A stretch of 64,000 nucleotides of DNA, taken from NCBI RefSeq assembly GCF_001612665.1, contig NZ_BDAX01000002.1:806001-870000 (forward strand). The letters run 5' to 3'. The translations under genes and the position numbers were made by a program. Shown one piece after another: positions 1 to 64,000 of the stretch. The notes beneath the pieces were generated by a model. The model was given only the letters and a program-made list of their open reading frames with translations, ran no database searches and was not told the DNA's origin. Position 1 is the first letter of the stretch; each line of letters starts with the position of its first letter. Source of the DNA: Nocardia alba NBRC 108234 (GTDB lineage: Bacteria > Actinomycetota > Actinomycetes > Mycobacteriales > Mycobacteriaceae).

Positions 1-1
1 G

Positions 2-1279
2 CTGGTGGGCCGGCTGTCATCGTTCGGCGTCGCCTGCGCGGCCGGCTTGCTGTTGGGTTCGTTCCAGGCGGTGATCCTGTGGATCGATACCAAGGACATC
101 TGGCCGAATTGGGCGCAGGCCGGGCTCGGCGACGCGGTGCCGTTCGTCATCGTCGTCGTCGCGTTGTTCCTGCTCGGCGGCCGGATTCCGGCCCGCGGCT
201 CACTCGGGGCGGTGAAGATGCCCGCCGTGCGCATCCCCAAGGTCGCGATCGTGCCGACCGCGGCGGTGCTGGCCGTCGCGGTTCTCGCGATCGTCTCGAC
301 CACCGGGACGTGGCGCTACGGCGTCGTCACCTCGATCATTCTGTCGTTGATCGCGCTGTCGCTGGTGTTGCTGACCGGATACCTCGGTCAGATCTCGCTG
401 GCCAGTATGGCTTTCGCCGGCACGGCGGGCTTCGCGTTGTCGAAACTGTCCACCGCGTGGCACGTTCCGTTCCCCCTGGGCATCGTCGCGGCCGCTGCGG
501 CTGCCACCGCGCTGGGGATTCTGGTCGCGATACCCGCGTTGCGCATCCGTGGCGCCCAGTTGGCGGTGGTGACTTTGGCTGCGGCACTGGCGATTCAGAG
601 TTTCGTGTTCAACAATCCCTCGCTCACTCCCGCACAGGGCAACATCATCGCCGACCCGACGCTGTTCGGTGTCGATCTGGGCGTTCGTGACGGCACCACC
701 CTTGTCACACTGAACTTCGCGCTGATGGTCCTGGTGGTCGTCGCGATCTGCACGCTGGCGGTGATGCGCATCATGGCGGGCGCGACCGGTCGGGCGATGT
801 TGGCGGTGCGCTCCAACGAGCGAGCGGCAGCGTCGGTCGGCATCGACGTCGCCGCGACGAAATTGCTCGGCTTCGCCGTCTCGGCCTTCCTGGCCGGCGT
901 CGGCGGTTGTCTGATCGGCTACAGCAGAGGGCAGCTCTCGGCGGGTTCGTTCACCGTGATGATCGGTCTGACGCTGATGGCCATGACCTACGTCGGTGGC
1001 ATCACCTCCGTATCGGGCGCGTTCATCGCCGGCACCATCGGTCCGCTGGGCGTGGGCTACGTATTCCTCAACCAGACACTCGAACTCGGCGAGTACTACG
1101 AGATCATCGCCGCGAGCGTGCTGTTGCTGATGGCCGTGCTCAACCCGGTCGGCGTGGCGGGGGCGATGACCTCGGCGATCGAATGGCTCACCACGGTGAT
1201 CCCACGCCGAGGCGGCCGTGCGATCACCGGCCCCGCGGCCGCCGAGTCGGGAAAGAAGGCGCCAGCGCATGTCCGATAG
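2..1279 (+). CDS. Branched-chain amino-acid-type ABC transporter permease (LivM or LivH-LivM fusion), 5' partial
   Basis: The frame is open from the left edge, so the start lies outside the window. The protein has about ten hydrophobic segments with the usual LivM layout: a core beginning near LLTGYLGQISLAS, the small-residue loop near VAIPALRIRGAQLAVVTLA, and a C-terminal hydrophobic bundle. The first 30 residues look like the last helix of a preceding LivH-type domain, so the whole protein may be a LivH-LivM fusion. It would form the membrane channel for hydrophobic amino acids or related acids. Its stop overlaps the start of the ATPase gene behind it by 11 bases, so the genes are co-transcribed. 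The family is clear; the substrate cannot be read from sequence. Confidence 0.85.
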   Translation: MVGRLSSFGVACAAGLLLGSFQAVILWIDTKDIWPNWAQAGLGDAVPFVIVVVALFLLGGRIPARGSLGAVKMPAVRIPKVAIVPTAAVLAVAVLAIVSTTGTWRYGVVTSIILSLIALSLVLLTGYLGQISLASMAFAGTAGFALSKLSTAWHVPFPLGIVAAAAAATALGILVAIPALRIRGAQLAVVTLAAALAIQSFVFNNPSLTPAQGNIIADPTLFGVDLGVRDGTTLVTLNFALMVLVVVAICTLAVMRIMAGATGRAMLAVRSNERAAASVGIDVAATKLLGFAVSAFLAGVGGCLIGYSRGQLSAGSFTVMIGLTLMAMTYVGGITSVSGAFIAGTIGPLGVGYVFLNQTLELGEYYEIIAASVLLLMAVLNPVGVAGAMTSAIEWLTTVIPRRGGRAITGPAAAESGKKAPAHVR

Positions 1280-2066
1280 CGTGCAACCCCTGTTGCGGAC
1301 CCACGGATTGTCGGTTCGCTACGGCGGCGTCGTGGCCAACAGCGATATCGATCTCACCGTCGACTCCGGCGAGATCGTGGGCCTGATCGGGCCCAACGGC
1401 GCGGGAAAGACGACGTTCGTCGACGCGGTCACCGGGTTCACCCCGTACACCGGCAGCGTCACCCTGGCGGGCGCCGCGCTCGACCGACTCGGCACGCATC
1501 GACGCCGCCGCGCCGGATTGGCCCGAACCTGGCAGGCGGGTGAGCTTTTCGGCGACCTCACGGTGGCGCAGAATCTCGCCGTCGCGATTCAGCCGACCGG
1601 TCTGCGAACGCTGTTCGCCGACATCATCGGCCGTTCCGTACCGCCGAGGCAGACGATCGACGCGGCCCTGGACTTGGTGGGCGTGCCCGGGGTCGCGGCG
1701 CAGCGCCCCGATGAGTTGACCCTCGGCCAGCAGAAACTGGTCGGCGTGGCGCGTGCGCTGGTCGGCGGCTCGACGGTGGTACTGCTCGACGAACCCGCCG
1801 CCGGACTCGACACGCACGAGAGCCAGGACTTCGGTCGGCATCTGCGGCGCATCGCGGCCGCGGGTATCGGCGTGCTGCTCATCGACCACGACATGTCGCT
1901 GGTCCTCGACACCTGTGCGCGCCTCTACGTGCTGGACTTCGGTGTCGTCATCGCCGCGGGCGAGCCTGCCCGAATCCGCGAAGACCCACGGGTGATCGCC
2001 GCGTACCTCGGCACCACCCGCACCGACGTCGACGACGCGGCCCGACCCGCAGGAGAGAGCGCATGA
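1269..2066 (+). CDS. livG: ABC transporter ATP-binding protein, LivG type
   Basis: A 265-residue nucleotide-binding subunit of the LivHMGF-type importer begun by the preceding permease. Walker A is GPNGAGKTT near residue 40, the signature is the LivG-like variant LTLGQQK, Walker B is VVLLDEPAAGLD, and the switch histidine is in LLIDHDM. I chose the ATG at 1269 because the homologous region begins directly after it and the permease stop overlaps it. The next gene starts inside this stop codon (ATGA), so translation is probably coupled. The protein acts at the inner face of the membrane and hydrolyses ATP to drive uptake. Confidence 0.9.
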   Translation: MSDSVQPLLRTHGLSVRYGGVVANSDIDLTVDSGEIVGLIGPNGAGKTTFVDAVTGFTPYTGSVTLAGAALDRLGTHRRRRAGLARTWQAGELFGDLTVAQNLAVAIQPTGLRTLFADIIGRSVPPRQTIDAALDLVGVPGVAAQRPDELTLGQQKLVGVARALVGGSTVVLLDEPAAGLDTHESQDFGRHLRRIAAAGIGVLLIDHDMSLVLDTCARLYVLDFGVVIAAGEPARIREDPRVIAAYLGTTRTDVDDAARPAGESA

Positions 2067-2848
2067 GCACATCGGCGACTTCGGAAACACCGCGTGTCGA
2101 GGTGCAGCCCGCCCTGCACCTCGACGGGCTCACCGTCGGATACGGCGGCGTGCCCGCCGTGCGGGAGCTGAATGCCCAGGTGCGAGCGGGCGAGATCCTC
2201 GCGCTCCTCGGCCCGAACGGGGCGGGCAAGACCACCACTCTGCTCGCCGCGGTCGGGGCGCTGCCCACGCTCTCCGGTTCGATCACCGCGCTCGGCGAAC
2301 CGCTCGACCGACGGGTGGAGGCCAACGCGCGCCGCGGCATCATCCTGGTCCCCGACAGCCGTGGGGTCTTCCACCGCTTGTCGGTCGACGACAACCTGCG
2401 CCTGGCCCGCCGCAAACACGGCCCCACACTCGATGACGTCTTCGACTACTTCCCCGCGCTCCGGTCGATGCGCGCGCGCCGCTGCGGCACCCTCTCCGGT
2501 GGCGAACAGCAGATGCTCGCGCTGGCGAAGGCACTGCTGTGCGCACCGAAGATCCTGCTCGTCGACGAACTCAGTCTCGGGTTGTCGCCGATCGCGGTGG
2601 AGGGCCTGCTCCCCCGGCTGCGCCAGATTGCCGACGATCAGCAGATGGCCGTGGTGCTGGTCGAGCAACACATCGAACTCGCTTTGTCGATCGCTGATTC
2701 GGCGGTCGTGCTCCATCACGGCCGAGCCGTCTTGTCCGGCGCGGCGACCGAGCTGCGTGGGCGCCGAGATATGGTCGAAGCGGCGTACTTCGGAAATGTC
2801 GAGGCGCCCTCCGGTGACCGGACCGGAGCCACACTGCCCGCCGGGTAG
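2063..2848 (+). CDS. livF: ABC transporter ATP-binding protein, LivF type
   Basis: The second ATPase (261 residues) of the branched-chain-type importer. It has Walker A GPNGAGKTT, the ABC signature LSGGEQQ, Walker B ILLVDELSLGLSP (typical of LivF) and the switch histidine in LVEQHIE. It begins within the stop codon of livG. A periplasmic substrate-binding protein gene is not in the window and may lie upstream. In actinobacteria such transporters near lipid-degradation genes sometimes carry aromatic or branched acids, so the substrate is left open. Confidence 0.9.
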   Translation: MSTSATSETPRVEVQPALHLDGLTVGYGGVPAVRELNAQVRAGEILALLGPNGAGKTTTLLAAVGALPTLSGSITALGEPLDRRVEANARRGIILVPDSRGVFHRLSVDDNLRLARRKHGPTLDDVFDYFPALRSMRARRCGTLSGGEQQMLALAKALLCAPKILLVDELSLGLSPIAVEGLLPRLRQIADDQQMAVVLVEQHIELALSIADSAVVLHHGRAVLSGAATELRGRRDMVEAAYFGNVEAPSGDRTGATLPAG

Positions 2849-2910
2849 GCGTGTTCGAGACACGTTCACAGCGCCACGAGCGGTACGTGGGACAGCATCG
2901 AGGAGGAAGG

Positions 2911-3585
2911 TTGGTCGAACCCGGCACCCCTGTTCGCCGCGGAAAAGCGCCTGCGCGCCGCAGCACCCGCAATCGCCCGACCGACGACGGACTCCTCGAC
3001 GCGGCATGCGCGGTGATCGCCGAGGTCGGCGTCGATCGCGCCACCATGGACAGCATCGCGCAACGCGCCGATACCTCCAGAGTGACCCTGTACGCCCACT
3101 TCGGCTCCCGCGACGCGCTCATCGACGCCGTGATCGAACGCGAGCTCGCCGCGCTGACCGCCTGGATGTTCGAGATCTACGACAACGGCGAGACGATGAG
3201 ATATGGGCAGCGGGCCCAGTACTCGGTGGAATCACTCTTCGACTACGCCCGCCGCCATCCCGAGGGATTCCGCGTCCTGCTCGACAACAGATACGACGAC
3301 AGCCACCCCGGACGACAATTGTCCGCCGCGCTCGAACCGCGTATCGCAGAACGCTTGCGCGCCAACTACGCCGAACGCGGAACACCCATCAACGCCGGCG
3401 CGGACACCCTCGCCACCATGCTGCTCGGCATCAGCCTCGACGTCGCGTATCGGGCCGTGATCCTCGCGGGCGCCGATATCGGCGCGGCCTGCGATCTGGC
3501 TGTCACAGCGTCGCTCGCGGTGCTGCGCGCCGTCGACCCCGAGCAGCTGCGGGCCATCGACGTCGGCCTGTCCGCGTCACCGTAG
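2911..3585 (+). CDS. TetR-family transcriptional regulator
   Basis: A TetR-type repressor of about 224 residues. The helix-turn-helix covers roughly residues 25-70 (IAQRADTSRVTLYAHFGSRDALI), followed by a variable ligand-binding domain. An AGGAGG at 2901-2906 stands four bases before a TTG at 2911; I prefer that start to the GTG at 2851, which would add 20 basic residues without homology. The gene lies directly behind the transporter operon in the same direction and probably regulates it. The ligand is unknown. A strong hairpin terminator follows the stop codon. Confidence 0.8.
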   Translation: MVEPGTPVRRGKAPARRSTRNRPTDDGLLDAACAVIAEVGVDRATMDSIAQRADTSRVTLYAHFGSRDALIDAVIERELAALTAWMFEIYDNGETMRYGQRAQYSVESLFDYARRHPEGFRVLLDNRYDDSHPGRQLSAALEPRIAERLRANYAERGTPINAGADTLATMLLGISLDVAYRAVILAGADIGAACDLAVTASLAVLRAVDPEQLRAIDVGLSASP

Positions 3586-3590
3586 CGCTA

Positions 3591-3630
3591 CGAGCGCGGG
3601 GGCGAGATATTCACCTCGCCCCCGCGCTCG
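3591..3630. terminator. Bidirectional hairpin terminator
   Basis: A perfect 16-bp stem (CGAGCGCGGGGGCGAG and its complement) with an 8-base loop, placed between the convergent TetR gene and the MpaB-family gene. Confidence 0.85.
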
Positions 3631-3653
3631 TCGGAGTCATCTGTCCCGTTCGA

Positions 3654-4652
3654 TCAGATGAGGGCCCGGTGCTTCTTGATGCGGGTGCGCACATCGCGCA
3701 TCATCGCGTTGGTACCCCAGAACCGGATGAACTTCGGGATGAAGCGGTTGACGAAACCGACGAACAGGAACAGGTTCTCGAATCGGCGCTGATCCGCGGC
3801 GCTCCAATCGATCGCCATCTGCTCACGGAAATGCGGCGGCAGAAAGCCCGCGGTCAGGAATTGCAGGAGACTACCGAACGGCAGCCGCACGGCCCAGTGG
3901 ACCATCCGCAGGTGCAGCAGATCGTCGATGTAGGCGCGGAACTCGTCGTCGCACACGACCCCCTTGCACGCCTCGAGCCAGTACTCGTCGAATTCGGCGC
4001 GCGTCTTCGGCCACATATCGGGGTGTACCTGGAGGGTGGTGCCGAACGTGTCGGAGCCCTGGTAGAACGCCTCGAGTTCGTCGGCGGTCATCTTGCCGCA
4101 CAGCAGTTGATGGGTGTCCTCGAAACCGATGTAGATCGCCGCGGCGACATACATCTGCAGGTTCCGGTCGAAGGCGTTGTATTTCACCTTCGAATCCGGC
4201 CGCGACCTGACCTGGCGGTGTGCGACATTGACCGCCTCACGCATGGCCGACTTGTCCTCGTCGGTGCCGAGCACGGCCACCGCGAGGTAGGCGGAGGTGG
4301 TCCGCAACCGCTTCCATGGGTGCACCATGAGCGCACCGGATTCGACCGGACTCTCCATCACACCCGCCGCGACGCCCTGGTGCGCGAACTGCATCGCCAC
4401 GTTCGCGGCCGCGCCGGCGAACATCCAGAAGTCCAAGGCATCGGCCAACTGCGCGGGCCGCTTACGGGGGGAACGGTAGGTATCGGGAATGTGCAGGCGT
4501 ACCCGATCGAGGGTCAGCTCGCGCTCCGTCGCGGCGGGTTCCGCCGCCGGGGTCGCCGACCGACGCCACGCGGGTCCGGCACCCTCGTCGACGTAGGAAT
4601 CACTGTGTGGGTCGACGTAATTGGGTTCGCCAGGCCTGATTGCCGTGCTCAT
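3654..4652 (-). CDS. MpaB/Lcp-family (DUF2236) oxygenase-like protein
   Basis: A 332-residue member of the family that also contains latex clearing protein and fungal MpaB. Visible family features are the segment KRLRTTSAYLAVAVLGT, the histidine in VAHRQVR (the place of the haem-ligand histidine of Lcp), a YNAFDRNLQMYVAA segment, and LPFGSLLQFLTAGFLPPHFR near the C terminus. The distal lysine of Lcp is a threonine here, so haem chemistry may differ. There is no signal peptide, so it is probably cytoplasmic. I chose the ATG at 4652, six bases after GGGAAAGG; an in-frame ATG lies two codons upstream. It is closely similar to the protein at 29408 and divergent from a third family member at 5101. 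The substrate is unknown. Confidence 0.8.
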   Translation of the reverse strand: MSTAIRPGEPNYVDPHSDSYVDEGAGPAWRRSATPAAEPAATERELTLDRVRLHIPDTYRSPRKRPAQLADALDFWMFAGAAANVAMQFAHQGVAAGVMESPVESGALMVHPWKRLRTTSAYLAVAVLGTDEDKSAMREAVNVAHRQVRSRPDSKVKYNAFDRNLQMYVAAAIYIGFEDTHQLLCGKMTADELEAFYQGSDTFGTTLQVHPDMWPKTRAEFDEYWLEACKGVVCDDEFRAYIDDLLHLRMVHWAVRLPFGSLLQFLTAGFLPPHFREQMAIDWSAADQRRFENLFLFVGFVNRFIPKFIRFWGTNAMMRDVRTRIKKHRALI

Positions 4653-4762
4653 CGTCATCCTTTCCCAGATGTGCCGCGCGACAGAGCAGCCGAGGCGATG
4701 CACAGTAGCCCGACCCACCTCGCGAACGCGGTTGGGTGCCGAGATTACCCCGACACCCTCGG

Positions 4763-4780
4763 TATGTTACCGCCCATTCA
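4763..4780 (+). promoter_or_regulatory. TAWGTTAM-N4-NATTCN element, copy 1
   Basis: TATGTTACCGCCCATTCA, in the 448-bp divergent space between two MpaB-family genes. No good -35 is seen on the plus strand. Read on the minus strand the core gives TAACAT, a possible -10 for the gene starting at 4652. Confidence 0.6.
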
Positions 4781-4831
4781 TCGACATGTGGAGGGGTATA
4801 TCGAGAACCCTGATATCGGGTTTATCGGTTG

Positions 4832-4872
4832 TTGACAGCCTCGATCGGGTTCATTAAGTTGATGACCATTCA
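4832..4872 (+). promoter_or_regulatory. Promoter with TAWGTTAM-N4-NATTCN element, copy 2
   Basis: TTGACA at 4832-4837, a 17-bp spacer, then TAAGTTGATGACCATTCA at 4855-4872. The hexamer pair is a textbook sigma-70-type promoter facing the gene at 5101, but the predicted leader is long, about 230 bases. The rest of the 4653-5100 gap shows no gene I can support. Confidence 0.65.
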
Positions 4873-5100
4873 CCAGTCGTCGCGGAGCGGGCATGCCTGC
4901 GGCGCCGGGTGGACAGGACCGCCGCCGACAGGCGGCCCTCCGGGGGTTCACTCCCGGAGCACAAGGCTCGCGGCGTGGGACGTCCAGGCCCTTTGCCCCT
5001 GCTGCCGCGAGTCTTGTGTGCCCGCCGGTCACCCACCGCCACTGAGACGAGATCGGACCGAGCGCGGCGACCGCGCCAGGCTGGAAGGAATCCGCCCGCG

Positions 5101-5853
5101 ATGAGATCCGAGATATCGCGGACCCGACCGGCGGCGGGTCCGCTGCTGCGCAGACACCTCGGTGATCGGCGCTTTCTCCTGATGCTGCCCCGGGCGGTCG
5201 GGCTGCAGATCCTGCACCCCTCGATCGCACCCGCGCTGGTCGAACACGCGTCGACTCGCCTGTGGGAACACAAGAAGCGGGCCGTTCTGCAGATGATCTA
5301 CCTGGCGTGCGCCGGGCGCGACACAGCCTCGGCGATACGTTTCGCCCACGAGCACGTCAAGGGAAACGACGATCTCGGCCGCCGCTATCACGCGCTCAAC
5401 CCCGACGTCTTCCTGTTCCAGCACGCCACCTACGTCGAGACCCTCATGACGGCGGCTGACGTGTTCGGCCCACCGCTGTCGGAGTCGACCCGCGCGCTGC
5501 TCTATCAGCAATCTTGTGAGTGGTACCGGGGCTACGGAATCAGCGCTCGGAATCTACCCTCCACCTGGCCCGAGTTCACCGAGTACTTCGATGACGCGTG
5601 CGCGCGGAGCCTCCGAAGTAGCCCTGCGGCAACACAACTCGTCGACCAGGTGCTGCGCCCCGACGCCTGGATCGTGCGACGGCTGCCCACCGCGGCGGTA
5701 CGGGCGATGCAGCACGAGCGTGCCGCGCCCCTGCTCGGCGTGCGGCACCGCGATTCCGACGCTGCCGCCCTGCGCACCGTTGCCGCGATGACCCGGGTGG
5801 GTTTCGCGACGGCGCCACCGCGAGTCCGCTACGTCAGCCAGGCCGGGCTCTGA
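5101..5853 (+). CDS. MpaB/Lcp-family (DUF2236) protein
   Basis: A 250-residue protein. The family is shown by the N-terminal GDRRFLLMLPRAVGLQILHPSIA segment, a conserved histidine in RFAHEHVKG, and HATYVETLMTAADVFG. It is more distant from Lcp than the other copies and shorter. The ATG at 5101 follows GGAAGGA and begins where similarity starts; the frame is open further upstream but with no family features. It faces away from another family member and is served by the promoter at 4832-4872. No signal peptide is visible. Oxygenase activity is inferred from the family only. Confidence 0.75.
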   Translation: MRSEISRTRPAAGPLLRRHLGDRRFLLMLPRAVGLQILHPSIAPALVEHASTRLWEHKKRAVLQMIYLACAGRDTASAIRFAHEHVKGNDDLGRRYHALNPDVFLFQHATYVETLMTAADVFGPPLSESTRALLYQQSCEWYRGYGISARNLPSTWPEFTEYFDDACARSLRSSPAATQLVDQVLRPDAWIVRRLPTAAVRAMQHERAAPLLGVRHRDSDAAALRTVAAMTRVGFATAPPRVRYVSQAGL

Positions 5854-5879
5854 CGCTCGATCCCGCGTACCGGGCGTGA

Positions 5880-5920
5880 ACCCCGCTCGCCGACCGCGGA
5901 TGGCGGCCGGCGAGCGGGGT
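5880..5920. terminator. Bidirectional hairpin terminator
   Basis: A perfect 13-bp stem (ACCCCGCTCGCCG and complement) between two convergent genes. Confidence 0.8.
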
Positions 5921-5934
5921 CGCACGGTGCGTCG

Positions 5935-7098
5935 TCAGAGCCGTTCGATGATCGTAGCGTTGGCCAAACCGCCTGCCTCACACATGGTTTGGAGACCGTA
6001 GCGACCACCGGTCTGCTCGAGATGATTGACCATCGTCGCGAGCAGGCGGGTCCCGGAGGCCCCGAGCGGGTGCCCGAGCGCGATCGCACCGCCACGCGGA
6101 TTGACCTTGGCCGGATCCGCGCCGAGCTCGTGTTGCCAGACGAGCGGGACCGGGGCGAACGCCTCGTTCACCTCGAAGGTGTCGATGTCGTCCACGGTGA
6201 GCGAGACCCGGTCGAGCGCCTTGCGCGTCGCGGGGACGACGGCGGTGAGCATGAGGGTCGGATCGTCGCCGACCACGGCGAAGGAGTGGAAGCGGGCGCG
6301 CGGGGTCAACCCCAGTTTCGCCGCCATCGCCTCGCTCATGATGAGCGCCGCCGACGCACCGTCGGTGAGCGGCGAGGAGTTGCCCGCGGTCACCGACCAG
6401 TTGATCTCCGGAAACCGTTCGAGGAAAGCAGGATCGGTGAAGGCAGGGCGCAGGCCGGCCAGACCTTCGACAGTCGTGCCGGTGCGGATCGTCTCGTCGG
6501 CGACAAGGGCGCCCGCGGCGACGAGCTCGGCATCGAAGCCGCCGGCGGCCGCGGTGGCGGCGGCCAGCCGATGCGAGCGGGCCGCGAACTCGTCGAGGAC
6601 CGCGCGGTCCAGTTTCCAGCGGGCGGCGATGATCTCGGCCGCGATCCCCTGCCCGATCAGACCCGCCGGATAGCGCGCGGCGAGCGGACCACGCAGCGAG
6701 TCCTTGCCCTGGGTGTTGGAGAACATCGGCGTGCGGCTCATCGATTCGACGCCGCAGGCTATCGCCACGTCGTACGCGCCGGCGAGCACACCCTGTGCGG
6801 CGAAATGCACGGCCTGCTGGCTCGAACCACACTGGCGATCCACCGTGGTGGCGGGCACCGACTCCGGGAATCCCGCCGCCAGCACCGCGGTCCTAGTGAT
6901 GTTGTTGGCCTGTTCACCGCTCTGGGTGACGCAGCCGCCGATCACGTCGTCGACGAGGACCGGATCGATCCCGGTGCGCGCGACCAGCTCCGCCAGCACC
7001 CCGGCCAGCAGGGTGGCCGGATGCACGGACGACAGCCCGCCGCCCTCCTTACCTCGACCCGACGGCGTACGAACCACATCGACGATGACAGCTGACAT
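5935..7098 (-). CDS. Acetyl-CoA acetyltransferase (thiolase)
   Basis: A 387-residue type II thiolase of standard length. The nucleophile is Cys90 in DRQCGSSQQA, the NEAFA motif is at 311, His343 sits in GGAIALGHPLGASGTR, and the second catalytic cysteine is Cys373 in MCEAGG. It would cleave 3-ketoacyl-CoA in the last step of beta-oxidation. I chose the ATG at 7098, six bases after AGGAGG; an ATG directly upstream gives poorer spacing. The leader holds an inverted repeat (TCGCCG-N6-CGGCGA, 7117-7134), and a TAAGTTAA element lies 48 bases before the start. A fragment of a second copy with the same leader layout lies at 35196-35369, near lcp. Confidence 0.92.
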   Translation of the reverse strand: MSAVIVDVVRTPSGRGKEGGGLSSVHPATLLAGVLAELVARTGIDPVLVDDVIGGCVTQSGEQANNITRTAVLAAGFPESVPATTVDRQCGSSQQAVHFAAQGVLAGAYDVAIACGVESMSRTPMFSNTQGKDSLRGPLAARYPAGLIGQGIAAEIIAARWKLDRAVLDEFAARSHRLAAATAAAGGFDAELVAAGALVADETIRTGTTVEGLAGLRPAFTDPAFLERFPEINWSVTAGNSSPLTDGASAALIMSEAMAAKLGLTPRARFHSFAVVGDDPTLMLTAVVPATRKALDRVSLTVDDIDTFEVNEAFAPVPLVWQHELGADPAKVNPRGGAIALGHPLGASGTRLLATMVNHLEQTGGRYGLQTMCEAGGLANATIIERL

Positions 7099-7145
7099 CA
7101 TGAACCTCCTGCACAGTCGCCGACCACACGGCGACATCCATCAAG

Positions 7146-7163
7146 TAAGTTAACTACCATTCT
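7146..7163 (+). promoter_or_regulatory. TAWGTTAM-N4-NATTCN element, copy 3
   Basis: TAAGTTAACTACCATTCT, 48 bases before the thiolase start and reading away from it. Read on the minus strand the core gives TAACTT, a possible -10 towards the thiolase gene. The leader hairpin at 7117-7134 follows. Confidence 0.65.
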
Positions 7164-7224
7164 TATCACTTACCGATGGCTGATAACCAATAATATGGTC
7201 ACCACTCTGGCAATTGGCCCGGTA

Positions 7225-7242
7225 TATGTTACTATCCATTCC
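7225..7242 (+). promoter_or_regulatory. TAWGTTAM-N4-NATTCN element, copy 4
   Basis: TATGTTACTATCCATTCC in the control region between the thiolase and the Mce operon, immediately followed by a perfect 11-bp inverted repeat. Confidence 0.6.
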
Positions 7243-7274
7243 GCTGCATCACGAGTTGGGGGCGTGATGCAGCG
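7242..7274. repeat. Perfect 11-bp inverted repeat
   Basis: CGCTGCATCAC (7242-7252) and GTGATGCAGCG (7264-7274) around an 11-base centre. It abuts element copy 4 and could be a leader hairpin or a protein-binding site. The stretch from 7275 to 7449 holds no gene I can support. Confidence 0.7.
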
Positions 7275-7426
7275 AAGCCGCATCGGCACCGGAACGCACC
7301 CCTCAACGGCGTCCGGCGCCGATGCGATGACCCTTCGCTCCGACCGCTCGCCCGCCCCGAATGCGGACGACCGTCGAGAAGGGCGCCGCGGGCGCGACCT
7401 GCGACGGCACCGAATCGGGGGCCCTA

Positions 7427-7467
7427 TAGGCAATCCCGAATCTATGAGATATGTTACCGGTAATTCT
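7427..7467 (+). promoter_or_regulatory. Candidate Mce-operon promoter with TAWGTTAM-N4-NATTCN element, copy 5
   Basis: TAGGCA at 7427-7432, a 17-bp spacer, and TATGTTACCGGTAATTCT at 7450-7467, about 205 bases before the first small gene of the Mce operon. ATTCTCGTC here pairs with GACGAGAAT of the inverted copy that follows. Confidence 0.65.
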
Positions 7468-7480
7468 CGTCACAACGACG

Positions 7481-7498
7481 AGAATGGGTAGTAACTTG
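7481..7498 (-). promoter_or_regulatory. TAWGTTAM-N4-NATTCN element, copy 6 (inverted)
   Basis: On the minus strand this reads CAAGTTACTACCCATTCT. It faces copy 5 across 13 bases, making a large interrupted palindrome. No gene is supported between 7499 and 7671. Confidence 0.6.
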
Positions 7499-7671
7499 AT
7501 CTTCGATGGTCGACCTCCCGAACGGCCGGAGCTTCCCGCCCGATTCGAGAGAAGGCGAGCGTACTTCGAGTCCACCCCGAAGAACGCTCGACAACAACAT
7601 CGCACCGCCAACGACGGCGACCGGCAGGCCCGACGTCGTCCTAGGTCCCGAGGAAGGACACCGGAACCACC

Positions 7672-7896
7672 ATGTTGCGACGGCTGGACAGGTTTCTCAG
7701 CTATGAGATGAAGGTGTCCGAATTCCTCGGCACACTCATCATCATCGGCATCCCCTACGGACTGGTGGGGGTCATCTGGAGTTTCACCCACACCGGTCAC
7801 CTGCGTGATCTCCACGGAGCCGACCTGATCATCTCGTTCCTCGGATCGATCGTGTGCTGGCCCGTACTCATCTTCGCGAATGTGACGATGACCTGA
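7672..7896 (+). CDS. Small two-helix membrane protein at head of Mce operon
   Basis: A 74-residue protein with two hydrophobic segments (about residues 19-35 and 50-70: GTLIIIGIPYGLVGVIW and ADLIISFLGSIVCWPVLIF). The start ATG follows AGGAAGGA. Its stop overlaps the next small gene (TGATG), so the two are coupled. I do not recognise a named family. Its place before the two YrbE permease genes suggests an accessory membrane component of the Mce transporter or a product needed for its assembly. Confidence 0.7.
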   Translation: MLRRLDRFLSYEMKVSEFLGTLIIIGIPYGLVGVIWSFTHTGHLRDLHGADLIISFLGSIVCWPVLIFANVTMT

Positions 7897-8081
7897 TGAT
7901 GGCGCTGGTATGGGTCATCGACATCGTCGTGATCATCGTCAAGATCCTCGGCGGGCGGACACAGGTCAATCCTGTTCTCCGAGTGGGCATCTGGATCGCG
8001 CTGCTCTGCGTTATCGCGCTGGGCCTGGCTGTTGTCGGCGCACTCGTCGTCCTGCTCGAACACTGGCTGAGCTCGCTCTGA
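7896..8081 (+). CDS. Small hydrophobic membrane protein in Mce operon
   Basis: A 61-residue, almost wholly hydrophobic protein with two likely membrane helices (MALVWVIDIVVIIVKIL and VGIWIALLCVIALGLAVVGA). ATGATG gives two adjacent starts at 7896 and 7899; the first overlaps the stop of the preceding gene. No known domain is recognised. It lies 46 bases before the first YrbE permease gene and should be on the same transcript. Confidence 0.65.
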   Translation: MMALVWVIDIVVIIVKILGGRTQVNPVLRVGIWIALLCVIALGLAVVGALVVLLEHWLSSL

Positions 8082-8127
8082 GCAGCCGAGAACACATTTC
8101 CCCGCAGCAAGAAAGGATCGGTGCAGC

Positions 8128-8979
8128 GTGACGCCGCAACCGGCCACCGAACCGTCCGAGCTCGGACGGCTCATCGACAGCGCCACCGGGCTCTGGCGAC
8201 GGCATCCCCAGCAGTCGATCGAGACCCTCGGCAGGCAGGTCCTGCTCGGTAGGGCCACGATCGCGCAGTTGTTCCTGTCACTCGTGCAACGGCGCTTTCC
8301 GTTCCAGGAGTTCATCAAACAGTGCGCGTTCATGGCCAACGTCTCGGCGTTGCCGACCGTGTTCGTCGCGATCCCGGTCGCGGTGGTCGTCTCGATCCAG
8401 GTCGGCGCGCTGGTCAACCAGGTCGGTGCCACCACCTTCATCGGCGCGGTCGCCGGGCTCGGCATCATCCGTCAGGGCGCGCCACTGGTCACCTCGCTGA
8501 TGATCGCGGGCGCGGTCGGCTCGGCCATATGCGCCGATCTGGGCTCGCGCACGATCAGGGAGGAGATCGACGCGATGAAGGTGATGGGCGTCGACCCGGT
8601 GCGCAGGCTGGTCGCCCCGCGACTGGTCGCCGCCGTACTGGTGAGCGTGCTGTTGTGTGGGTTCATCGTATTCGTCGGCTTCGCCACGGCCTACATGTTC
8701 AACGTCTACGCCCAGCAGGGCACGCCGGGATCGTTCATCAGCTCGTTCGCCTCGTTCGCGGTCGCGAACGACCTGCTGGCCGCGCTGTTCAAGGCCGCGA
8801 TTTTCGGTGCGCTCACCGCGATCATCGCCTGCGACATCGGCCTGCACACCAAAGGCGGTCCGGGCGGTGTCGCGAACTCGGTGAACTCGGCGGTGGTCAC
8901 CTCGATCCTGATGCTGTTCGCCACCAACATCATCGTCACCCAGCTGTACAACATCTTCTTCCCCGCGAAGGTCGTGTGA
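8128..8979 (+). CDS. yrbEA: MlaE/YrbE-family ABC permease, subunit A of the Mce transporter
   Basis: A 283-residue permease with the MlaE features ALPTVFVAIPVAVVVSIQVG, a periplasmic stretch, and the conserved cytoplasmic coupling segment EEIDAMKVMGVDP near residue 145. It forms half of the inner-membrane channel of a lipid importer driven by an MceG-type ATPase that is not in this window. The GTG start at 8128 follows GAAAGGA. The next gene begins one base after its stop, as usual for yrbE pairs. Confidence 0.92.
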   Translation: MTPQPATEPSELGRLIDSATGLWRRHPQQSIETLGRQVLLGRATIAQLFLSLVQRRFPFQEFIKQCAFMANVSALPTVFVAIPVAVVVSIQVGALVNQVGATTFIGAVAGLGIIRQGAPLVTSLMIAGAVGSAICADLGSRTIREEIDAMKVMGVDPVRRLVAPRLVAAVLVSVLLCGFIVFVGFATAYMFNVYAQQGTPGSFISSFASFAVANDLLAALFKAAIFGALTAIIACDIGLHTKGGPGGVANSVNSAVVTSILMLFATNIIVTQLYNIFFPAKVV

Positions 8980-8980
8980 G

Positions 8981-9844
8981 ATGGCCGCCGAGTACATCCC
9001 CCCGGCCCTGCGTCCGGTCCGCGCGATCAGCGCAACCGCCAAGATCCCCGTCCAGGCCAATCAGCGCCTGGGCCACCAGGCCATCGTGTTCTTCCAGGCC
9101 CTGCTCGCCATCCCGTTCACGCTGCGCCACTACCGCAAGGAAGTCGCGCGGCTGGTCGCCGATGTCGGCTGGGGCAACGGCTCGCTCATCGTCGGCGGCG
9201 GCACAGTGGGTGTGGTCATCGCACTGTGCGCGTTCGGCGGCATCACCGTGGGTGTCGAGTCCTACACCGCGTTGAACCTACTCACGATGGGGCCGCTGAC
9301 CGGTGCCATCTCCGGCTTCGCCACCACCCGTGAGATCGCGCCGATTCTGGGCACGCTCGCCTTCGCCATCCAGTCCGGTTGCCGATTCACCGCGCAACTC
9401 GGCTCGATGCGGATCTCCGAGGAGATCGACGCGCTGGAATCCATCGCGATCCGGCCGCTGCCCTACCTGGTGACCACCCGGATGATCGCGGCCACGATCA
9501 CCATCATTCCCCTGTACACGCTCGGCCTCGCGGTCGCCTATATCGCGACCAAGCTGTCGGTGCTGTTCCTCGGTGGTACGACCGCGGGCACCTATGACCA
9601 CTACTTCTTCCAGTTCCTGATCGGCGGGGACGTGTTCTTCTCGATCTTCAAAGTGGTGGTGTTCGTCCTCATCGCGGCGTTCATCCAGTGCTACTACGGC
9701 TTCGTCGCCTCCGGCGGACCCGAAGGCGTCGGCGTCGCGGCGGGCAAGGCCATCAAGATGGTCATCGTCGTCATGGTCTTCACCAATCTGTTTCTCACGC
9801 TTGCGATCTGGGGCATCGACCCCGGATTCCGGATCTCGGGATAG
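8981..9844 (+). CDS. yrbEB: MlaE/YrbE-family ABC permease, subunit B of the Mce transporter
   Basis: A 287-residue partner of the preceding permease. It carries the MlaE loop SMRISEEIDALESIAIRP and four to five hydrophobic segments, ending in AIKMVIVVMVFTNLFLTLAIWG. The A and B subunits pair to form the membrane domain through which Mce-bound lipid passes. It lies between yrbEA and mceA with 1-bp and 9-bp gaps, the standard order of Mce operons. Confidence 0.92.
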   Translation: MAAEYIPPALRPVRAISATAKIPVQANQRLGHQAIVFFQALLAIPFTLRHYRKEVARLVADVGWGNGSLIVGGGTVGVVIALCAFGGITVGVESYTALNLLTMGPLTGAISGFATTREIAPILGTLAFAIQSGCRFTAQLGSMRISEEIDALESIAIRPLPYLVTTRMIAATITIIPLYTLGLAVAYIATKLSVLFLGGTTAGTYDHYFFQFLIGGDVFFSIFKVVVFVLIAAFIQCYYGFVASGGPEGVGVAAGKAIKMVIVVMVFTNLFLTLAIWGIDPGFRISG

Positions 9845-9853
9845 GTCGATCGA

Positions 9854-11296
9854 ATGATTCTCGATCTCAGCGGCCGCGGCCCCAAACCCCTGCAGCTCAC
9901 GCTCGCGGGCCTGGCGGTGATCACCGCGTTCGCGGTCGCTCTGTTTCTGCTCGCACTGCGCTACAACGGCGAGTTCGAGGACAAGGTGGTGGTCGGGGCC
10001 GACCTCACCAGCACCGGCGACGGGCTACCCCAGCGCGCCGACGTGAAGTACCGCGGCATGCTCGTCGGCTCGGTCGGCTCGGTCGAGATGGTCGCCAAGG
10101 GCGAACGCCAGCACGCCACCCTGGAACTGAAGCCGGGCATGGCGCAGACGATTCCCGACACGGTCACCGTGCGCGTCATCCCCGACAACATCTTCGGCGT
10201 CTCCTCGCTCCAGCTCGTCGACAACGGCGGGACCGCCAACGGGCTGCGCGAGGGCGCGACCATCCGCGAGGACACCAGCGAGGCCACGATCCAGCTGCAG
10301 ACCACGCTCAACACCCTGCGCGATGTGCTCGACACCATCCAGCCCGAGAAGCTCGGCCGAGTGCTGGCCACCCTGTCCGCGGCGCTCGATCCGAGCAGCC
10401 GCGTCCCGGGTTCCACGGTGGAGCGTCTCGACACCTGGCTGACCACCATCCACCAGATCCCCGAGATCGGTCATCTGCTGGGCAACTTCGGTCAGGCGGC
10501 GACAGCATTGAGCCAGTCGGCACCGGAACTGGTCGGGGTGCTGGCCGATTCGGTGACCTCCGCGCGCACGCTCAACGAGCACCGCACCCAACTGGTGGAG
10601 CTGCTCACCCAGGGCAACTCCACCATCGACTCGGTCAATGCCTTGTTCGCCGCGAACCCCGATTCGGGTAAGGAATTGGTTTCCGGCCTGGATCAGCTGC
10701 TCGGTGGCATCGCCAAGGATCCCAGCATGCTGCAGGCGACGGCGGCCAACCTCAACAACTCGCTGCGCAGGCTGCAGCAGACGTTCAACTTCGGCCCGAG
10801 CAAGCAGATGACCTGGCGCATGGACGTGTCGTTCACGCCGTTCCAGCAGTACACCGCCAAGGACTGCCCGCATTACGGCGATATGGCCGGACCCCGCTGC
10901 GGCGGACCTACCGTGCCCGAAGTCGCTCCGCCGCAGGAGTATCCGGCGCAGATGCTGCCGAAGCGGCTCGAGTCCGCCGGACCGGCGCCGGTCCTGGCGG
11001 TTCCCGGCCTGCCCGTACTGCCGAGCGTCACCGTGCCGGCTGTTCCCACGTTGCCGACGATCCCCGGCCTGCCCGTCATCCCCGGCCTGCCCGCCATTCC
11101 GGGAATCACGGCACCCGCCTCGTCGGTCGACCCCGCACCTGCCGCGACCCCGGCGGCACGGCCACAGCTCAAGGGCGTCTCCGCGGTATCGGCACTGGTC
11201 GGCGGTAAACCGACGTTCAGCCAGCTGCTGCTGCTCGGGTCGATCCTGGGCAACATCGCCATCGTCCCCGACACCGAAGGTGGTGTCCAACAGTGA
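9854..11296 (+). CDS. mceA: MCE-family protein A
   Basis: A 480-residue Mce protein with an N-terminal membrane anchor (LTLAGLAVITAFAVALFLLAL), one MCE/MlaD domain at about 35-115 (VVVGADLTSTGDGLPQRADVKYRGMLVGSVGSV), a long helical region, and a proline-rich C-terminal tail with repeated PGLPVxPGLP units at about 375-430. Six such subunits, A-F, form a tunnel across the cell envelope for hydrophobic molecules. The ATG at 9854 directly precedes the anchor. Its end overlaps mceB by four bases. The proline-rich tail is probably exposed outside the membrane. Confidence 0.92.
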   Translation: MILDLSGRGPKPLQLTLAGLAVITAFAVALFLLALRYNGEFEDKVVVGADLTSTGDGLPQRADVKYRGMLVGSVGSVEMVAKGERQHATLELKPGMAQTIPDTVTVRVIPDNIFGVSSLQLVDNGGTANGLREGATIREDTSEATIQLQTTLNTLRDVLDTIQPEKLGRVLATLSAALDPSSRVPGSTVERLDTWLTTIHQIPEIGHLLGNFGQAATALSQSAPELVGVLADSVTSARTLNEHRTQLVELLTQGNSTIDSVNALFAANPDSGKELVSGLDQLLGGIAKDPSMLQATAANLNNSLRRLQQTFNFGPSKQMTWRMDVSFTPFQQYTAKDCPHYGDMAGPRCGGPTVPEVAPPQEYPAQMLPKRLESAGPAPVLAVPGLPVLPSVTVPAVPTLPTIPGLPVIPGLPAIPGITAPASSVDPAPAATPAARPQLKGVSAVSALVGGKPTFSQLLLLGSILGNIAIVPDTEGGVQQ

Positions 11297-12315
11297 AATC
11301 CAGCAAAGCACTGATCGGGTTCAGCTTCTTCGCCGTCCTGGCGACCTTGCTCACCTACACGATCTGGTCGACCCTGCAACGCAGTGTCCCCGGCAACACC
11401 ACGAGCTATTCGGCCGTGTTCACCGATGTTCTCGGATTGCGCATCGGCGATGACGTCCGGATGGCGGGCGTGCGCGTCGGCCGCGTCGACAAGATCGATT
11501 TCACGGACAACTACATCGCCAAGGTCGACTTCCAGATCGAGTCGCGCCAGCACCTCACCGACACCACCAAAGCCCTGGTTCGCTACCAGAACCTGATCGG
11601 TCAGCGCTACCTGGCGCTGGCGCCGGGTGCCGGCGTGGGCACCACTGTCCCCGCGGGCTCGCAGATCCCGCTCGATCGGACCGAGCCGTCGTTCGATGTC
11701 TCGGCGCTGTTGTCGGGATTCGAGCCGCTGTTCAGTGTCCTGCAACCCGACCAGATCAACTCGCTGTCGGAAACCCTCATCCAGGCACTGCAGGGCAACG
11801 AGGTGTCGCTGGCCGCGCTGATCACCCAGGCCGCTCAGCTGGCGAGCACCTTCGGTGAACGTGATCAGATCATCGGCGATGTGCTGAGCAATCTCAGCTC
11901 GGTGATGGCCGGTCTGGCCAACCGCAGCGACGAGCTCGAAACCCTGATCACCCAGACTCGAAGTCTGATGGACGGGCTCTACACCCAGGGCGAATCGCTG
12001 AAGAGTTCGGTCGAACGGGTGGCGGGCGCGACGAACGGGCTCGTCTCGCTCATCGAGCAGGTCAAGCCCGGGTTGGCCGACGCGCAACGCAACGCCACCA
12101 CCGGCGTGATGATGTTGCTCTACAACGGCGCGGCCCTCGATCGCGCCGCGGTCGAATTCCCGGATTTCCTCAACGGCGTCGCCCGGTTCACCCAATACGG
12201 CACCTATGGCAATGCCTACATCTGCCGCCTCGACGTCTCCCTGTGGGGCGTTCTCCTGCCCGAGGGCTTGTTCTCGCAGGTCGGCGGCACCTCACAATCG
12301 GAAGTGTGCCGATGA
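11293..12315 (+). CDS. mceB: MCE-family protein B
   Basis: A 340-residue Mce protein with an N-terminal anchor (ALIGFSFFAVLATLLTYTIW) and an MCE domain near 40-120 (YSAVFTDVLGLRIGDDVRMAGVRVGRVD), followed by helical segments. The GTG start overlaps the mceA stop (GTGA), and the stop overlaps mceC (ATGA). It is a subunit of the hetero-hexameric Mce lipid tunnel. Identity and operon position are clear; the cargo is not. Confidence 0.92.
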   Translation: MKSSKALIGFSFFAVLATLLTYTIWSTLQRSVPGNTTSYSAVFTDVLGLRIGDDVRMAGVRVGRVDKIDFTDNYIAKVDFQIESRQHLTDTTKALVRYQNLIGQRYLALAPGAGVGTTVPAGSQIPLDRTEPSFDVSALLSGFEPLFSVLQPDQINSLSETLIQALQGNEVSLAALITQAAQLASTFGERDQIIGDVLSNLSSVMAGLANRSDELETLITQTRSLMDGLYTQGESLKSSVERVAGATNGLVSLIEQVKPGLADAQRNATTGVMMLLYNGAALDRAAVEFPDFLNGVARFTQYGTYGNAYICRLDVSLWGVLLPEGLFSQVGGTSQSEVCR

Positions 12316-13325
12316 GCAAACCACGCGTTCCAACATTTCTGCGGCACAACCGGAACCTGCGACTCGGCCTGATCGCGGCCTTCTCGGTGCTGGTACTGCT
12401 CGGCGGTTCGAGCCTGATCAACCAGGTCCAGCTCGGCGACAAGACCGTGACCGCCGAATTCGCTCAGGCCGCCGGCCTTCGGGCGGGCGCGACAGTCGAT
12501 GTCTCCGGCATCGAGGTCGGTGAGGTCCAGTCGGTGAAGCTGGTCAACGACCGGGTGGAGGTGGCGCTGCGGGTCCGCAAGGACATCCGGCTCGGCGCCA
12601 CCGCCCACGCGGCGATCAAGATGTCGACCATCCTCGGCAGGCTGCACATCGTGCTGAAGCCCGGTGACGGAAAAGAGCTGCCCGACAACCGGATCCGGCT
12701 CGAGAACACCGAGGTGCCGTACAACCTGAGCAAGGTCATCCAGGACCCGCAGTACACCTCCTCGTTCGAACGGATCGAACGGATCGACCCGGCGAAACTG
12801 CGCACCGCGCTCGATGTGTTCAGTGCCCAGCTGGGTGATTCACCCGCCATGGCGGTGCAGGCTCTCGACAGCATCGGCTCGCTCGCCCAGGTGATCAACA
12901 GCAGGCGCGACGAGGTCGACACCCTGCTCAAGAGCATGGATCAGGTCTCGCAACTGGTCTCGGACAACCGCAACAGCGTGTTGGTGCTGCTCACCAGGGG
13001 TGAAGCGATCGGGGCGGCGGTGCAGAAGCGCCAGACCCTGCTCACCCAACTGCTGAACAACGTCGCCGACATGTCGCGGCTGCTGCAGGACATGGGCATC
13101 GAGAACAACGGTGAGCTCGGACCGCTGATCGCGAACCTCAACACGATGTCGGACGGCCTGACCAAGAACAAGGAGAACCTGGACCGGATCTACGAGTTCG
13201 CCCCGGTCACGTTGCGCCAGTTCAACAATCTGCTCGGCAACGGTCCCTACGGCGAGATCTGGGCACCGTGGATTCTTCCGGACAACTGGCTGTGCTTCGC
13301 GCAGGCCATTCAGGGGTGCAACTGA
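12312..13325 (+). CDS. mceC: MCE-family protein C
   Basis: A 337-residue subunit with an N-terminal anchor (LRLGLIAAFSVLVLLGGSSL) and an MCE domain with KTVTAEFAQAAGLRAGATVDVSGIEVGEV. I chose the ATG at 12312, inside the mceB stop, because the anchor follows directly; an in-frame start upstream would add 23 unrelated residues. Its last base is shared with the mceD start. Very short overlaps throughout mceA-F imply strict co-translation. Confidence 0.92.
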   Translation: MSKPRVPTFLRHNRNLRLGLIAAFSVLVLLGGSSLINQVQLGDKTVTAEFAQAAGLRAGATVDVSGIEVGEVQSVKLVNDRVEVALRVRKDIRLGATAHAAIKMSTILGRLHIVLKPGDGKELPDNRIRLENTEVPYNLSKVIQDPQYTSSFERIERIDPAKLRTALDVFSAQLGDSPAMAVQALDSIGSLAQVINSRRDEVDTLLKSMDQVSQLVSDNRNSVLVLLTRGEAIGAAVQKRQTLLTQLLNNVADMSRLLQDMGIENNGELGPLIANLNTMSDGLTKNKENLDRIYEFAPVTLRQFNNLLGNGPYGEIWAPWILPDNWLCFAQAIQGCN

Positions 13326-14425
13326 TGAGGACGACACGCACGAGCAAGCTCGCGGCCGTCTGCCTGGCCGCAACGCTCGCCTCGGGCTGCTCGCTGCTGC
13401 CCGACAGCCTGACCGGATTCGGTAACCAGGTGCTGGGCGAGCAGAAGCGCATCAGCGCCGACTTCGAGAACGTGGCCGGGCTGTACGCGGGCAACGAGGT
13501 CTCGGTGCTCGGTGTGCCGGTCGGTGTCGTCGATTCGGTGACACCGCGCGGCAGCTACGTCGAGGTGGTGATGTCGGTCGACCGCGACGTGCGCATTCCC
13601 GCCGAAGCGATGGCGGCGCTGGTGTCGCCGCAGCTGATCACCAACCGCCACGTCGAGCTCGCCCCGGCCTATACCGGCTCAGGGCCCGAGCTCGCCGATG
13701 GCGCGCATCTTCCGCTGGCGCGCACCAGGACACCGGTCGAGCTGGACCGGATCCTGTCCAACTTCGATCAGCTGGGCGAGGCGCTCAAGGGCGACAGCCA
13801 GACCGGCCCCATGGCGAGCCGGGTGCTCTTCCCGCTGCTCGACGGCAACGGCGACCGATTGAAGGAGACGCTCGACCAACTGTCAGCGGCCTTCGAGCTC
13901 ACCTTCGCCAACAAGGATCAGATCGCCAACACCATCATCGAACTCGGTGAGATCACCCAGATCATCGCCGACAACGATCAGACCGTCCGCGATTTCAGCG
14001 GTCGCATCACCGAGTTGGTCGCGCTGTTCGGGCAGCAGTCCCCCGGTCTGCAGGCGGTGCTCGCCCAGCTCGACGACTTCATCACCAATACCTCCTCGGT
14101 GGTCGGCCAGAATCAGGACCAGCTCGCGGGCGCGCTCACCAAGTTCGTCGGGATCGCCGCCCAGATGCGGGCCAATGCCCGCAATCTCACCGAGATCATC
14201 GATGTCGGGCCGCTGATGTTCCAGAACTTCGACAACGCGATCAGCCGGGAGCACCAGGCGCTGCGCCTGCACGGTCTGCTCGACAAGATCGTGCTCGACA
14301 GCGAGGTGGTCTCGACGTTCTGTGAGCGTGTGCAGATGCGTCTGGACGGCTGCCGCACCGGCAAAATTTCCGATATGGGCCCGGACTTCGGGCTGACCGC
14401 CGCGCTGTTGGGACTGACGAAATGA
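13325..14425 (+). CDS. mceD: MCE-family protein D, lipoprotein-like
   Basis: A 366-residue Mce subunit. The N terminus is a signal sequence ending in LASGC, a plausible lipobox, so it may be lipid-anchored instead of carrying a membrane helix. The MCE domain follows (QKRISADFENVAGLYAGNEVSVLGVPVGVVDSV). The ATG at 13325 shares a base with the mceC stop. In most Mce operons the E subunit is the lipoprotein; here both D and E carry a lipobox cysteine. Confidence 0.9.
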   Translation: MRTTRTSKLAAVCLAATLASGCSLLPDSLTGFGNQVLGEQKRISADFENVAGLYAGNEVSVLGVPVGVVDSVTPRGSYVEVVMSVDRDVRIPAEAMAALVSPQLITNRHVELAPAYTGSGPELADGAHLPLARTRTPVELDRILSNFDQLGEALKGDSQTGPMASRVLFPLLDGNGDRLKETLDQLSAAFELTFANKDQIANTIIELGEITQIIADNDQTVRDFSGRITELVALFGQQSPGLQAVLAQLDDFITNTSSVVGQNQDQLAGALTKFVGIAAQMRANARNLTEIIDVGPLMFQNFDNAISREHQALRLHGLLDKIVLDSEVVSTFCERVQMRLDGCRTGKISDMGPDFGLTAALLGLTK

Positions 14426-15534
14426 CTTTGCGCACCACGTTGGCCGCGGCCTTCTGTGCCGCCGCCGTGGCCGCATCGAGCAGCGGCTGCTCGATGACGG
14501 TGGCCCAGCTGCCGCTGCCCGAACCGGGCATCGGTGGGCCCGGCTATACCCTGCACGCCACCTTCCGGGACGCGCTCAACCTGCCCGATCGCGCCCACGT
14601 CAAGATCGGCGGCACCGATATCGGGATCGTCACCGGGATTTCGACGACGGCGTTCCTCGCCGATGTCGAGATGCTGATCCGCACCGATATCCAGTTGCCG
14701 CAGGGCACCACCGTGGAGCTGCGCCAGGCGACTCCGCTCGGTGACATCTTCGTGGCGATGACCCTGCCCAGCGCCGCGGAGGCCGGACCGCCGCTGCGCG
14801 AGGGCGCGACCATCGGCACCGAACTCACCGCATCCGCCGCCTCGGTCGAGCAGCTGATGATGTCGGTGTCGATGCTGATCAACGGCGGCGGACTCAATCA
14901 GGCGGCCAAGGTCACCTCCGAGCTCAATTCCATCTTCGCGGGCAAGGCACCCCAACTGCAGCACCTGGTCGGGGAGATGACCTCGGTCATCGCCGCGCTC
15001 AACGCCCGCACCGGCGACCTCGACGCGACGCTGTCCGGCTTGTCGGTGCTGACCGGCGAATTGGCCCGGCGCAAAGCCGAACTCGGCGCCGCGGCCGACA
15101 GCTTCCCGCAACTGATCGGGCTGTTCGCCGAGAACAACCAGGCCATCGTCGACCTGATCAACAAGGTCGCGGTGACCATGGACGCCCTCGGCGACTTCAG
15201 CGCGACCAACGGGCCGCAGTTCGTCAGCCTGTTCCAGAGCATCCAGAATCTGATGTCGGGCTTCGCCCAGATGGGCGATGACCTCACCGGCACGCTCGAT
15301 GGCCTGCACACCATCTACCCCCCGGTCATGAACACCATGCAGGGACCGACCCTGGCCGTCGGAGCGATCCTGTCCTACCTCGATGTCGGTGCGATCACCG
15401 ATCCGGCCGGCAGCCGCTGGCCCGACGGTACCGACGTGCCCGCGTTCATCGGCAGCATCACCGACGTGATCGCCAAGGTGACCGGGCGTCTCAACAGCAC
15501 ACCGAAGCCGCCGACCCAAGAGGGGCCCCGATGA
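14422..15534 (+). CDS. mceE: MCE-family protein E, lipoprotein
   Basis: A 370-residue subunit with a lipoprotein signal peptide ending in SSGC and an MCE domain near 45-125 (YTLHATFRDALNLPDRAHVKIGGTDIGIVTGI). It corresponds to the lipoprotein position (LprK-like) of mycobacterial Mce operons. It overlaps its neighbours by four bases on each side. Confidence 0.9.
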   Translation: MTLRTTLAAAFCAAAVAASSSGCSMTVAQLPLPEPGIGGPGYTLHATFRDALNLPDRAHVKIGGTDIGIVTGISTTAFLADVEMLIRTDIQLPQGTTVELRQATPLGDIFVAMTLPSAAEAGPPLREGATIGTELTASAASVEQLMMSVSMLINGGGLNQAAKVTSELNSIFAGKAPQLQHLVGEMTSVIAALNARTGDLDATLSGLSVLTGELARRKAELGAAADSFPQLIGLFAENNQAIVDLINKVAVTMDALGDFSATNGPQFVSLFQSIQNLMSGFAQMGDDLTGTLDGLHTIYPPVMNTMQGPTLAVGAILSYLDVGAITDPAGSRWPDGTDVPAFIGSITDVIAKVTGRLNSTPKPPTQEGPR

Positions 15535-16715
15535 ATTCACCGTTGTGGGAGTGGCTGGTTCGCCGTCGCATCGCGGTCGCCAATGCCGGCCTGGTCGTCG
15601 TCCTGCTGTTGGGCAGCCTGTATCTGGGCGGCGCGGTCCTGCGGATCGACCCGACGAGCAAGAACTACGTCGTCACCGTCGAGCTGGCCCTCTCGGGTGG
15701 ACTCGCCAAGGGCGGCGACGTGACCTTCCGTGGCGTTCGGGTCGGGCGGGTCGATGATGTGCGGGTCGCCGGAGACGGGGTCGCGGCCGTGGCCGAGATC
15801 GAGGAGGGCACCCGGATTCCGGTCGGCGGCACCGTCGCCGTCGCCCGCTTGTCGGCTGCCGGCGAGCAGTACCTGGACTTCCGCCCCGTCACCGACAGCG
15901 GACCGTATCTGCGCGACGGCTCTGTCGTCGCCCGCGCGGACACCGCCGTTCCGGTGCAGGTGCAGTCGGTGCTGGCGAATATGTCGGGCCTGGTCAGCGG
16001 ATTGAATCCCGATCGGCTCAATGTCATCGTCAACGAACTCGACAAAGCGCTCGCGGGCGGACCGGACGGCCTGCGCAACATGATCTCCGGGATCAGTCGC
16101 GCGATGGCGGGTCTCAACGATCTGCTGCCACAGACCGAGCACCTGCTGCGCAATCTCGAGGTCATCGCCGAGACCACCTCGCACGCGCAACCCGACCTCG
16201 GCACTCTCACCAACTCGGGTAGTGCCCTCTTCCAGCAGTTCTCCGCGGCCGATGCCGAACTGCGGCATCTGCTCCAGGAGGGCCCGGGACAGCTGGCCAC
16301 GCTCGGGGGTTTCATCTCCGATACCCACAACCCGATCACGGACCTGGTGACGAACTTCGTCGCGATCACCCGGGCCGCGAAATTGCGTCAGCCCGCGATC
16401 GAGCTGTTGTTCCCGACGTTGAGCCGCTTCGCCGAGGCGGTCGGCATCCCGGCCCACGACAACGCCTTCTTCACGCTGGTGGACCCGTGGCCGCGACCGA
16501 CCTGCGACTACGACACTGTCCCGATCCTGCCCACCAAGGCCACCACCGATACCAGGGTGCGCCTCTACAACTACTGCGTCACCGACAACCCCGCGCTGCA
16601 GATCCGTGGGTCGGCGAACGCACCACGACCCGCCGGCCCCGACAACGGAGCGGGACCGCCGCCCGGTGTCACCGGTGACGAACTGTCCCAGCCCTCGGTG
16701 CCCGCACCCAGATAA
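15531..16715 (+). CDS. mceF: MCE-family protein F
   Basis: The last Mce subunit, 394 residues, with an N-terminal anchor (IAVANAGLVVVLLLGSLYLGG), an MCE domain at about 42-125 (VVTVELALSGGLAKGGDVTFRGVRVGRVDDV) and a proline-rich end. It completes a full A-F set, so this operon can encode a whole periplasmic tunnel. The Mce-associated gene follows 15 bases later. Confidence 0.92.
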   Translation: MNSPLWEWLVRRRIAVANAGLVVVLLLGSLYLGGAVLRIDPTSKNYVVTVELALSGGLAKGGDVTFRGVRVGRVDDVRVAGDGVAAVAEIEEGTRIPVGGTVAVARLSAAGEQYLDFRPVTDSGPYLRDGSVVARADTAVPVQVQSVLANMSGLVSGLNPDRLNVIVNELDKALAGGPDGLRNMISGISRAMAGLNDLLPQTEHLLRNLEVIAETTSHAQPDLGTLTNSGSALFQQFSAADAELRHLLQEGPGQLATLGGFISDTHNPITDLVTNFVAITRAAKLRQPAIELLFPTLSRFAEAVGIPAHDNAFFTLVDPWPRPTCDYDTVPILPTKATTDTRVRLYNYCVTDNPALQIRGSANAPRPAGPDNGAGPPPGVTGDELSQPSVPAPR

Positions 16716-16730
16716 GGAGAACGAAAAACG

Positions 16731-17333
16731 ATGACCAACGACGAAACATCCACCAGCACCGCACCATCGGAAGGGCAGGCGGACACGGCCGTTTCGACGA
16801 CGGCGACCAAAGCCACGTGGTGGGCGATGGACCGCAAGACCCTCGGCCTGCGCGGCGCCGCCGCGATCGTCCTCGGCGCCTCGGTGGCGACCTCGGTGTT
16901 CCTGTTCGTGGAGAACAAGAACAGCACCGATCTCCTCGACGCCCAGAAGCAGGCCCGCGAGGCCGCGTGCCACTACGCGCCCGCCTTGGCCGACTACGAC
17001 AGCAAGAACCTCGACACCTACTTCAAGGCTGTCCTCGCGGGCGCGACGGGTGACTGGAAGAAGCAGTTCGAATCCACCAGCACCGAGTTGCGCGACGCGC
17101 TCACCCAGGGTGAGGTCGTCTCCAAGGTCACCGATACGCAGTGCGCGCTGCGCGTCGGCGACGAGAACTCCGCCGAGGCGATCGTGGTGATCGGTACCAC
17201 CATCTCCAGCCTCGGCACCGACCACAAGGCCAAGCCGAGCCAGCTGTCGATGGTGTTCAACCTCCGCAATGACGACGGCCGCTGGCTCGTCGAGAAGGTG
17301 AATTCCCCGTTGACCTCACCACCCACCCCATGA
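16731..17333 (+). CDS. Mce-associated membrane protein
   Basis: A 200-residue protein with an acidic, low-complexity N terminus, one membrane helix at about 45-62 (AAAIVLGASVATSVFLFV), and an extracytoplasmic domain that includes YDSKNLDTYFKAVLAGATGDWKKQF, characteristic of Mce-associated (Mas) proteins. These are thought to stabilise the Mce complex in the envelope. AAGGAG precedes the ATG. Only one Mas gene is present, while many Mce operons have two or more. Confidence 0.85.
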   Translation: MTNDETSTSTAPSEGQADTAVSTTATKATWWAMDRKTLGLRGAAAIVLGASVATSVFLFVENKNSTDLLDAQKQAREAACHYAPALADYDSKNLDTYFKAVLAGATGDWKKQFESTSTELRDALTQGEVVSKVTDTQCALRVGDENSAEAIVVIGTTISSLGTDHKAKPSQLSMVFNLRNDDGRWLVEKVNSPLTSPPTP

Positions 17334-17373
17334 CTCGATCCGTCGGATCGACCGCGCGCCCCGAGGCGATAGC

Positions 17374-18663
17374 ATGACAGGCAAGATCATCGGGAACTCA
17401 CTGTCCCCGCGTAGAACGAAGGCGAAGACGACGAGCAAGCAGACAGACGACTCCCCCGCGGACGCGCCGACTCGCCAGGTCAGGCGCAGGCCGAAGAATC
17501 GTCGTGCCCAGATCGCGGCGGAGTCGGCCGCCGCCTTCGGCGCGCACGGCTACCACGGCGTCAGCATGGACGACATCGCGCGGCGCCTCGATATCAGTTC
17601 GACCGCGCTGTATCGGCATTTCCCGAGCAAATACGCGCTGTTCCGGGAGGAACTGCTGCGCTTGTCCGGGATAGCGCTGGGCGCGGTCGAGCTGCCCGCC
17701 GAAGCCGCCGACTGGACACCACGCCAGCGCGTCGATCACGTGCTCGACGCCATCATCGCCTTGACCATCGCCAATCGGCCGACCGTGGCGCTGGCACGCT
17801 GGGAGCGCCGCTACCTCGAGCCGTCGGATCTGCAGGAACTCACCGATCAATTCACCACGGCCATCGCCACGCTACGCAGGCTGATCGGCGAGGTACGACC
17901 CGAGCTGGACGGTCGGGACCGGGCGGTTCGCGCGGTCTCGATCTTCGCTGTGGTGAGCAGCATCGGCGACCACCATGCCACCATTCCGGCGAAGGCTCTC
18001 ACCCGGCTGCTCCATTCGACCAGCTGGGCATTGATCGAGGCTGATCTGCGCGGGCTCGACAGCACGAAGAGCACCGCCGGCCAGGGCGAGCAGCCGCAGC
18101 CGTTCAAGCACGATCTGCTGCTGGGCAAGGCCGTCGACCTGTTCCATGAGCGCGGCTATCCGAATGTCAGTATGGAGGACATCGCCGCCGCCGCGGATCT
18201 GTCGGCGGCATCGGCGGTGTATCGCTACTACCGGAGCAAGAGCGACCTGTTGGTCGCCGCGTTCCGGCGCGCCGCAGACCGGGTCTCGGGAGCGATCGCG
18301 CCCGCGGTGGCCGCCGCGGACACTCCCGCCGAGGCGCTGGGCACCCTGATCGAACTCTATGTCGCCGGTTCGTTCGCCGATCGCGCACTGACCTTCGTCT
18401 ACTACGCCGAGTTCAGCCATGTCGACCAACCGGACCAGGTGACGCTGCGCCATCTGCAGCAGTTGATCATCACCGAATGGGCGAAGCTGGTGGTGGAGAC
18501 CAAACCGGAATTGTCCATCGGCGAGGCCCGAATTCTCGTGCACGCGGCCTTCAGCCTCGTGGTCGACCTCGGACGCACCTTCGGCGACCATGGAATCAGT
18601 CCGCAGGAGACCGTGATCGGCTTGCTGGAAGCGATTCTGCTCGAACCGTCTGTGCCTCGGTAG
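17374..18663 (+). CDS. Tandem-TetR transcriptional regulator, Mce3R-like
   Basis: A 429-residue protein with two complete TetR units. The first helix-turn-helix is near 58-90 (MDDIARRLDISSTALYRHFPSK) and the second near 265-300 (MEDIAAAADLSAASAVYRYYRSK), each followed by a helical ligand domain. This double architecture and length match Mce3R, the repressor of the mycobacterial mce3 operon. The gene lies 40 bases after the Mce-associated gene, so it may be part of the operon and autoregulate it. The basic N-terminal extension of about 45 residues is variable. The ligand is unknown. Confidence 0.88.
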   Translation: MTGKIIGNSLSPRRTKAKTTSKQTDDSPADAPTRQVRRRPKNRRAQIAAESAAAFGAHGYHGVSMDDIARRLDISSTALYRHFPSKYALFREELLRLSGIALGAVELPAEAADWTPRQRVDHVLDAIIALTIANRPTVALARWERRYLEPSDLQELTDQFTTAIATLRRLIGEVRPELDGRDRAVRAVSIFAVVSSIGDHHATIPAKALTRLLHSTSWALIEADLRGLDSTKSTAGQGEQPQPFKHDLLLGKAVDLFHERGYPNVSMEDIAAAADLSAASAVYRYYRSKSDLLVAAFRRAADRVSGAIAPAVAAADTPAEALGTLIELYVAGSFADRALTFVYYAEFSHVDQPDQVTLRHLQQLIITEWAKLVVETKPELSIGEARILVHAAFSLVVDLGRTFGDHGISPQETVIGLLEAILLEPSVPR

Positions 18664-18694
18664 GCAGTGCGCGACTCGCGCCCGTCCAGCGAAG

Positions 18695-18726
18695 GGGGCG
18701 TCCGACCGTGACCGGTCGGGCGCCCC
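18695..18726. terminator. Bidirectional hairpin terminator
   Basis: A GGGGCG-T-CCGACCG arm pairs with CGGTCGG-G-CGCCCC, with one central mismatch and a four-base loop. It lies between convergent genes at the end of the Mce operon. Confidence 0.8.
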
Positions 18727-18733
18727 TTTCGTG

Positions 18734-19879
18734 TCAGAGACCGAACGTCTTGCCGATGATGTCGCGCTGGATCTCGCTCGTGCCACCGAAGATCGTGGAG
18801 ACCAGGGCACCGCGGACATGCTTTTCCATGTCGAACTCACGGGCGTAGCCGTAGCCGCCCATCATCTGCATCCCGGCCAGTGCGACCTGCTTGGACGTCT
18901 CGGTGGCCTTGAGCTTGGCCATCGACGCTTCGCGCGCGAAGGTCTTGGTGGGGTTGGCATCGACGGCGGCGGCCACACTGTAGACCAGCAGTTTGGTGCA
19001 CTCGATCTCGGTCGCGAGGTCGGCCACCCGGTGCCGCAGCGCCTGGAAGGAACCGATCGGCCGCCCGAACTGCTTGCGCTCACTGATGAACTGGAGCGTG
19101 TCCTCGAAGGCGCGCTCGGCGGCGCCGAGGCTCATCGCGGCCAGGATGAGCCGTTCGAAGTTCAACCCGGTCATCAGCTGACGCCAGCCGTTGCCGACCT
19201 CGCCGACCACCGCGTCCTCGGGGAGCAGACAGTCGGTGAAGTACAGGTCGTTGGTTTCCTTCTGGTTGCCCATCAGCTCGATCGGGCTGATCTTGAGCCC
19301 CGGCGTGTTGGCGGGCACGTGGAACATGGTGAGTCCCTCGTGCTTGCCGCCGCTGCGATCGGTACGCACGACCAGCAGGATGTTCTCCGAGATGTGCGCG
19401 TTGGAGCACCAGGTCTTCTGACCGTTGATCAGCCAGCCGTCGTTGGTCTTCTCCGCCTTGGCGGTGATGTTGCCGACGTCGGAGCCCGCCTCCGGTTCCG
19501 ACATCGAAATCGACTGCGACGCACCACGAACGATGCCGCGCAGCACCGTGTCCTTCTGCGCCTCGGTACCGAACTTGGCATAGGCGCCACCGGTGATGAG
19601 AGTCGGTCCGATCGCGCCGATCGGCAGCATGCCGCGCAGGCTCTCCTCGAGCAGGATGCACATGTCGACCATCGTGGCGTCGGAGCCGCCGTACTCCTCC
19701 GGCACGGTCAGGCCGAGCCAGCCCAGTTCGGCCATCTTGCCGTAGACACCCGCGTGGTGCTGCTCGGCATCGTGGTCGGTGAGCGCGTCACGCTTCTCCC
19801 TGGTGCCCGCCTCCCGCTTGGCGAACGCGGCGACCGCGGCCGCGAAATCCTGCTGTTCCGGGCTGAATTCGACGCCCAT
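18734..19879 (-). CDS. Acyl-CoA dehydrogenase
   Basis: A 381-residue FAD-dependent acyl-CoA dehydrogenase of normal length. It has the N-terminal helical domain (LGWLGLTVPEEYGGSDA), the flavin-binding beta domain (SQSISMSEPEAGSDVGN and INGQKTWCSNAH) and the C-terminal domain ending in FGGTSEIQRDIIGKTFGL. It would introduce the alpha-beta double bond into an acyl-CoA. The ATG at 19879 follows GGGAG. It is transcribed away from the nitronate monooxygenase operon, with the paired elements at 20294-20332 in between, so one control region may serve both directions. Confidence 0.9.
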   Translation of the reverse strand: MGVEFSPEQQDFAAAVAAFAKREAGTREKRDALTDHDAEQHHAGVYGKMAELGWLGLTVPEEYGGSDATMVDMCILLEESLRGMLPIGAIGPTLITGGAYAKFGTEAQKDTVLRGIVRGASQSISMSEPEAGSDVGNITAKAEKTNDGWLINGQKTWCSNAHISENILLVVRTDRSGGKHEGLTMFHVPANTPGLKISPIELMGNQKETNDLYFTDCLLPEDAVVGEVGNGWRQLMTGLNFERLILAAMSLGAAERAFEDTLQFISERKQFGRPIGSFQALRHRVADLATEIECTKLLVYSVAAAVDANPTKTFAREASMAKLKATETSKQVALAGMQMMGGYGYAREFDMEKHVRGALVSTIFGGTSEIQRDIIGKTFGL

Positions 19880-19919
19880 AGTGATTGTCTCCCTTGCTCT
19901 TCGTTGGATCGAGGATTTA

Positions 19920-20165
19920 CTACCGGTGGATCCCGGCGCGGAATTCGTCGATGTTGACGGCGAGATGTCTCGCCCGTCGCCGCGGCGCGGCCTTCCTGCC
20001 CTCGGCGCGACTGCCCGCCGAGCCCGGTGCAACCACCCGAGCGCGTGCGACGGCATCGGCAGCCTCGTCATCGTTGCGCCGACGTCGCGCGACCGCACCG
20101 GCCACAGGATGGCGGGTCTCGAGAAACTGCTGTTCAGCAGCCTCTATGGCCGGAAATTCAGTCAT
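19920..20165 (-). CDS. Doubtful small ORF, possibly a degraded gene
   Basis: An 81-codon frame beginning MTEFPAIEAAEQQFLETR and ending 40 bases before the acyl-CoA dehydrogenase start. GC at third codon positions is clearly lower than in neighbouring genes, the middle is rich in arginine and alanine, and I recognise no domain. It may be a short leader gene of the dehydrogenase transcript or a relic. Only its position and a purine-rich stretch before the ATG support it. Confidence 0.3.
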   Translation of the reverse strand: MTEFPAIEAAEQQFLETRHPVAGAVARRRRNDDEAADAVARARVVAPGSAGSRAEGRKAAPRRRARHLAVNIDEFRAGIHR

Positions 20166-20269
20166 CGGTGACTTCTTTCGAAAGGATCCGGAGTGGGCCC
20201 GGCGGCGCAGACCGGAACGTCGGATCGACCAGGGTCGGCCCAGCAATTCCCGTGCTCGGCCCGAGTTCG

Positions 20270-22189
<1,920 letters not shown>

Positions 22190-22217
22190 CCCCTTCCGCG
22201 CCTTCTAGGAGACGACG

Positions 22218-23789
22218 ATGTCCACAGAACCCCTGCGCTCGCGCCGCAATCACTGGATGAACCAGGTGGCGATCCATGCCACCACCATCCCGGACTCGCC
22301 CGCCGTGCGTTACCTCGGCAAGACCACCACCTGGGGCGAACTGCACTGGCGGGTAGGGCGGTTGGCCGACGCACTCGAACGCCGCGGTGTCCAGCCGGGC
22401 GACCGCGTGATGATCCTGATGCTCAACAACACCGAGTACCTCGAGTCGGTGTTCGCGATCAACACACTCGGTGCTATCGCGGTGCCGGTGAACTTCCGGC
22501 TCACGCCGACCGAACTCGCCTTCCTGGTCGCCGACAGCGGCTCCGCGGTGATCATCACCGACGCGGTGCTGGCCCCGCTCGCCGCGGCCGTCGCCGCCCA
22601 GTCCCCCGACCTGCGTACCCGTATCGTGGTCGGCGCACCGACCGACGACGGTGTTCTCGGTTACGAGGACCTCATCGCGGAGAACGGCGAACCGCACACG
22701 CCGCGCGATATCGCCGAGGACACCGCCGCGCTGATCATGTACACCTCCGGCACGACCGGAAACCCCAAGGGCGCTGTCCTGACCCACCTGAACATGAGTT
22801 CGCAGGCCCTCACCTGCATCCGCGCGATGCGCTACAGCGCCGACGACATCGCCTTCTGCGCGTCACCGCTGTTCCACATCGCCGGATTGGGCAGCGTTGC
22901 TTCGTGTTTCGTCCTCGGGGCGTTGACGGTGATCCATCCGCTCAAGGCCTTCGACGCGGGCGAAGTGCTCGATGCCTGGGAGGCAGAGCGCGCGACCTCG
23001 GTGTTCCTCGTGCCCGCCCAGTGGCAGGTGGTGTGCGCCGATCCGACTGTCGCACAGCGTGATCTGCGACTGCGGGTGATCAGCTGGGGCGCGGCTCCGG
23101 CTTCCGACACCGTGCTGCGGGCCATGGCCGAGACCTTCCCGAACGCGCTCAATGTGGCGGTCTTCGGGCAGACCGAGATGTCGCCGATCACCTGCGTGCT
23201 CGACGGCGAGGACGCGATCCGCAAGCTCGGTTCCGTCGGCAAGCCGATCCCGACCATCGCCACCCGCGTGGTCGATGACGAGATGAACGACGTCGCCCAG
23301 GGCGAGATCGGCGAAATCGTCTATCGTGGACCGACTTTGATGCGCGAGTACTGGAACAACCCACGCGCGACCGCGGACTCGTTCGCGGGCGGCTGGTTCC
23401 ACTCCGGTGACCTCGTCCGCGTCGACGAGGAGGGCTTCGTCTACGTCGTCGACCGCAAGAAGGACATGATCATCTCCGGCGGTGAGAACATCTACTGCGC
23501 CGAGGTGGAGAACGTGCTGTTCGCGCACCCGCGAATCAGAGAGGCCGCGGTGATCGGCCGCGTCGACGAGAAATGGGGCGAGGTCCCGGTCGCGGTCGTC
23601 GCCGTGGAGGACGCCGACGACATCAGTCTCGCCGACCTCGAACCGCACCTCAACACCCATCTCGCCCGCTACAAGCACCCGAAGGACCTCGTGGTGGTCG
23701 ACGCGCTGCCGCGTAACGCGGGTGGCAAGGTGGTCAAGCCCGAACTGCGCAAACTGTACGGCTCGACGGGCTTGACGCTCACCAGCTGA
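22218..23789 (+). CDS. Acyl-CoA synthetase (AMP-forming), FadD5-like
   Basis: A 523-residue adenylate-forming ligase. The P-loop is MYTSGTTGNPKG near 176, the adenine motif is near FGQTEMSP, the conserved aspartate is in GWFHSGDLVRVDEEGF, and the hinge and C-terminal lysine are in DRKKDMIISGGENIY and NAGGKVVKPELR. It would convert a free carboxylic acid to its CoA thioester. AGGAGA precedes the ATG. It ends the operon begun by the nitronate monooxygenase gene. Mycobacterial mce1 also has a FadD5 gene nearby, which fits a role in processing imported acids. Confidence 0.9.
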   Translation: MSTEPLRSRRNHWMNQVAIHATTIPDSPAVRYLGKTTTWGELHWRVGRLADALERRGVQPGDRVMILMLNNTEYLESVFAINTLGAIAVPVNFRLTPTELAFLVADSGSAVIITDAVLAPLAAAVAAQSPDLRTRIVVGAPTDDGVLGYEDLIAENGEPHTPRDIAEDTAALIMYTSGTTGNPKGAVLTHLNMSSQALTCIRAMRYSADDIAFCASPLFHIAGLGSVASCFVLGALTVIHPLKAFDAGEVLDAWEAERATSVFLVPAQWQVVCADPTVAQRDLRLRVISWGAAPASDTVLRAMAETFPNALNVAVFGQTEMSPITCVLDGEDAIRKLGSVGKPIPTIATRVVDDEMNDVAQGEIGEIVYRGPTLMREYWNNPRATADSFAGGWFHSGDLVRVDEEGFVYVVDRKKDMIISGGENIYCAEVENVLFAHPRIREAAVIGRVDEKWGEVPVAVVAVEDADDISLADLEPHLNTHLARYKHPKDLVVVDALPRNAGGKVVKPELRKLYGSTGLTLTS

Positions 23790-23813
23790 GTCACGTCGAT
23801 TCCGCTCCGAATT

Positions 23814-23859
23814 CCGGCGGTGGTCTCCTCGGCAGCCGAGCCGAGAAGACCACCGCCGG
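23814..23859. terminator. Hairpin terminator after the ligase operon
   Basis: A 20-bp stem with one mismatch (CCGGCGGTGGTCTCCTCGGC against its partner) and a six-base loop, 24 bases after the ligase stop. Confidence 0.85.
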
Positions 23860-23996
23860 TCTCGTTGTCGACCAGGATCGAATACGTCGGCCATTTCGGC
23901 AGCGGTATGCGCGGTCCCAGTAATTCAGCAACTACTTTGGCACCCAAATGACACAATTCGACTGTGTATCAACACAATAGAGCATCATTGGCGCCC

Positions 23997-24014
23997 CATG
24001 TTACTGTTCCTTCC
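23997..24014 (+). promoter_or_regulatory. Degenerate TAWGTTAM-N4-NATTCN element, copy 9
   Basis: CATGTTACTGTTCCTTCC, differing at the first base and in the ATTC part, 207 bases before the PucR gene at 24222. A GCATCAT/ATGATGC inverted repeat follows at once. Nothing else is recognised between 23860 and 24221. Confidence 0.45.
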
Positions 24015-24221
24015 GCATCATTGGTTCGGAACATGATGCACCGCACGAGCGGCCGTCGACGAAGCCGGTTCGCTCGTGCGGACCCGGGAAAGCGTCAACG
24101 CCACAATGACAATGGCATCGGGCCATACCGACCGATAACACCCCGCTGAGTCGAACGGTGCTGCGACGAGCAGAGCAGCTCCCCGCCCCGACGTCTGGTC
24201 GGCGTGGAAAGGGGCACCACA

Positions 24222-25403
24222 GTGACAATCCCATCCGATAATGGCGAATGGCGGCCGACGTTGCACGACGTGGCAGCGTTGACCGATCAACTCGTCAGCC
24301 ATTTCATCGACGAGGTAGCGACCTGCGATATTTCGCCCGGCACACCGATGGCGACGAACCTCGCAGCGATCACCCGAACATCCCTCGAGATAGCGCAGGC
24401 AATGCTCGAGGGACGCGACATCGCACACGAACTCGGCGAACTCGCGAATATCGCCGTGGAATGGGCGCGCGAAGGCGTGCCCATCGATCCGGTGCTGCAC
24501 GGCTTCCATGAAGGCGTACGGATCATTGTCGGCCAATTGTTCGACCAATATCAGGATTGCACTCGCGAAACTCTGATCGACGGATTCCGGATCGCCATGA
24601 CGATCAACGATCAGCTCTGCACCACAGTCGCTCACGCCTACATCGGCGAGCACGGCGGTGTGACATCGGGACAGGACGCCGAGCGAACGCTCACCTCCGC
24701 CCTCCTGGCCGGCCAGTGGACATCCTCGCCGGCCCGCAAATGCGGCATCCCTGTCGCGGACACGTACTCGGTGCTCGCCATCGCGATACGCGTGCACCCG
24801 GACGCGGGGATCGCCCTGCACTACCTGCGCAGGTTGCGGAAAGCCCTCAGCCAGCGCAGCGACGGCAAGGCCTTGGCACGGCTGTCCGTCGACGGCGGGA
24901 CCGTGCTCATCCCGGCCGAGGCGGTGGCCGAGCACGACCTCGATGCACTGGTCGCCGCGCTGGCGGCGGCCGCGCAGGTCGAGCTCGTCGCGGCGGTGGT
25001 GTCCGCATCCGCCGCCGATGTCGCGTCAGCGGCGAAAACCGCCCACGAGATTCTCGATGTCGTGGAGCGACTCGAATGCGCACCCGGTCTCTATCGATTC
25101 GGTCAACTGGCACTGGAATACCAGCTTTCACGGCCGGGACACGGACTGTCCCGACTCGGCGAGTTGTTGGCGCCGCTGGACGAGCATCCGGAATTGCGCA
25201 GAACACTGCGGGTACACATCTCCAACAACTTGAACCGGGCGCAGACCGCTCGGGTCATGAATATCCATACCAACACCGTCGACTATCGACTTCGCCGAAT
25301 CGCCAGGCTCACCGGGCTCAATCCGGCGCGAGCGTCGGACCTGTGGCAGTTGCGGTCGGCGATGGTCGCTCGGGACTGCCGCGACGACGACCCCGAGTAC
25401 TGA
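24222..25403 (+). CDS. PucR/CdaR-family transcriptional regulator (copy A)
   Basis: A 393-residue regulator. The C-terminal PucR helix-turn-helix is at about 335-380 (NNLNRAQTARVMNIHTNTVDYRLRRIARLTG), the middle resembles the GGDEF-like CdaR domain, and the N-terminal 160 residues are helical and RsbRD-like. Such proteins usually activate catabolic operons in response to a metabolite. The GTG at 24222 follows AAAGGGG at a good distance. Its closest visible relative is the convergent gene at 25515-26708; the two share the GLYRFGQLALEYQL-type segment and the HTH. One or both are candidates to act on the repeated TAWGTTAM element. Confidence 0.85.
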   Translation: MTIPSDNGEWRPTLHDVAALTDQLVSHFIDEVATCDISPGTPMATNLAAITRTSLEIAQAMLEGRDIAHELGELANIAVEWAREGVPIDPVLHGFHEGVRIIVGQLFDQYQDCTRETLIDGFRIAMTINDQLCTTVAHAYIGEHGGVTSGQDAERTLTSALLAGQWTSSPARKCGIPVADTYSVLAIAIRVHPDAGIALHYLRRLRKALSQRSDGKALARLSVDGGTVLIPAEAVAEHDLDALVAALAAAAQVELVAAVVSASAADVASAAKTAHEILDVVERLECAPGLYRFGQLALEYQLSRPGHGLSRLGELLAPLDEHPELRRTLRVHISNNLNRAQTARVMNIHTNTVDYRLRRIARLTGLNPARASDLWQLRSAMVARDCRDDDPEY

Positions 25404-25451
25404 GAGAGCCCATGTAGCCGCCACTTCGAGCGACTACGTCACGGCAGCGAA

Positions 25452-25483
25452 ATACCGAAGTGAGCACTCGCTCACTTCGGTAT
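25452..25483. terminator. Bidirectional hairpin terminator
   Basis: A perfect 14-bp stem (ATACCGAAGTGAGC and complement) with loop ACTC, midway between the two convergent PucR genes. Confidence 0.9.
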
Positions 25484-25514
25484 CGACACAGCGCTCACAG
25501 CGGCGCGGACGTCG

Positions 25515-26708
25515 CTAATTCTCCTGGTAGTTCGCTTTACGCACGACCAGTGCCGACTGCAGATACCAGAGTCCATCGGCCGACGAAGGGTCGAATCCCG
25601 TCAATTTTCGGATGCCTTTCAGACGGTAGTCGATGGTGTTCATGTGAACGTTGAGCTGGCGTGCGGTTCGGCGACGGTTCAGGTTGTTCTCGAGGTGCGT
25701 GCACAGAGTTTCCATCAGAATCGGATGCTCATCGAGTGGATTCAGAATCGCGTCGAGGTGACGGCGCACCGGCGACGGCCTGGTCAGCTGATATTCCACT
25801 GCCAGATCCGCGAAACGGAACAGGCCGGGTGGGCGCCGCATTCTTTGCGCGAGATCCAGGAGTTCGCACAGCTGATCAACGGTTTCCGGAATTTTCGCCG
25901 GCGGCGCCTCCGCGCAGACCGCGGTCATGGCCACGCCGGCTACCGCGGAGAGCGCAGCCAACATCCCGTCGAGGTCCCTCGCCTCCGCCGACGGGATGAG
26001 TACGACACCACCGCGCGCATCGAGTCGCGACAACGAACGTACCGACCAATGCGAATCCAGGGTTGCCCGGATAGTCCGAATCATCCGACGGACATCCATC
26101 TGGGTGACAAAGGTGTCGGACATGCCGTCGTCGCGGGGCGGAAAATGTAGTGCCAGCACGGCGTAACTCTCGGCGACCTCGATGCCGCTGCACCGCGTCA
26201 CCGTCGACGTGTCCTGCCCGCCGAGCAGCGCCACCGCCAAGGCGTTCCTGGTCCGCTGATCCTCGACGACCTCGGCCTCGAAATGGTCGGTGTACGCGAG
26301 CGAGATCGCCGCCGTCACGCTGTCCAGCATTTCGGTGGCCAGTTGGCGCACGACTGTAAGCTTCTGGTCTTCGGTACCGACCACACTCGAGGCGATCAGT
26401 TCCAAACTCGTGGTGAAGCCCTCATCTATCGCACGATTGATCAGTTCACTCGGCACCTCGGTTCGCGCCCGCGGCGACCCGGCGGTGCGATGCCGAACGG
26501 CCTCGCCGCGCCCACGGGGCGAACGGGGCACCAGCGCGGAGCTCGGTAGCACGTCAACGGCGGCCATGGCGCCACGATCGTGCGTCGCCATGCTCTCGAG
26601 CATTCGGGAGACCAGCTCGTCGGCGAGCGCCCGGACTCTGATGGCAGCCTCCGCCGTGGCCACACGGGGCCGCGCGGAGTCGATTCCGGTTGAATAGTCG
26701 GTAGTCAT
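25515..26708 (-). CDS. PucR/CdaR-family transcriptional regulator (copy B)
   Basis: A 397-residue paralogue of the convergent regulator. The C-terminal helix-turn-helix is ENNLNRRRTARQLNVHMNTIDYRLKGIRKLTG, preceded by GLFRFADLAVEYQLTRP as in copy A. The N-terminal half is helical with little sequence conservation against copy A, so they may sense different signals or form mixed oligomers. I chose the ATG at 26708 after GAGGAAG; the upstream open frame has no homology. A TATGTTAA element lies 88 bases before the start. Confidence 0.85.
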   Translation of the reverse strand: MTTDYSTGIDSARPRVATAEAAIRVRALADELVSRMLESMATHDRGAMAAVDVLPSSALVPRSPRGRGEAVRHRTAGSPRARTEVPSELINRAIDEGFTTSLELIASSVVGTEDQKLTVVRQLATEMLDSVTAAISLAYTDHFEAEVVEDQRTRNALAVALLGGQDTSTVTRCSGIEVAESYAVLALHFPPRDDGMSDTFVTQMDVRRMIRTIRATLDSHWSVRSLSRLDARGGVVLIPSAEARDLDGMLAALSAVAGVAMTAVCAEAPPAKIPETVDQLCELLDLAQRMRRPPGLFRFADLAVEYQLTRPSPVRRHLDAILNPLDEHPILMETLCTHLENNLNRRRTARQLNVHMNTIDYRLKGIRKLTGFDPSSADGLWYLQSALVVRKANYQEN

Positions 26709-26795
26709 CTTTGACTTCCTCACTGCGTTCAACGTCGCCTCTAGGCGGCGATAGCTGGCAAGCAGTCTCCCACGCGGGAGGTGCCAGCACAAGTT

Positions 26796-26813
26796 TATGT
26801 TAATGCCTATTCC
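26796..26813 (+). promoter_or_regulatory. TAWGTTAM-N4-NATTCN element, copy 10
   Basis: TATGTTAATGCCTATTCC. The core read on the minus strand gives TAACAT, a possible -10 for the PucR gene starting at 26708. The stretch from here to 26978 holds no gene I can support. Confidence 0.6.
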
Positions 26814-26978
26814 AGCAGGCGTGGGATCGTTCGGCATCGAAAGTCGGTCGCTTCGCAACACCGCAGCGCGATCCCCGCGCTGGTAGCGGCATCGATCAGA
26901 CCCGCTGAGCTGAGGATCGACCGGCCACCAGCAAACCGGCCGCAGTACGAGACCCTTCGAGCGGACTACTTCAATCCC

Positions 26979-27019
26979 GAGACAGGAGGCGGCGCTGGAG
27001 TTAAGTTACTGACAATTCA
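26979..27019 (+). promoter_or_regulatory. Promoter with TAWGTTAM-N4-NATTCN element, copy 11
   Basis: GAGACA at 26979-26984, a 17-bp spacer, then TAAGTTACTGACAATTCA at 27002-27019, 73 bases before the haemoglobin start. A short inverted repeat (TGCCG/CGGCA) follows in the leader. Confidence 0.7.
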
Positions 27020-27092
27020 TTGCCGCCGGGCATTCCGGCAGTCGTCGTCGACTCCACCGTCGGTGACGTCGCGCGAAACGAGGACGACCACC

Positions 27093-27533
27093 ATGGACGG
27101 ATCGAATCGACGCAGCGCGCCTGCGTCCGACGACGATGGCGACGCATCGCGCGAAGTCCCGCCGCTCTATCAGCGGATCGGCGGTCACGCTGCCCTGGAG
27201 ACAGTCGTCGACGACCTGTACCTGCGCATCCTCGCCGATGAGCGGCTGTCACCGTTCTTCGCCGGCACCGACCTCACCCGCATGAAGGGCCGACAGGTCG
27301 AGTTCTTCGCCGCGCTGCTCGGCGGACCCACGCCATACGTCGGCGCCTCGATGCGAACCGTTCACCGAGGACGCGGCATCACCGCGGGCCATTTCGGCCT
27401 GGTCGCAGGCCATCTCACCGACGCACTCACCGCAGCGGGGCTCGATCGAGAACTGACCGACCAGGTGATCGGCGCGGTCGCCTCACTGGCCGGCGACATC
27501 GCCACGGCTCGGGAGTCACCGACCCCGCCGTGA
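27093..27533 (+). CDS. glbN: Truncated haemoglobin, group I (GlbN-like)
   Basis: A 146-residue trHbN-type globin. The family shows in LYQRIGGHAALETVVDDLYLRIL (B10 tyrosine at 43), RMKGRQVEFFAALLGGPTPY, and the proximal histidine His91 in VHRGRGITAGHF. The pattern closely follows M. tuberculosis trHbN, which uses O2 to oxidise nitric oxide to nitrate. An N-terminal acidic extension of about 22 residues is added. The ATG at 27093 follows a GAGGA. It shares its promoter element type with the lcp gene, so oxygen handling or NO defence during polyisoprene oxidation is a possible role. Confidence 0.9.
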   Translation: MDGSNRRSAPASDDDGDASREVPPLYQRIGGHAALETVVDDLYLRILADERLSPFFAGTDLTRMKGRQVEFFAALLGGPTPYVGASMRTVHRGRGITAGHFGLVAGHLTDALTAAGLDRELTDQVIGAVASLAGDIATARESPTPP

Positions 27534-27562
27534 CCGGCCACCACCGCGCCCGCGACCTGACC

Positions 27563-29209
27563 TCACCGCGGATCGGCGCTCCCGAGCTTGCGACGCAGCA
27601 GTTTGCCCGTGGCATTGCGCGGCAACTCGTCGACGAACACCACATCCCGTGGAACTTTGTGGCGCGCGAGGGTCGCTTTGACATAGTCCTTGATCTGTTG
27701 CGCGTCGCAGGACGCATCCGGTGCGAGCACAACGAACGCGCGCAGGCGTTTGCCGAAGTCGGGATCTTCCACCCCCACGACCGCCGCCTCGAGGATGTCG
27801 GGTCGCTCCACGAGCAGGTTCTCGACCTCGAGCGGAAAGACGTTCTCCCCGCCGGAGATGATCATGTCGTCGTCTCGACCGTCGATGAACAGCCTTCCCG
27901 CCGCGTCGAAATGGCCGATATCGCCGCTGGACTGCATGCCGTCGACAGTCTCCTTACCCGTACCGTCGGTGTAACCGCCGAAACTCAGTGCGCTGGCGAC
28001 GAAGATGGTGCCGACAACACCCGGCTCGGTGACCCGACGGCGCTGGTCGTCATAGATCGCGACCCGGCAGCCCACGGGTGGGCGACCGACGGTGCCCGGC
28101 GCTTCCCGCATATCGGACGGCGTGGCGACGGCCGCCACCGCCACCTCCGTCGAGGCGTACAGGTTGTAGAGCACCTCACCGAACGCCCGCGCGGTACGCC
28201 TGCTCAGGTCGGGCGAAATAGAGGATCCGGCCGCGAAGATCACCTTCAGCGAGGACGTGTCGTATTCGGCCAGCACGGGTTCCCCCAGATCGACGATGCG
28301 CTGCAGCATCGTCGGCACCAGCACCAGCGTGCCCGCGCGATGGTGTTCGATATCGGCCAGCGTGCGACGCGGGTCGAACTTGCGCTGCTGCAAGACGATC
28401 GCGTTGCCCAGCGCCCAGCCCAGAATCAGCTGTGACAGACCGGTGCCGTGAAACGCCGGCGCCGCGAGCACGGTCGCACTCGCCTTCGGCAAGGGGATCC
28501 GGTCGAGGAACTGCGCCGATTGCAGGGGCGAAACCTTGCCTCGCGGCGCACCCTTGGGTGTGCCGGTAGTGCCGCTGGTGAGTACCACGATCCCGCCGGG
28601 CCGGGTAGGAGCCTTCGGCGGGCGAGTGGTTCGACCCGCTCGAACATCGTCCAGAGTGGGTCGTCCGTGGTTCACCCAGCCGTCGTTCGAGGTCAGAATC
28701 ATTGGTAACTTATCGGCCAATTCGCCGAAGCGGTCGACGAACTCGGCGTCGAGCAGGACCGCACCCACGTTTTCGCGTTCCGCCACCGAAACGAGCTGCG
28801 GGCCAGCCATTCCCGTATTGAGCAGCACGATACGCGCACCCAGCTTGCCCGCCGCGAGAAGCGACAACACCATCCCCCGATGGTCGCGACACAGCGCGGC
28901 CAGCACGGTGTCACTCGCGATCCCCCGCGCGACAAGGCCGTTGGCCACCGCGTTCGACAGGCTGTCGAGCTCCGCGAAGGTCAACGACCCCTGCTCGTCG
29001 ACGATGGCGGTGGCAGCGCCGTCACTGCGCGCAGCGTGCGCGAACGCGGTGACCACCGGACCGAGCACCGCCGCGTCCCTTGCCGTGCGCACCAACTCCG
29101 CCGGGTGCTGGAGTTCGATCGCGCCGCTTCTACGCAGCACGCCGACGGCGGACAGGCCGTCAGCCACCGTTCTGACCAGGGCTGCAGGCATGCTCGGGAT
29201 CGCCGACAT
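27563..29209 (-). CDS. AMP-dependent acyl-CoA ligase
   Basis: A 548-residue adenylate-forming enzyme. The P-loop is LTSGTTGTPKG near 228, the second motif is LYASTEVAV, SSGDIGHFDAAGRLFIDGRDDDMIISGGENVFPLEVE covers the hinge, and the catalytic lysine lies in NATGKLLRRKLG. It probably makes acyl-CoA from a free acid. The ATG at 29209 follows GGAGGT; an in-frame GTG lies two codons upstream. It faces away from the MpaB-family gene at 29408, with one TAAGTTAC element between. The coding region also contains a copy of the element at 28695-28712 with a rare TTA leucine codon. Confidence 0.9.
   Translation of the reverse strand: MSAIPSMPAALVRTVADGLSAVGVLRRSGAIELQHPAELVRTARDAAVLGPVVTAFAHAARSDGAATAIVDEQGSLTFAELDSLSNAVANGLVARGIASDTVLAALCRDHRGMVLSLLAAGKLGARIVLLNTGMAGPQLVSVAERENVGAVLLDAEFVDRFGELADKLPMILTSNDGWVNHGRPTLDDVRAGRTTRPPKAPTRPGGIVVLTSGTTGTPKGAPRGKVSPLQSAQFLDRIPLPKASATVLAAPAFHGTGLSQLILGWALGNAIVLQQRKFDPRRTLADIEHHRAGTLVLVPTMLQRIVDLGEPVLAEYDTSSLKVIFAAGSSISPDLSRRTARAFGEVLYNLYASTEVAVAAVATPSDMREAPGTVGRPPVGCRVAIYDDQRRRVTEPGVVGTIFVASALSFGGYTDGTGKETVDGMQSSGDIGHFDAAGRLFIDGRDDDMIISGGENVFPLEVENLLVERPDILEAAVVGVEDPDFGKRLRAFVVLAPDASCDAQQIKDYVKATLARHKVPRDVVFVDELPRNATGKLLRRKLGSADPR
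28695..28712 (-). other. Intragenic match to TAWGTTAM-N4-NATTCN
   Basis: On the minus strand TAAGTTACCAATGATTCT, a full match inside the ligase coding frame (codons for Lys-Leu-Pro-Met-Ile). It may be chance or an internal site. Confidence 0.4.
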
Positions 29210-29292
29210 GGACACCTCCGAAGGATTCGAGTACTCGGGACAGCCGATCGGAACCTACGCACCGACAGCCGATGGCGATCGTATCCCTAGTC

Positions 29293-29310
29293 GGAACCAT
29301 TAGTAACTTA
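29293..29310 (-). promoter_or_regulatory. TAWGTTAM-N4-NATTCN element, copy 12
   Basis: On the minus strand TAAGTTACTAATGGTTCC, 84 bases before the ligase start at 29209 and 97 bases before the divergent MpaB-family gene. Confidence 0.6.
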
Positions 29311-29407
29311 TTGCGGTCGAAAGTACCGGGAAAGCATTGTGGAAGCCCGGGCCCGAATGAGAACATGAGTCCGTGAATCTCTCATCCTTTCGAACCGGAG
29401 GTCGGTC

Positions 29408-30265
29408 ATGACCCGTGCAGCGAGGGCTGGTCGGCCGCAGGACGTCTCGGACGACATCGCGCGCAGGCACCGCTACCTCAACGGCGTCGGCGCCCTGCTC
29501 GGCGGCCCGGCGAACGTGATCATGCAGCTGAGCCTGCCGCCGGTGGGTCGCGGCGTGGTGGAGAGCGTCGTCGAATCGGGCAGCTACGCCACGCGTCCGG
29601 CCAAGCGCGGCCGAACCACGCTCACCTACCTCGCGGTGGCGATGATCGGAACCGACGAGGACCAGGCCGCCTACCGTGCCGCGGTGGGCACCGCGCACCG
29701 GCAGGTGCGCTCGGGACCGCAGAGCCCTGTTCGGTACAACGCCTTCGACCCTCAGCTGCAACTGTGGGTGGCCGGCTGCCTGTACCGAGGTGTCGTCGAC
29801 ACGATGGACCTGCTCTACGGCGGCATGAACGAGCAGGATGCCGAACAGATGTATCGCGATGCCGCCAGGTTCGGGACAACGCTGCAGATGCCGGCCGAGC
29901 TGTGGCCCGCCGACCGCGCGGCCTTCGAGCGGTACTGGGACTCGATGGTCGGTGAACTGTCCTTCGACGACGAAGTCCGCACCTACCTGCTCACCTACGT
30001 GGTCGGGCTGGCGGCATGGAGTCGAGGCGTACGCGTGGCGTTCGGCCCGGTGAATCGCTTCTTCACCACCGGGTTTCTGCCCCAGCGGTTCCGCGACGAG
30101 ATGGGCCTGCGGTGGAGTCCGCGCAGGCAGCGCGTGTTCGAGATCGTGATGCGCACGACGGGCCGACTGCTCGAGGTGTTGCCGGACGCTTGGCGAGCAA
30201 AGCCCTTCGAGCGCTACCTCGACGACATGCGTGAGCGTCGATCACAGGGCAAGAGCCTCATCTGA
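29408..30265 (+). CDS. MpaB/Lcp-family (DUF2236) oxygenase-like protein
   Basis: A 285-residue protein, clearly the closest relative in the window of the one at 3654-4652: both share KRGRTTLTYLAVAMIGTDED-type and VRYNAFD-type segments, the histidine in TAHRQVR, and FFTTGFLPQRFRDEM. No signal peptide is seen. GGAGG precedes the ATG. The following ligase gene begins 10 bases after its stop, so the oxygenase-like protein and a CoA ligase are probably made together. An attractive but untested role is intracellular oxidation of isoprenoid fragments. Confidence 0.8.
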   Translation: MTRAARAGRPQDVSDDIARRHRYLNGVGALLGGPANVIMQLSLPPVGRGVVESVVESGSYATRPAKRGRTTLTYLAVAMIGTDEDQAAYRAAVGTAHRQVRSGPQSPVRYNAFDPQLQLWVAGCLYRGVVDTMDLLYGGMNEQDAEQMYRDAARFGTTLQMPAELWPADRAAFERYWDSMVGELSFDDEVRTYLLTYVVGLAAWSRGVRVAFGPVNRFFTTGFLPQRFRDEMGLRWSPRRQRVFEIVMRTTGRLLEVLPDAWRAKPFERYLDDMRERRSQGKSLI

Positions 30266-30275
30266 GCCACCTGTG

Positions 30276-32213
30276 ATGAGGCGAGAGTTGCATCGGGCCG
30301 GATCCTCCGTCGCTTTCCCCCATCGCTGCGGCGAATTCGTCGTCACCCTGCCCGAGGCATTCCAGGCGACGGTGGCGCTGGGTGGGGACGCGACAGCGTT
30401 GCGCAGCCACGACCGAACGACGCGGCTCTCCTGGCGTCGATACGGCGACGCGGTGCGTGACATCGCGTGCGGTCTGCTCGAGTTGTCGGTCGAAAAGGGT
30501 GAGACGATCGGCCTGATGTTGGCGAACAGACCGGAATTCCACCTGGTCGATACCGCCGCCCTGCATGTCGGCGCCACGCCCTTCTCGATCTACAACACGA
30601 TGGCTCCCCAGCAGATCGCCGAGGTGTGTGCCAACGCCCAGAACCGGATCATCGTCACCGAGAGCCGGTTCCTGCCCGTTCTCCGGCAAGCCGGGGTGAC
30701 GTTCGAGGTCGTCATCTGTATCGACGATCCGATCCGCGGAACGCTCTCGCTGGACCGGCTCGCCGGAATGAGAACGCAGGCACACCTTTTCGAGTCGGTG
30801 TGGCGCGATGTCCGGCCCGACGATCTCGCGACCATCAGCTACACCTCGGGGACGACCGGCTCACCGAAGGGGGTGGAGTTGTCGCATGCCAACATCCTGG
30901 CCCAATTGGTCGGGCTAGCCGACCATCTCCCCGTGGGTCCGCGAGATCGGATTCTGTCGTACCTGCCCGCCGCCCATATCGCGGACCGGGTCACCGCCCA
31001 CTACGGCGCGATGGTCCGCGGCGTCGCGGTCACGACACTGCACGATCCCACGAGGTTGGCGGAGGCGATGTCGGACACGCGCCCGACGATCGTGTTCGGG
31101 GTTCCGCAGGTGTGGCAGAAGACCCGATCCGCGATCGAGCGTGGCATCGAGACTGCGCCGAGCGCCCGGGTCCGCAGGGTCGGCCGGTGGGCGCTGGCCG
31201 TCGGACAGCGCTGCGCGAACATGCGCAGCGAAGGCGCCACGCCCGGGCCGTGGCTGCGGCTTCGGTACCGGTTGGCCGATCGGTTGGTGCTGCGGCGGGT
31301 GCTGCGGGCAGCGGGCCTGGACGCCGTGCGTTTCGCGGTGTCGGGTGCCGCACCACTGTCCGAGGACGCGGCACAGTTCTTTCCGGCGTTCGGCATTGCG
31401 CTGACCCAGGTCTGGGGGCTCACCGAGGCCACCGGCGTCTGCACCACCACCTCGTCGGCCACGGTCTCGACGAGTTCGGTCGGAACGCCGGTAGCCGGCA
31501 TCGACATGCGACTCGGTATCGATGGCGAGATCTTCGTGCGCGGACCGGCCGTCATGCGCGGCTACCACCGGGACCCGTCGGCCACCTACCGGGCCATCGA
31601 TGCCGAGGGCTGGTTGCGGACCGGGGACCTGGGCGAGATCGATACCGAAGGCGGATTGCGCATCGTGGGGCGCAAGAGCGAGATGATCATCACCGATGAG
31701 GGTGACAACATCTCGCCCGCCATCATCGAGAACGCCATCGCCGCCGCGTCCTTCCTGATCGGCCATGTGATCGTTGTCGGCGAGCAGCGGCCCTACCTGA
31801 CCGCGCTGATCACGCTGGACGAGGAGGCCATCGCCGCCGATGCCCGCCTGGCGCAGGTCGAGCCGGCGGCGCTCGAGGTCCTCTGTCAGCGACCCGGGGT
31901 TCGCGAAGCGGTGTCCGAGGCGGTTCGCGCCGTGAATTCCACGGTATCGGGACCCGAACAGGTCCGGCGATTCATATTGCTCGACCATGTCTGGCGACTC
32001 GGCAGCGCAGAAGTTACTCCCAAATCCAGCCTTCGGCGCCGGTCGATCGAGCAGAACTACGCCGCGCAGATCGATTCGCTCTACCATTCCTCGCCACCGA
32101 TCAACGCCATTGACGTGACCATTACGCCGGCACCACCGAAGCCCGCATTCCACACCCAGAAGAACTCGCGCACCGAGCCGTATTCGGCCCACTGGCCGTC
32201 ACGCGGACTGTAA
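30276..32213 (+). CDS. Long-chain acyl-CoA synthetase (AMP-forming), FadD15-like
   Basis: A 645-residue ligase of the long fatty-acyl-CoA synthetase subgroup, with P-loop ISYTSGTTGSPKG near 190, LTQVWGLTEATG, GWLRTGDLGEIDTEGGLRIVGRKSEMIITDEGDNISP, and a late lysine in VTPKSSLRRRSIEQNY. The ATG at 30276 is the most plausible start; GTG at 30231 would overlap the preceding gene. The last 30 residues are not family-like. It probably activates long or branched acids. The stop is followed by an AT-rich gap of 57 bases before hemC. Confidence 0.87.
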   Translation: MRRELHRAGSSVAFPHRCGEFVVTLPEAFQATVALGGDATALRSHDRTTRLSWRRYGDAVRDIACGLLELSVEKGETIGLMLANRPEFHLVDTAALHVGATPFSIYNTMAPQQIAEVCANAQNRIIVTESRFLPVLRQAGVTFEVVICIDDPIRGTLSLDRLAGMRTQAHLFESVWRDVRPDDLATISYTSGTTGSPKGVELSHANILAQLVGLADHLPVGPRDRILSYLPAAHIADRVTAHYGAMVRGVAVTTLHDPTRLAEAMSDTRPTIVFGVPQVWQKTRSAIERGIETAPSARVRRVGRWALAVGQRCANMRSEGATPGPWLRLRYRLADRLVLRRVLRAAGLDAVRFAVSGAAPLSEDAAQFFPAFGIALTQVWGLTEATGVCTTTSSATVSTSSVGTPVAGIDMRLGIDGEIFVRGPAVMRGYHRDPSATYRAIDAEGWLRTGDLGEIDTEGGLRIVGRKSEMIITDEGDNISPAIIENAIAAASFLIGHVIVVGEQRPYLTALITLDEEAIAADARLAQVEPAALEVLCQRPGVREAVSEAVRAVNSTVSGPEQVRRFILLDHVWRLGSAEVTPKSSLRRRSIEQNYAAQIDSLYHSSPPINAIDVTITPAPPKPAFHTQKNSRTEPYSAHWPSRGL

Positions 32214-32270
32214 CGAAAAAATACTATCCATCTCGCCTGTGCGATACGGCGACGAAGAGCAAGGGTCACA

Positions 32271-33200
32271 ATGCCCAGTTCACGCAGGATTCGGATATCG
32301 ACACGCTCGAGCCCGATGGCAGTTCATCAGGCCGAGCAGGTGGCCGCGGGACTCGGTCGGCTCGGCGCCGCCACCGAGCTGATCAAACTCACGACGGCTG
32401 GTGACCGGTGGATGGGCGACCTGGCCGCGCTCGGTGGCAAGGGCGCGTTCGTCAAGGAAATCGACGGTGCGTTGCTCGCCGGCGAAGCCGATCTGGCGGT
32501 GCACTGCTTGAAGGATATTCCCGGCGATGTCCCCATTCCACCGGGTTTGACCTTCGCCGCCTATATGGCCCGCGAAGATGTGCGTGATGCCGTGATCAGC
32601 CGCAGCGGTGCCGCACTGTCCGATCTTCCTGTCGGCGCGACCGTCGGCACGAGTTCCGTCCGCCGAACGGCGCAACTGCGAATCCGTCACCCGCACCTCG
32701 ACATTCAGCCGTTGCGCGGCAACGTCAACACCAGACTGGCTCGCCTCGACGAGGGGCATTTCGACGCGATCGTCGCCGCGGTATCGGGCCTTCGACGGGT
32801 CGGCCTGCAGCACCGGATCACCGAGACCCTCACGATCGAGCACATGTGCCCACCGATCGGCGCCGGCATCATCGTGCTGCAGTGTCGCGAGGACGACGAC
32901 GAGGTGCGCCGGCTCACCGCCCAGTTGGACGATCCGGGCACCCGCCGCCAGGCCACCGCCGAACGAGCGATGCTGCACGCCCTGCAAGGACACTGCAACT
33001 CACCGATCGCGGGCCTGGCGACCGACGCCCCCGGCAGTCGGATCATGCTGCGGGGCAGCGTCTTCTCCCCGGACGGATCACGATGGCTCGACGCCCAGGA
33101 CTGGGGCGTCGACGACGATCCCGAGGCCTTGGGATTCTTCATCGGGTCGAACCTGCTGCGCCAGGGCGCACGTCGATTGATCGACGAAATTCCGCACTGA
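32271..33200 (+). CDS. hemC: Hydroxymethylbilane synthase (porphobilinogen deaminase)
   Basis: A 309-residue enzyme that joins four porphobilinogen units into hydroxymethylbilane in haem synthesis. Asp82 in VHCLKDIP corresponds to E. coli catalytic Asp84, Cys242 in LQGHCNSPIAG holds the dipyrromethane cofactor at the same number as in E. coli, and the arginine-rich GTSSVRRTAQL loop is present, so it looks active. It follows a CoA ligase gene and is not near hemA, hemB or hemD here, so it is probably a second, dedicated copy. Lcp is a haem b enzyme, so extra haem supply is a reasonable role; this is inference. Confidence 0.92.
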   Translation: MPSSRRIRISTRSSPMAVHQAEQVAAGLGRLGAATELIKLTTAGDRWMGDLAALGGKGAFVKEIDGALLAGEADLAVHCLKDIPGDVPIPPGLTFAAYMAREDVRDAVISRSGAALSDLPVGATVGTSSVRRTAQLRIRHPHLDIQPLRGNVNTRLARLDEGHFDAIVAAVSGLRRVGLQHRITETLTIEHMCPPIGAGIIVLQCREDDDEVRRLTAQLDDPGTRRQATAERAMLHALQGHCNSPIAGLATDAPGSRIMLRGSVFSPDGSRWLDAQDWGVDDDPEALGFFIGSNLLRQGARRLIDEIPH

Positions 33201-33338
33201 CCCCGGGCCGTTCGGGCGTCACCGTCGATTCTCGACAATTTGCCGCCATTGCGGGCTGGGCACAAAAGGAGAATGCCGACCGCGCATTCGTTCATCCGGC
33301 ACCATCCACCAGCCCTGGCAATCTACCCCTCCAACTGT

Positions 33339-33356
33339 TAAGTTAACGTCCATTCT
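33339..33356 (+). promoter_or_regulatory. TAWGTTAM-N4-NATTCN element, copy 13
   Basis: TAAGTTAACGTCCATTCT, 73 bases before the WhiB-like gene. A weak TGGCAA -35 stands 17 bp upstream. A CGTTCG/CGAACG inverted repeat lies in the leader. Confidence 0.7.
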
Positions 33357-33429
33357 AGATATCGATGAGGCACACCGGATGTACCGCGTTCGGCCTTCGT
33401 CGACAACGAACGATCACCAGGAGAACCCG

Positions 33430-33753
33430 ATGGCTGCTGATATTCGACGACCTGATCGCAGCGCGCGTGTCGTTCTCCCCGAGCCGACCGCCGCGGCGTG
33501 GGACTGGCAGTTGACCGCCCGATGCAGGCAGATGGAGCAGGAACTGTTCTTTCCGAGCGCCGAGGAACATCTCGGATCGGTCCGCACCCAGGTTCTGCAC
33601 GCCAAGACGATCTGCCGAGCCTGCCCGGTACTCACCCATTGCCGCGCCTATGCGATCGAGGCCGGTGAGACACACGGCATCTGGGGCGGAATGACCGCGT
33701 TGGAACGCGCCAGGCACCGGCGTCGGACTTCTTTGCGCGGCACCGACACTTAG
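33430..33753 (+). CDS. WhiB-family iron-sulfur transcriptional regulator
   Basis: A 107-residue Wbl protein with the four iron-sulfur cysteines Cys32, Cys62, Cys65 and Cys71 (C-X29-C-X2-C-X5-C), the GIWGG turn near 83, and a basic C-terminal tail (RARHRRRTSLR). Such proteins sense O2, NO or redox state and usually act with the main sigma factor. AGGAG precedes the ATG. It is the first gene upstream of the TetR-SDR-lcp region and has its own copy of the repeated element. Subfamily assignment is not possible by eye. Confidence 0.9.
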   Translation: MAADIRRPDRSARVVLPEPTAAAWDWQLTARCRQMEQELFFPSAEEHLGSVRTQVLHAKTICRACPVLTHCRAYAIEAGETHGIWGGMTALERARHRRRTSLRGTDT

Positions 33754-33776
33754 CAACCGCGCGGCCCACCGGTGCG

Positions 33777-34409
33777 CTAGCCGATTCCGGACAGCCCTGT
33801 CCAGAACAGGGCCACGGTGGTGTCGACCGCGTCGATCTTGGGAATCGGACGACCGGCGTCGAACCAGTAGCGAGCCGCCAGGTGGCTGGCACCGACGAGA
33901 CCGAATGCGCAGGCCCGGGCGTGATAGGGGTCCATCCCCGCCGCGTCGAGTTCGGCACCGACCAGTGCGGCGCATTCGGTCATCGCCCGCCGTACCCGGG
34001 CCTCGACGCTCGGCTCACTCGGAACCGGAGTGTCGAAGACGAGCGTGTATCCGGCACCGTTGTCTTCGTCGACGAAGTCGAAATAGGCCGCCACCATGCG
34101 CCGCACCGTGTTCTCGGACCCGGTAGTCGTCCGGAGCGCGTCCCGGATACCGCCCACCATGCGGTCCAGATAGCGTTGCAGCACAGTGGAATACAGGTCC
34201 ACCTTGCCCGTGAAGTGGTTGTAGAGCACCGGTTTGCTCACCTGGGCCCTGATGCTGATCTCTTCCATGCTGGCGCCGTGGAAACCGTGATCGACGAAGA
34301 CGTCACGCGCGGCGCCGATGACGACCTCGCGGCGCCGCGCACGGGCGGCGCCGCGATCCGCGCGGGTGACGAAGTGCGCGTTTCCCGCCTCGCCGCGCGT
34401 CACGGTCAT
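33777..34409 (-). CDS. TetR-family transcriptional regulator
   Basis: A 210-residue TetR protein. The helix-turn-helix is MEEISIRAQVSKPVLYNHFTGKVDL at about residues 43-70; the rest is a helical sensing domain. The ATG at 34409 was chosen because the domain begins soon after it. The gene follows the SDR gene in the same direction with a 46-base gap. In Gordonia a TetR-type regulator (LcpR) controls lcp; this is the TetR gene nearest lcp and a candidate for that role, without direct evidence. Confidence 0.8.
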   Translation of the reverse strand: MTVTRGEAGNAHFVTRADRGAARARRREVVIGAARDVFVDHGFHGASMEEISIRAQVSKPVLYNHFTGKVDLYSTVLQRYLDRMVGGIRDALRTTTGSENTVRRMVAAYFDFVDEDNGAGYTLVFDTPVPSEPSVEARVRRAMTECAALVGAELDAAGMDPYHARACAFGLVGASHLAARYWFDAGRPIPKIDAVDTTVALFWTGLSGIG

Positions 34410-34455
34410 CGCGCCGCGCTCGCGGCCTCGGACCCGGTAGGCGATGAGCAGCCGA

Positions 34456-35199
34456 TCACGCTCGCCACAACTGACCCCCCGCCCGGGATACGACGATATT
34501 GGGGACGACCGCGTTCGCGGACAGACGCGTGATGGCCAGCACCAGTTCCGCGATGTCACCGGTGGTGAGCATCGCCGCGCGGTCGAGCTCGTCGCGTTTC
34601 CACGCCGTCATATCGGTATCGACGTAGCCGGGCGAGATAGCTGTCGCGCTGACGCCGTTCGCGGATTCCTCCAGCGAAATGGTTTCGCAGAGCGACACCA
34701 GCGCGGCTTTCGACGCCCCGTAGGCGGCCAGCCCCGGCTCTCCCGCGACACCGGTGATCGATGCCAGCGCGACGATCTTCGCGCCGACGCCGGGGTTGCC
34801 CTTCGCCGTCTCACGCAGCAACGGCAGACAGTGCTGCACGAGAGTGAGGGGGCCACGAACGTTGATATCGAACATGCGGTGGTAACTCGACGAGCTCATC
34901 GTCGCCACCGGACCGGCGGTGCCGGTACCGGCGCAGTGCACCAGGACGTCGAGGCGACCGAACCGGTCGGCGTGGGTGTCGGCGAGCTGCTGCAACTGTT
35001 CAGGATCGTTCATGTTCGCGACCACGGGCACCACGTCGACGCCGTGGTCGTCGCGCAGCTCGCCGGCGGCATCGTCGAGGACCGCCTTGTCACGGGCGGC
35101 GAGCGTGAGGTCGTAACCGAGTTCGGCGAGGCGGCGCGCGACCTCCGCGCCGATCCCGCGCGAGCCGCCGGTGATCAGGGCACAACGTCGATCCGTCAT
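34456..35199 (-). CDS. Short-chain dehydrogenase/reductase
   Basis: A 247-residue SDR with cofactor motif TGGSRGIG at residues 10-17, VLVHCAG, and the catalytic YGASK. Probable NAD(P)-dependent oxidoreductase of a hydroxyacyl or aldehyde/alcohol substrate. Its ATG lies inside the stop of a short frame that encodes the N-terminal remnant of a thiolase (35196-35369), so the SDR appears to be translated by coupling to a truncated gene. The TetR gene follows. If co-regulated with lcp, it could act on isoprenoid aldehyde/ketone intermediates. Confidence 0.87.
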   Translation of the reverse strand: MTDRRCALITGGSRGIGAEVARRLAELGYDLTLAARDKAVLDDAAGELRDDHGVDVVPVVANMNDPEQLQQLADTHADRFGRLDVLVHCAGTGTAGPVATMSSSSYHRMFDINVRGPLTLVQHCLPLLRETAKGNPGVGAKIVALASITGVAGEPGLAAYGASKAALVSLCETISLEESANGVSATAISPGYVDTDMTAWKRDELDRAAMLTTGDIAELVLAITRLSANAVVPNIVVSRAGGQLWRA

Positions 35200-35369
35200 C
35201 GCCGCGCCGATCCCGCGCCGGCCGGCACCACGATCAGCGCGCGGCGACGATCAGCCGACTCACCGAGCACGCCGGAGAACACGGTAGCCGGACGCACCCG
35301 CGACGGTCCCCCGCCGGACCCTCTCCGGCCAAACGATGGTCGAAGCACGTCGACGATGACTGCGGACAT
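35196..35369 (-). pseudogene. N-terminal remnant of a thiolase, coupled to the SDR gene
   Basis: A 57-codon frame beginning MSAVIVDVLRPSFGRR and continuing GGGPSRVRPATVFSGVLGE. It matches the first 35 residues of the thiolase at 5935-7098 (MSAVIVDVVRTPSGRG), then loses similarity and stops, overlapping the SDR start (ATGA). The upstream layout is also shared: GAGGAG, a leader palindrome (TCGCCGAC-G-GTCGGCGA, 35392-35408) and a TAAGTTAA element 49 bases before the ATG, against 48 for the intact gene. It is best read as the surviving 5' end and promoter of a duplicated thiolase gene. It is too short for common gene finders. Confidence 0.75.
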
Positions 35370-35417
35370 CTTTGGTTCTCCTCACGCCCTCTCGCCGACG
35401 GTCGGCGACAGATCAGA

Positions 35418-35435
35418 TAAGTTAACCATGATTCT
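35418..35435 (+). promoter_or_regulatory. TAWGTTAM-N4-NATTCN element, copy 14
   Basis: TAAGTTAACCATGATTCT, 49 bases before the thiolase remnant and in the same relative orientation as copy 3 before the intact thiolase. Confidence 0.65.
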
Positions 35436-35498
35436 CGCAATTTCGGTAAGGGCAGCTCAGAACCCTCGCGGCGAGGCGGATTGTCACGCATCGAGCTC

Positions 35499-35516
35499 TA
35501 TGTTAAGGACAATTCT
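35499..35516 (+). promoter_or_regulatory. TAWGTTAM-N4-NATTCN element, copy 15
   Basis: TATGTTAAGGACAATTCT, in the 647-bp gap before lcp. No clear -35 at 17 bp. I see no supportable gene between 35517 and 35897. Confidence 0.6.
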
Positions 35517-35584
35517 CTCATTCCGGCATTGCGCCCGAGGTTCGATCACAGCCCTCCGACAGATCGGCCGTGCGGCAGGAACGT

Positions 35585-35601
35585 CCGGGCTCGAATCCCG
35601 G
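35585..35601 (+). other. tRNA T-arm-like hairpin, possible relic
   Basis: CCGGG-CTCGAAT-CCCGG has the form of a tRNA T-arm and loop, but no acceptor, anticodon or D arm was found around it. It may be a scar of tRNA-directed integration or chance. Confidence 0.2.
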
Positions 35602-35713
35602 CGAGTACACGCCCCTATACGGTAGCGTCGCCCTCCGGCATCGGCCGGAGACGACGGCAGTCACCGCCGGGCACTCGGCGCCGACGACCCGATTCCGCGG
35701 CGCGGCATGCAGC

Positions 35714-35731
35714 TAAGTTACCAATCACCCC
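35714..35731 (+). promoter_or_regulatory. Partial TAWGTTAM element
   Basis: TAAGTTACCAATCACCCC keeps the TAAGTTAC half, but the ATTC half is lost. Weak. Confidence 0.3.
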
Positions 35732-35897
35732 ATCAAAACCGCACCTCAGGAGCTGGTGGCCTGTTCAACCACCCGCGAGCTCCGCGCACGTCCGGTCAGA
35801 TGTGATGTCCATGCAGGTCATAGCCACCTGATGAGACCTCCGTACAGCGTCACACCACCCGAGCCCACCCTACCGGGTGGTGTCCATCCGCGTTACG

Positions 35898-35939
35898 TGG
35901 ACACGGCGCCCCTCCCCCTGTTAAGTTACTCACTATTCT
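35898..35939 (+). promoter_or_regulatory. lcp promoter with TAWGTTAM-N4-NATTCN element, copy 16
   Basis: TGGACA at 35898-35903, an 18-bp spacer, then TAAGTTACTCACTATTCT at 35922-35939, 77 bases before the lcp start. In the leader CTAGGCCG pairs with a later CGGCCTAG, a perfect 8-bp inverted repeat. Confidence 0.75.
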
Positions 35940-36016
35940 AGGCCGATCCGGTGAAGCGAAGTGAGTGCTCTCGCCACGGCCTAGGAGTCTGATCGTGCTC
36001 AATGAGGAGTAAAGTC

Positions 36017-37258
36017 ATGGATAGACTCAACAGGCGCAATGCGCTGAAGGCCGGCGGAATGCTCGGCGTTGCCGGCACCCTCGGGTTGGCTGCGACGGCG
36101 CGGGCTGAACCGTGGACCTGGTCACCCGAAGGATCGGTGGCCGGCTCCGGCTCCGGTCTCGACCCGATGACGGTATGGGATCCCGAAGCCGACCAGCTGG
36201 TCGCCGGACTGATCGATCGCGGCGAGGTCCCCAAGGTCAACGAACTGTTGCGGACCTGGACCAGGAACGGTCAGGCACTGCCCGCCGGCCTGCCCGCGGA
36301 GTTGCGCGACTTCATGGAATACGCCCGCCGACTGCCGCAGTGGACCGACCCGGGCAAGTTGGATACCGCGATCTCGTTCAACAAGAAGCGCGGCCTGTAT
36401 CTCGGAGTCCTGTACGGATTCGCCAGCGGCATGATGAGCACCGTCATCCCGAAGGAGGCGAAGGCCGTCTATTACTCCAAGGGCGGCCACGACCTCAAGG
36501 ACCGTATTACCAAAACCGCGAAGCTCGGCTACGACATCGGCAGCTCGAATGCCTATGCCGCGGACGGGGAAATGATCGTCACCTGCGTCAAGACTCGACT
36601 GGTGCACGCGGCGGTGCGCCATCTGCTGCCGCAATCCCCGCACTGGGTGCACTCCGCCGAGGAGGACATCCCGATCAGCCAGAACGACATCATGGTCACC
36701 TGGCACAGCCTGCCGACGACGGTGATGAAGCACCTCAACAACTGGAAGGTGCCGATCCCGACACACGAATCGGAAGCCTTCCTGCATTCCTGGCAGGTCG
36801 CCGGTCACCTGCTCGGCGTCCGTGACGAATACATCCCCAAGTCCTGGCCCGACGCCAATTCCCAGGCGGCGCAGGTACTCGATCCCATCATCGCGGCGAC
36901 CCCGGAAGGCGCCAAGCTGGCCGACCGGCTCCTGAGCCTGGGCGCGAATATCGATCTGTCGATTCTGAGCAAGCCGATTCTCGGCGCGTTCACTCGGTTC
37001 CTGCTCGGCGACAAGACCGCCGACGGGCTCTCGATTCCGCGGGAACCGGTCTGGGATCCGCTGCTCCAGTTCGCGTGGGGTCCGTTCATCGCCGTGCGCG
37101 AGGGCGCGCTCAGCATCGTCCCGCCGCTCGAGGATCCCTACTGGCTCCTCGACGAATTCCTGCGCAAGGCCGCGCTGATCTACCTGGCCGAACTGCGCAT
37201 GCCGATCAGCATCGAGATCCCGACGATGAACCGCGACATGAGCCAGCCACCGCGCTGA
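36017..37258 (+). CDS. lcp: Latex clearing protein (rubber oxygenase), Tat-exported
   Basis: A 413-residue haem dioxygenase that cleaves cis-1,4-polyisoprene outside the cell into oligo-isoprenoids with aldehyde and ketone ends. A twin-arginine signal (NRRNALKAGG) and hydrophobic stretch end near ARA-EP at 30. The residues essential in Streptomyces K30 Lcp (Glu148, Arg164, Lys167, Thr168, haem ligand His198) are all present one position earlier: Glu147, Arg163, Lys166, Thr167, His197 in RLVHAAVRHLL. Length matches Lcp (about 400). The ATG at 36017 follows AGGAG at 36005-36009; the ATG at 36002 lacks a site. It is served by the promoter at 35898-35939. Its direct neighbours are not the oxiAB genes seen in Streptomyces. 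Confidence 0.93.
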   Translation: MDRLNRRNALKAGGMLGVAGTLGLAATARAEPWTWSPEGSVAGSGSGLDPMTVWDPEADQLVAGLIDRGEVPKVNELLRTWTRNGQALPAGLPAELRDFMEYARRLPQWTDPGKLDTAISFNKKRGLYLGVLYGFASGMMSTVIPKEAKAVYYSKGGHDLKDRITKTAKLGYDIGSSNAYAADGEMIVTCVKTRLVHAAVRHLLPQSPHWVHSAEEDIPISQNDIMVTWHSLPTTVMKHLNNWKVPIPTHESEAFLHSWQVAGHLLGVRDEYIPKSWPDANSQAAQVLDPIIAATPEGAKLADRLLSLGANIDLSILSKPILGAFTRFLLGDKTADGLSIPREPVWDPLLQFAWGPFIAVREGALSIVPPLEDPYWLLDEFLRKAALIYLAELRMPISIEIPTMNRDMSQPPR

Positions 37259-37294
37259 CGCTCGGCGAAGTTCGGCACGAACCCATTTTTTTCC

Positions 37295-37312
37295 GGGGAG
37301 TTCGCACTCCCC
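37295..37312 (+). other. Intercistronic hairpin after lcp
   Basis: GGGGAGT-TCGC-ACTCCCC, preceded by a run of seven T's and ending just before the ribosome-binding site of the next gene. It may attenuate or stabilise the transcript. Confidence 0.5.
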
Positions 37313-37328
37313 CAGCAAGGAGCACAAA

Positions 37329-37607
37329 ATGCGTAACACCCTTCGTATCGCCGCGGCCTCGGTCGCGGTAGCCGGTCTCGTCGGAACCGCGGCGGGGACG
37401 GCGGCAGCCGCGACCGGCTCGTCGGCAGTGGACTCCGGCTCGGCCGCCGCCAGCTCGGCCGTGGAACTGGCCGGACGCGGTGACATCATCGGAACGCTCG
37501 TCCTGCTCGTCGTCACTCCGATTTTCATCGTGACGGACACCCTCTGCGAACTGGCCCCCGCCGTCGGTTCGGCGAGCCCGTGCACGCCGGGACCCAAGCA
37601 CTACTGA
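37329..37607 (+). CDS. Small secreted or membrane-bound protein downstream of lcp
   Basis: A 92-residue protein with a clear signal peptide (NTLRIAAASVAVAGLVGTAAG, cleavage likely after AAAA near 28), a serine/alanine-rich stretch, a hydrophobic segment (GTLVLLVVTPIFIV) and a C-terminal tail with two cysteines that could form a disulfide. AAGGAG precedes the ATG. It lies 70 bases after lcp in the same direction. I recognise no family. Export and position suggest a helper at the cell surface during rubber attack, but this is inference. Confidence 0.7.
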   Translation: MRNTLRIAAASVAVAGLVGTAAGTAAAATGSSAVDSGSAAASSAVELAGRGDIIGTLVLLVVTPIFIVTDTLCELAPAVGSASPCTPGPKHY

Positions 37608-37674
37608 AAGGCTGTTGTCTCGAATTGACGCGGCGGCGGACCTGCTGCCGTCGCGACGATCGGGAAGTACGGAA

Positions 37675-37941
37675 ATGCGCGACAGTGCAGCCACCCAGGC
37701 AGACGCAGCGCCGTGGACGCCGAAACCGGTCTCGGCGTCCGGGGTTCACGAGGTACTCAATTACTTCGGGAAATGCCCCTCGTGCGGGTATCCATCGCGG
37801 GCCAGCACGCACACCGTCTATTACAGCGACGGATCGACATCCGCGATGGTGACGGGCATGTGCGAGTCACCCTGCGGTTGGTCGGGACCGGTGAAACTCA
37901 CCACCATGACCGCTCGCCGCCCGTTCGATCAGCCGGATTGA
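37675..37941 (+). CDS. Small zinc-ribbon-like protein
   Basis: An 88-residue protein with two cysteine pairs, GKCPSCGYP and MCESPCGW, separated by about 25 residues, the form of a small zinc ribbon. I chose the ATG at 37675 after GGAAG; a TTG start at 37615 is also possible and would add 20 residues. It may be co-transcribed with lcp and the small exported protein. Function unknown; zinc binding is inferred from the cysteine pattern. Confidence 0.55.
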   Translation: MRDSAATQADAAPWTPKPVSASGVHEVLNYFGKCPSCGYPSRASTHTVYYSDGSTSAMVTGMCESPCGWSGPVKLTTMTARRPFDQPD

Positions 37942-37972
37942 CGGCAGCTCGACGGACATATTCTCGGTTTCA

Positions 37973-38005
37973 GCGCACCGGATGCGAGCATCGCACCCGG
38001 TGCGC
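37973..38005. terminator. Hairpin, probable terminator of the lcp transcript
   Basis: GCGCACCGG-A-TGCGA pairs with TCGCA-C-CCGGTGCGC around a three-base loop, 31 bases after the zinc-ribbon gene. Confidence 0.65.
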
Positions 38006-38142
38006 CGAACGCTCTACCAGTACTTTCGATCACCGCCGTCGCCCGGTTCGGTAGCTGAACCGGCCCCTGATCCGGCCCCCGGACGGGAGGCGAATTCGTC
38101 GATGTCGTAGCACCGCAATGCGGTCGGACTACGCTGGCCGCG

Positions 38143-38877
38143 ATGCCGTCCATCGATGAATTGAGGGGACTACGCGTGACCAGCAGCGAATTCGCATACA
38201 CGGGGTGTGACAACCTGGAGGCGATGACCGAAGCGGTCAACTACAACAGATTTCTGATCGACTGTGTAGACGAATACGTCACGTCACCGGACCTACGCAT
38301 ACTCGACTTCGGTGCCGGTAGAGGTACCTACGCCGATATGCTGGCCGAGCGCCGGATAATTCCGGATTGTCTCGAACCCGACACCGAACTGCAGAAGTTG
38401 CTGCTGTCGAAAGGCTACAAGGTCGTCGATTACGACGCCGAGCCATCCGAATCCGACATGTACAGCCTTATTTATTCTTTCAACGTGTTCGAACACATCA
38501 AGAACGATCAGGAGGCCTCCGAACACCTGGCCTCGCTGCTGCGGCCCGGCGGGACGCTGGTGATCTATGTGCCCGCGCTCGAGCTGCTGTTCACCTCGAT
38601 GGATACGAAAGTCGGACACTACCGGCGTTATCGCCGGACTCAACTCAATCGCATTCTCCGCAACGCGGGTCTGGAGATCGTGGAGTCGCGCTACTGCGAC
38701 CCGATCGGCTTCTTCGCCACCTTGGCCTACAAGTTCGCCGGTAGCGACGACGGCACGATCAACACCCGAGCGCTGAAGCTCTACGACCGAGTCGTGTTCC
38801 CGCTCAGCAAGCTCCTGCAAGCTGTCACCGGCAAGCTGTTCGGCAAGAATGTGCTGGTAGTGGCCACGAAGTCCTGA
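38143..38877 (+). CDS. Class I SAM-dependent methyltransferase
   Basis: A 244-residue protein with SAM-binding motif I ILDFGAGRGTYADML at about residues 55-70, an acidic residue after motif II (CLEPD), and the post-motif SFNVFEHIKNDQEA typical of UbiE/Methyltransf_11-type enzymes. The C-terminal third has a hydrophobic stretch (GFFATLAYKFAG) that could bind a lipid or membrane. The ATG at 38143 is used; GTG at 38176 is possible. The substrate is unknown. It ends at a strong terminator shared with the convergent esterase gene. Confidence 0.8.
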   Translation: MPSIDELRGLRVTSSEFAYTGCDNLEAMTEAVNYNRFLIDCVDEYVTSPDLRILDFGAGRGTYADMLAERRIIPDCLEPDTELQKLLLSKGYKVVDYDAEPSESDMYSLIYSFNVFEHIKNDQEASEHLASLLRPGGTLVIYVPALELLFTSMDTKVGHYRRYRRTQLNRILRNAGLEIVESRYCDPIGFFATLAYKFAGSDDGTINTRALKLYDRVVFPLSKLLQAVTGKLFGKNVLVVATKS

Positions 38878-38891
38878 GAACCGGCACGCCG

Positions 38892-38927
38892 GGAGCCCGA
38901 TGGCCTCGGATCAGGTCATCGGGCTCC
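38892..38927. terminator. Bidirectional hairpin terminator
   Basis: An 11-bp perfect stem (GGAGCCCGATG/CATCGGGCTCC) with a 14-base loop between convergent genes. Confidence 0.75.
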
Positions 38928-38939
38928 GGCTCGGCCGAG

Positions 38940-39968
38940 TCAGTTGGTCCGGCTGCCCACCGAGCGCGCCAGGAAAGGCCACGACGAGCGAAGGTCGTCC
39001 TCCCAGTATCCCCAGGAGTGCGTACCGACCGGACGTTCGTCCAGGGTGACCGGAATGTTCAACTCGCGCAGCCGATTCGCGAGGTTCACGGTGCAGAAAT
39101 GCACGGCCGCCTCGATGGGGCCGCCGAAGGCGATCTGGACCGGAAGCGGGATCCGGCCCTCCTGGACACGCTTGTCGGCCGGTGTGTCGTGGGGCGCGCC
39201 GGGGATTCCGGTACCGGTGCTCAGATAGACCTCGGTGCCGCGCAGTCCTTCCGCGTTGACGAGCGGGTCATTGGCGCGCCACAGGGGGCCGTTGCGCGGT
39301 CCCCACATGTTCTCGATGCTCTGCCCACCACCCCAGTTCTCGACCGTGATCCGCACGAATTCCTGGCCTATGGGGTCCGAGGTCTGCGCACAACCGCTGT
39401 AGGACGCCACGCTGTTCCAGAAACCGGGCTTGGCGATCGCCAGGTTCAGCACCGAGGTGCCGCTCATCGACACACCGACCACGGTGCGGTTGCCATCGGC
39501 GCGCAGGTATCCCTCGATCACCGACGGCAGTTCCTCGTTGAGGAATGTCTGCCATTTGTTGCGGCCGAGCGCCGCGTCGTCGCGCACCCAGTCGGTGTAG
39601 TAGGAGCTGGCGCCGCCGACCGGGGTCACGACGTTGACGTCCTTGTCGCGCAAGAAGCTCACCGCGTCGGTCTGCGCGTCCCAGCCGCTCTCGTTCGGGC
39701 CGCCCTGCGAACCGTTGAGCAGATACATCGTCGGCCGCGGGTGCTCGGTATCGGCCGCTCGGATCACCTGCACCGGGATCGGCTTGTCCATCGCGGGCGA
39801 GAAGACGGTCACCAGTTGACGTCTGCTGTCGATGTCGACGGCCGAGACCACCCCGGCCGTCTCGGCGACAGCGACACCGGCCGGCAACGCCAGCGCGGTG
39901 CAGGCCAGCGTGCTCACCAGCGCAGCGCCTACCGCTGCCGTACGGATCGATCGACGTGTTCTTCTCAC
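38940..39968 (-). CDS. Antigen-85-like secreted esterase / mycolyltransferase
   Basis: A 342-residue exported alpha/beta hydrolase. A basic N terminus and signal peptide (AAVGAALVSTLACTALALP) end near AVA-ET. The nucleophile serine is in GVSMSGTS and the histidine in GTHSWGYWEDDL. NGSQGGPNESGWDAQTD and the WGPRNGPLWRANDP region fit the Ag85/FbpA family, which transfers mycolic acids between trehalose and arabinogalactan. GTG at 39968 has GAGAGG upstream; ATG at 39998 has none. The presence of this protein supports a mycolate-containing envelope. Confidence 0.88.
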   Translation of the reverse strand: MRRTRRSIRTAAVGAALVSTLACTALALPAGVAVAETAGVVSAVDIDSRRQLVTVFSPAMDKPIPVQVIRAADTEHPRPTMYLLNGSQGGPNESGWDAQTDAVSFLRDKDVNVVTPVGGASSYYTDWVRDDAALGRNKWQTFLNEELPSVIEGYLRADGNRTVVGVSMSGTSVLNLAIAKPGFWNSVASYSGCAQTSDPIGQEFVRITVENWGGGQSIENMWGPRNGPLWRANDPLVNAEGLRGTEVYLSTGTGIPGAPHDTPADKRVQEGRIPLPVQIAFGGPIEAAVHFCTVNLANRLRELNIPVTLDERPVGTHSWGYWEDDLRSSWPFLARSVGSRTN

Positions 39969-40017
39969 CAGCGCGAACCTCTCGTCTACCGTATGCACTC
40001 GCTCGAGTGCGGGGTCA

Positions 40018-40036
40018 CCCCACGGTGAACGTGGGG
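40018..40036. terminator. Short hairpin, possible terminator
   Basis: CCCCACG-GTGAA-CGTGGGG between the end of the hydrolase gene at 40104 and the esterase start; it could also lie in the esterase leader. Confidence 0.45.
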
Positions 40037-40103
40037 CATGAAGAGAGGTTCGGACCGCGTCAGCCCGCGGTTTGGTCGCGCGACAGAAATTCTGCCGCGG
40101 TGG

Positions 40104-41138
40104 TCAGTGGCCGAGGAACTCCTCGATCGCGGGCCAGGTGGTGTCGGCGGCGCTGACCAGTCCGAGGTGTCCGCCGCTGACCTCGACGAACGCCACCTCG
40201 GCGGCGTTGGGCAGGACGTCGAGACCGCGACGCACCGAGGCCGCGGGCACCACCACGTCGCTGGGGCTGCCCGCCAGCAGCACCCGGCAGGTGACCTTCG
40301 ACAACTCGATCACCAGGTCCGACCGCAATCGGATCGACCCGCTCGCCAATTCGTTGCGCAGCACCAGACTGCGGTAGATCTGCCAGTACGAGCGGCCCGG
40401 ATAGCCGGGCATGGTGGCCATGAAGCGGTCGGTGGCCTCCATTCTGGCCAGCGCCTCGGTGTCGAAGGCGTTGCGCGCCAAGAACATCGGCTTGGCGAGC
40501 TCGCGATCGAAGGCCTGGATCCGGAAACCCAGACGTACGAATTCCCGCGGGATGCCGCCCATCGCCTTGGTCGCCACGGCCATCTCGCGACCACCGGTGA
40601 CCTTGGCGACCAGGCGCAGCGGCAGCAGGAACGCGGTCTGGGCCTGGTCGATCGGGGCGGCCAGGCAGGTGATGGAGGCGATCGGCAGGTCGGCGTGGGC
40701 CGCCGCTGTCAGCAGAGCGAGCACGCCGCCCAGCGACCAGCCGATGATATCGACGCCACGGCCGTCGTGTTCCTCCGATACCCGCGAGATCGCCTCGGGC
40801 AGGATGTCGTCGATCCAGTCCTCGAGGCCGAGAGCACGATCGGCGTAACCGAATTCGCCGTAGTCGATGACGTAGGGCTGCCTGCCCCGGTCGAGCAGAT
40901 AGCGAACCAGGCTCTGCCCCGGCCGCAGGTCGAAGCACGCGATGGTCACCGCGAGGGGCGGCACCAACAGCACCGGATTGCCCTTCGCGGACGTGGTGCG
41001 GTCGTAGCGTTTCAAGTGCCGGTGCGCGCCGTCGTACACCGTCGACGACGGTGCGGGGCAGTAGGACTCGAGTCCACCGCCGAACGACACCGACCACACA
41101 TTGCGCAGCGCGCGCGGCAGCTCGGCAACGATCCCCAT
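40104..41138 (-). CDS. Alpha/beta hydrolase, PhaC-like
   Basis: A 344-residue alpha/beta-fold protein. The oxyanion region is LVPPLAVTIACFDLRPGQSLVRYLL, the nucleophile elbow is GWSLGG (serine, not the cysteine of true PHA synthases), the acid is in AGSPSDVVVPAAS and the histidine in SGGHLGLV. The overall pattern resembles class III poly(hydroxyalkanoate) synthase-like hydrolases. I chose ATG 41138, preceded by AGGGG, over ATG 41153. It is probably the last gene of the minus-strand group that starts at the diiron protein, after a 55-base gap. Substrate unknown. Confidence 0.78.
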   Translation of the reverse strand: MGIVAELPRALRNVWSVSFGGGLESYCPAPSSTVYDGAHRHLKRYDRTTSAKGNPVLLVPPLAVTIACFDLRPGQSLVRYLLDRGRQPYVIDYGEFGYADRALGLEDWIDDILPEAISRVSEEHDGRGVDIIGWSLGGVLALLTAAAHADLPIASITCLAAPIDQAQTAFLLPLRLVAKVTGGREMAVATKAMGGIPREFVRLGFRIQAFDRELAKPMFLARNAFDTEALARMEATDRFMATMPGYPGRSYWQIYRSLVLRNELASGSIRLRSDLVIELSKVTCRVLLAGSPSDVVVPAASVRRGLDVLPNAAEVAFVEVSGGHLGLVSAADTTWPAIEEFLGH

Positions 41139-41193
41139 CGGTAAACCCCTCATCTCACCTGTTCCTGCCGGTCGGCAGACCCACTTTGTTGTT

Positions 41194-42522
41194 TCAGGCT
41201 GCGCGATGTGTCGTGCGCGCCGGACGTTCGCTGCTGTGACCGGTCACCGAGGCCCTGATCGGTCGCCCGAACAGGACCCGGAGTACAGCCGACACAAGGG
41301 CACCGAGCCCCCGGCACCCCGCGGGCAGCGCGAGCACGCTGCGCACCGTGCGCGTGTCCGACGGTGTCACCGCCACGCCCGCGAATCGGTCGGCGAGCCA
41401 GTTCAGGCTCAGCGGCGTGGACAGCGGCAGCAGCGAAAGGTGCTCGCTCGCCCGATCACGCAGGTAGGTCACGTGCGCGCCCTGCTCGCGGTAGCGCCGC
41501 ACGAGCGCGTCGATATCGGCCACCGCGATGATCTGATCGTGCACGGCTTGCACCACCAACAGCGGCACCGCGGGCGCGCGGTCCCCCAGCGTGAGGTCGG
41601 CGAAGACGGCCAGCATCGCCTCCATCGCGAGCAACTCGGCGATGGGGGTGCCACTGTGCCGGTCGACGTTGTAGCGGGCCAGCCGCAGGACCGCGGCGCC
41701 GGTCGTCGACTCCGCGGCTTTGTCGAGCAACGCACGACCCTCGTCGCTGAAATGGGTCACGACCAGTTCTTCGAACGCCGGATACACCCGGCGCAGCGCG
41801 GCGACGACGAGCGTCGGCAGGCCCGCGTGCAGGCCGCCGTTGAGTCGATGGAAGGTCGAGACCAGATCGCCCACCGGGGAGCCGAGCACGGCGCCGACGA
41901 TGTCGAGTTCGGGCGCGTAGGTGGGCGCCATCTCCGCGGCCCACGCCGTGGCCAAGCCGCCGCCGGAGTACCCCCACAGCCCGACTTGCGCCGACGGATC
42001 GAGCCCGCCGGGCTCGAACGCCAGTGCCGCGCGAATGCCGTCGAGTGCGCGGTAGCCCGGTTCACGCGGTGCGCCCCACGCGCCGAGCATGCCTTCGTGA
42101 TCCGGGATCGAGATCGCCCAGCCCCTGGCCAGCGCATCGGCGAAGCACAGCAACTCGACGTGGACGAAGGTGCCGACCGCGCGGGAGCCGCGGCGCAACG
42201 CGTAGGACGGGAATGCCCGCGGCGCGATGGCGTCGATCGCGCACTGGAACGACAGCAGGGGGGCGCCGGGCGCGACACCGCCCATCGGCGCCACCACGGT
42301 GGTGACGGACGCCTCGGGCACACCGTTGAGATCGGTGGTGCGATACAGCAACTGCCAGGCCCGCACCTTCATCCCGATCACGCCGAACGCGGCCAGTTCC
42401 ACCGGCCGCCAACGCAGGATCGTGCCCTCGGTGAGACGCTCGAACCCGGGTCGCGGCACGAAGAACGGATCTTCGTCCGGGAGCAGTGCTCGCGTGGGAG
42501 CGGACCAGCTTTCGGCCCTCAT
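41194..42522 (-). CDS. LIP-family lipase-like alpha/beta hydrolase
   Basis: A 442-residue protein of the secretory-lipase (LIP) type. The nucleophile is in WGYSGGGLATAWA near 165, the acid is in VVQAVHDQIIAVAD, and the histidine in ASEHLSLLPL. FFVPRPGFERLTEGTILRWRPV near the N terminus matches family members. No signal peptide is visible, so it may act inside the cell. The ATG at 42522 overlaps the stop of the diiron gene. The upstream open frame is an artefact of the overlapping gene. A lipid ester is the likely substrate. Confidence 0.82.
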   Translation of the reverse strand: MRAESWSAPTRALLPDEDPFFVPRPGFERLTEGTILRWRPVELAAFGVIGMKVRAWQLLYRTTDLNGVPEASVTTVVAPMGGVAPGAPLLSFQCAIDAIAPRAFPSYALRRGSRAVGTFVHVELLCFADALARGWAISIPDHEGMLGAWGAPREPGYRALDGIRAALAFEPGGLDPSAQVGLWGYSGGGLATAWAAEMAPTYAPELDIVGAVLGSPVGDLVSTFHRLNGGLHAGLPTLVVAALRRVYPAFEELVVTHFSDEGRALLDKAAESTTGAAVLRLARYNVDRHSGTPIAELLAMEAMLAVFADLTLGDRAPAVPLLVVQAVHDQIIAVADIDALVRRYREQGAHVTYLRDRASEHLSLLPLSTPLSLNWLADRFAGVAVTPSDTRTVRSVLALPAGCRGLGALVSAVLRVLFGRPIRASVTGHSSERPARTTHRAA

Positions 42523-43478
42523 GCGACCCTGCGCGCGGGTTCGCTGCGGTAGCGCGAGGCGGGTCCGTCGATGCCGAGCAGCTGCCACACGCGGTGGGCG
42601 ACCGGATTCATCAGACCGATATCGGTCACCAGCGCGCGGACATCGGTGAAGACGTCCCGCTTGATGTGCCGCGAACCGGGACTCGCCCAGTACGCCTCCC
42701 GCATCACCTCGGCCGGGATGTCGAACTTGTCGACGAATTGCCGGGGCGGTGTCGCGATCATCGACAACATCACCCGCATCGCGATCGGGAACGCCACCGA
42801 CAGCACCGATTTCGAGATCGGATGCATCGACGGCACGGCGCGGTGGAGGTATTCGTGCGCGAAGGAGATGTGGCGGGCTTCCTCGGCCACATGGATCTGC
42901 ATCACCCGTGCCACCATAGGATGCAGGTCGGCACCACCGCGCAGCAGCGACTTCTGCAGGTGGTCGATCGGCTCCTCGCCACCGAGGATCAGGGTGAAGA
43001 ACAGTTCGGGGAAGTATTTCACCGCGGGCCAGATGATCATCGTCAGCGTGCGATCGATGCTGCCCATGCCGATCACATCGCGATAGCCGATGCGATTGAT
43101 CATCTCCTGGAACATCATCGTGTGGTTGCACTCTTCGGCGGCCTCGTGGGTGACGTAGCGGAACTCCGGGTCACCGTTGGGCACCGAGATCAGGTACTGC
43201 ATCAGCCCGCGGATCAGCAGCTGCTCGAAGTCGATGCCGACCTTGGCGATACCGGCCTGGCGCCACATGCCCATCGCGATCTGCCGTTCGACCGGCTGCG
43301 CCTTGTACCAGGGGTGGCGGCCGAGCGGGTCCTCGTCGGGCATGATCCAGCGTGGGTCGTCGGAGTGCACGGCGAACTCGGGCGAGTCCCAGTCGATGTC
43401 GACATAGGGATCGAAGCGTTTGGTCACCGAGCCTTCGGACAGGCTCTGCAGGACCTCGTGGTAGCTGGACAGCGTCAT
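42519..43478 (-). CDS. Diiron oxygenase, AurF/PABA N-oxygenase-like
   Basis: A 319-residue helical protein with ferritin-like metal sites in EAAEECNHTMMF and HVAEEARHISFAHEYL, the EExxH pattern of AurF-type diiron oxygenases. It carries no export signal. GAGGAG precedes the ATG. A palindromic operator (TGGTACCGGCAGTACCA) lies 38 bases before the start, and a TetR gene is directly upstream in the same direction. It leads an operon with the lipase-like gene and probably the PhaC-like gene. Many actinobacteria have such enzymes of unknown substrate. Confidence 0.8.
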   Translation of the reverse strand: MTLSSYHEVLQSLSEGSVTKRFDPYVDIDWDSPEFAVHSDDPRWIMPDEDPLGRHPWYKAQPVERQIAMGMWRQAGIAKVGIDFEQLLIRGLMQYLISVPNGDPEFRYVTHEAAEECNHTMMFQEMINRIGYRDVIGMGSIDRTLTMIIWPAVKYFPELFFTLILGGEEPIDHLQKSLLRGGADLHPMVARVMQIHVAEEARHISFAHEYLHRAVPSMHPISKSVLSVAFPIAMRVMLSMIATPPRQFVDKFDIPAEVMREAYWASPGSRHIKRDVFTDVRALVTDIGLMNPVAHRVWQLLGIDGPASRYRSEPARRVA

Positions 43479-43515
43479 CGGTGTCTCCTCGGTGCGGTTC
43501 CACTGCCCAGTTTAG

Positions 43516-43532
43516 TGGTACCGGCAGTACCA
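43516..43532. promoter_or_regulatory. TetR-type palindromic operator
   Basis: TGGTACCGGCAGTACCA: TGGTAC and GTACCA are perfect inverted arms around CGGCA. Two near-identical copies occur at 60080-60118 before another TetR-linked operon. Confidence 0.7.
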
Positions 43533-43562
43533 TACAAGGGTTGACGCTACCGCGTGTTACAT

Positions 43563-44246
43563 CTAACTTTGCGCCGTCAGCTCGGCGATCGACGTGCGCG
43601 GATCGAGCGTGACGCCGACCTCGCGCAGGCTGGCGTCGATGATCGCCCAGATGGCGATCTGCAGGTAGGACGACAATTCCGCGGCGTCCATCGGCTGCAT
43701 CGACCGGCTCAACCACCGGTTCACACTGCCGTCGACAAAGCTGACCAGGCCGAACGACATCGGTTCGGCGACCGCCACCGGCGCGGACTGTGCCCGCAGC
43801 GCGCTCTCGAACACCTCGCGAACAGTACCCGCGATGGCGATCTTGGTACCGGACACGATCGGCGAGTTGTGATCCTTGCTGGCGCCGGATCCGGCGCCGA
43901 GGAAATAGTGCAGACGCGGATTGGTCGCGATCCAGCCCACATAGGCGTCGACGGAGCGCGCGATCGCCTCGGCGACGGTGCCCTCGGGGTTCAGGGTGGG
44001 GGCGAGTACCGCCATCAGGTCGTCGATGATGCGGGTGCGCAGCTGTTCGTCGAGATCGTGGCGGTCTTTGAACAGGCGGTACAGCACCGATCGGGGAACA
44101 CCGGCGAGGTCGGCGATCTCCTGGACACCGACCGAGGCGCCCTGCGACTGCACGGCATCCAGGGCGGCGGCGAGAATGAGCTCGCGGCGGTCGGCGCGGT
44201 GACGGTCCCAGCGGCTGGCCCTGCCGTCGGTGCGCTGTGCGGTCAC
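43563..44246 (-). CDS. TetR-family transcriptional regulator
   Basis: A 227-residue TetR protein with HTH VQEIADLAGVPRSVLYRLFKDRHDL at about 40-65 and a C-terminal ligand domain. The GTG start at 44246 follows AAGGAGA with a seven-base spacer. Its stop is 30 bases before the palindrome at 43516-43532, which it is likely to bind, controlling the diiron/lipase operon. The HTH resembles that of the TetR at 59246-59953 (PRLYRMFADKSEL), whose promoter region carries the same palindrome. Confidence 0.83.
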   Translation of the reverse strand: MTAQRTDGRASRWDRHRADRRELILAAALDAVQSQGASVGVQEIADLAGVPRSVLYRLFKDRHDLDEQLRTRIIDDLMAVLAPTLNPEGTVAEAIARSVDAYVGWIATNPRLHYFLGAGSGASKDHNSPIVSGTKIAIAGTVREVFESALRAQSAPVAVAEPMSFGLVSFVDGSVNRWLSRSMQPMDAAELSSYLQIAIWAIIDASLREVGVTLDPRTSIAELTAQS

Positions 44247-44387
44247 GTCATCATCTCCTTCACCGGACCCGGGGCGAGCACAGCGACCGGATCGGCGCTC
44301 CGCGGAATACAACGACGAACTGTAGTCCAGCCGCGCCACCGACCCGGCCACGCCCGGGCGCCGGGGATCACCCGACGCCCGGGGTGC

Positions 44388-46613
44388 TCATCCGTGGGCC
44401 GCGTCGCGCGGCAGGCCGAGCATCCGTTCACCGATGACATTGAGCTGAACCTCGGTGGTGCCGCCGTAGATGGTGGTGGCACGGCCCGCGATCAGCTGCT
44501 CCATCGCGTGATCACTGCGCTCACCGGGCACCGACACCACCCCGGCGACGCCGAGTTCGGCGACGACGTACTCCGAAATCGCTTGACCCAGCGCCATTCC
44601 CAACAGTTTTCCGACGCTGGACGTGGTGGACACGTCGATTCCGGACAGCTGCTGGAGCACCACCCGCGAACCGATCACGTCCACCGCTCGACTCTCGGCC
44701 ATGAGCTCACCGAGCCGGTATCGCGCCACCGGCGACAGATCGCGGCCGATCGCGAAGCGCAGCAGGTCGGTGTCGGTGGCGTAGGCCTCCATCTTCTGGC
44801 TCAGCGCCACCCGCTCACCCGCGAGGGTCGTGCGGGCCACGTGCCAGCCGTCGTCGACCCCGCCGACCACGTTCTCGTCGGGGATGAACACGTCGTCGAG
44901 GAACACCTCGTTGAACAGCGCCGATCCGGTCATCTCCCGCAGCGGGCGCACCGTGATCCCGGGGCTGGACATGTCGAGCACGAAGTAGGTGATCCCCTCG
45001 TGCTTGGGCTTGTCGGGGCTGGTGCGCGCGATCAGCATCGCCCAGTCGGAGAACTGCGCGACCGTGGTCCAGATCTTCTGTCCGCTCACCCGCCAGCCAC
45101 CATCGACCCTGGTGGCTTTGGTGGTCAGGCTCGCCAGATCCGAACCCGCGCCCGGTTCGCTGAACAGCTGACACCACACCAGCTCGCCGCGCAGTGTCGG
45201 CACGACGAGTTCCCGCTTCTGCCGTTCGTCACCGTGCGGAACGAGCGCCCCGACCGCCCAGGTGCCCATCAGTAACTGCGGCATCTGGATTCCGGAGGTC
45301 TTGATCTCCTGTGCGATCACCACCTGTTCGAGCGGCGAGGCCGAGCGGCCGTAGGGACGCGGCAGATGGGGCAGGTTCCAGCCACCGTCACCGAGCGCGA
45401 CGAGCTGGTCGTCCTCGTCGTCGATCGCCGCGATCTCGGCCAGCTCGGCCCGCACCGCCGTCCGGATCCGCTCGGCCTCGGCGGGCAGTTCCAGCTCGCT
45501 CGACAGGGTGAGCCCCGACAGCGCGTAACCGGCCACCGCGTCGGCCCGTTCGTCGCGCGCGCCGAGCTGCCCGCGCAGCGCGAGCGCCCGCCGGTAGTAC
45601 AGGTGCGCGTCGTGCTCCCAGGTGAAGCCGATACCGCCGTGCACCTGGATGCACTCCTGGGCGACCTGCACCGCGGCATCGGGGATGATCAGCGCCGCGA
45701 CGGCCGCCGCGTACTCGGCGGTGTCGTCGGCGCGATCGAGAGCGGAAGCGGCGTCCCACAGCACGGCCCGCGCCTTCTCCAGCGCGATGCCCATCTGGGC
45801 GCACTTGTGTTTGACACCTTGGAACTGCCCGATGGGCCGACCGAACTGCACCCGGGTCTTGGCGTATTCCGACGCGGTGGACACACACCACGACATCACC
45901 CCGACCGCTTCGGCGCCGAGCACCACCGCGGCCACCGAACGCACGCGCGCCGAACCCACGTCGAGCACCCGATCGAACGAGATCTCGACCGCATCGGCCT
46001 GCAACCGGCCGGCACCGCGCAGCACGTCGATGCTGTCCTGGGCGCTGATCGCCAGTTCGATGTTCTCGAAGACGACCCAGCGCTGTTCGCCCGCCACCGC
46101 GACGGGCGCGATGACGACATCGGCCGATACCGCCCCCGCCACACCGTCGGCCGTTCCGCTGACGGTCAACGTGCCATCGGTCAGCGTCCCGGTCAGATCC
46201 GAGGTCAGCGCCACCGCACCGGTGCGCGACCCGTCCGTCAGTCCGGCGAGCCGAGCCAGGGCCGAATTGTCCTCGGCCCGAGCGCCATAGGCGGCGGCCA
46301 GCACCGCACCGGCGAGCACGGTCGGCACGAACGGGCCCGTATGCGCGCCACGCCCGAGCGGTTCGAGCGCGACGGCCAGTGTCAGCAGCCCCGCGCCCTG
46401 ACCGCCGAGTTCCTCGGCGATGTGCAGGCCCAGCAGATCCTGGGCGACGAGGGCGTCCCAGAACGGCAGGACTTTGCCCTCATCGGTGGACTCGACCGCG
46501 GCCCGGACGACCTCGGCGGTGATGGTCCGCTCGACGAAACCGGCGACCGCGTCGGCCAGTGCCCGGTGGTCCTCGCTGACGCCGACTCCGAGCTCGTAAC
46601 TGTTGCGCGCCAT
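44388..46613 (-). CDS. Fused two-domain acyl-CoA dehydrogenase, FadE34/FadE6-like
   Basis: A 741-residue protein with two acyl-CoA dehydrogenase units in tandem. The N-terminal unit ends near VQVAQECIQVHGGIGFTWEHDAHLYYRRAL; the C-terminal unit has CQLFSEPGAGSDLAS, VSGQKIWTTVAQFSDWAMLIARTS and IYGGTTEVQLNVIGERMLGLPR. The N-terminal flavin-binding signature is weak, so one unit may be structural. Such fusions serve in sterol side-chain and long-chain acyl-CoA oxidation. The ATG at 46613 is two bases before the end of the SDR gene's stop region, making it the last gene of a five-gene operon starting at 50042. Confidence 0.88.
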   Translation of the reverse strand: MARNSYELGVGVSEDHRALADAVAGFVERTITAEVVRAAVESTDEGKVLPFWDALVAQDLLGLHIAEELGGQGAGLLTLAVALEPLGRGAHTGPFVPTVLAGAVLAAAYGARAEDNSALARLAGLTDGSRTGAVALTSDLTGTLTDGTLTVSGTADGVAGAVSADVVIAPVAVAGEQRWVVFENIELAISAQDSIDVLRGAGRLQADAVEISFDRVLDVGSARVRSVAAVVLGAEAVGVMSWCVSTASEYAKTRVQFGRPIGQFQGVKHKCAQMGIALEKARAVLWDAASALDRADDTAEYAAAVAALIIPDAAVQVAQECIQVHGGIGFTWEHDAHLYYRRALALRGQLGARDERADAVAGYALSGLTLSSELELPAEAERIRTAVRAELAEIAAIDDEDDQLVALGDGGWNLPHLPRPYGRSASPLEQVVIAQEIKTSGIQMPQLLMGTWAVGALVPHGDERQKRELVVPTLRGELVWCQLFSEPGAGSDLASLTTKATRVDGGWRVSGQKIWTTVAQFSDWAMLIARTSPDKPKHEGITYFVLDMSSPGITVRPLREMTGSALFNEVFLDDVFIPDENVVGGVDDGWHVARTTLAGERVALSQKMEAYATDTDLLRFAIGRDLSPVARYRLGELMAESRAVDVIGSRVVLQQLSGIDVSTTSSVGKLLGMALGQAISEYVVAELGVAGVVSVPGERSDHAMEQLIAGRATTIYGGTTEVQLNVIGERMLGLPRDAAHG

Positions 46614-46615
46614 GG

Positions 46616-47494
46616 CTAGTTCGTCTCTTTCAGCTGGGCGGCCACCTCGTCGATGGTCCACGGACCGTCGGTCTCGACGGTGCGCACGTCGTGCCAACCG
46701 GCCAGTTCGACGATCGCCCCGCCCTGGACGGCGAACACCTTGCCGGTGATCGCGCAGTCGGCCTCGGCGAGGTGGGCGACCAGCGGGGAGATGTTGGCCG
46801 GGGAGAACGCGTCGAACTCACCCTCCGGCACCTCGGCGGCGAACAGCGCGCCCATACCGGGCGTCGCCAAGGTGAGGCGGGTGCGCGCGATCGGGGCGAT
46901 CGCGTTCACTCGCACGCCGTAGCGTTCGAGTTCGTCGGCGGCGACCAGCGTGAGCGCGGCGATGCCCGCCTTGGCGGCACCGTAGTTGCCCTGACCGGCG
47001 TTGGGCATGAACGTGCCGGAGGCCGAGGCGGTGTTGATCACCGACGCCGACACCGGAGTACCGGCCTTGGACTGCGCCTTCCAGTACGCGGCGGCGTGAT
47101 GCAACGTGGCGGCGTGGCCCTTGAGGTGCACCGCGATGACCGAATCCCACTGCGATTCGTCCATGCTCGCGATGAACGCGTCGCGCAGGATGCCCGCGTT
47201 GTTCACCACGATGTCCAGGCTGCCGTATTCGCTGATCGCTTGGTCGACCAGCGCTTTCGCGCCGTCCCAGGTGGCGATGTCGTCGGTGTTGGCGACCGCG
47301 GTACCGCCCGCGGCGACGATCTCGTCCACCACTTGCTGGGCCGGGCCCGCGTCGGTGCCGGTGCCGTCGTTGGCGCCGCCGAGGTCGTTGACCACGACCC
47401 GGGCGCCTTCGCGGGCGAACAGCAGCGCGTGTTCACGGCCGATGCCGCGACCGGCGCCGGTGATGACCGCGACCCGACCGTCGAGTTTTCCCAT
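46616..47494 (-). CDS. Short-chain dehydrogenase (hydroxyacyl-CoA dehydrogenase type)
   Basis: A 292-residue SDR with TGAGRGIG at residues 13-20, NDLGGANDGTGTD as in the 17-beta-hydroxysteroid dehydrogenase 4/MFE-2 group, VVNNAGILRD, and the catalytic QGNYGAAKAGI. MFE-2-type SDRs oxidise 3-hydroxyacyl-CoA. It sits between MaoC-type hydratase and acyl-CoA dehydrogenase genes, so the operon encodes the successive steps of a beta-oxidation cycle. The gap to the hydratase gene is 12 bases. Confidence 0.88.
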   Translation of the reverse strand: MGKLDGRVAVITGAGRGIGREHALLFAREGARVVVNDLGGANDGTGTDAGPAQQVVDEIVAAGGTAVANTDDIATWDGAKALVDQAISEYGSLDIVVNNAGILRDAFIASMDESQWDSVIAVHLKGHAATLHHAAAYWKAQSKAGTPVSASVINTASASGTFMPNAGQGNYGAAKAGIAALTLVAADELERYGVRVNAIAPIARTRLTLATPGMGALFAAEVPEGEFDAFSPANISPLVAHLAEADCAITGKVFAVQGGAIVELAGWHDVRTVETDGPWTIDEVAAQLKETN

Positions 47495-47506
47495 GAGTCT
47501 TATCTC

Positions 47507-48379
47507 CTAGTTGATTTCGACGCGACCGTCGGTGATCGCGAGCGCACCCGCGGCTTCGGTCTCGAAGGCGTAGGCCCGCACACCGGGGTCAGCGGATACG
47601 GTGGGCCAGAAGGTGGTGGTCACGTCCTGGCCGGGCAGCACCGGCTTGGCGAAACGCACGGCGAGCCTGCGCAGGCGCGCGGTGTCGCCGTCGGCGAGTT
47701 CGGTCAGCGCGGCCCACGAGGTGAACGCCATGGTGCACAGACCGTGGTTGATGATGCCGGGAAGCCCTGCCATGCGGGCGATCTCGTCGTCGAGGTGGAT
47801 CGGCATCGGGTCGCCCGAGGCCGGTGAGTAGCGGAAGGTCTGGTCGTCGTCGATATGGGCGGTGACCCGCGCCGCCGGATCTCCCGCCCGGTCCTCGTCG
47901 GTGATCCGGTGGGCGGGGGCTGGTTCCCCCGCACCGGGACCGGCGTCGACCTTGCGGAAGAACGCGGTCATCCACTGCTCGTTGACGAGTTCGCCCGCCG
48001 CGTCACGAGTTTCGGCGTAGATGACCACAGTCGAGCCGTTCGGGCGGCCGACGTAACCGATCGGCTTGGCCCGCACCACCAGTTCGTCACCGGCCCGGAT
48101 CGGACGGTGGAACAGGAAGTCCTGCTCGCCGTGGACCAGCTTCATCAACAGTTCCACCGGCGCGACCGACAGCGCGGCAGGCGCCATCGAAGTGAACACC
48201 GGCACCACCGCGAACACCGGCGGCGCGATCTCGCCCGCGCGGTGCGCGGGGACCGGATCATTGGTCGCCGCGGCGTATTCGGCGATCCGCTCGGCGGTGA
48301 CCGTGAACCGCTCTTCGTCGGTCCACTCCCCCAGCGCGGAGCCGTCGAAGACGACCGCGGCCGATTCCGACGTGGTCAT
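47507..48379 (-). CDS. MaoC-type (double hot-dog) enoyl-CoA hydratase
   Basis: A 290-residue protein with an N-terminal hot-dog domain (FTVTAERIAEYAAATNDPVPAHRAG) and a C-terminal one carrying the hydratase signature SPASGDPMPIHLDDEIARMAGLPGIINHGL with the Asp-His pair. It would hydrate 2-enoyl-CoA to 3R-hydroxyacyl-CoA for the MFE-2-like SDR next door. The ATG at 48379 overlaps the stop of the SRPBCC gene. Together these form the classical hydratase 2/dehydrogenase pair. Confidence 0.88.
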   Translation of the reverse strand: MTTSESAAVVFDGSALGEWTDEERFTVTAERIAEYAAATNDPVPAHRAGEIAPPVFAVVPVFTSMAPAALSVAPVELLMKLVHGEQDFLFHRPIRAGDELVVRAKPIGYVGRPNGSTVVIYAETRDAAGELVNEQWMTAFFRKVDAGPGAGEPAPAHRITDEDRAGDPAARVTAHIDDDQTFRYSPASGDPMPIHLDDEIARMAGLPGIINHGLCTMAFTSWAALTELADGDTARLRRLAVRFAKPVLPGQDVTTTFWPTVSADPGVRAYAFETEAAGALAITDGRVEIN

Positions 48380-48816
48380 GCGGCCGAACCGACGAGTTCG
48401 GTGAACTTGGCCATCGACTCCTTCAGATCGGCTTCGGCGTGCTTGGCGACGGCCTTGCCGATCGGGCCGACGATCATCGCGCCCTTGAAGCTCGCATCGA
48501 ACGCGGCGGAGGAGCCGGCGTCGGTGGCGTCCACCTTCAGGACGAATTCGATGGTGACACCGGCCATGCCCGCGCCGGTGATGCGCAGGTACGAGTTCGG
48601 CACGACCTCGGCGACGGTCCACTCGATCTTGTTGGCCATGTTCATCACCGACACGACCTCGGTGAAGCGCGAGCCCGCGGCGAGCTCGGCGGGCAGATCG
48701 CCGCGCCAGCCCTGGTGGATGGTCAGCCATTGCTCCCAGTTGGCGAGATCGCTCAGCCGGGCCCAGGCCAGCTCGGGTGCGACGGGAAGTGCGGTGGAGA
48801 CGGATACAGATGCCAT
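48376..48816 (-). CDS. SRPBCC-family (START-like) protein
   Basis: A 146-residue protein of the SRPBCC/polyketide-cyclase type: VSVSTALPVAPELAWARLSDLANWEQWLTIHQGW at the N terminus, a beta-rich middle and a C-terminal helix (VGPIGKAVAKHAEADLKESM). Such folds form a hydrophobic pocket and carry or modify lipids. AGGAGTA precedes the ATG. Position between thiolase and hydratase genes suggests it binds a CoA-linked or free lipid intermediate. Confidence 0.78.
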   Translation of the reverse strand: MASVSVSTALPVAPELAWARLSDLANWEQWLTIHQGWRGDLPAELAAGSRFTEVVSVMNMANKIEWTVAEVVPNSYLRITGAGMAGVTIEFVLKVDATDAGSSAAFDASFKGAMIVGPIGKAVAKHAEADLKESMAKFTELVGSAA

Positions 48817-48851
48817 GGGTTACTCCTGGTGTGATCGGGTGGGTGAGCGAG

Positions 48852-50042
48852 TCAGCGGTTGGCGAGGCGGTAGGCGGTCACCACGACCGCGCCACCGAGA
48901 CCGATGTTGTGCTGCAGGGCGATTCGCGCGTCGGCGACCTGGCGGGCGTCGGCGGTGCCACGCAGCTGCCAGGTGAGCTCGCTGCACTGGGCCAGACCGG
49001 TCGCCCCGAGGGGGTGGCCCTTGGAGATCAGACCGCCCGAGGGGTTGACGACCCACGTGCCGCCGTAGGTGGTGGCGTTGTCGTCGACGAGTCGACCGCC
49101 CTCGCCCGGCGCGCACAGGCCGAGGGCCTCATAGGTGAGGAGTTCGTTGGTGGAGAAGCAGTCGTGCAGTTCGATGACATCGACGTCCTCGGGTCCGATT
49201 CCGGCCTCGGCGTACACGGCTTCGGCGGCGGTCCGCGACATCGACGAGCCGACCAGGTCGATCGCGGTCGGGTCGGTGAACGTCGAGGCGAGGTCGGTGA
49301 CCATCGACTGCCCGACGATCTCGACCGCGCGGTCGGCCAGGTTGTGCCGATCGACGAAGTCCTCGCTCGCCAGGATCACCGCGCCCGAACCGTCCGAGGT
49401 CGGCGAGCACTGCAGCTTGGTCAGCGGGCCGTAGATCTGTTTGGCCTCGAGCACTTCGGCGAGGCTGTATTCCTTCTGGAACTGCGCGTACGGATTGTTC
49501 ACCGAGTGCTTGTGGTTCTTCACGCCGATCCTGGCGAACTGCTCGGCCGTGGTGCCGTAGAGCTCCATGTGCTCCTTGCCCGCGGCGCCGAACATGTACG
49601 GCGCGGGCGGCATCGCGAACTCCTGCAGTTCGGCCAGCGCCAGCAGGTGCTTCATCATCGGCTGCTCACGGTCGTCGTAGGTCGAACCGAGCGAGCCGGG
49701 CTGCATCTTCTCGAAACCCAGGGCGAGGGTGCACTCGGCGAGCCCACCGCGCACCGCTTGCGCCGCCAGGTAGAGCGCGGTCGAACCGGTCGAACAGTTG
49801 TTGTTCACATTGACCACCGGAATGCCGGTCAGCCCGAGCTCGTAGACCGCGCGCTGACCCGAGGTGGACTCGCCGTACACGTAGCCGACATAGGCCTGTT
49901 GGACCTGGTCGTAGTCGATTCCGGCATCGGCGAGGGCCTTGGTCCCCGCCTCACGGGCCATGTCCGGGTAGTCCCACTCCCGCGCACCCGGCTTCTCGAA
50001 TTTCGTCATGCCGACGCCGACGACGAACACCTTCTGTGTCAT
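48852..50042 (-). CDS. SCP2-type thiolase / lipid-transfer protein (Ltp)
   Basis: A 396-residue thiolase-superfamily protein with the nucleophile cysteine in [11 protein letters not shown] near 84, [35 protein letters not shown] with the histidine, and the [15 protein letters not shown] dimer loop. It lacks the second cysteine region of ordinary thiolases, as SCPx/Ltp proteins do, and fits cleavage of branched 3-ketoacyl-CoA or aldol-type reactions. First gene of a five-gene minus-strand operon; a palindrome at 50086-50113 lies in its promoter. Confidence 0.87.
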
Positions 50043-50085
50043 GAACGCACTCCCGTGTGCCGTGTGTCCCGAATACCTGAGACAC

Positions 50086-50113
50086 GGTGTCCATGTAATT
50101 TAGGTTGGACACC
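50086..50113. promoter_or_regulatory. Palindromic operator before the thiolase operon
   Basis: GGTGTCCA (50086-50093) and TGGACACC (50106-50113), perfect 8-bp arms with an AT-rich 12-base centre (TGTAATTTAGGT) that may include the -10 box of the minus-strand operon. Confidence 0.65.
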
Positions 50114-50157
50114 ACGTCCAGGTCAATACCCCGGCGAAGACGACCCGAACACGACAA

Positions 50158-50183
50158 GGGCCGCACCGTGAACGGTGCGGCCC
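50158..50183. terminator. Hairpin terminator
   Basis: A perfect 11-bp stem GGGCCGCACCG/CGGTGCGGCCC with loop TGAA, 21 bases after the stop of the small minus-strand gene. Confidence 0.85.
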
Positions 50184-50204
50184 TGGTGGGTCATGCCGGC
50201 GGGA

Positions 50205-50363
50205 TCAGCTCTGCTGACCGAACCGGCGGGGTTTCTTCGCGCCCATGATGTCGGTCCACCACGATTGCAGCGGGCTCGGCTCGGGCCAGTGGACAGTGGG
50301 GTCCTCATCCCCCGGGTCGGCGGGTGGCATGTCGGACGGGTCGTCGTCGAGATCGCTGGTCAT
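50205..50363 (-). CDS. Small acidic hypothetical protein
   Basis: A 52-residue frame, MTSDLDDDPSDMPPADPG at the start and MGAKKPRRFGQQS at the end: acidic and proline-rich, then a tryptophan pair (SWWTD) and a basic tail. GAGGAAG precedes the ATG, and the hairpin at 50158-50183 follows, so it has both ends of a real gene. It is divergent from the conservon genes. No family is recognised. Confidence 0.55.
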   Translation of the reverse strand: MTSDLDDDPSDMPPADPGDEDPTVHWPEPSPLQSWWTDIMGAKKPRRFGQQS

Positions 50364-50789
50364 GGGAGGCTCTTCCTCGAATCGATCGACGGCGCCGCGG
50401 CGGGGAGACGAGAGGAACAGGAGCCGGAACTCGAAACCGAGTGCGGCGACGACGCGTTGGTCGCCGCTGGTCTACGGCTGACCTGGATGCGTTCAACCGT
50501 ACACGGCGGGGGTCGGCCGCCGGTATCGATTCACCACCCTCGAACACAATGCGAGTTACGTTCTGCAGCAACCCGTTTCGTGCACCCGCAGGTTCGCTTT
50601 GCTAACGTGTCCGACATCGCCGAAACCCCGGGCAGTGAGTCCGGTCTCGATCGACCTCACCTGCGCGGTGTCGAATTGTGTTGCGACGCACACGGTGTGG
50701 GAGCGAACGCGGTGAGAAGTCTCGTCGGAGAGACCGGCGAGGACCCGGCCACCACGGCTCTTCGGTCGGTACAGACGACAAAGGAACCG

Positions 50790-52049
50790 ATGACTCCGAC
50801 GCTCGCGGTCTTCTTGTTCTCCATCGCCACCCTGGTCCTGCTCGGCGCGGTCGCTGTCGCGCTACAGGCCCTGCGCAACGAACGTCAGATCCGCGGCCGC
50901 CTGGCGGTGGCCGAGCGCGACCTCCACACCAAGGACACGGCGATGGAGCAGATGTCGCTCGCCCACGCCGAAGAGCTGCGGATGCTCGAACACGAGGCGG
51001 CCCGCGCCGACCGGGCCGCCGAAGAACGCATCGCGGCGCAGGTCGAGGCGGCACGGGAAGCCACACGCGCCCAGGTCGGCGCCGACGCTCGCGCCGCCAC
51101 CAGCAACGCCGTGCGCGCGTTCGGCACCACCGTGGTCAGCCTCGGCGCCGACGTGGGCCAGGTCGTGAGCAACGCGCTGCGGGAGAACCGCAACGACGAG
51201 GTCTACGCGACCCTCACCAGGATCGACCACACGGTCCAGCAGATGATCCGCCAAGCCCAGGCCTACGTCATCGTCTCCGGCGGGCTGCCGGGCCGGCGCT
51301 GGCCGCAGCAGACCGTCGGCGACGTGGTCGGCGGCGCCACCGGCCGGGTGCGCGACTATCTGCGCGTGCGCGCGGGCAACTGCGAACTGGTCGTCATGAG
51401 CCGGGCGGTCGAGCCGCTCGTACACACCGTGGCGACCCTGCTCGACAACGCGCTGCGCTACTCGCCGCCGTCGTCGTTCGTCGATATCTCCTACCAGCAG
51501 GGCCATCACGGCGTCACCGTGATCATCGACGACGCGGGCGTGCGGATGAGCCACGAGCAGATGGAGGAGGCGCGCCAGGTGCTCTCGGGCGAGCGCGTCG
51601 TCGATATCAACGTGCTCGGCCCGTCGCCGCGGGTCGGGTTTCCGGGCGTCGCGGCGCTCGCGCGCCGCTACGGCTTCGCCGCCTATGTCGACGGACCCAA
51701 TATCTACGGCGGCACCAGGGCGATGGTGTTCGTTCCCGCGGCACTGCTCGTCACGGCCACCGAGGTGCACCGGCCCAAGCATGCCGAGGCTCCGGAACCC
51801 GCACCACCACCGGTTCCCGAGATCTCCAGGGCGGCGCCCGAACCGGAGGTGATCGAGCCCGAGATGGTCGAGCACGACCGGACCACCGGCGGGCTGCCCA
51901 AGCGCACCCGCCGCACCGTCGCACCGGCCGACGTGCGTGTCGACACCACCGAGGGGCTCGCCCGCCCCGAGCTCGCCGCGGCCTGGCACAGCGGCTCCCG
52001 ACACGGCCGCGCCGCGGCCGCGCGTTCGACGAAAGGGCACGACAGCTGA
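50790..52049 (+). CDS. cvnA: Conservon sensor-like ATPase, CvnA type
   Basis: A 419-residue protein with one N-terminal membrane helix (TLAVFLFSIATLVLLGAVAVAL), a coiled-coil region rich in Glu/Ala/Arg to about 110, and a histidine-kinase-type ATPase domain whose N-box is LLDNALRYSPP near 212. There is no phospho-accepting histidine box, as in the nitrate/nitrite sensor-like CvnA proteins of Streptomyces conservons. The C-terminal 90 residues are proline-rich and disordered. AAGGA precedes the ATG at 50790. The next gene overlaps its stop (TGATG). The 426 bases before it hold no other gene I can support. Confidence 0.85.
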   Translation: MTPTLAVFLFSIATLVLLGAVAVALQALRNERQIRGRLAVAERDLHTKDTAMEQMSLAHAEELRMLEHEAARADRAAEERIAAQVEAAREATRAQVGADARAATSNAVRAFGTTVVSLGADVGQVVSNALRENRNDEVYATLTRIDHTVQQMIRQAQAYVIVSGGLPGRRWPQQTVGDVVGGATGRVRDYLRVRAGNCELVVMSRAVEPLVHTVATLLDNALRYSPPSSFVDISYQQGHHGVTVIIDDAGVRMSHEQMEEARQVLSGERVVDINVLGPSPRVGFPGVAALARRYGFAAYVDGPNIYGGTRAMVFVPAALLVTATEVHRPKHAEAPEPAPPPVPEISRAAPEPEVIEPEMVEHDRTTGGLPKRTRRTVAPADVRVDTTEGLARPELAAAWHSGSRHGRAAAARSTKGHDS

Positions 52050-52477
52050 TGAGCACTCCCCTCGCGACCACCACCAACCGCCTCGCGTGGCTGCTCGACG
52101 ACCTGGCGCTCGACGGCGTCCGCTTCGCGGTGTTGTTATCCGAGGACGGTCTACGCGTGGCGCACTCCGGCGCCATCGGCATCGACGACGCGGAGCGTTT
52201 CGCGGCGGCCGCGTGCGGGCTGCGCTCGCTGGGCAAGGTGCTCGGCGAGTTCTGCGGCGGGCACGCGAACACCGTGCGCCAGAACATGACCGAATACGAC
52301 GAGGGCATGGTGTTGATCACCGCGGCGGGCGCGGGCACCCTGCTGGGCGTCGCCACGACCGGCGATGTGGACCTCGCGCTAGTCGCCCATCGCATGAACG
52401 AGCTGGCCGCCAGGGTCGGCCACGAACTCGGCGCGTCGCCGAGGCACCGATCCTCGACTCAGGAGTACTCGCTGTGA
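52049..52477 (+). CDS. cvnB: Roadblock/LC7-domain protein, CvnB type
   Basis: A 142-residue roadblock/LC7 protein: LAWLLDDLALDGVRFAVLLSEDGLRVAHSG, then GMVLITAAGAGTLLGVATTGDVDLALVAHRMN. In conservons CvnB regulates a small GTPase, CvnD. Here the next gene is a P450; neither the DUF742 gene (CvnC) nor the GTPase gene (CvnD) lies between. It overlaps both neighbours by a few bases, so the compact operon appears native and not a recent deletion scar. Confidence 0.87.
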   Translation: MSTPLATTTNRLAWLLDDLALDGVRFAVLLSEDGLRVAHSGAIGIDDAERFAAAACGLRSLGKVLGEFCGGHANTVRQNMTEYDEGMVLITAAGAGTLLGVATTGDVDLALVAHRMNELAARVGHELGASPRHRSSTQEYSL

Positions 52478-53703
52478 CACTGGACATTTCGCCGGACTCG
52501 CGCAGTGGCCAGGACCGGGTGCCGCTGTACTCGCCGGAATTCGCCGCCGACCCCCAACGCACCTACCGCGAGATGCGGCACCGTTTCGGCTCACTGGTGC
52601 CGGTCGATCTGGTGCCCGGCGTGCCCGCCACTCTCGTGATCGGCTACCGCACCGCGGTAGCGATCCTCAACGATCCCGACCATTTTCCCGCCGATCCGAA
52701 GATGTGGGAGCGTGACATCCCCACCGACTGCCCGGTGCTTCCGATGATGCGCTACCGCCCCAACGCGATTCGCACCGCGGGCGCGGAGCACACGCGCCAC
52801 CGCCAGGTCACCGTCGCCGGCCTGGCCGGTGTGGACCTGTACCAGCTGCACCGCACCGTCGAGCAGATCGCGATGCCGGTGATCAATTCCTTCTGCGCGG
52901 ACGGCAGCGCGGATCTGCTGAGCCAGTACGCCTTTCCCGTCATCTTCGCCACCATCAACGCGATGCTGGGTGTGCCCGCCGATATCGGCGGCGACATCGC
53001 GACCGGCATGGGACAGATGTTCGAGGGTGGCGACACCGCGGCCGCGGGCACCAAGCTGATGGAGGACGCGCTCTACGACCTGGTGCGGCTCAAGCAGCGC
53101 GAACCCGGCGACGATGTGACGACCCGGTTGGTGCAGCATCCGCAGCGGCTCACCGACGAGGAGTTGATGAACCAGGTACTCACGATGTACGGCGCGGGGA
53201 TCGAGCCGATGCTCAATCTGATCCTCAACACGGTGCGGCTGATGCTCACCGATCAGCGGTTCGCGGGCAGCTTGCTCGGCGGCAGCCTGTCCACCCGCGA
53301 CGCACTCGACGAGGTGCTCTACACCGACCCGCCCATGGCCAACTTCTGCACCACCTATCCGCGGCAACCGATCCTGGTCGACGATGTGTGGCTGCCCGCG
53401 CATCAGCCGGTTGTCATCAGCATGGCCGCGTGCAACAACGATCCCGCGATCGGGACCGGCGATTTCCTCGACAACCGCGCGCACCTGGCGTGGAGCACCG
53501 GCCCGCACGGCTGCCCGGCGAAGTCTCCGGCCTACCTGATCGCACAGGAGGCCATCGACCAACTGCTCGACGCCTTGCCCGAGATCACGCTGGCGGTCCC
53601 GGCGGACGAACTGGTCTGGCGCCCCGGGCCTTTCCACCGGGCGCTGGCGGGCCTGCCGGTGCTGTTCCCGAGCACCGCACCGCTGGTGGTGCCGGGCAAC
53701 TGA
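52474..53703 (+). CDS. Cytochrome P450-like protein, degenerate (CvnE-like)
   Basis: A 409-residue P450-fold protein. The haem-ligand cysteine is kept (Cys347 in STGPHGCPAK), but other hallmarks are changed: the K-helix ExxR reads EVLY at 280-283, the I-helix AGxDT reads AGIEP near 241, and the phenylalanine before the cysteine loop is replaced by tryptophan. These changes argue for an unusual or regulatory role instead of ordinary monooxygenation. The GTG start overlaps the cvnB stop (GTGA). P450s are the fifth member (CvnE) of some conservons. Confidence 0.8.
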   Translation: MTLDISPDSRSGQDRVPLYSPEFAADPQRTYREMRHRFGSLVPVDLVPGVPATLVIGYRTAVAILNDPDHFPADPKMWERDIPTDCPVLPMMRYRPNAIRTAGAEHTRHRQVTVAGLAGVDLYQLHRTVEQIAMPVINSFCADGSADLLSQYAFPVIFATINAMLGVPADIGGDIATGMGQMFEGGDTAAAGTKLMEDALYDLVRLKQREPGDDVTTRLVQHPQRLTDEELMNQVLTMYGAGIEPMLNLILNTVRLMLTDQRFAGSLLGGSLSTRDALDEVLYTDPPMANFCTTYPRQPILVDDVWLPAHQPVVISMAACNNDPAIGTGDFLDNRAHLAWSTGPHGCPAKSPAYLIAQEAIDQLLDALPEITLAVPADELVWRPGPFHRALAGLPVLFPSTAPLVVPGN

Positions 53704-53710
53704 CTCTCCC

Positions 53711-53737
53711 CTGCTCGGCCGAGGGCCGGCCGAGCAG
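53711..53737. terminator. Bidirectional hairpin terminator
   Basis: A 10-bp stem CTGCTCGGCC/GGCCGAGCAG with a seven-base loop between two convergent P450 genes. Confidence 0.75.
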
Positions 53738-53746
53738 AGGAGGTCG

Positions 53747-54976
53747 CTACGCGCCGTGGATGTAGGCGGGCAGGTGGCGGTGGCCGTTGGAGATGAAGCT
53801 GGGCACGGTGCCGAGTTCGGCGACGGGAACAGCCAGTTTCAGCTCGGTGAACCGTTCGAACAGCGCCGGCAGCGACACCAGCGCCTCCATCCGGGCCAGC
53901 GGCGCGCCGAGGCAGTGATGCGCGCCGTAGCCGAATGCCATGTGCGACTGCTTCTCTCGCGTGGGATCGAACTCGCTCGCGGTGTCGCCGTGCAGCTTCG
54001 GGTCACGCGCGGCACCGGCGTAGCTCGCCAGAATCGGGTCGCCCTCGGCGAACTGGACGCCGTCGATGTCGATGTCCTCCACCGCGAAACGCAACGGCAG
54101 ATGCGCGACCGGAGCTTCGAATCGCAGCGTCTCCTCGACCAGATCGGCCCAGGTGATCGCGCCTTCGCGCAGACTCGTGAGCGTATCGGGACGGGTGAGC
54201 AGCGCGGTGATGGCCTGATCGAGCAGGTTCACGGTGGTCTCATGGCCCGCCGAGATGACCAGCAGCAGGGTGGCGACGAGCTCTTCCTCGGTGAGCTGAC
54301 CCTCGTCCTCGTCGCGCTGGACGATCAGCAGGCTGGTGATGTCGTCGCCGGGCTGTTCGCGCCGCAACGCCACCAGTTCGCCGAGGATCCGGTACATCTC
54401 CATGTAGTTGGCCTGCGACTGCTCCGGGGTGAGCGTGGTGTCGAAGATGCCGTCGACGCAGGTGCGCAGGCCGGGGTTCAGTGATTCCGGCACGCCCATC
54501 AGTTCCGAGATCACCTGGATCGGCAGCGGGTAGGCGAACTGCTCGCGCAGGTCCACGGTCTGACCGGCGGGCGTGCGGGCCAGCTCGTCGAGCAACTCGG
54601 TGGTGATGCGCTCGACCTGCGCGCGCATGGCCTCGGTGCGCCGTGCGGTGAAGGCGGGCGCGACCAGCTTGCGCAGCCTGCGATGGTCGCTGCCGTAGGC
54701 GGTGAACATGTTCGGCGCCGAAACCCACAGGTACAGCGGCCAATCCGGGGCGATCTCACCGGCGACGAAGGCGGGCCAGTGCCGGCTCGCGTCCTTGGAG
54801 ACCCGAGGATCGACGAGCAGTTTCTCCAACAGCGCGGCATCGGTGATCGACCATGCCTGCACCCCGCCCGGCAGCTCGACCCTGGTGGCGGGACCGTGCG
54901 CCCTGATCTCGCGGATCTCACCCTGAATGTCTTGCCCAGTCGGGTCCAATACGACCCGATTCGTCACCGTTTCCAT
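53747..54976 (-). CDS. Cytochrome P450
   Basis: A 409-residue bacterial P450 with all hallmarks: I-helix SAGHETT, K-helix EETLRF (ExxR), and haem loop [15 protein letters not shown]. It resembles actinobacterial CYP105/107-type enzymes that hydroxylate lipids or secondary metabolites with ferredoxin partners, which are not encoded next to it. The ATG at 54976 follows GAGAGG. It is convergent with the degenerate P450 gene, which gives a clear contrast between a likely active and a likely altered enzyme. Confidence 0.9.
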
Positions 54977-55180
54977 GCGAAACCTCTCGATCACCCGGCG
55001 CCTCGCGGACCCCGGTCTTCCGAGGTCAGAGCGAAACATCTTGCTGGACTGGCCCTTCCGGGCCGTTAGCGATGCTACCGGCCGAACGGCTTTGTCGCAG
55101 TGAACACTTGGAATGGGATCGCACAGTGAAATCGAACTATCGGTGCCGACGAAAAGCTCTGCCCACGGCAGAATTCGAGG

Positions 55181-55504
55181 TCACTTGGGCACGAACACAC
55201 CTGTCAGATCGGCCTGCCGAATGGGAGTGTCCGGGTTGGCCTGCGCGCCACACATCAGATCGATGGCCGCGACGGACAGGTCGACGGTGTTCGGGTTCGA
55301 GGTCGCATCCTCGCCGCGCTCCTGCTCGAGAAACTTCGTCACCGTCGTGCGCCGGTCCTTCGGCGTCTGGGTGGTGTACTCGCTACAGGGCGTGTCGCCT
55401 CCTCTGTTGACCGCCTTCTCCACCTGGTCGCAGCCCGTGGCGAGCGACGCGAGCGCGGCCGCGGCGAGGACGGCGGATACAGCGTTCTTGCGCAGTGTCA
55501 TCAT
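55181..55504 (-). CDS. Small putative lipoprotein
   Basis: A 107-residue protein with a lipoprotein signal: basic NAVSAVL start, hydrophobic AAAALASLATGC with the lipobox LATGC near 26. The mature part has two further cysteines (TPCSEY and LMCGAQ) that could form a disulfide, and an acid-rich middle. It begins with two methionines, ATGATG. No family is assigned by eye. It is transcribed alone and lies 204 bases from the P450 start on the same strand. Confidence 0.7.
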   Translation of the reverse strand: MMTLRKNAVSAVLAAAALASLATGCDQVEKAVNRGGDTPCSEYTTQTPKDRRTTVTKFLEQERGEDATSNPNTVDLSVAAIDLMCGAQANPDTPIRQADLTGVFVPK

Positions 55505-55676
55505 GTGTCGGCTTTACCCGATTCCGGCCATCACACGCAGTGCTGAAAGTTCGCGGGATTGACCCGCCCGTTTCCGGGTGAATCTTGTACTGTCGCAGCC
55601 AGATCAGATGCTATGTCGCTGGTGGTTCTCCCATGGACGGGCGCGCCACTGTCAAAGTTGCAGAGGAGCAAGGCTC

Positions 55677-56474
55677 ATGGCCGACGTGCAGACCCCGGTG
55701 ATCAGGACCGATATCCCCCATTCCGCCCGGATCTGGAACTACTGGATGGGCGGCAAGGACCACTACGAGATCGACAAGATCGCCGGCGACGCCGGGCTGG
55801 CGGTCGACCCCGAGATCGCGACGATGGCCGTGCAGTCCCGGCAGTACCTGATCAGGGCCGTCCGTTTCGTGGCGAAGGAACGGGGCATCAAGCAGTTCCT
55901 CGACATCGGCACCGGGCTGCCCACGATGCAGAACACCCACGAGGTCGCCCAGGGCGTCACCCCGGAGGCCAAGGTGGTCTACGTGGACAACGACCCGCTG
56001 GTGCTCGCGCACGCGCGCGCGCTGCTGACCAGCACCACCGATGAAGGCGTCACCACCTACATCGACGCCGACTTCCACGACCCCGAACAGATCATCGCCG
56101 ACGCGCGCAACGTGCTGAACTTCAACGAGCCGATCGCGGTGATGTTCATGGGTGTTCTCGGACACGCCAAAACCTACGACGACCTGCTGCGCATCGTACG
56201 CACTGTCATCGGCGCGGTCCCCTCCGGTAGCCACCTGATCTACTGGGACGGGACCGACGACAGCCAGGCCTACGTCACCCTGTGCGAGAACTACACCGGC
56301 ACCGGCGGCACACCGTACGTTCCGCGCACGCAGGCCCAGATCCGCGGCATCTTCGACGACCTGGAAGTAGTCGAACCCGGCGTCGTCTCGATCACCCAGT
56401 GGCGCTCGGAGACCACCGAGGTGGGCCAGGCCCTGCCGATCTCGGCGTACGGCGCGGTCGCCCGCAAACCCTGA
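55677..56474 (+). CDS. SAM-dependent methyltransferase, DUF574 type
   Basis: A 265-residue protein of the S-adenosyl methyltransferase family common in actinomycetes. Landmarks are ARIWNYWMGGKDHYEIDK, the SAM motif FLDIGTGLPTMQNTHEVAQ near 70, and VVYVDNDPLVLAHARALL. The ATG at 55677 follows GAGGAGC. Actinomycetes carry many such genes; substrates are mostly unknown. It stands alone and ends at its own hairpin terminator. Confidence 0.87.
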   Translation: MADVQTPVIRTDIPHSARIWNYWMGGKDHYEIDKIAGDAGLAVDPEIATMAVQSRQYLIRAVRFVAKERGIKQFLDIGTGLPTMQNTHEVAQGVTPEAKVVYVDNDPLVLAHARALLTSTTDEGVTTYIDADFHDPEQIIADARNVLNFNEPIAVMFMGVLGHAKTYDDLLRIVRTVIGAVPSGSHLIYWDGTDDSQAYVTLCENYTGTGGTPYVPRTQAQIRGIFDDLEVVEPGVVSITQWRSETTEVGQALPISAYGAVARKP

Positions 56475-56505
56475 CCCACGGCGCAGCCGCCGACCATCCT
56501 CGACA

Positions 56506-56536
56506 CGCCCCATCCGAGCCCGGCTCGGGTGGGGCG
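56506..56536. terminator. Bidirectional hairpin terminator
   Basis: CGCCCCA-T-CCGAGCC pairs with GGCTCGG-G-TGGGGCG, with one central mismatch, between convergent genes. Confidence 0.75.
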
Positions 56537-56571
56537 CGGTCATGTGTAGCCGCGGCCCGTGAGTTCGGGCG

Positions 56572-57198
56572 TCACGCGCTGCGCATGGCGCGGTAGACCG
56601 CCGAGCCGACGAACGCGCCGAGGTCATCGGGATTCCATTCGTCGCGGTGAGCGAACAGGGTGCGGACCGCGCTCTCGGCGGCCGAGACCCACAGCTCCAC
56701 CAGCGCGGGCAATTTGCGTTCGGCGTCGTCGACCCCCCAGGCCTGCAACGTCGGACGGAGCAACGTCGTGCAGCGCTCGATCGCCAGCTGTCGACCGCGT
56801 CCGAAGGATCCGGCCACCGCGGGGTCGGGGTTGCCGTAGATCAGCCGCCAGGCATCGGGGCGCTCGGACGCCTTGTCGAGCAGGGTGCGGAAACCCTCGA
56901 CGAAGACCGTCTCGTCGGCGTCGGTCGTGCGCGGCGGCAGCACATCGAGCACACCGGAGATCAGAAAATCCTCCTCGCGCTGGATCAGCGCGTCGATCAG
57001 TTCGACCCGGTCCGGGAAGCAGGCGTAGATCACCGGGCGGGTGACCTTCATGTAGTCGGCCACCGCGCCCATCGTGACCGCGGCGATGCCGTCGTCGGCG
57101 GCGATGGCGAGTGCCGCGTCGAGCACCTGCGGTCTGCGCCGCTCGGGGCCGAGGTGCGCGGCCCGCCCTCGCCGCTGCGTGGCCGTCTCGCTACCCAT
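56572..57198 (-). CDS. TetR-family transcriptional regulator
   Basis: A 208-residue TetR protein with HTH MGAVADYMKVTRPVIYACFPDRVEL at about 42-67. It is divergent from an acyl-CoA dehydrogenase gene and separated from it by a 105-base region holding an imperfect palindrome (57226-57245), the usual set-up of a repressor controlling its neighbour. The ligand is probably an acyl-CoA or fatty acid, by context. Confidence 0.85.
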   Translation of the reverse strand: MGSETATQRRGRAAHLGPERRRPQVLDAALAIAADDGIAAVTMGAVADYMKVTRPVIYACFPDRVELIDALIQREEDFLISGVLDVLPPRTTDADETVFVEGFRTLLDKASERPDAWRLIYGNPDPAVAGSFGRGRQLAIERCTTLLRPTLQAWGVDDAERKLPALVELWVSAAESAVRTLFAHRDEWNPDDLGAFVGSAVYRAMRSA

Positions 57199-57225
57199 GC
57201 GCCCACCATAGCAACCACCCCCGCA

Positions 57226-57245
57226 TTCCTACATAGGTGTATGAA
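57226..57245. promoter_or_regulatory. Palindromic operator between TetR and acyl-CoA dehydrogenase genes
   Basis: TTCCTACATAGGTGTATGAA: TTC-N-TACA and TGTA-N-GAA arms around TAGG, in the only AT-rich part of the divergent spacer. Confidence 0.6.
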
Positions 57246-57303
57246 AATGCTACAGTGACGAATGAACCGTCCGACCCGCTGGATGCCCGCCCGAGGAGCG
57301 ACG

Positions 57304-59226
57304 ATGCCCCAGGACTTCTTCAACCCGAACACCGCCGACTTCGCGCAGTTCGATCCGCAGACGCGCAGGCTGCTGCGGGCGACAGTCGACTGGTTCGAGA
57401 CCCGCGGCAAGAATCGACTGCTCGACGACGATCGGTCCCGCGTCTGGCCGTCGGAGTTCCTCGACTTCGTCAAGCGGGAACGACTGTTCGCCACCTTCCT
57501 CACCCCCGCGGCCGAGGCGGGCGGTGACCCGGACAAGCGCTGGGACACCTCGCGCAACGCCATGCTGAGCCAGATTTTCGGCTTCTACGGCATGACCTAC
57601 TGGTACATCTGGCAGGTCACCATCCTCGGCCTCGGCCCGATCTGGCAGAGCGACAACGCCGTGGCCAAGAAGAAAGCCGCGGCCCAGCTGGACTCCGGTG
57701 CGATCTTCGCGTTCGGCCTGTCGGAGAAGGAACACGGCGCCGACGTGTACTCGACCGACATGATCGTCGACCCACAGCCCGACGGCGGATACACCGCCAC
57801 CGGCGGCAAGCACTACATCGGCAACGGCAACCTGGCCTCGATGGTCTCGGTGTTCGGTCGCCGCTCGGACAAGCCGATCATCGACAGCGCCGCGGCCTTG
57901 CGGGACAAGCCGACGCAGCAGGATTACGAGGGGTATCTCTTCTTCGTCGCCGACTCCCAGCACGACGCGTACAAGCTGAAGAACAACGTCGTGAACAGCC
58001 AGATCTACGTCGCGGCTTTCGATCTGGAGAACTATCCCGTCGCCGAGAACGACATCCTGCATCGCGGCGAGGACGCGTTCCACGCTGCGATGAACACGGT
58101 CAACGTGGGTAAGTTCAACCTCGGTTTCGGCGCGATCGGCGCCTGTGAGCATTCCTTCTACGAGGCGATCGACCACGCCGAGAACCGGATTCTGTTCGGG
58201 CACAGGGTCACCGAGTTCCCTCAGGTCCGCGCGCTGATCGCCGATTCCTACGCGCGCATCGCCGCGATGAAGCTCTACAGCGCCCGCGCGGTGGACTACA
58301 TGCGCTCGGCCTCCCCGGACGATCGCCGCTATCTGCTGTTCAACGCCATCGAGAAGATGTCGGTGACACGCCAGGGCCAGCGCGTGATCGAGGACCTCGC
58401 CGATGTGATCGCCGCGCGTGGATTCGAGAACGACATGTACTTCCCGGTCGCGATGACGGCCATGTTCGGCCTGCCACGACTCGAGGGCACCGTCCACGTG
58501 AACATGGCGCTATCGCTGAAGTTCATGGCCAACTACATGTTCCACCCCGCCGACGCCGGCCTGGCGGCAATGCGGTCGTTGCCGGGCGCCTCGGTGGCAC
58601 CCAAGGCAGCCACCCGCGCGGTCGCCGGCGCTCTCACGTGGTCGAGCCGCAAGGTCACCCCGCGGCTGGGCGCGGTCGTGAAGCCACTGCGTGCCGAATT
58701 CGCCAGTGCCGCTTACGCTCCGGTGCCCACACGCCACGACACCGCCGACGACGAGTTCCTGTTCCGGCAGGGACCGAGCAGTGGCCTGGGCCGTATTCGC
58801 TTCGCGGACTGGCGCCCCGTGTTCGAGAGCTTCCGCGACATCGCGAACGTCGCGGTGTTCCTCGAGCAGGTGCTGGCCCTGCAGGCACTGCTCGCGGTCG
58901 CCGCACCGACCTCGTCGCAGCAGCAGGACGTGGACTTCCTGTTCGCGTTCGGCGAGCTCTTCACCGCGGTGCCCTACGCGCAACTGGTGCTGGAACAGGC
59001 GCGCATCGACGGCACCGACCCGGCGGTGATCGACCAGATCTTCGACGGCTTCGTGCGCGCCTTCTCCGCGAACGCGCTCACCCTGCACAACAAGCCGACC
59101 GCCACCCCCACCCAGCAGCACCGGGCACTCGACCTGGTTCGTCGGCCGGTCTTCGACGACGCCCGCTTCGAGCGGGTCCTCGGCAAGGCGCGCGCGCTGG
59201 CCGGGGCCTACGAGATGAAAGCCTGA
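57304..59226 (+). CDS. Large acyl-CoA dehydrogenase/oxidase-like protein
   Basis: A 640-residue flavoprotein of the acyl-CoA dehydrogenase/oxidase superfamily. It has IFAFGLSEKEHGADVYSTDM and GKHYIGNGNLASMVSVFGR in the beta domain, then NVGKFNLGFGAIGACEHSFYEAIDHAENRILFG, and an extra C-terminal 200 residues as in acyl-CoA oxidase-length proteins. GAGGAG stands five bases before the ATG at 57304; the upstream ATG at 57262 lacks a site. The TetR gene opposite probably controls it. Whether electrons go to ETF or O2 cannot be decided from sequence. Confidence 0.82.
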   Translation: MPQDFFNPNTADFAQFDPQTRRLLRATVDWFETRGKNRLLDDDRSRVWPSEFLDFVKRERLFATFLTPAAEAGGDPDKRWDTSRNAMLSQIFGFYGMTYWYIWQVTILGLGPIWQSDNAVAKKKAAAQLDSGAIFAFGLSEKEHGADVYSTDMIVDPQPDGGYTATGGKHYIGNGNLASMVSVFGRRSDKPIIDSAAALRDKPTQQDYEGYLFFVADSQHDAYKLKNNVVNSQIYVAAFDLENYPVAENDILHRGEDAFHAAMNTVNVGKFNLGFGAIGACEHSFYEAIDHAENRILFGHRVTEFPQVRALIADSYARIAAMKLYSARAVDYMRSASPDDRRYLLFNAIEKMSVTRQGQRVIEDLADVIAARGFENDMYFPVAMTAMFGLPRLEGTVHVNMALSLKFMANYMFHPADAGLAAMRSLPGASVAPKAATRAVAGALTWSSRKVTPRLGAVVKPLRAEFASAAYAPVPTRHDTADDEFLFRQGPSSGLGRIRFADWRPVFESFRDIANVAVFLEQVLALQALLAVAAPTSSQQQDVDFLFAFGELFTAVPYAQLVLEQARIDGTDPAVIDQIFDGFVRAFSANALTLHNKPTATPTQQHRALDLVRRPVFDDARFERVLGKARALAGAYEMKA

Positions 59227-59245
59227 CCCGCGAACACCGCCGGGG

Positions 59246-59953
59246 TCAGTCGAGCGGCGGCGCGTTCTCGGTGATGGTGGCCAGGGTCGCCGCCACCGAC
59301 ATGTCGGGCTCGATGACGACGCCCTGCTCGCGCAGGAAGCCGTCGAACAGCTGCACGACGGCATTGGTCGTGCGATCGACGAACAGTGCCGTCGGTTCCG
59401 GCAGCGGGACGGGATCGGTGTCGAGCCACAGGTCGGTGACGGCCATGACGAAACCGACGATGCCACGCAGCAGATGATCGATACCGTCGGTATCGAGTGC
59501 GACCGAGGACAGCACGCTGCGGCTGCGCTCGGCCAGGTCGTGCGAGAGGCGCCGGCCGATGTCCAACGGCCGAGCCGACGGGTCGGCGCTCGAGACGCTC
59601 TGGGTGAGAACGAGGAACCGGAACACATCGGGATGTTCGGCGATGACCCCGGTATAGGCGGTGAGGAACCGATGGATCGTGGCCCTGGGCGGCTGCATGA
59701 TCAGCGACAGGTCCGGCGCGACGGCCGCGTAGATCTGCGCGACGAGCCAGTCCGAGACGGCGCCGTCGAGCTCGGATTTGTCGGCGAACATGCGGTACAG
59801 GCGTGGTTTGGCGACGCCCATCTCGCGGGCCAGCGCCTCCATGCTCAGGTGGGGTCCGTCGCGGTCGATGCACCGGACCGCGCCCGCGATGACCTGTTCG
59901 CGGGTGAGCAACCGTACGGGCGACCGGCGAGCCGGTCTAGACGAGGTAGTCAC
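59246..59953 (-). CDS. TetR-family transcriptional regulator
   Basis: A 235-residue TetR protein with HTH MEALAREMGVAKPRLYRMFADKSELDG at about 37-63. The GTG at 59953 follows GGGAG; open frame upstream has no homology. The divergent hydrolase operon starts at 60166, and two copies of the palindrome TGGTACCGGYRGTACYA lie between, so this regulator is expected to control that operon and itself. The same palindrome occurs at 43516, next to another TetR gene. Confidence 0.85.
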   Translation of the reverse strand: MTTSSRPARRSPVRLLTREQVIAGAVRCIDRDGPHLSMEALAREMGVAKPRLYRMFADKSELDGAVSDWLVAQIYAAVAPDLSLIMQPPRATIHRFLTAYTGVIAEHPDVFRFLVLTQSVSSADPSARPLDIGRRLSHDLAERSRSVLSSVALDTDGIDHLLRGIVGFVMAVTDLWLDTDPVPLPEPTALFVDRTTNAVVQLFDGFLREQGVVIEPDMSVAATLATITENAPPLD

Positions 59954-60079
59954 TGTTCTCCCTGATCCGCCTTTCGCGTACGGCCAGGATAGCGGCGCGG
60001 CGCGGGGGATCGGCCGCCGTATCGCAGGCGGACACCGAGTGGGTGTCGACAGCGGCAGTTCCACTCCTCGAGACAATCC

Positions 60080-60118
60080 AGGTACTGCCGGTACCATTTT
60101 CTGGTACCGGCGGTACTA
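60080..60118. promoter_or_regulatory. Tandem TetR-type palindromic operators
   Basis: AGGTACTGCCGGTACCA (60080-60096) and TGGTACCGGCGGTACTA (60102-60118), centres 22 bp apart, matching the operator at 43516-43532. Confidence 0.75.
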
Positions 60119-60165
60119 TCGATGGCGCGCGGAGCAACGGAGCCCCGTGCCGAAAGGAGTCTCGG

Positions 60166-61092
60166 ATGAGGCGCGAAGTCGGCAACCGCCACCCCGTGGC
60201 AGCGTCGGCCAGAACACGTCTGGTGCGCAACGGCGACATCTCGCTCGCTGTCTACGAATTCGGCCCGGCGGACGGCATTCCGGTGGTTCTCGTCCACGGT
60301 TGGCCCGATACCCACCATCTGTGGGACGGCGTGGTTCCGCTGCTCTCGGACAGATACCGCGTGATCTCCTACGACACGCGCGGGTACGGACAGTCCAGCG
60401 CGCCGACCCAGGTATCGGCCTACGAGCTGAACCGACTCGCGACCGACTTCTTCGCCGTGGTGGAGGCCGTGAGCCCCACCGAACCCGTGCACGTCGTGGC
60501 TCACGACTGGGGCTCGGTCCAGGTCTGGGAAGCGGTGTGCGAGCCCGGCGCGGACCAGTACGTGGCGTCGTTCACCTCGATTTCGGGCCCCAACCTCGAC
60601 CACCTCGCCATCTGGATGCGTCGTGGCGTGCGGTCGGGCACCCCGCGCGGCATCCGGGGTGCGCTCAGCCAGTGCCTGTCCTCGGCCTACACCACTTTCT
60701 TCATGCTCCCGGTCCTGCCGGGACTGTTCTTCCGTCTCGTCGGCACCGAGAAGATGTGGAAGCTGTTCCTGCGCGTCGTCGAGGGCACCTCCCCCGATCA
60801 GATCTCGCTGGCGCCGACCCTGAAACAGGACATGATCTCGGGGCTGCGCTTCTATCGGGCCAACATCATCGCCCGCATGGTCGCGCCACGGGAGCGACGC
60901 ACCACCGTGCCCGTGCAGTTGCTGGTCAATACCCGCGACATCGCCGTGCGTCCCGCGGGCTACGACGACACCGCCGAATGGGCCGATCAGGTCGTTCGGC
61001 ACGACCTGCTGCGCGGGCATTGGCTGCCCTATTCCGATCCCGCCGCGATCGCCGGATACGCCGACGCGTTCATCCAGGCCAAGTCCGAGTAG
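60166..61092 (+). CDS. Alpha/beta hydrolase, epoxide-hydrolase-like
   Basis: A 308-residue alpha/beta hydrolase. HGWPDTHHLWDGVVPLL forms the oxyanion region, the nucleophile elbow is AHDWGSVQVW with aspartate as in epoxide hydrolases and haloalkane dehalogenases, and the C-terminal histidine is in LLRGHWLPYSDP. AAAGGAG precedes the ATG. First gene of an operon under the tandem palindromes; the amidohydrolase gene follows 20 bases later. Confidence 0.82.
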   Translation: MRREVGNRHPVAASARTRLVRNGDISLAVYEFGPADGIPVVLVHGWPDTHHLWDGVVPLLSDRYRVISYDTRGYGQSSAPTQVSAYELNRLATDFFAVVEAVSPTEPVHVVAHDWGSVQVWEAVCEPGADQYVASFTSISGPNLDHLAIWMRRGVRSGTPRGIRGALSQCLSSAYTTFFMLPVLPGLFFRLVGTEKMWKLFLRVVEGTSPDQISLAPTLKQDMISGLRFYRANIIARMVAPRERRTTVPVQLLVNTRDIAVRPAGYDDTAEWADQVVRHDLLRGHWLPYSDPAAIAGYADAFIQAKSE

Positions 61093-61112
61093 CGACGAAA
61101 GAGGCAGAACCC

Positions 61113-62891
61113 ATGCTCGACTTCGACATCGTCGTGACCGACGGCCGCTGGTTCGACGGCACCGGAGCCGCGTCGGCGCGGCGCACCATCGGCATCCGTG
61201 ACGGCATCGTCGCGGCCGTTTCCGCGGGCCCGCTGCCCATCGGCCCCGACACCGAGGTGATCGACGCCGCGGGCAAGTGGGTACTGCCCGGCTTCGTCGA
61301 CGTACACACGCATTACGACGCCGAGATGCTCATCAAACCCGCCCTGTCGGAATCGCTGCGCCACGGCGTCACCACCGTCGTGGTCGGCAACTGCTCACTG
61401 TCGACCGTGCTGGCCTCCAACGCCGACTGCGCCGACCTGTTCAGCCGGGTCGAAGCCGTACCGCGCGATGCCGTGCGCGACGCGCTCGACAAGCACCGCA
61501 CCTGGTCGGACCCGACCGAGTACGTCAAGGCGCTCGACGAACTTCCCCTCGGACCCAACGTCGCCGCGTTTCTCGGGCACTCCGACCTGCGCACGCACGT
61601 GCTGGGACTCGGCCGCGCGGTCACCCGCGACACCGAACCCACCACGGCCGAAATCGAGCAGATGACCGCGCTGCTCGACGCGGCGATCGACGCGGGTTTT
61701 CTCGGGTTGTCGTCGATGACGAACAAGCTCGACAAGATCGACGGGCAGCGGTACCGGTCGCGGTCGCTGCCGTCGACCTATACCCGCGGCAGAGAAGTGC
61801 GCGCGCTCAACAAGGTGCTGCGCAAGCGCGGCCGAGTCCTGCAGAGCGCGCCGACGGTGAGCCTGAAACCCAACATCGCCAAGTTCTTCCTCGCCAGCGC
61901 CGGCATCGGCCGGGCCAGGCTACGCACCTCGCTGCTGTCGGCCGCCGACTCCAAGGCCTACCCGCCGCTGGTGTGGTTCATGCTCTACGCCGCGCCGCTG
62001 CTGAACCGCTTCGCCCGCACCGACTTCCGGTGGCAGCACCTGCCCGTTCCGTTCACCGTCTACGCAGACGGCATCGATCTGGTGGTGTTCGAGGAGTTCG
62101 GCGCCGGCGCCGCGGCCCTGCATCTGAAGGACCACGTCGAACGCAACGAGCTGCTGCGGAGCGAGCCCTACCGTCGCTGGTTCCGCAAGCAGTACGACAA
62201 CAAGTTCACCCCGCGCATCTGGCACCGGAACTTCTTCGACGCCGAGATCGTCGCCTGCCCCGACGAATCGGTGGTCGGCAAGTCCATCGGGCAGGTCGGT
62301 GCCGACCGCGGCCTGCATCCGGTCGACGCCTACCTCGACATGGTGGTGGAGTACGGGCCCGCGCTGCGCTGGCGCACCACGATCGCCAACGATCGCCCCC
62401 GGTACCTCGACAAGCTCGCCGCCAGTCCCGGCGTGCAGATGGGCTTCGGCGACGCGGGCGCGCACCTGCGCAACATGTCGTTCTACAACTTCCCGCTGCG
62501 ATTGCTCGAAAGGGTGCTGCGCGCACAGGAATCCGGCAAGCCGTTCCTGAGCATCGAACGCGCCGTTCACCGCCTCACCGGCGAGCTCGCCGACTGGTAT
62601 CGCATCGATGCCGGTCACCTGCGCGAAGGCAGCCGAGCCGACCTGGTCGTCATCGATCCCGCCGGACTCGACGACGCGGTCCATCAGCTGCATGAAGCGG
62701 CGCTGCCCGAATTCGGCCTCGACCGGATGGTCAACCGCAACGACCGCGCCGTCGTCGCCACCGTCGTCAACGGCCGCCGGGTTTTCGGCGCGGGCGAAGT
62801 AGTACCCGGCATCGGCGCGGACTGGGGAACCGGACGGTTCCTGCGCGCCGGCCACGACAACTCCGCTCCCCTGGCACAGGAGGCCCGATGA
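61113..62891 (+). CDS. Amidohydrolase, N-acyl-D-amino-acid deacylase-like
   Basis: A 592-residue metal-dependent hydrolase with VLPGFVDVHTHYDAEML (metal-binding HxH) near 60, GNCSLSTVL, LGHSDLRTHVLG, and the C-terminal GFGDAGAHLRNMSF with the catalytic aspartate, plus REGSRADLVVIDP, all typical of the D-aminoacylase group. In actinobacteria close relatives occur in lipid or steroid-type clusters without known substrate. AAAGAGG precedes the ATG. The next gene starts inside its stop (ATGA). Confidence 0.85.
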   Translation: MLDFDIVVTDGRWFDGTGAASARRTIGIRDGIVAAVSAGPLPIGPDTEVIDAAGKWVLPGFVDVHTHYDAEMLIKPALSESLRHGVTTVVVGNCSLSTVLASNADCADLFSRVEAVPRDAVRDALDKHRTWSDPTEYVKALDELPLGPNVAAFLGHSDLRTHVLGLGRAVTRDTEPTTAEIEQMTALLDAAIDAGFLGLSSMTNKLDKIDGQRYRSRSLPSTYTRGREVRALNKVLRKRGRVLQSAPTVSLKPNIAKFFLASAGIGRARLRTSLLSAADSKAYPPLVWFMLYAAPLLNRFARTDFRWQHLPVPFTVYADGIDLVVFEEFGAGAAALHLKDHVERNELLRSEPYRRWFRKQYDNKFTPRIWHRNFFDAEIVACPDESVVGKSIGQVGADRGLHPVDAYLDMVVEYGPALRWRTTIANDRPRYLDKLAASPGVQMGFGDAGAHLRNMSFYNFPLRLLERVLRAQESGKPFLSIERAVHRLTGELADWYRIDAGHLREGSRADLVVIDPAGLDDAVHQLHEAALPEFGLDRMVNRNDRAVVATVVNGRRVFGAGEVVPGIGADWGTGRFLRAGHDNSAPLAQEAR

Positions 62892-63787
62892 GAGTCCCGT
62901 TCCGCCGCGCGGCCAGGACCGTGCGCGCACCCGATGTCGCGCTGGCGGCACGCAATGTGAAGTTCGACTGGACCTCGGCACCACTGCACTGGATGCCGTC
63001 CGAGCCGATCGCCTCACACGTGGTGAACTCGCTGAACCTGCTGCTGCCCGAGGGCGAGCGGATGTTCTGCGCCACCTACCGCGACGCGCTGCCCTACGTG
63101 CGCGATGCCACGGTGCGCGAGGCCATGCTCGGATTCATCGGCCAGGAATCGATGCACGCCGAAACCCATGCCAAGGTCCTGGATCAGGTTTTCGCCGCCC
63201 ACCACATCGACACCGCCCCCTACACCCGCCAGATGGAGTACGTCTTCCGCAATTCCCTCGGCGCGCGCGAGGACGGCCCGCGACAGGCGCAGACCCGCCT
63301 GGTCGAACGGTTGGCGTTCATCGCCAGCCTCGAGCATTTCTTCGCGTGGCTCGGCGACTGGATTCTCAACGCTGACCTCGAAAAGCACGGCGCCGAACCG
63401 CGTGTGCTCGACCTGTTCCGCTGGCACGGGGCCGAGGAAGTCGAACACCGCAGTGTCGCCCATGATGTCGCGATCTACTTCGGCGCGGGCTACCTGCGCC
63501 GTGCGGCGATGATGCTGATCGTCATCCCGATCCTGCTGAGCTTGCTCGTGCGCGGCACCAAATTCCTGGTCAACCAGGATCCGGAACTGCCGAACATGGG
63601 TTATCCCACGCTGATCCGCAAGATCCTCGGGGCGATGTGGCGCGGTGCGCTGCCGGGCATTCCGGCGCTGCTGATCAGCGCCGGGTCCACCTTCGATCCG
63701 CGCTACGACCCCGCGAATGTCGGCTCCACCGAGCAGGCGATCGCCTATCTCGCCAAGTCCCCGGCAGCCAGGGCGGCGGCACAGTGA
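62888..63787 (+). CDS. Predicted metal-dependent hydrolase (PF10118-type), diiron-like
   Basis: A 299-residue helical protein with FIGQESMHAETHAKVLDQ and LFRWHGAEEVEHRSVAHD, an E-x6-E-xx-H arrangement of a ferritin-like dimetal site. A hydrophobic segment follows (AMMLIVIPILLSLLVRG). It is translationally coupled on both sides. It is distantly reminiscent of the diiron protein at 42519-43478, and both stand under the same palindrome, so similar chemistry on related substrates is possible. Confidence 0.82.
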   Translation: MRVPFRRAARTVRAPDVALAARNVKFDWTSAPLHWMPSEPIASHVVNSLNLLLPEGERMFCATYRDALPYVRDATVREAMLGFIGQESMHAETHAKVLDQVFAAHHIDTAPYTRQMEYVFRNSLGAREDGPRQAQTRLVERLAFIASLEHFFAWLGDWILNADLEKHGAEPRVLDLFRWHGAEEVEHRSVAHDVAIYFGAGYLRRAAMMLIVIPILLSLLVRGTKFLVNQDPELPNMGYPTLIRKILGAMWRGALPGIPALLISAGSTFDPRYDPANVGSTEQAIAYLAKSPAARAAAQ

Positions 63788-64000
63788 CCGTGTATCCCGC
63801 GCCCCGGGTGATCCCGCCGGACCTGTACGGCAAGCACGACCACGATCCGACCACCAAGGTGATCGACACCGTGGCCGCCCTGCGCGTTCGCTGGTCGACG
63901 CTGATCAACCGCCGCCCCATCCGCACCAGGGCTGACGATGCCCGCTTCCCGGTGATCGTCACCGACCGGGTGCTGGTGGCGCAGGATCAGGCCGTCGTCG
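63784..64000 (+). CDS. Probable ferredoxin-type oxidoreductase, N-terminal part (3' cut)
   Basis: The GTG at 63784 overlaps the preceding stop (GTGA), and 72 residues are visible before the window ends (TVYPAPRVIPPDLYGKHDHD at the start). The end of the visible part, FPVIVTDRVLVAQDQAVV, looks like the first strand of an FAD-binding reductase domain. In related genomes a PDR/VanB-type flavin/iron-sulfur reductase often follows the PF10118 gene and would supply electrons to the dimetal enzyme. The call rests largely on context. Confidence 0.5.
   Translation, partial: MTVYPAPRVIPPDLYGKHDHDPTTKVIDTVAALRVRWSTLINRRPIRTRADDARFPVIVTDRVLVAQDQAVV

Follow-up and report, generated by a model that had tools for sequence, protein, structure and literature searches.

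A latex clearing protein gene of Nocardia alba that probably belongs to a lipid-uptake and breakdown regulon

Does the open reading frame at 36017–37258 in a 64,000-nucleotide stretch of Nocardia alba NBRC 108234 DNA (assembly GCF_001612665.1, contig NZ_BDAX01000002.1, positions 806,001 to 870,000; hereafter the window) encode a genuine latex clearing protein (Lcp), and does its position near a cluster of lipid genes carry any meaning? An original prediction, made from the sequence letters, had answered the first part in the affirmative and had named the organism a likely rubber degrader. Two features underlie that claim:

36017 to 37258, plus strand: lcp, rubber oxygenase, 413 aa (ORF translation, phmmer, residue mapping, alignment, fold match)
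36017 to 36106, plus strand: Tat signal peptide, residues 1–30, with RRNAL and ARA (motifs read off the translation)

In phmmer comparisons with PDB sequences, residues 1–406 of the product matched residues 1–405 of Lcp from Streptomyces sp. K30 (LcpK30, 5O1L) at E 3e-145, with a further match to 5O1M (E 2.9e-136); Pfam recognised PF09995 (E 1.2e-15), and an NCBIfam scan of the protein matched no family. An in-frame alternative ATG is present at 36002, 15 bp 5' of 36017, but directly after it comes a GAGGAG ribosome-binding site, well spaced for 36017, which makes 36017 the better start. The Tat-type leader claimed for the protein can be read from the translation as R6-R7-N-A-L10 followed by A-R-A at residues 28–30, set here against the RRxxLx and AxA criteria applied to Lcps in the Discussion of PMC7413915. 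The AlphaFold model (mean pLDDT 67.4) gave three PDB fold matches at E ≤0.001, all of them chains of 5O1L or 5O1M (55–56% identity; TM 0.77–0.78 by query length), the best being 5O1L at 55% identity. The structural comparison with LcpK30 that had been proposed as a check therefore bears out the fold, yet the placement of E147 comes from the sequence alignment, since the model is weak (pLDDT <50) at residues 139–159 around it.

From residue 33 to 212 the alignment with LcpK30 is gapless with an offset of one, so that E147, R163, K166, T167 and H197 correspond to E148, R164, K167, T168 and H198 of the K30 enzyme, at the predicted spacing, and R194 and R201 to its R195 and R202; none of the seven varies in an alignment of 20 Lcps. 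According to the accessible text of PMC5522427, H198 is the proximal and K167 the distal haem ligand of LcpK30, activity is undetectable in R164A, 2% in T168A and 2–20% in E148 variants, and K167 is kept in only 59% of 495 Lcps; the roles in haem binding and cleavage that had been ascribed to these residues agree with this account. The N. alba protein retains the K167 equivalent (K166) together with the equivalents of E148 and of the near-invariant H198, R164 and T168 (roles from the accessible text of PMC5522427 and PMC6311187). Agreement of this kind, in overall match and in residues, is far beyond chance, and at the sequence level 36017–37258 is confirmed as a genuine, full-length Lcp. By the published LcpK30 mechanism, the product, a putative secreted b-haem dioxygenase, would cut poly(cis-1,4-isoprene) extracellularly to oligo-isoprenoid keto-aldehydes; H197 and K166 would bind the haem, R163 and T167 would act at the active site, and E147 would be the base. 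The enzyme itself is ordinary, one more member of a large known family: it has the same residues and the same fold as LcpK30, from which no special enzyme difference was found, and it resembles the Lcps of N. farcinica NBRC 15532 and N. nova SH22a by genus and enzyme family.

Whether the strain uses rubber is a separate matter. N. farcinica NBRC 15532 has an active Lcp that it needs for growth on polyisoprene (PMC9782182, accessible text), and N. alba carries a second Lcp (53% identity) as well as two remote homologues, with 14 PF09995 genes in the genome as a whole; both points favour the rubber-degrader reading, which is reasonable by analogy. In other species lcp is present in latex-clearing and non-clearing species alike (PMC6311187, accessible text). 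Lcp at ≥53% identity was found in 103 of 118 sampled Nocardia genomes, and a match at E ≤1e-30 in 104, one of which has a remote homologue only. With lcp types split by bit score and without a tree (≥654, 'window type'; ≤642, other type), window-type lcp (69–100% identity) was present in 76 genomes, and the best copy was of the other type (65–70% identity) in 27, two of these copies being partial.

The setting of lcp raises the second question; it includes a shared DNA element, a regulator gene and a small neighbour gene, none of which the original prediction had noticed. Its nearest part is the small gene immediately behind:

37329 to 37607, plus strand: small protein, predicted secreted, 92 aa, conserved downstream of lcp across many Nocardia

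The protein has a signal-peptide-like N-terminus. Its 19 profile-building members fitted no Pfam or NCBIfam family (best E 0.011 and 0.0076, respectively, to unrelated, scattered families), and structure prediction gave no usable fold (mean pLDDT 55.6). The profile found matches at E 0.001 in 69 of the 118 Nocardia genomes; as copies we counted the 56 above 50 bits, in 53 genomes, leaving out matches of ≤31 bits. A survey of 298 genomes of the order returned strong matches in five Nocardia genomes and weak ones in two others. On the same strand as lcp and 19–565 bp downstream of it lie 29 of the 56 strong copies, and 27 are unlinked (one shortly before lcp, and one at a contig end, where adjacency is not judgeable). 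The gene is present in 52 of the 76 window-type genomes and in none of the 27 other-type genomes; a single genome carries it while lacking lcp. The pairing of lcp and small can be read directly from the genomes.

N. salmonicida NBRC 13393 carries lcp in three copies (L048, L053 and L093; 87%, 91% and 53% identity to that of the window), the first two each with their own small gene, and window-like flanks only at the 91% copy. A truncated globin gene separates lcp and small in at least 9 of 53 related loci (L048, L049, L057–L060, L084, L088, L089), in most starting ~20 bp past the lcp stop (one copy Pfam-checked, Bac_globin); with this spread, and absent from the window, it was set aside as a general lcp partner.

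These 53 loci (51 from Nocardia, the others from Actinophytocola and Gordonia) and the window itself make up 54 loci, which fall into 28 contexts when joined at two or more shared flanking families. The small gene is their commonest recurring lcp neighbour: it is found in 15 of the 28 contexts, and the next families reach 4. It could be argued that an ordinary Lcp sits here in a meaningless setting, lcp and small having landed by a lipid cluster and the recurrence reflecting the common descent of one Nocardia lineage. Indeed, the window's flanks recur around lcp in only one named genome, N. salmonicida (L053), and the contexts are not fully independent, since 5 groups remain of the 54 loci once a single common flanking family suffices to join them. 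Nevertheless, the recurrence of small speaks against such an account, as do two properties of the DNA upstream of both genes: a shared element precedes lcp in many different settings, and 21 of the 27 unlinked small genes have their own same-strand copy of it (≤2 mismatches, ≤400 bp upstream; 14/15 and 7/12), with six lacking it. We therefore consider the meaningless-setting account improbable.

The element was recognised as the sequence GYTAAGTTAMT-N4-ATTC that lcp upstream regions have in common, with the asymmetric core TAAGTTAMT-N4-ATTC (TAAGTTAMTNNNNATTC). The core is found on the same strand within 300 bp upstream of lcp, at ≤2 mismatches, in 45 of the 53 loci (36 exact), and the remainder of the same loci contains 24 sites in 846 kb. 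In 73 loci chosen for their lcp or small gene, the real pattern had 82 sites, and 15 permuted patterns had 0 or 1. The eight lcp loci without it are L077, L079 and L082 (Nocardia), L093–L095 (Nocardia, 53% type), L090 (Actinophytocola) and L097 (Gordonia); likewise, no site was found within 19 kb around the second lcp (53%) of N. alba. Locus L175, which has the other lcp type, shows two sites in the same orientation (8185 and 8240), ~1 kb upstream of lcp, with another gene in between. In N. puris (L077, about 6500–8000) and a sampled relative (L174), lcp lacks the element, adjoins two TetR-like genes and is preceded by the near-palindrome GATACAAAATTTGTATC, an arrangement that may represent a change of regulator.

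The window contains 17 sites where 0.09 would be expected; they span 4763 to 35938 and end with the lcp site. Across the N. alba genome, 16 of 18 sites at ≤1 mismatch fall inside one 70-kb block (C2:771715-841938), and the reversed pattern has none. Sites found by pattern scan include the following, one of them listed with the gene that comes after it:

4763 to 4871, plus strand: pair of sites (2 and 1 mismatches) flanked by two PF09995 genes
7146 to 7498, both strands: four sites (1–2 mismatches; three plus, one minus) in the gap between thiolase and mce operon
20294 to 20331, plus strand: tandem pair of sites at a distance of 21 bp, one of them exact
26796 to 27018, plus strand: two sites, one exact
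28696 to 29310, minus strand: two sites (1 mismatch each), inside and just before a ligase gene
33339 to 33753, plus strand: site at 33339–33355 (1 mismatch), then a WhiB-family gene at 33379–33753
35418 to 35515, plus strand: two more sites ahead of lcp, with 1 and 2 mismatches
35922 to 35938, plus strand: the lcp site, an exact match to the element (TAAGTTAMTNNNNATTC)

The cluster genes among which these sites lie include the following:

3654 to 4718, minus strand: PF09995 paralogue c
4909 to 5853, plus strand: PF09995 paralogue d
5935 to 7137, minus strand: thiolase
8128 to 17333, plus strand: mce operon (first four ORFs Pfam-checked, the rest named by position)
20325 to 21386, plus strand: nitronate monooxygenase-like gene, whose true start is probably internal
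22218 to 23789, plus strand: AMP-binding acyl-CoA ligase
27563 to 29215, minus strand: AMP-binding acyl-CoA ligase
29408 to 30265, plus strand: PF09995 paralogue e
30231 to 32213, plus strand: AMP-binding ligase
32271 to 33200, plus strand: second hemC (porphobilinogen deaminase)

Besides lcp, the cluster has five PF09995 genes, all with a histidine at the H198 column and none with R164 or T168, as judged from a rough alignment. Of the two hemC copies in the genome, one is in the cluster and the other on contig C11; the cluster copy may help to supply haem to haem oxygenases. An AurF-type di-iron N-oxygenase gene (42519–43478, minus strand) lies downstream of lcp, past the cluster's last element.

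As the same element marks the mce operon, acyl-CoA ligases, thiolase and PF09995 paralogues, extracellular cleavage would be coupled to import and beta-oxidation, with lcp and the small gene controlled through TAAGTTAMT-N4-ATTC. Going by these site positions, lcp is probably part of a regulon for the uptake and breakdown of lipids, in keeping with the published proposal that Mce systems take up rubber fragments (PMC9070631 and PMC8235351, accessible text). In some Nocardia an mce cluster lies downstream of lcp (PMC9070631, accessible text); in the window, by contrast, the mce operon is 19–28 kb upstream and is tied to lcp by the common element.

Beyond N. alba, exact sites were present in 47 of 59 Nocardia genomes (95 in total, against one for the reversed control), and in a family-wide sample in 9 of 10 Nocardia and 10 of 141 other genomes, with the control pattern in 2 of 151. 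Of the 95 exact sites, 27 lie ≤400 bp from an lcp start and 2 equally close to a small gene, and 25 have a listed double-TetR gene within 30 kb; 41 are beside none of the three, which counts against the regulon reading. In 20 stretches chosen around sites, a homologue of a cluster gene stood at the site in 11: mce and/or PF09995 in L142, L143 and L149, a ligase or nitronate monooxygenase in L144, L147, L151, L154 and L157, and a thiolase in L144, L148, L159 and L161. In the other 9, no cluster homologue was recognised, or weak or more distant ones only.

Exact sites also occur in four sampled genomes without lcp (G007, G009, G043 and G045), which suggests that the regulon serves more than rubber. 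The same observation, together with the near-universal presence of lcp in Nocardia (103/118) and the general lipid genes around it, would suit a natural substrate other than rubber, namely another polyprenoid or branched lipid, with rubber cleavage as a side activity. This seems unlikely to us in view of N. farcinica, in which lcp deletion abolished growth on polyisoprene and polyisoprene raised the lcp transcript 21-fold (PMC9782182, accessible text), and of the retention of all five named residues in the N. alba enzyme.

We then consider what might read the element. The candidate in the window is

17374 to 18663, plus strand: double-TetR regulator, 429 aa, candidate element binder (two TetR_N stretches; homology)

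LcpR_B of S. coelicolor and ACTI_69510 of Actinoplanes OR16 are double-HTH TetR proteins with a site TATGTTAAT-N2-AAAATCACA before lcp (PMC8235351 and PMC7413915, accessible text), close to the Nocardia core. Among 246 genomes of the phylum, four had TATGTTAAT-N2-AAAATCACA at ≤1 mismatch, two of them exactly; both exact copies lie ~100 bp before an lcp (48% identity to K30), and close behind those two lcp genes is a double-TetR gene whose product has 31–32% identity to that of the window. The N. alba case differs from that of LcpR_B in that the double-TetR gene does not adjoin lcp in the window, and in that the element marks mce, ligase, thiolase and PF09995 genes as well.

The best match of the 17374–18663 product is Mce3R (E 8e-33, full length). 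Like Mce3R of M. tuberculosis (9B7Y), it is a double-TetR protein encoded next to an mce operon, and Mce3R binds asymmetric sites, the stronger one ~100 bp upstream (PMC11667970, accessible text). The two differ in that a tree separated Nocardia double-TetRs and LcpR_B-like proteins from Mce3R (100/100, with a long-branch warning), and in that none of six mycobacterial mce3R loci had the element at ≤2 mismatches, one showing an unconvincing site at 3 (L141). With 0/6 loci, and no 9-mer in five or more of the six upstream regions, Mce3R proper was rejected as a model for the element. Two other Nocardia double-TetR groups are equally close to the LcpR_B-like proteins in the same long-branched tree, and the N. 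alba genome has three double-TetR genes at ≥38% identity; from context and homology, we infer that 17374–18663 is the best candidate for the particular paralogue that binds the element. Co-occurrence of regulator and element was discarded as evidence, being uninformative with a double-TetR in 59 of 59 Nocardia genomes.

Genes of a second Nocardia double-TetR type are immediately preceded by a variant site, TAAGTTAACCACAATTC, in all three genomes looked at (L146, 6586; L183, 3731; L185, 3004 and 3023), a position which suggests that this type controls itself. The element could instead serve as a promoter for a special sigma factor, or be bound by a different regulator, such as a single TetR, PucR or WhiB protein: the cluster also codes for two TetR (2851–3582 and 33777), two PucR (24204 and 25518) and one WhiB (33379) regulators, and the double-TetR was picked by context and homology only. 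Against this alternative stand the agreement of the core with the published LcpR_B site (PMC8235351 and PMC7413915, accessible text), the presence of sites in both orientations and in tandem 21 bp apart, and the variant site of the second double-TetR type; distances to the small gene down to 22–37 bp in many loci also suit an operator better than a promoter. We find this alternative rather doubtful, if a serious one, and the element is, from its sequence and placement, likely a double-TetR operator, most likely of a regulator of the LcpR_B/Mce3R kind.

These findings suggest, as the best explanation and with a probability of about 0.7, that a secreted Lcp operates within a regulon of lcp, small, mce, ligase, thiolase and PF09995 genes governed through a double-TetR operator. 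The regulator would presumably bind the element as a repressor and respond to an inducer, and the Mce system would import the oligo-isoprenoids. A broader reading, which we put forward tentatively and regard as more likely wrong than right, is that polyisoprene or polyprenoid use forms one Nocardia regulon comprising Lcp, its small partner, Mce, PF09995 oxygenases and hemC under one operator code. In that case the small protein might be a dedicated Lcp partner, perhaps acting as a carrier or surface protein that passes products to the Mce importer; the intracellular PF09995 paralogues would be further haem oxygenases that shorten oligo-isoprenoids, with the second hemC helping the haem supply; and a single double-TetR operator code, about TAWGTTAMY-N4-AWTC, would govern the whole regulon.

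The steps that follow Lcp are poorly defined. Mce uptake after Lcp has already been proposed, and mce genes behind lcp have been noted in some Nocardia (PMC8235351 and PMC9070631, accessible text); a literature search, with most subscription papers outside its reach, found no wider lcp/mce regulon in Nocardia. What is new here is the regulatory setting and the small protein, as a variant of known lcp control, and the enzyme adds one family member. The common element names concrete candidates for the post-Lcp steps (mce operon, ligases, thiolase and oxygenase paralogues), provides a pattern to seek in other Nocardia genomes, and comes with an unnamed family of small, predicted secreted proteins tied to Lcp.
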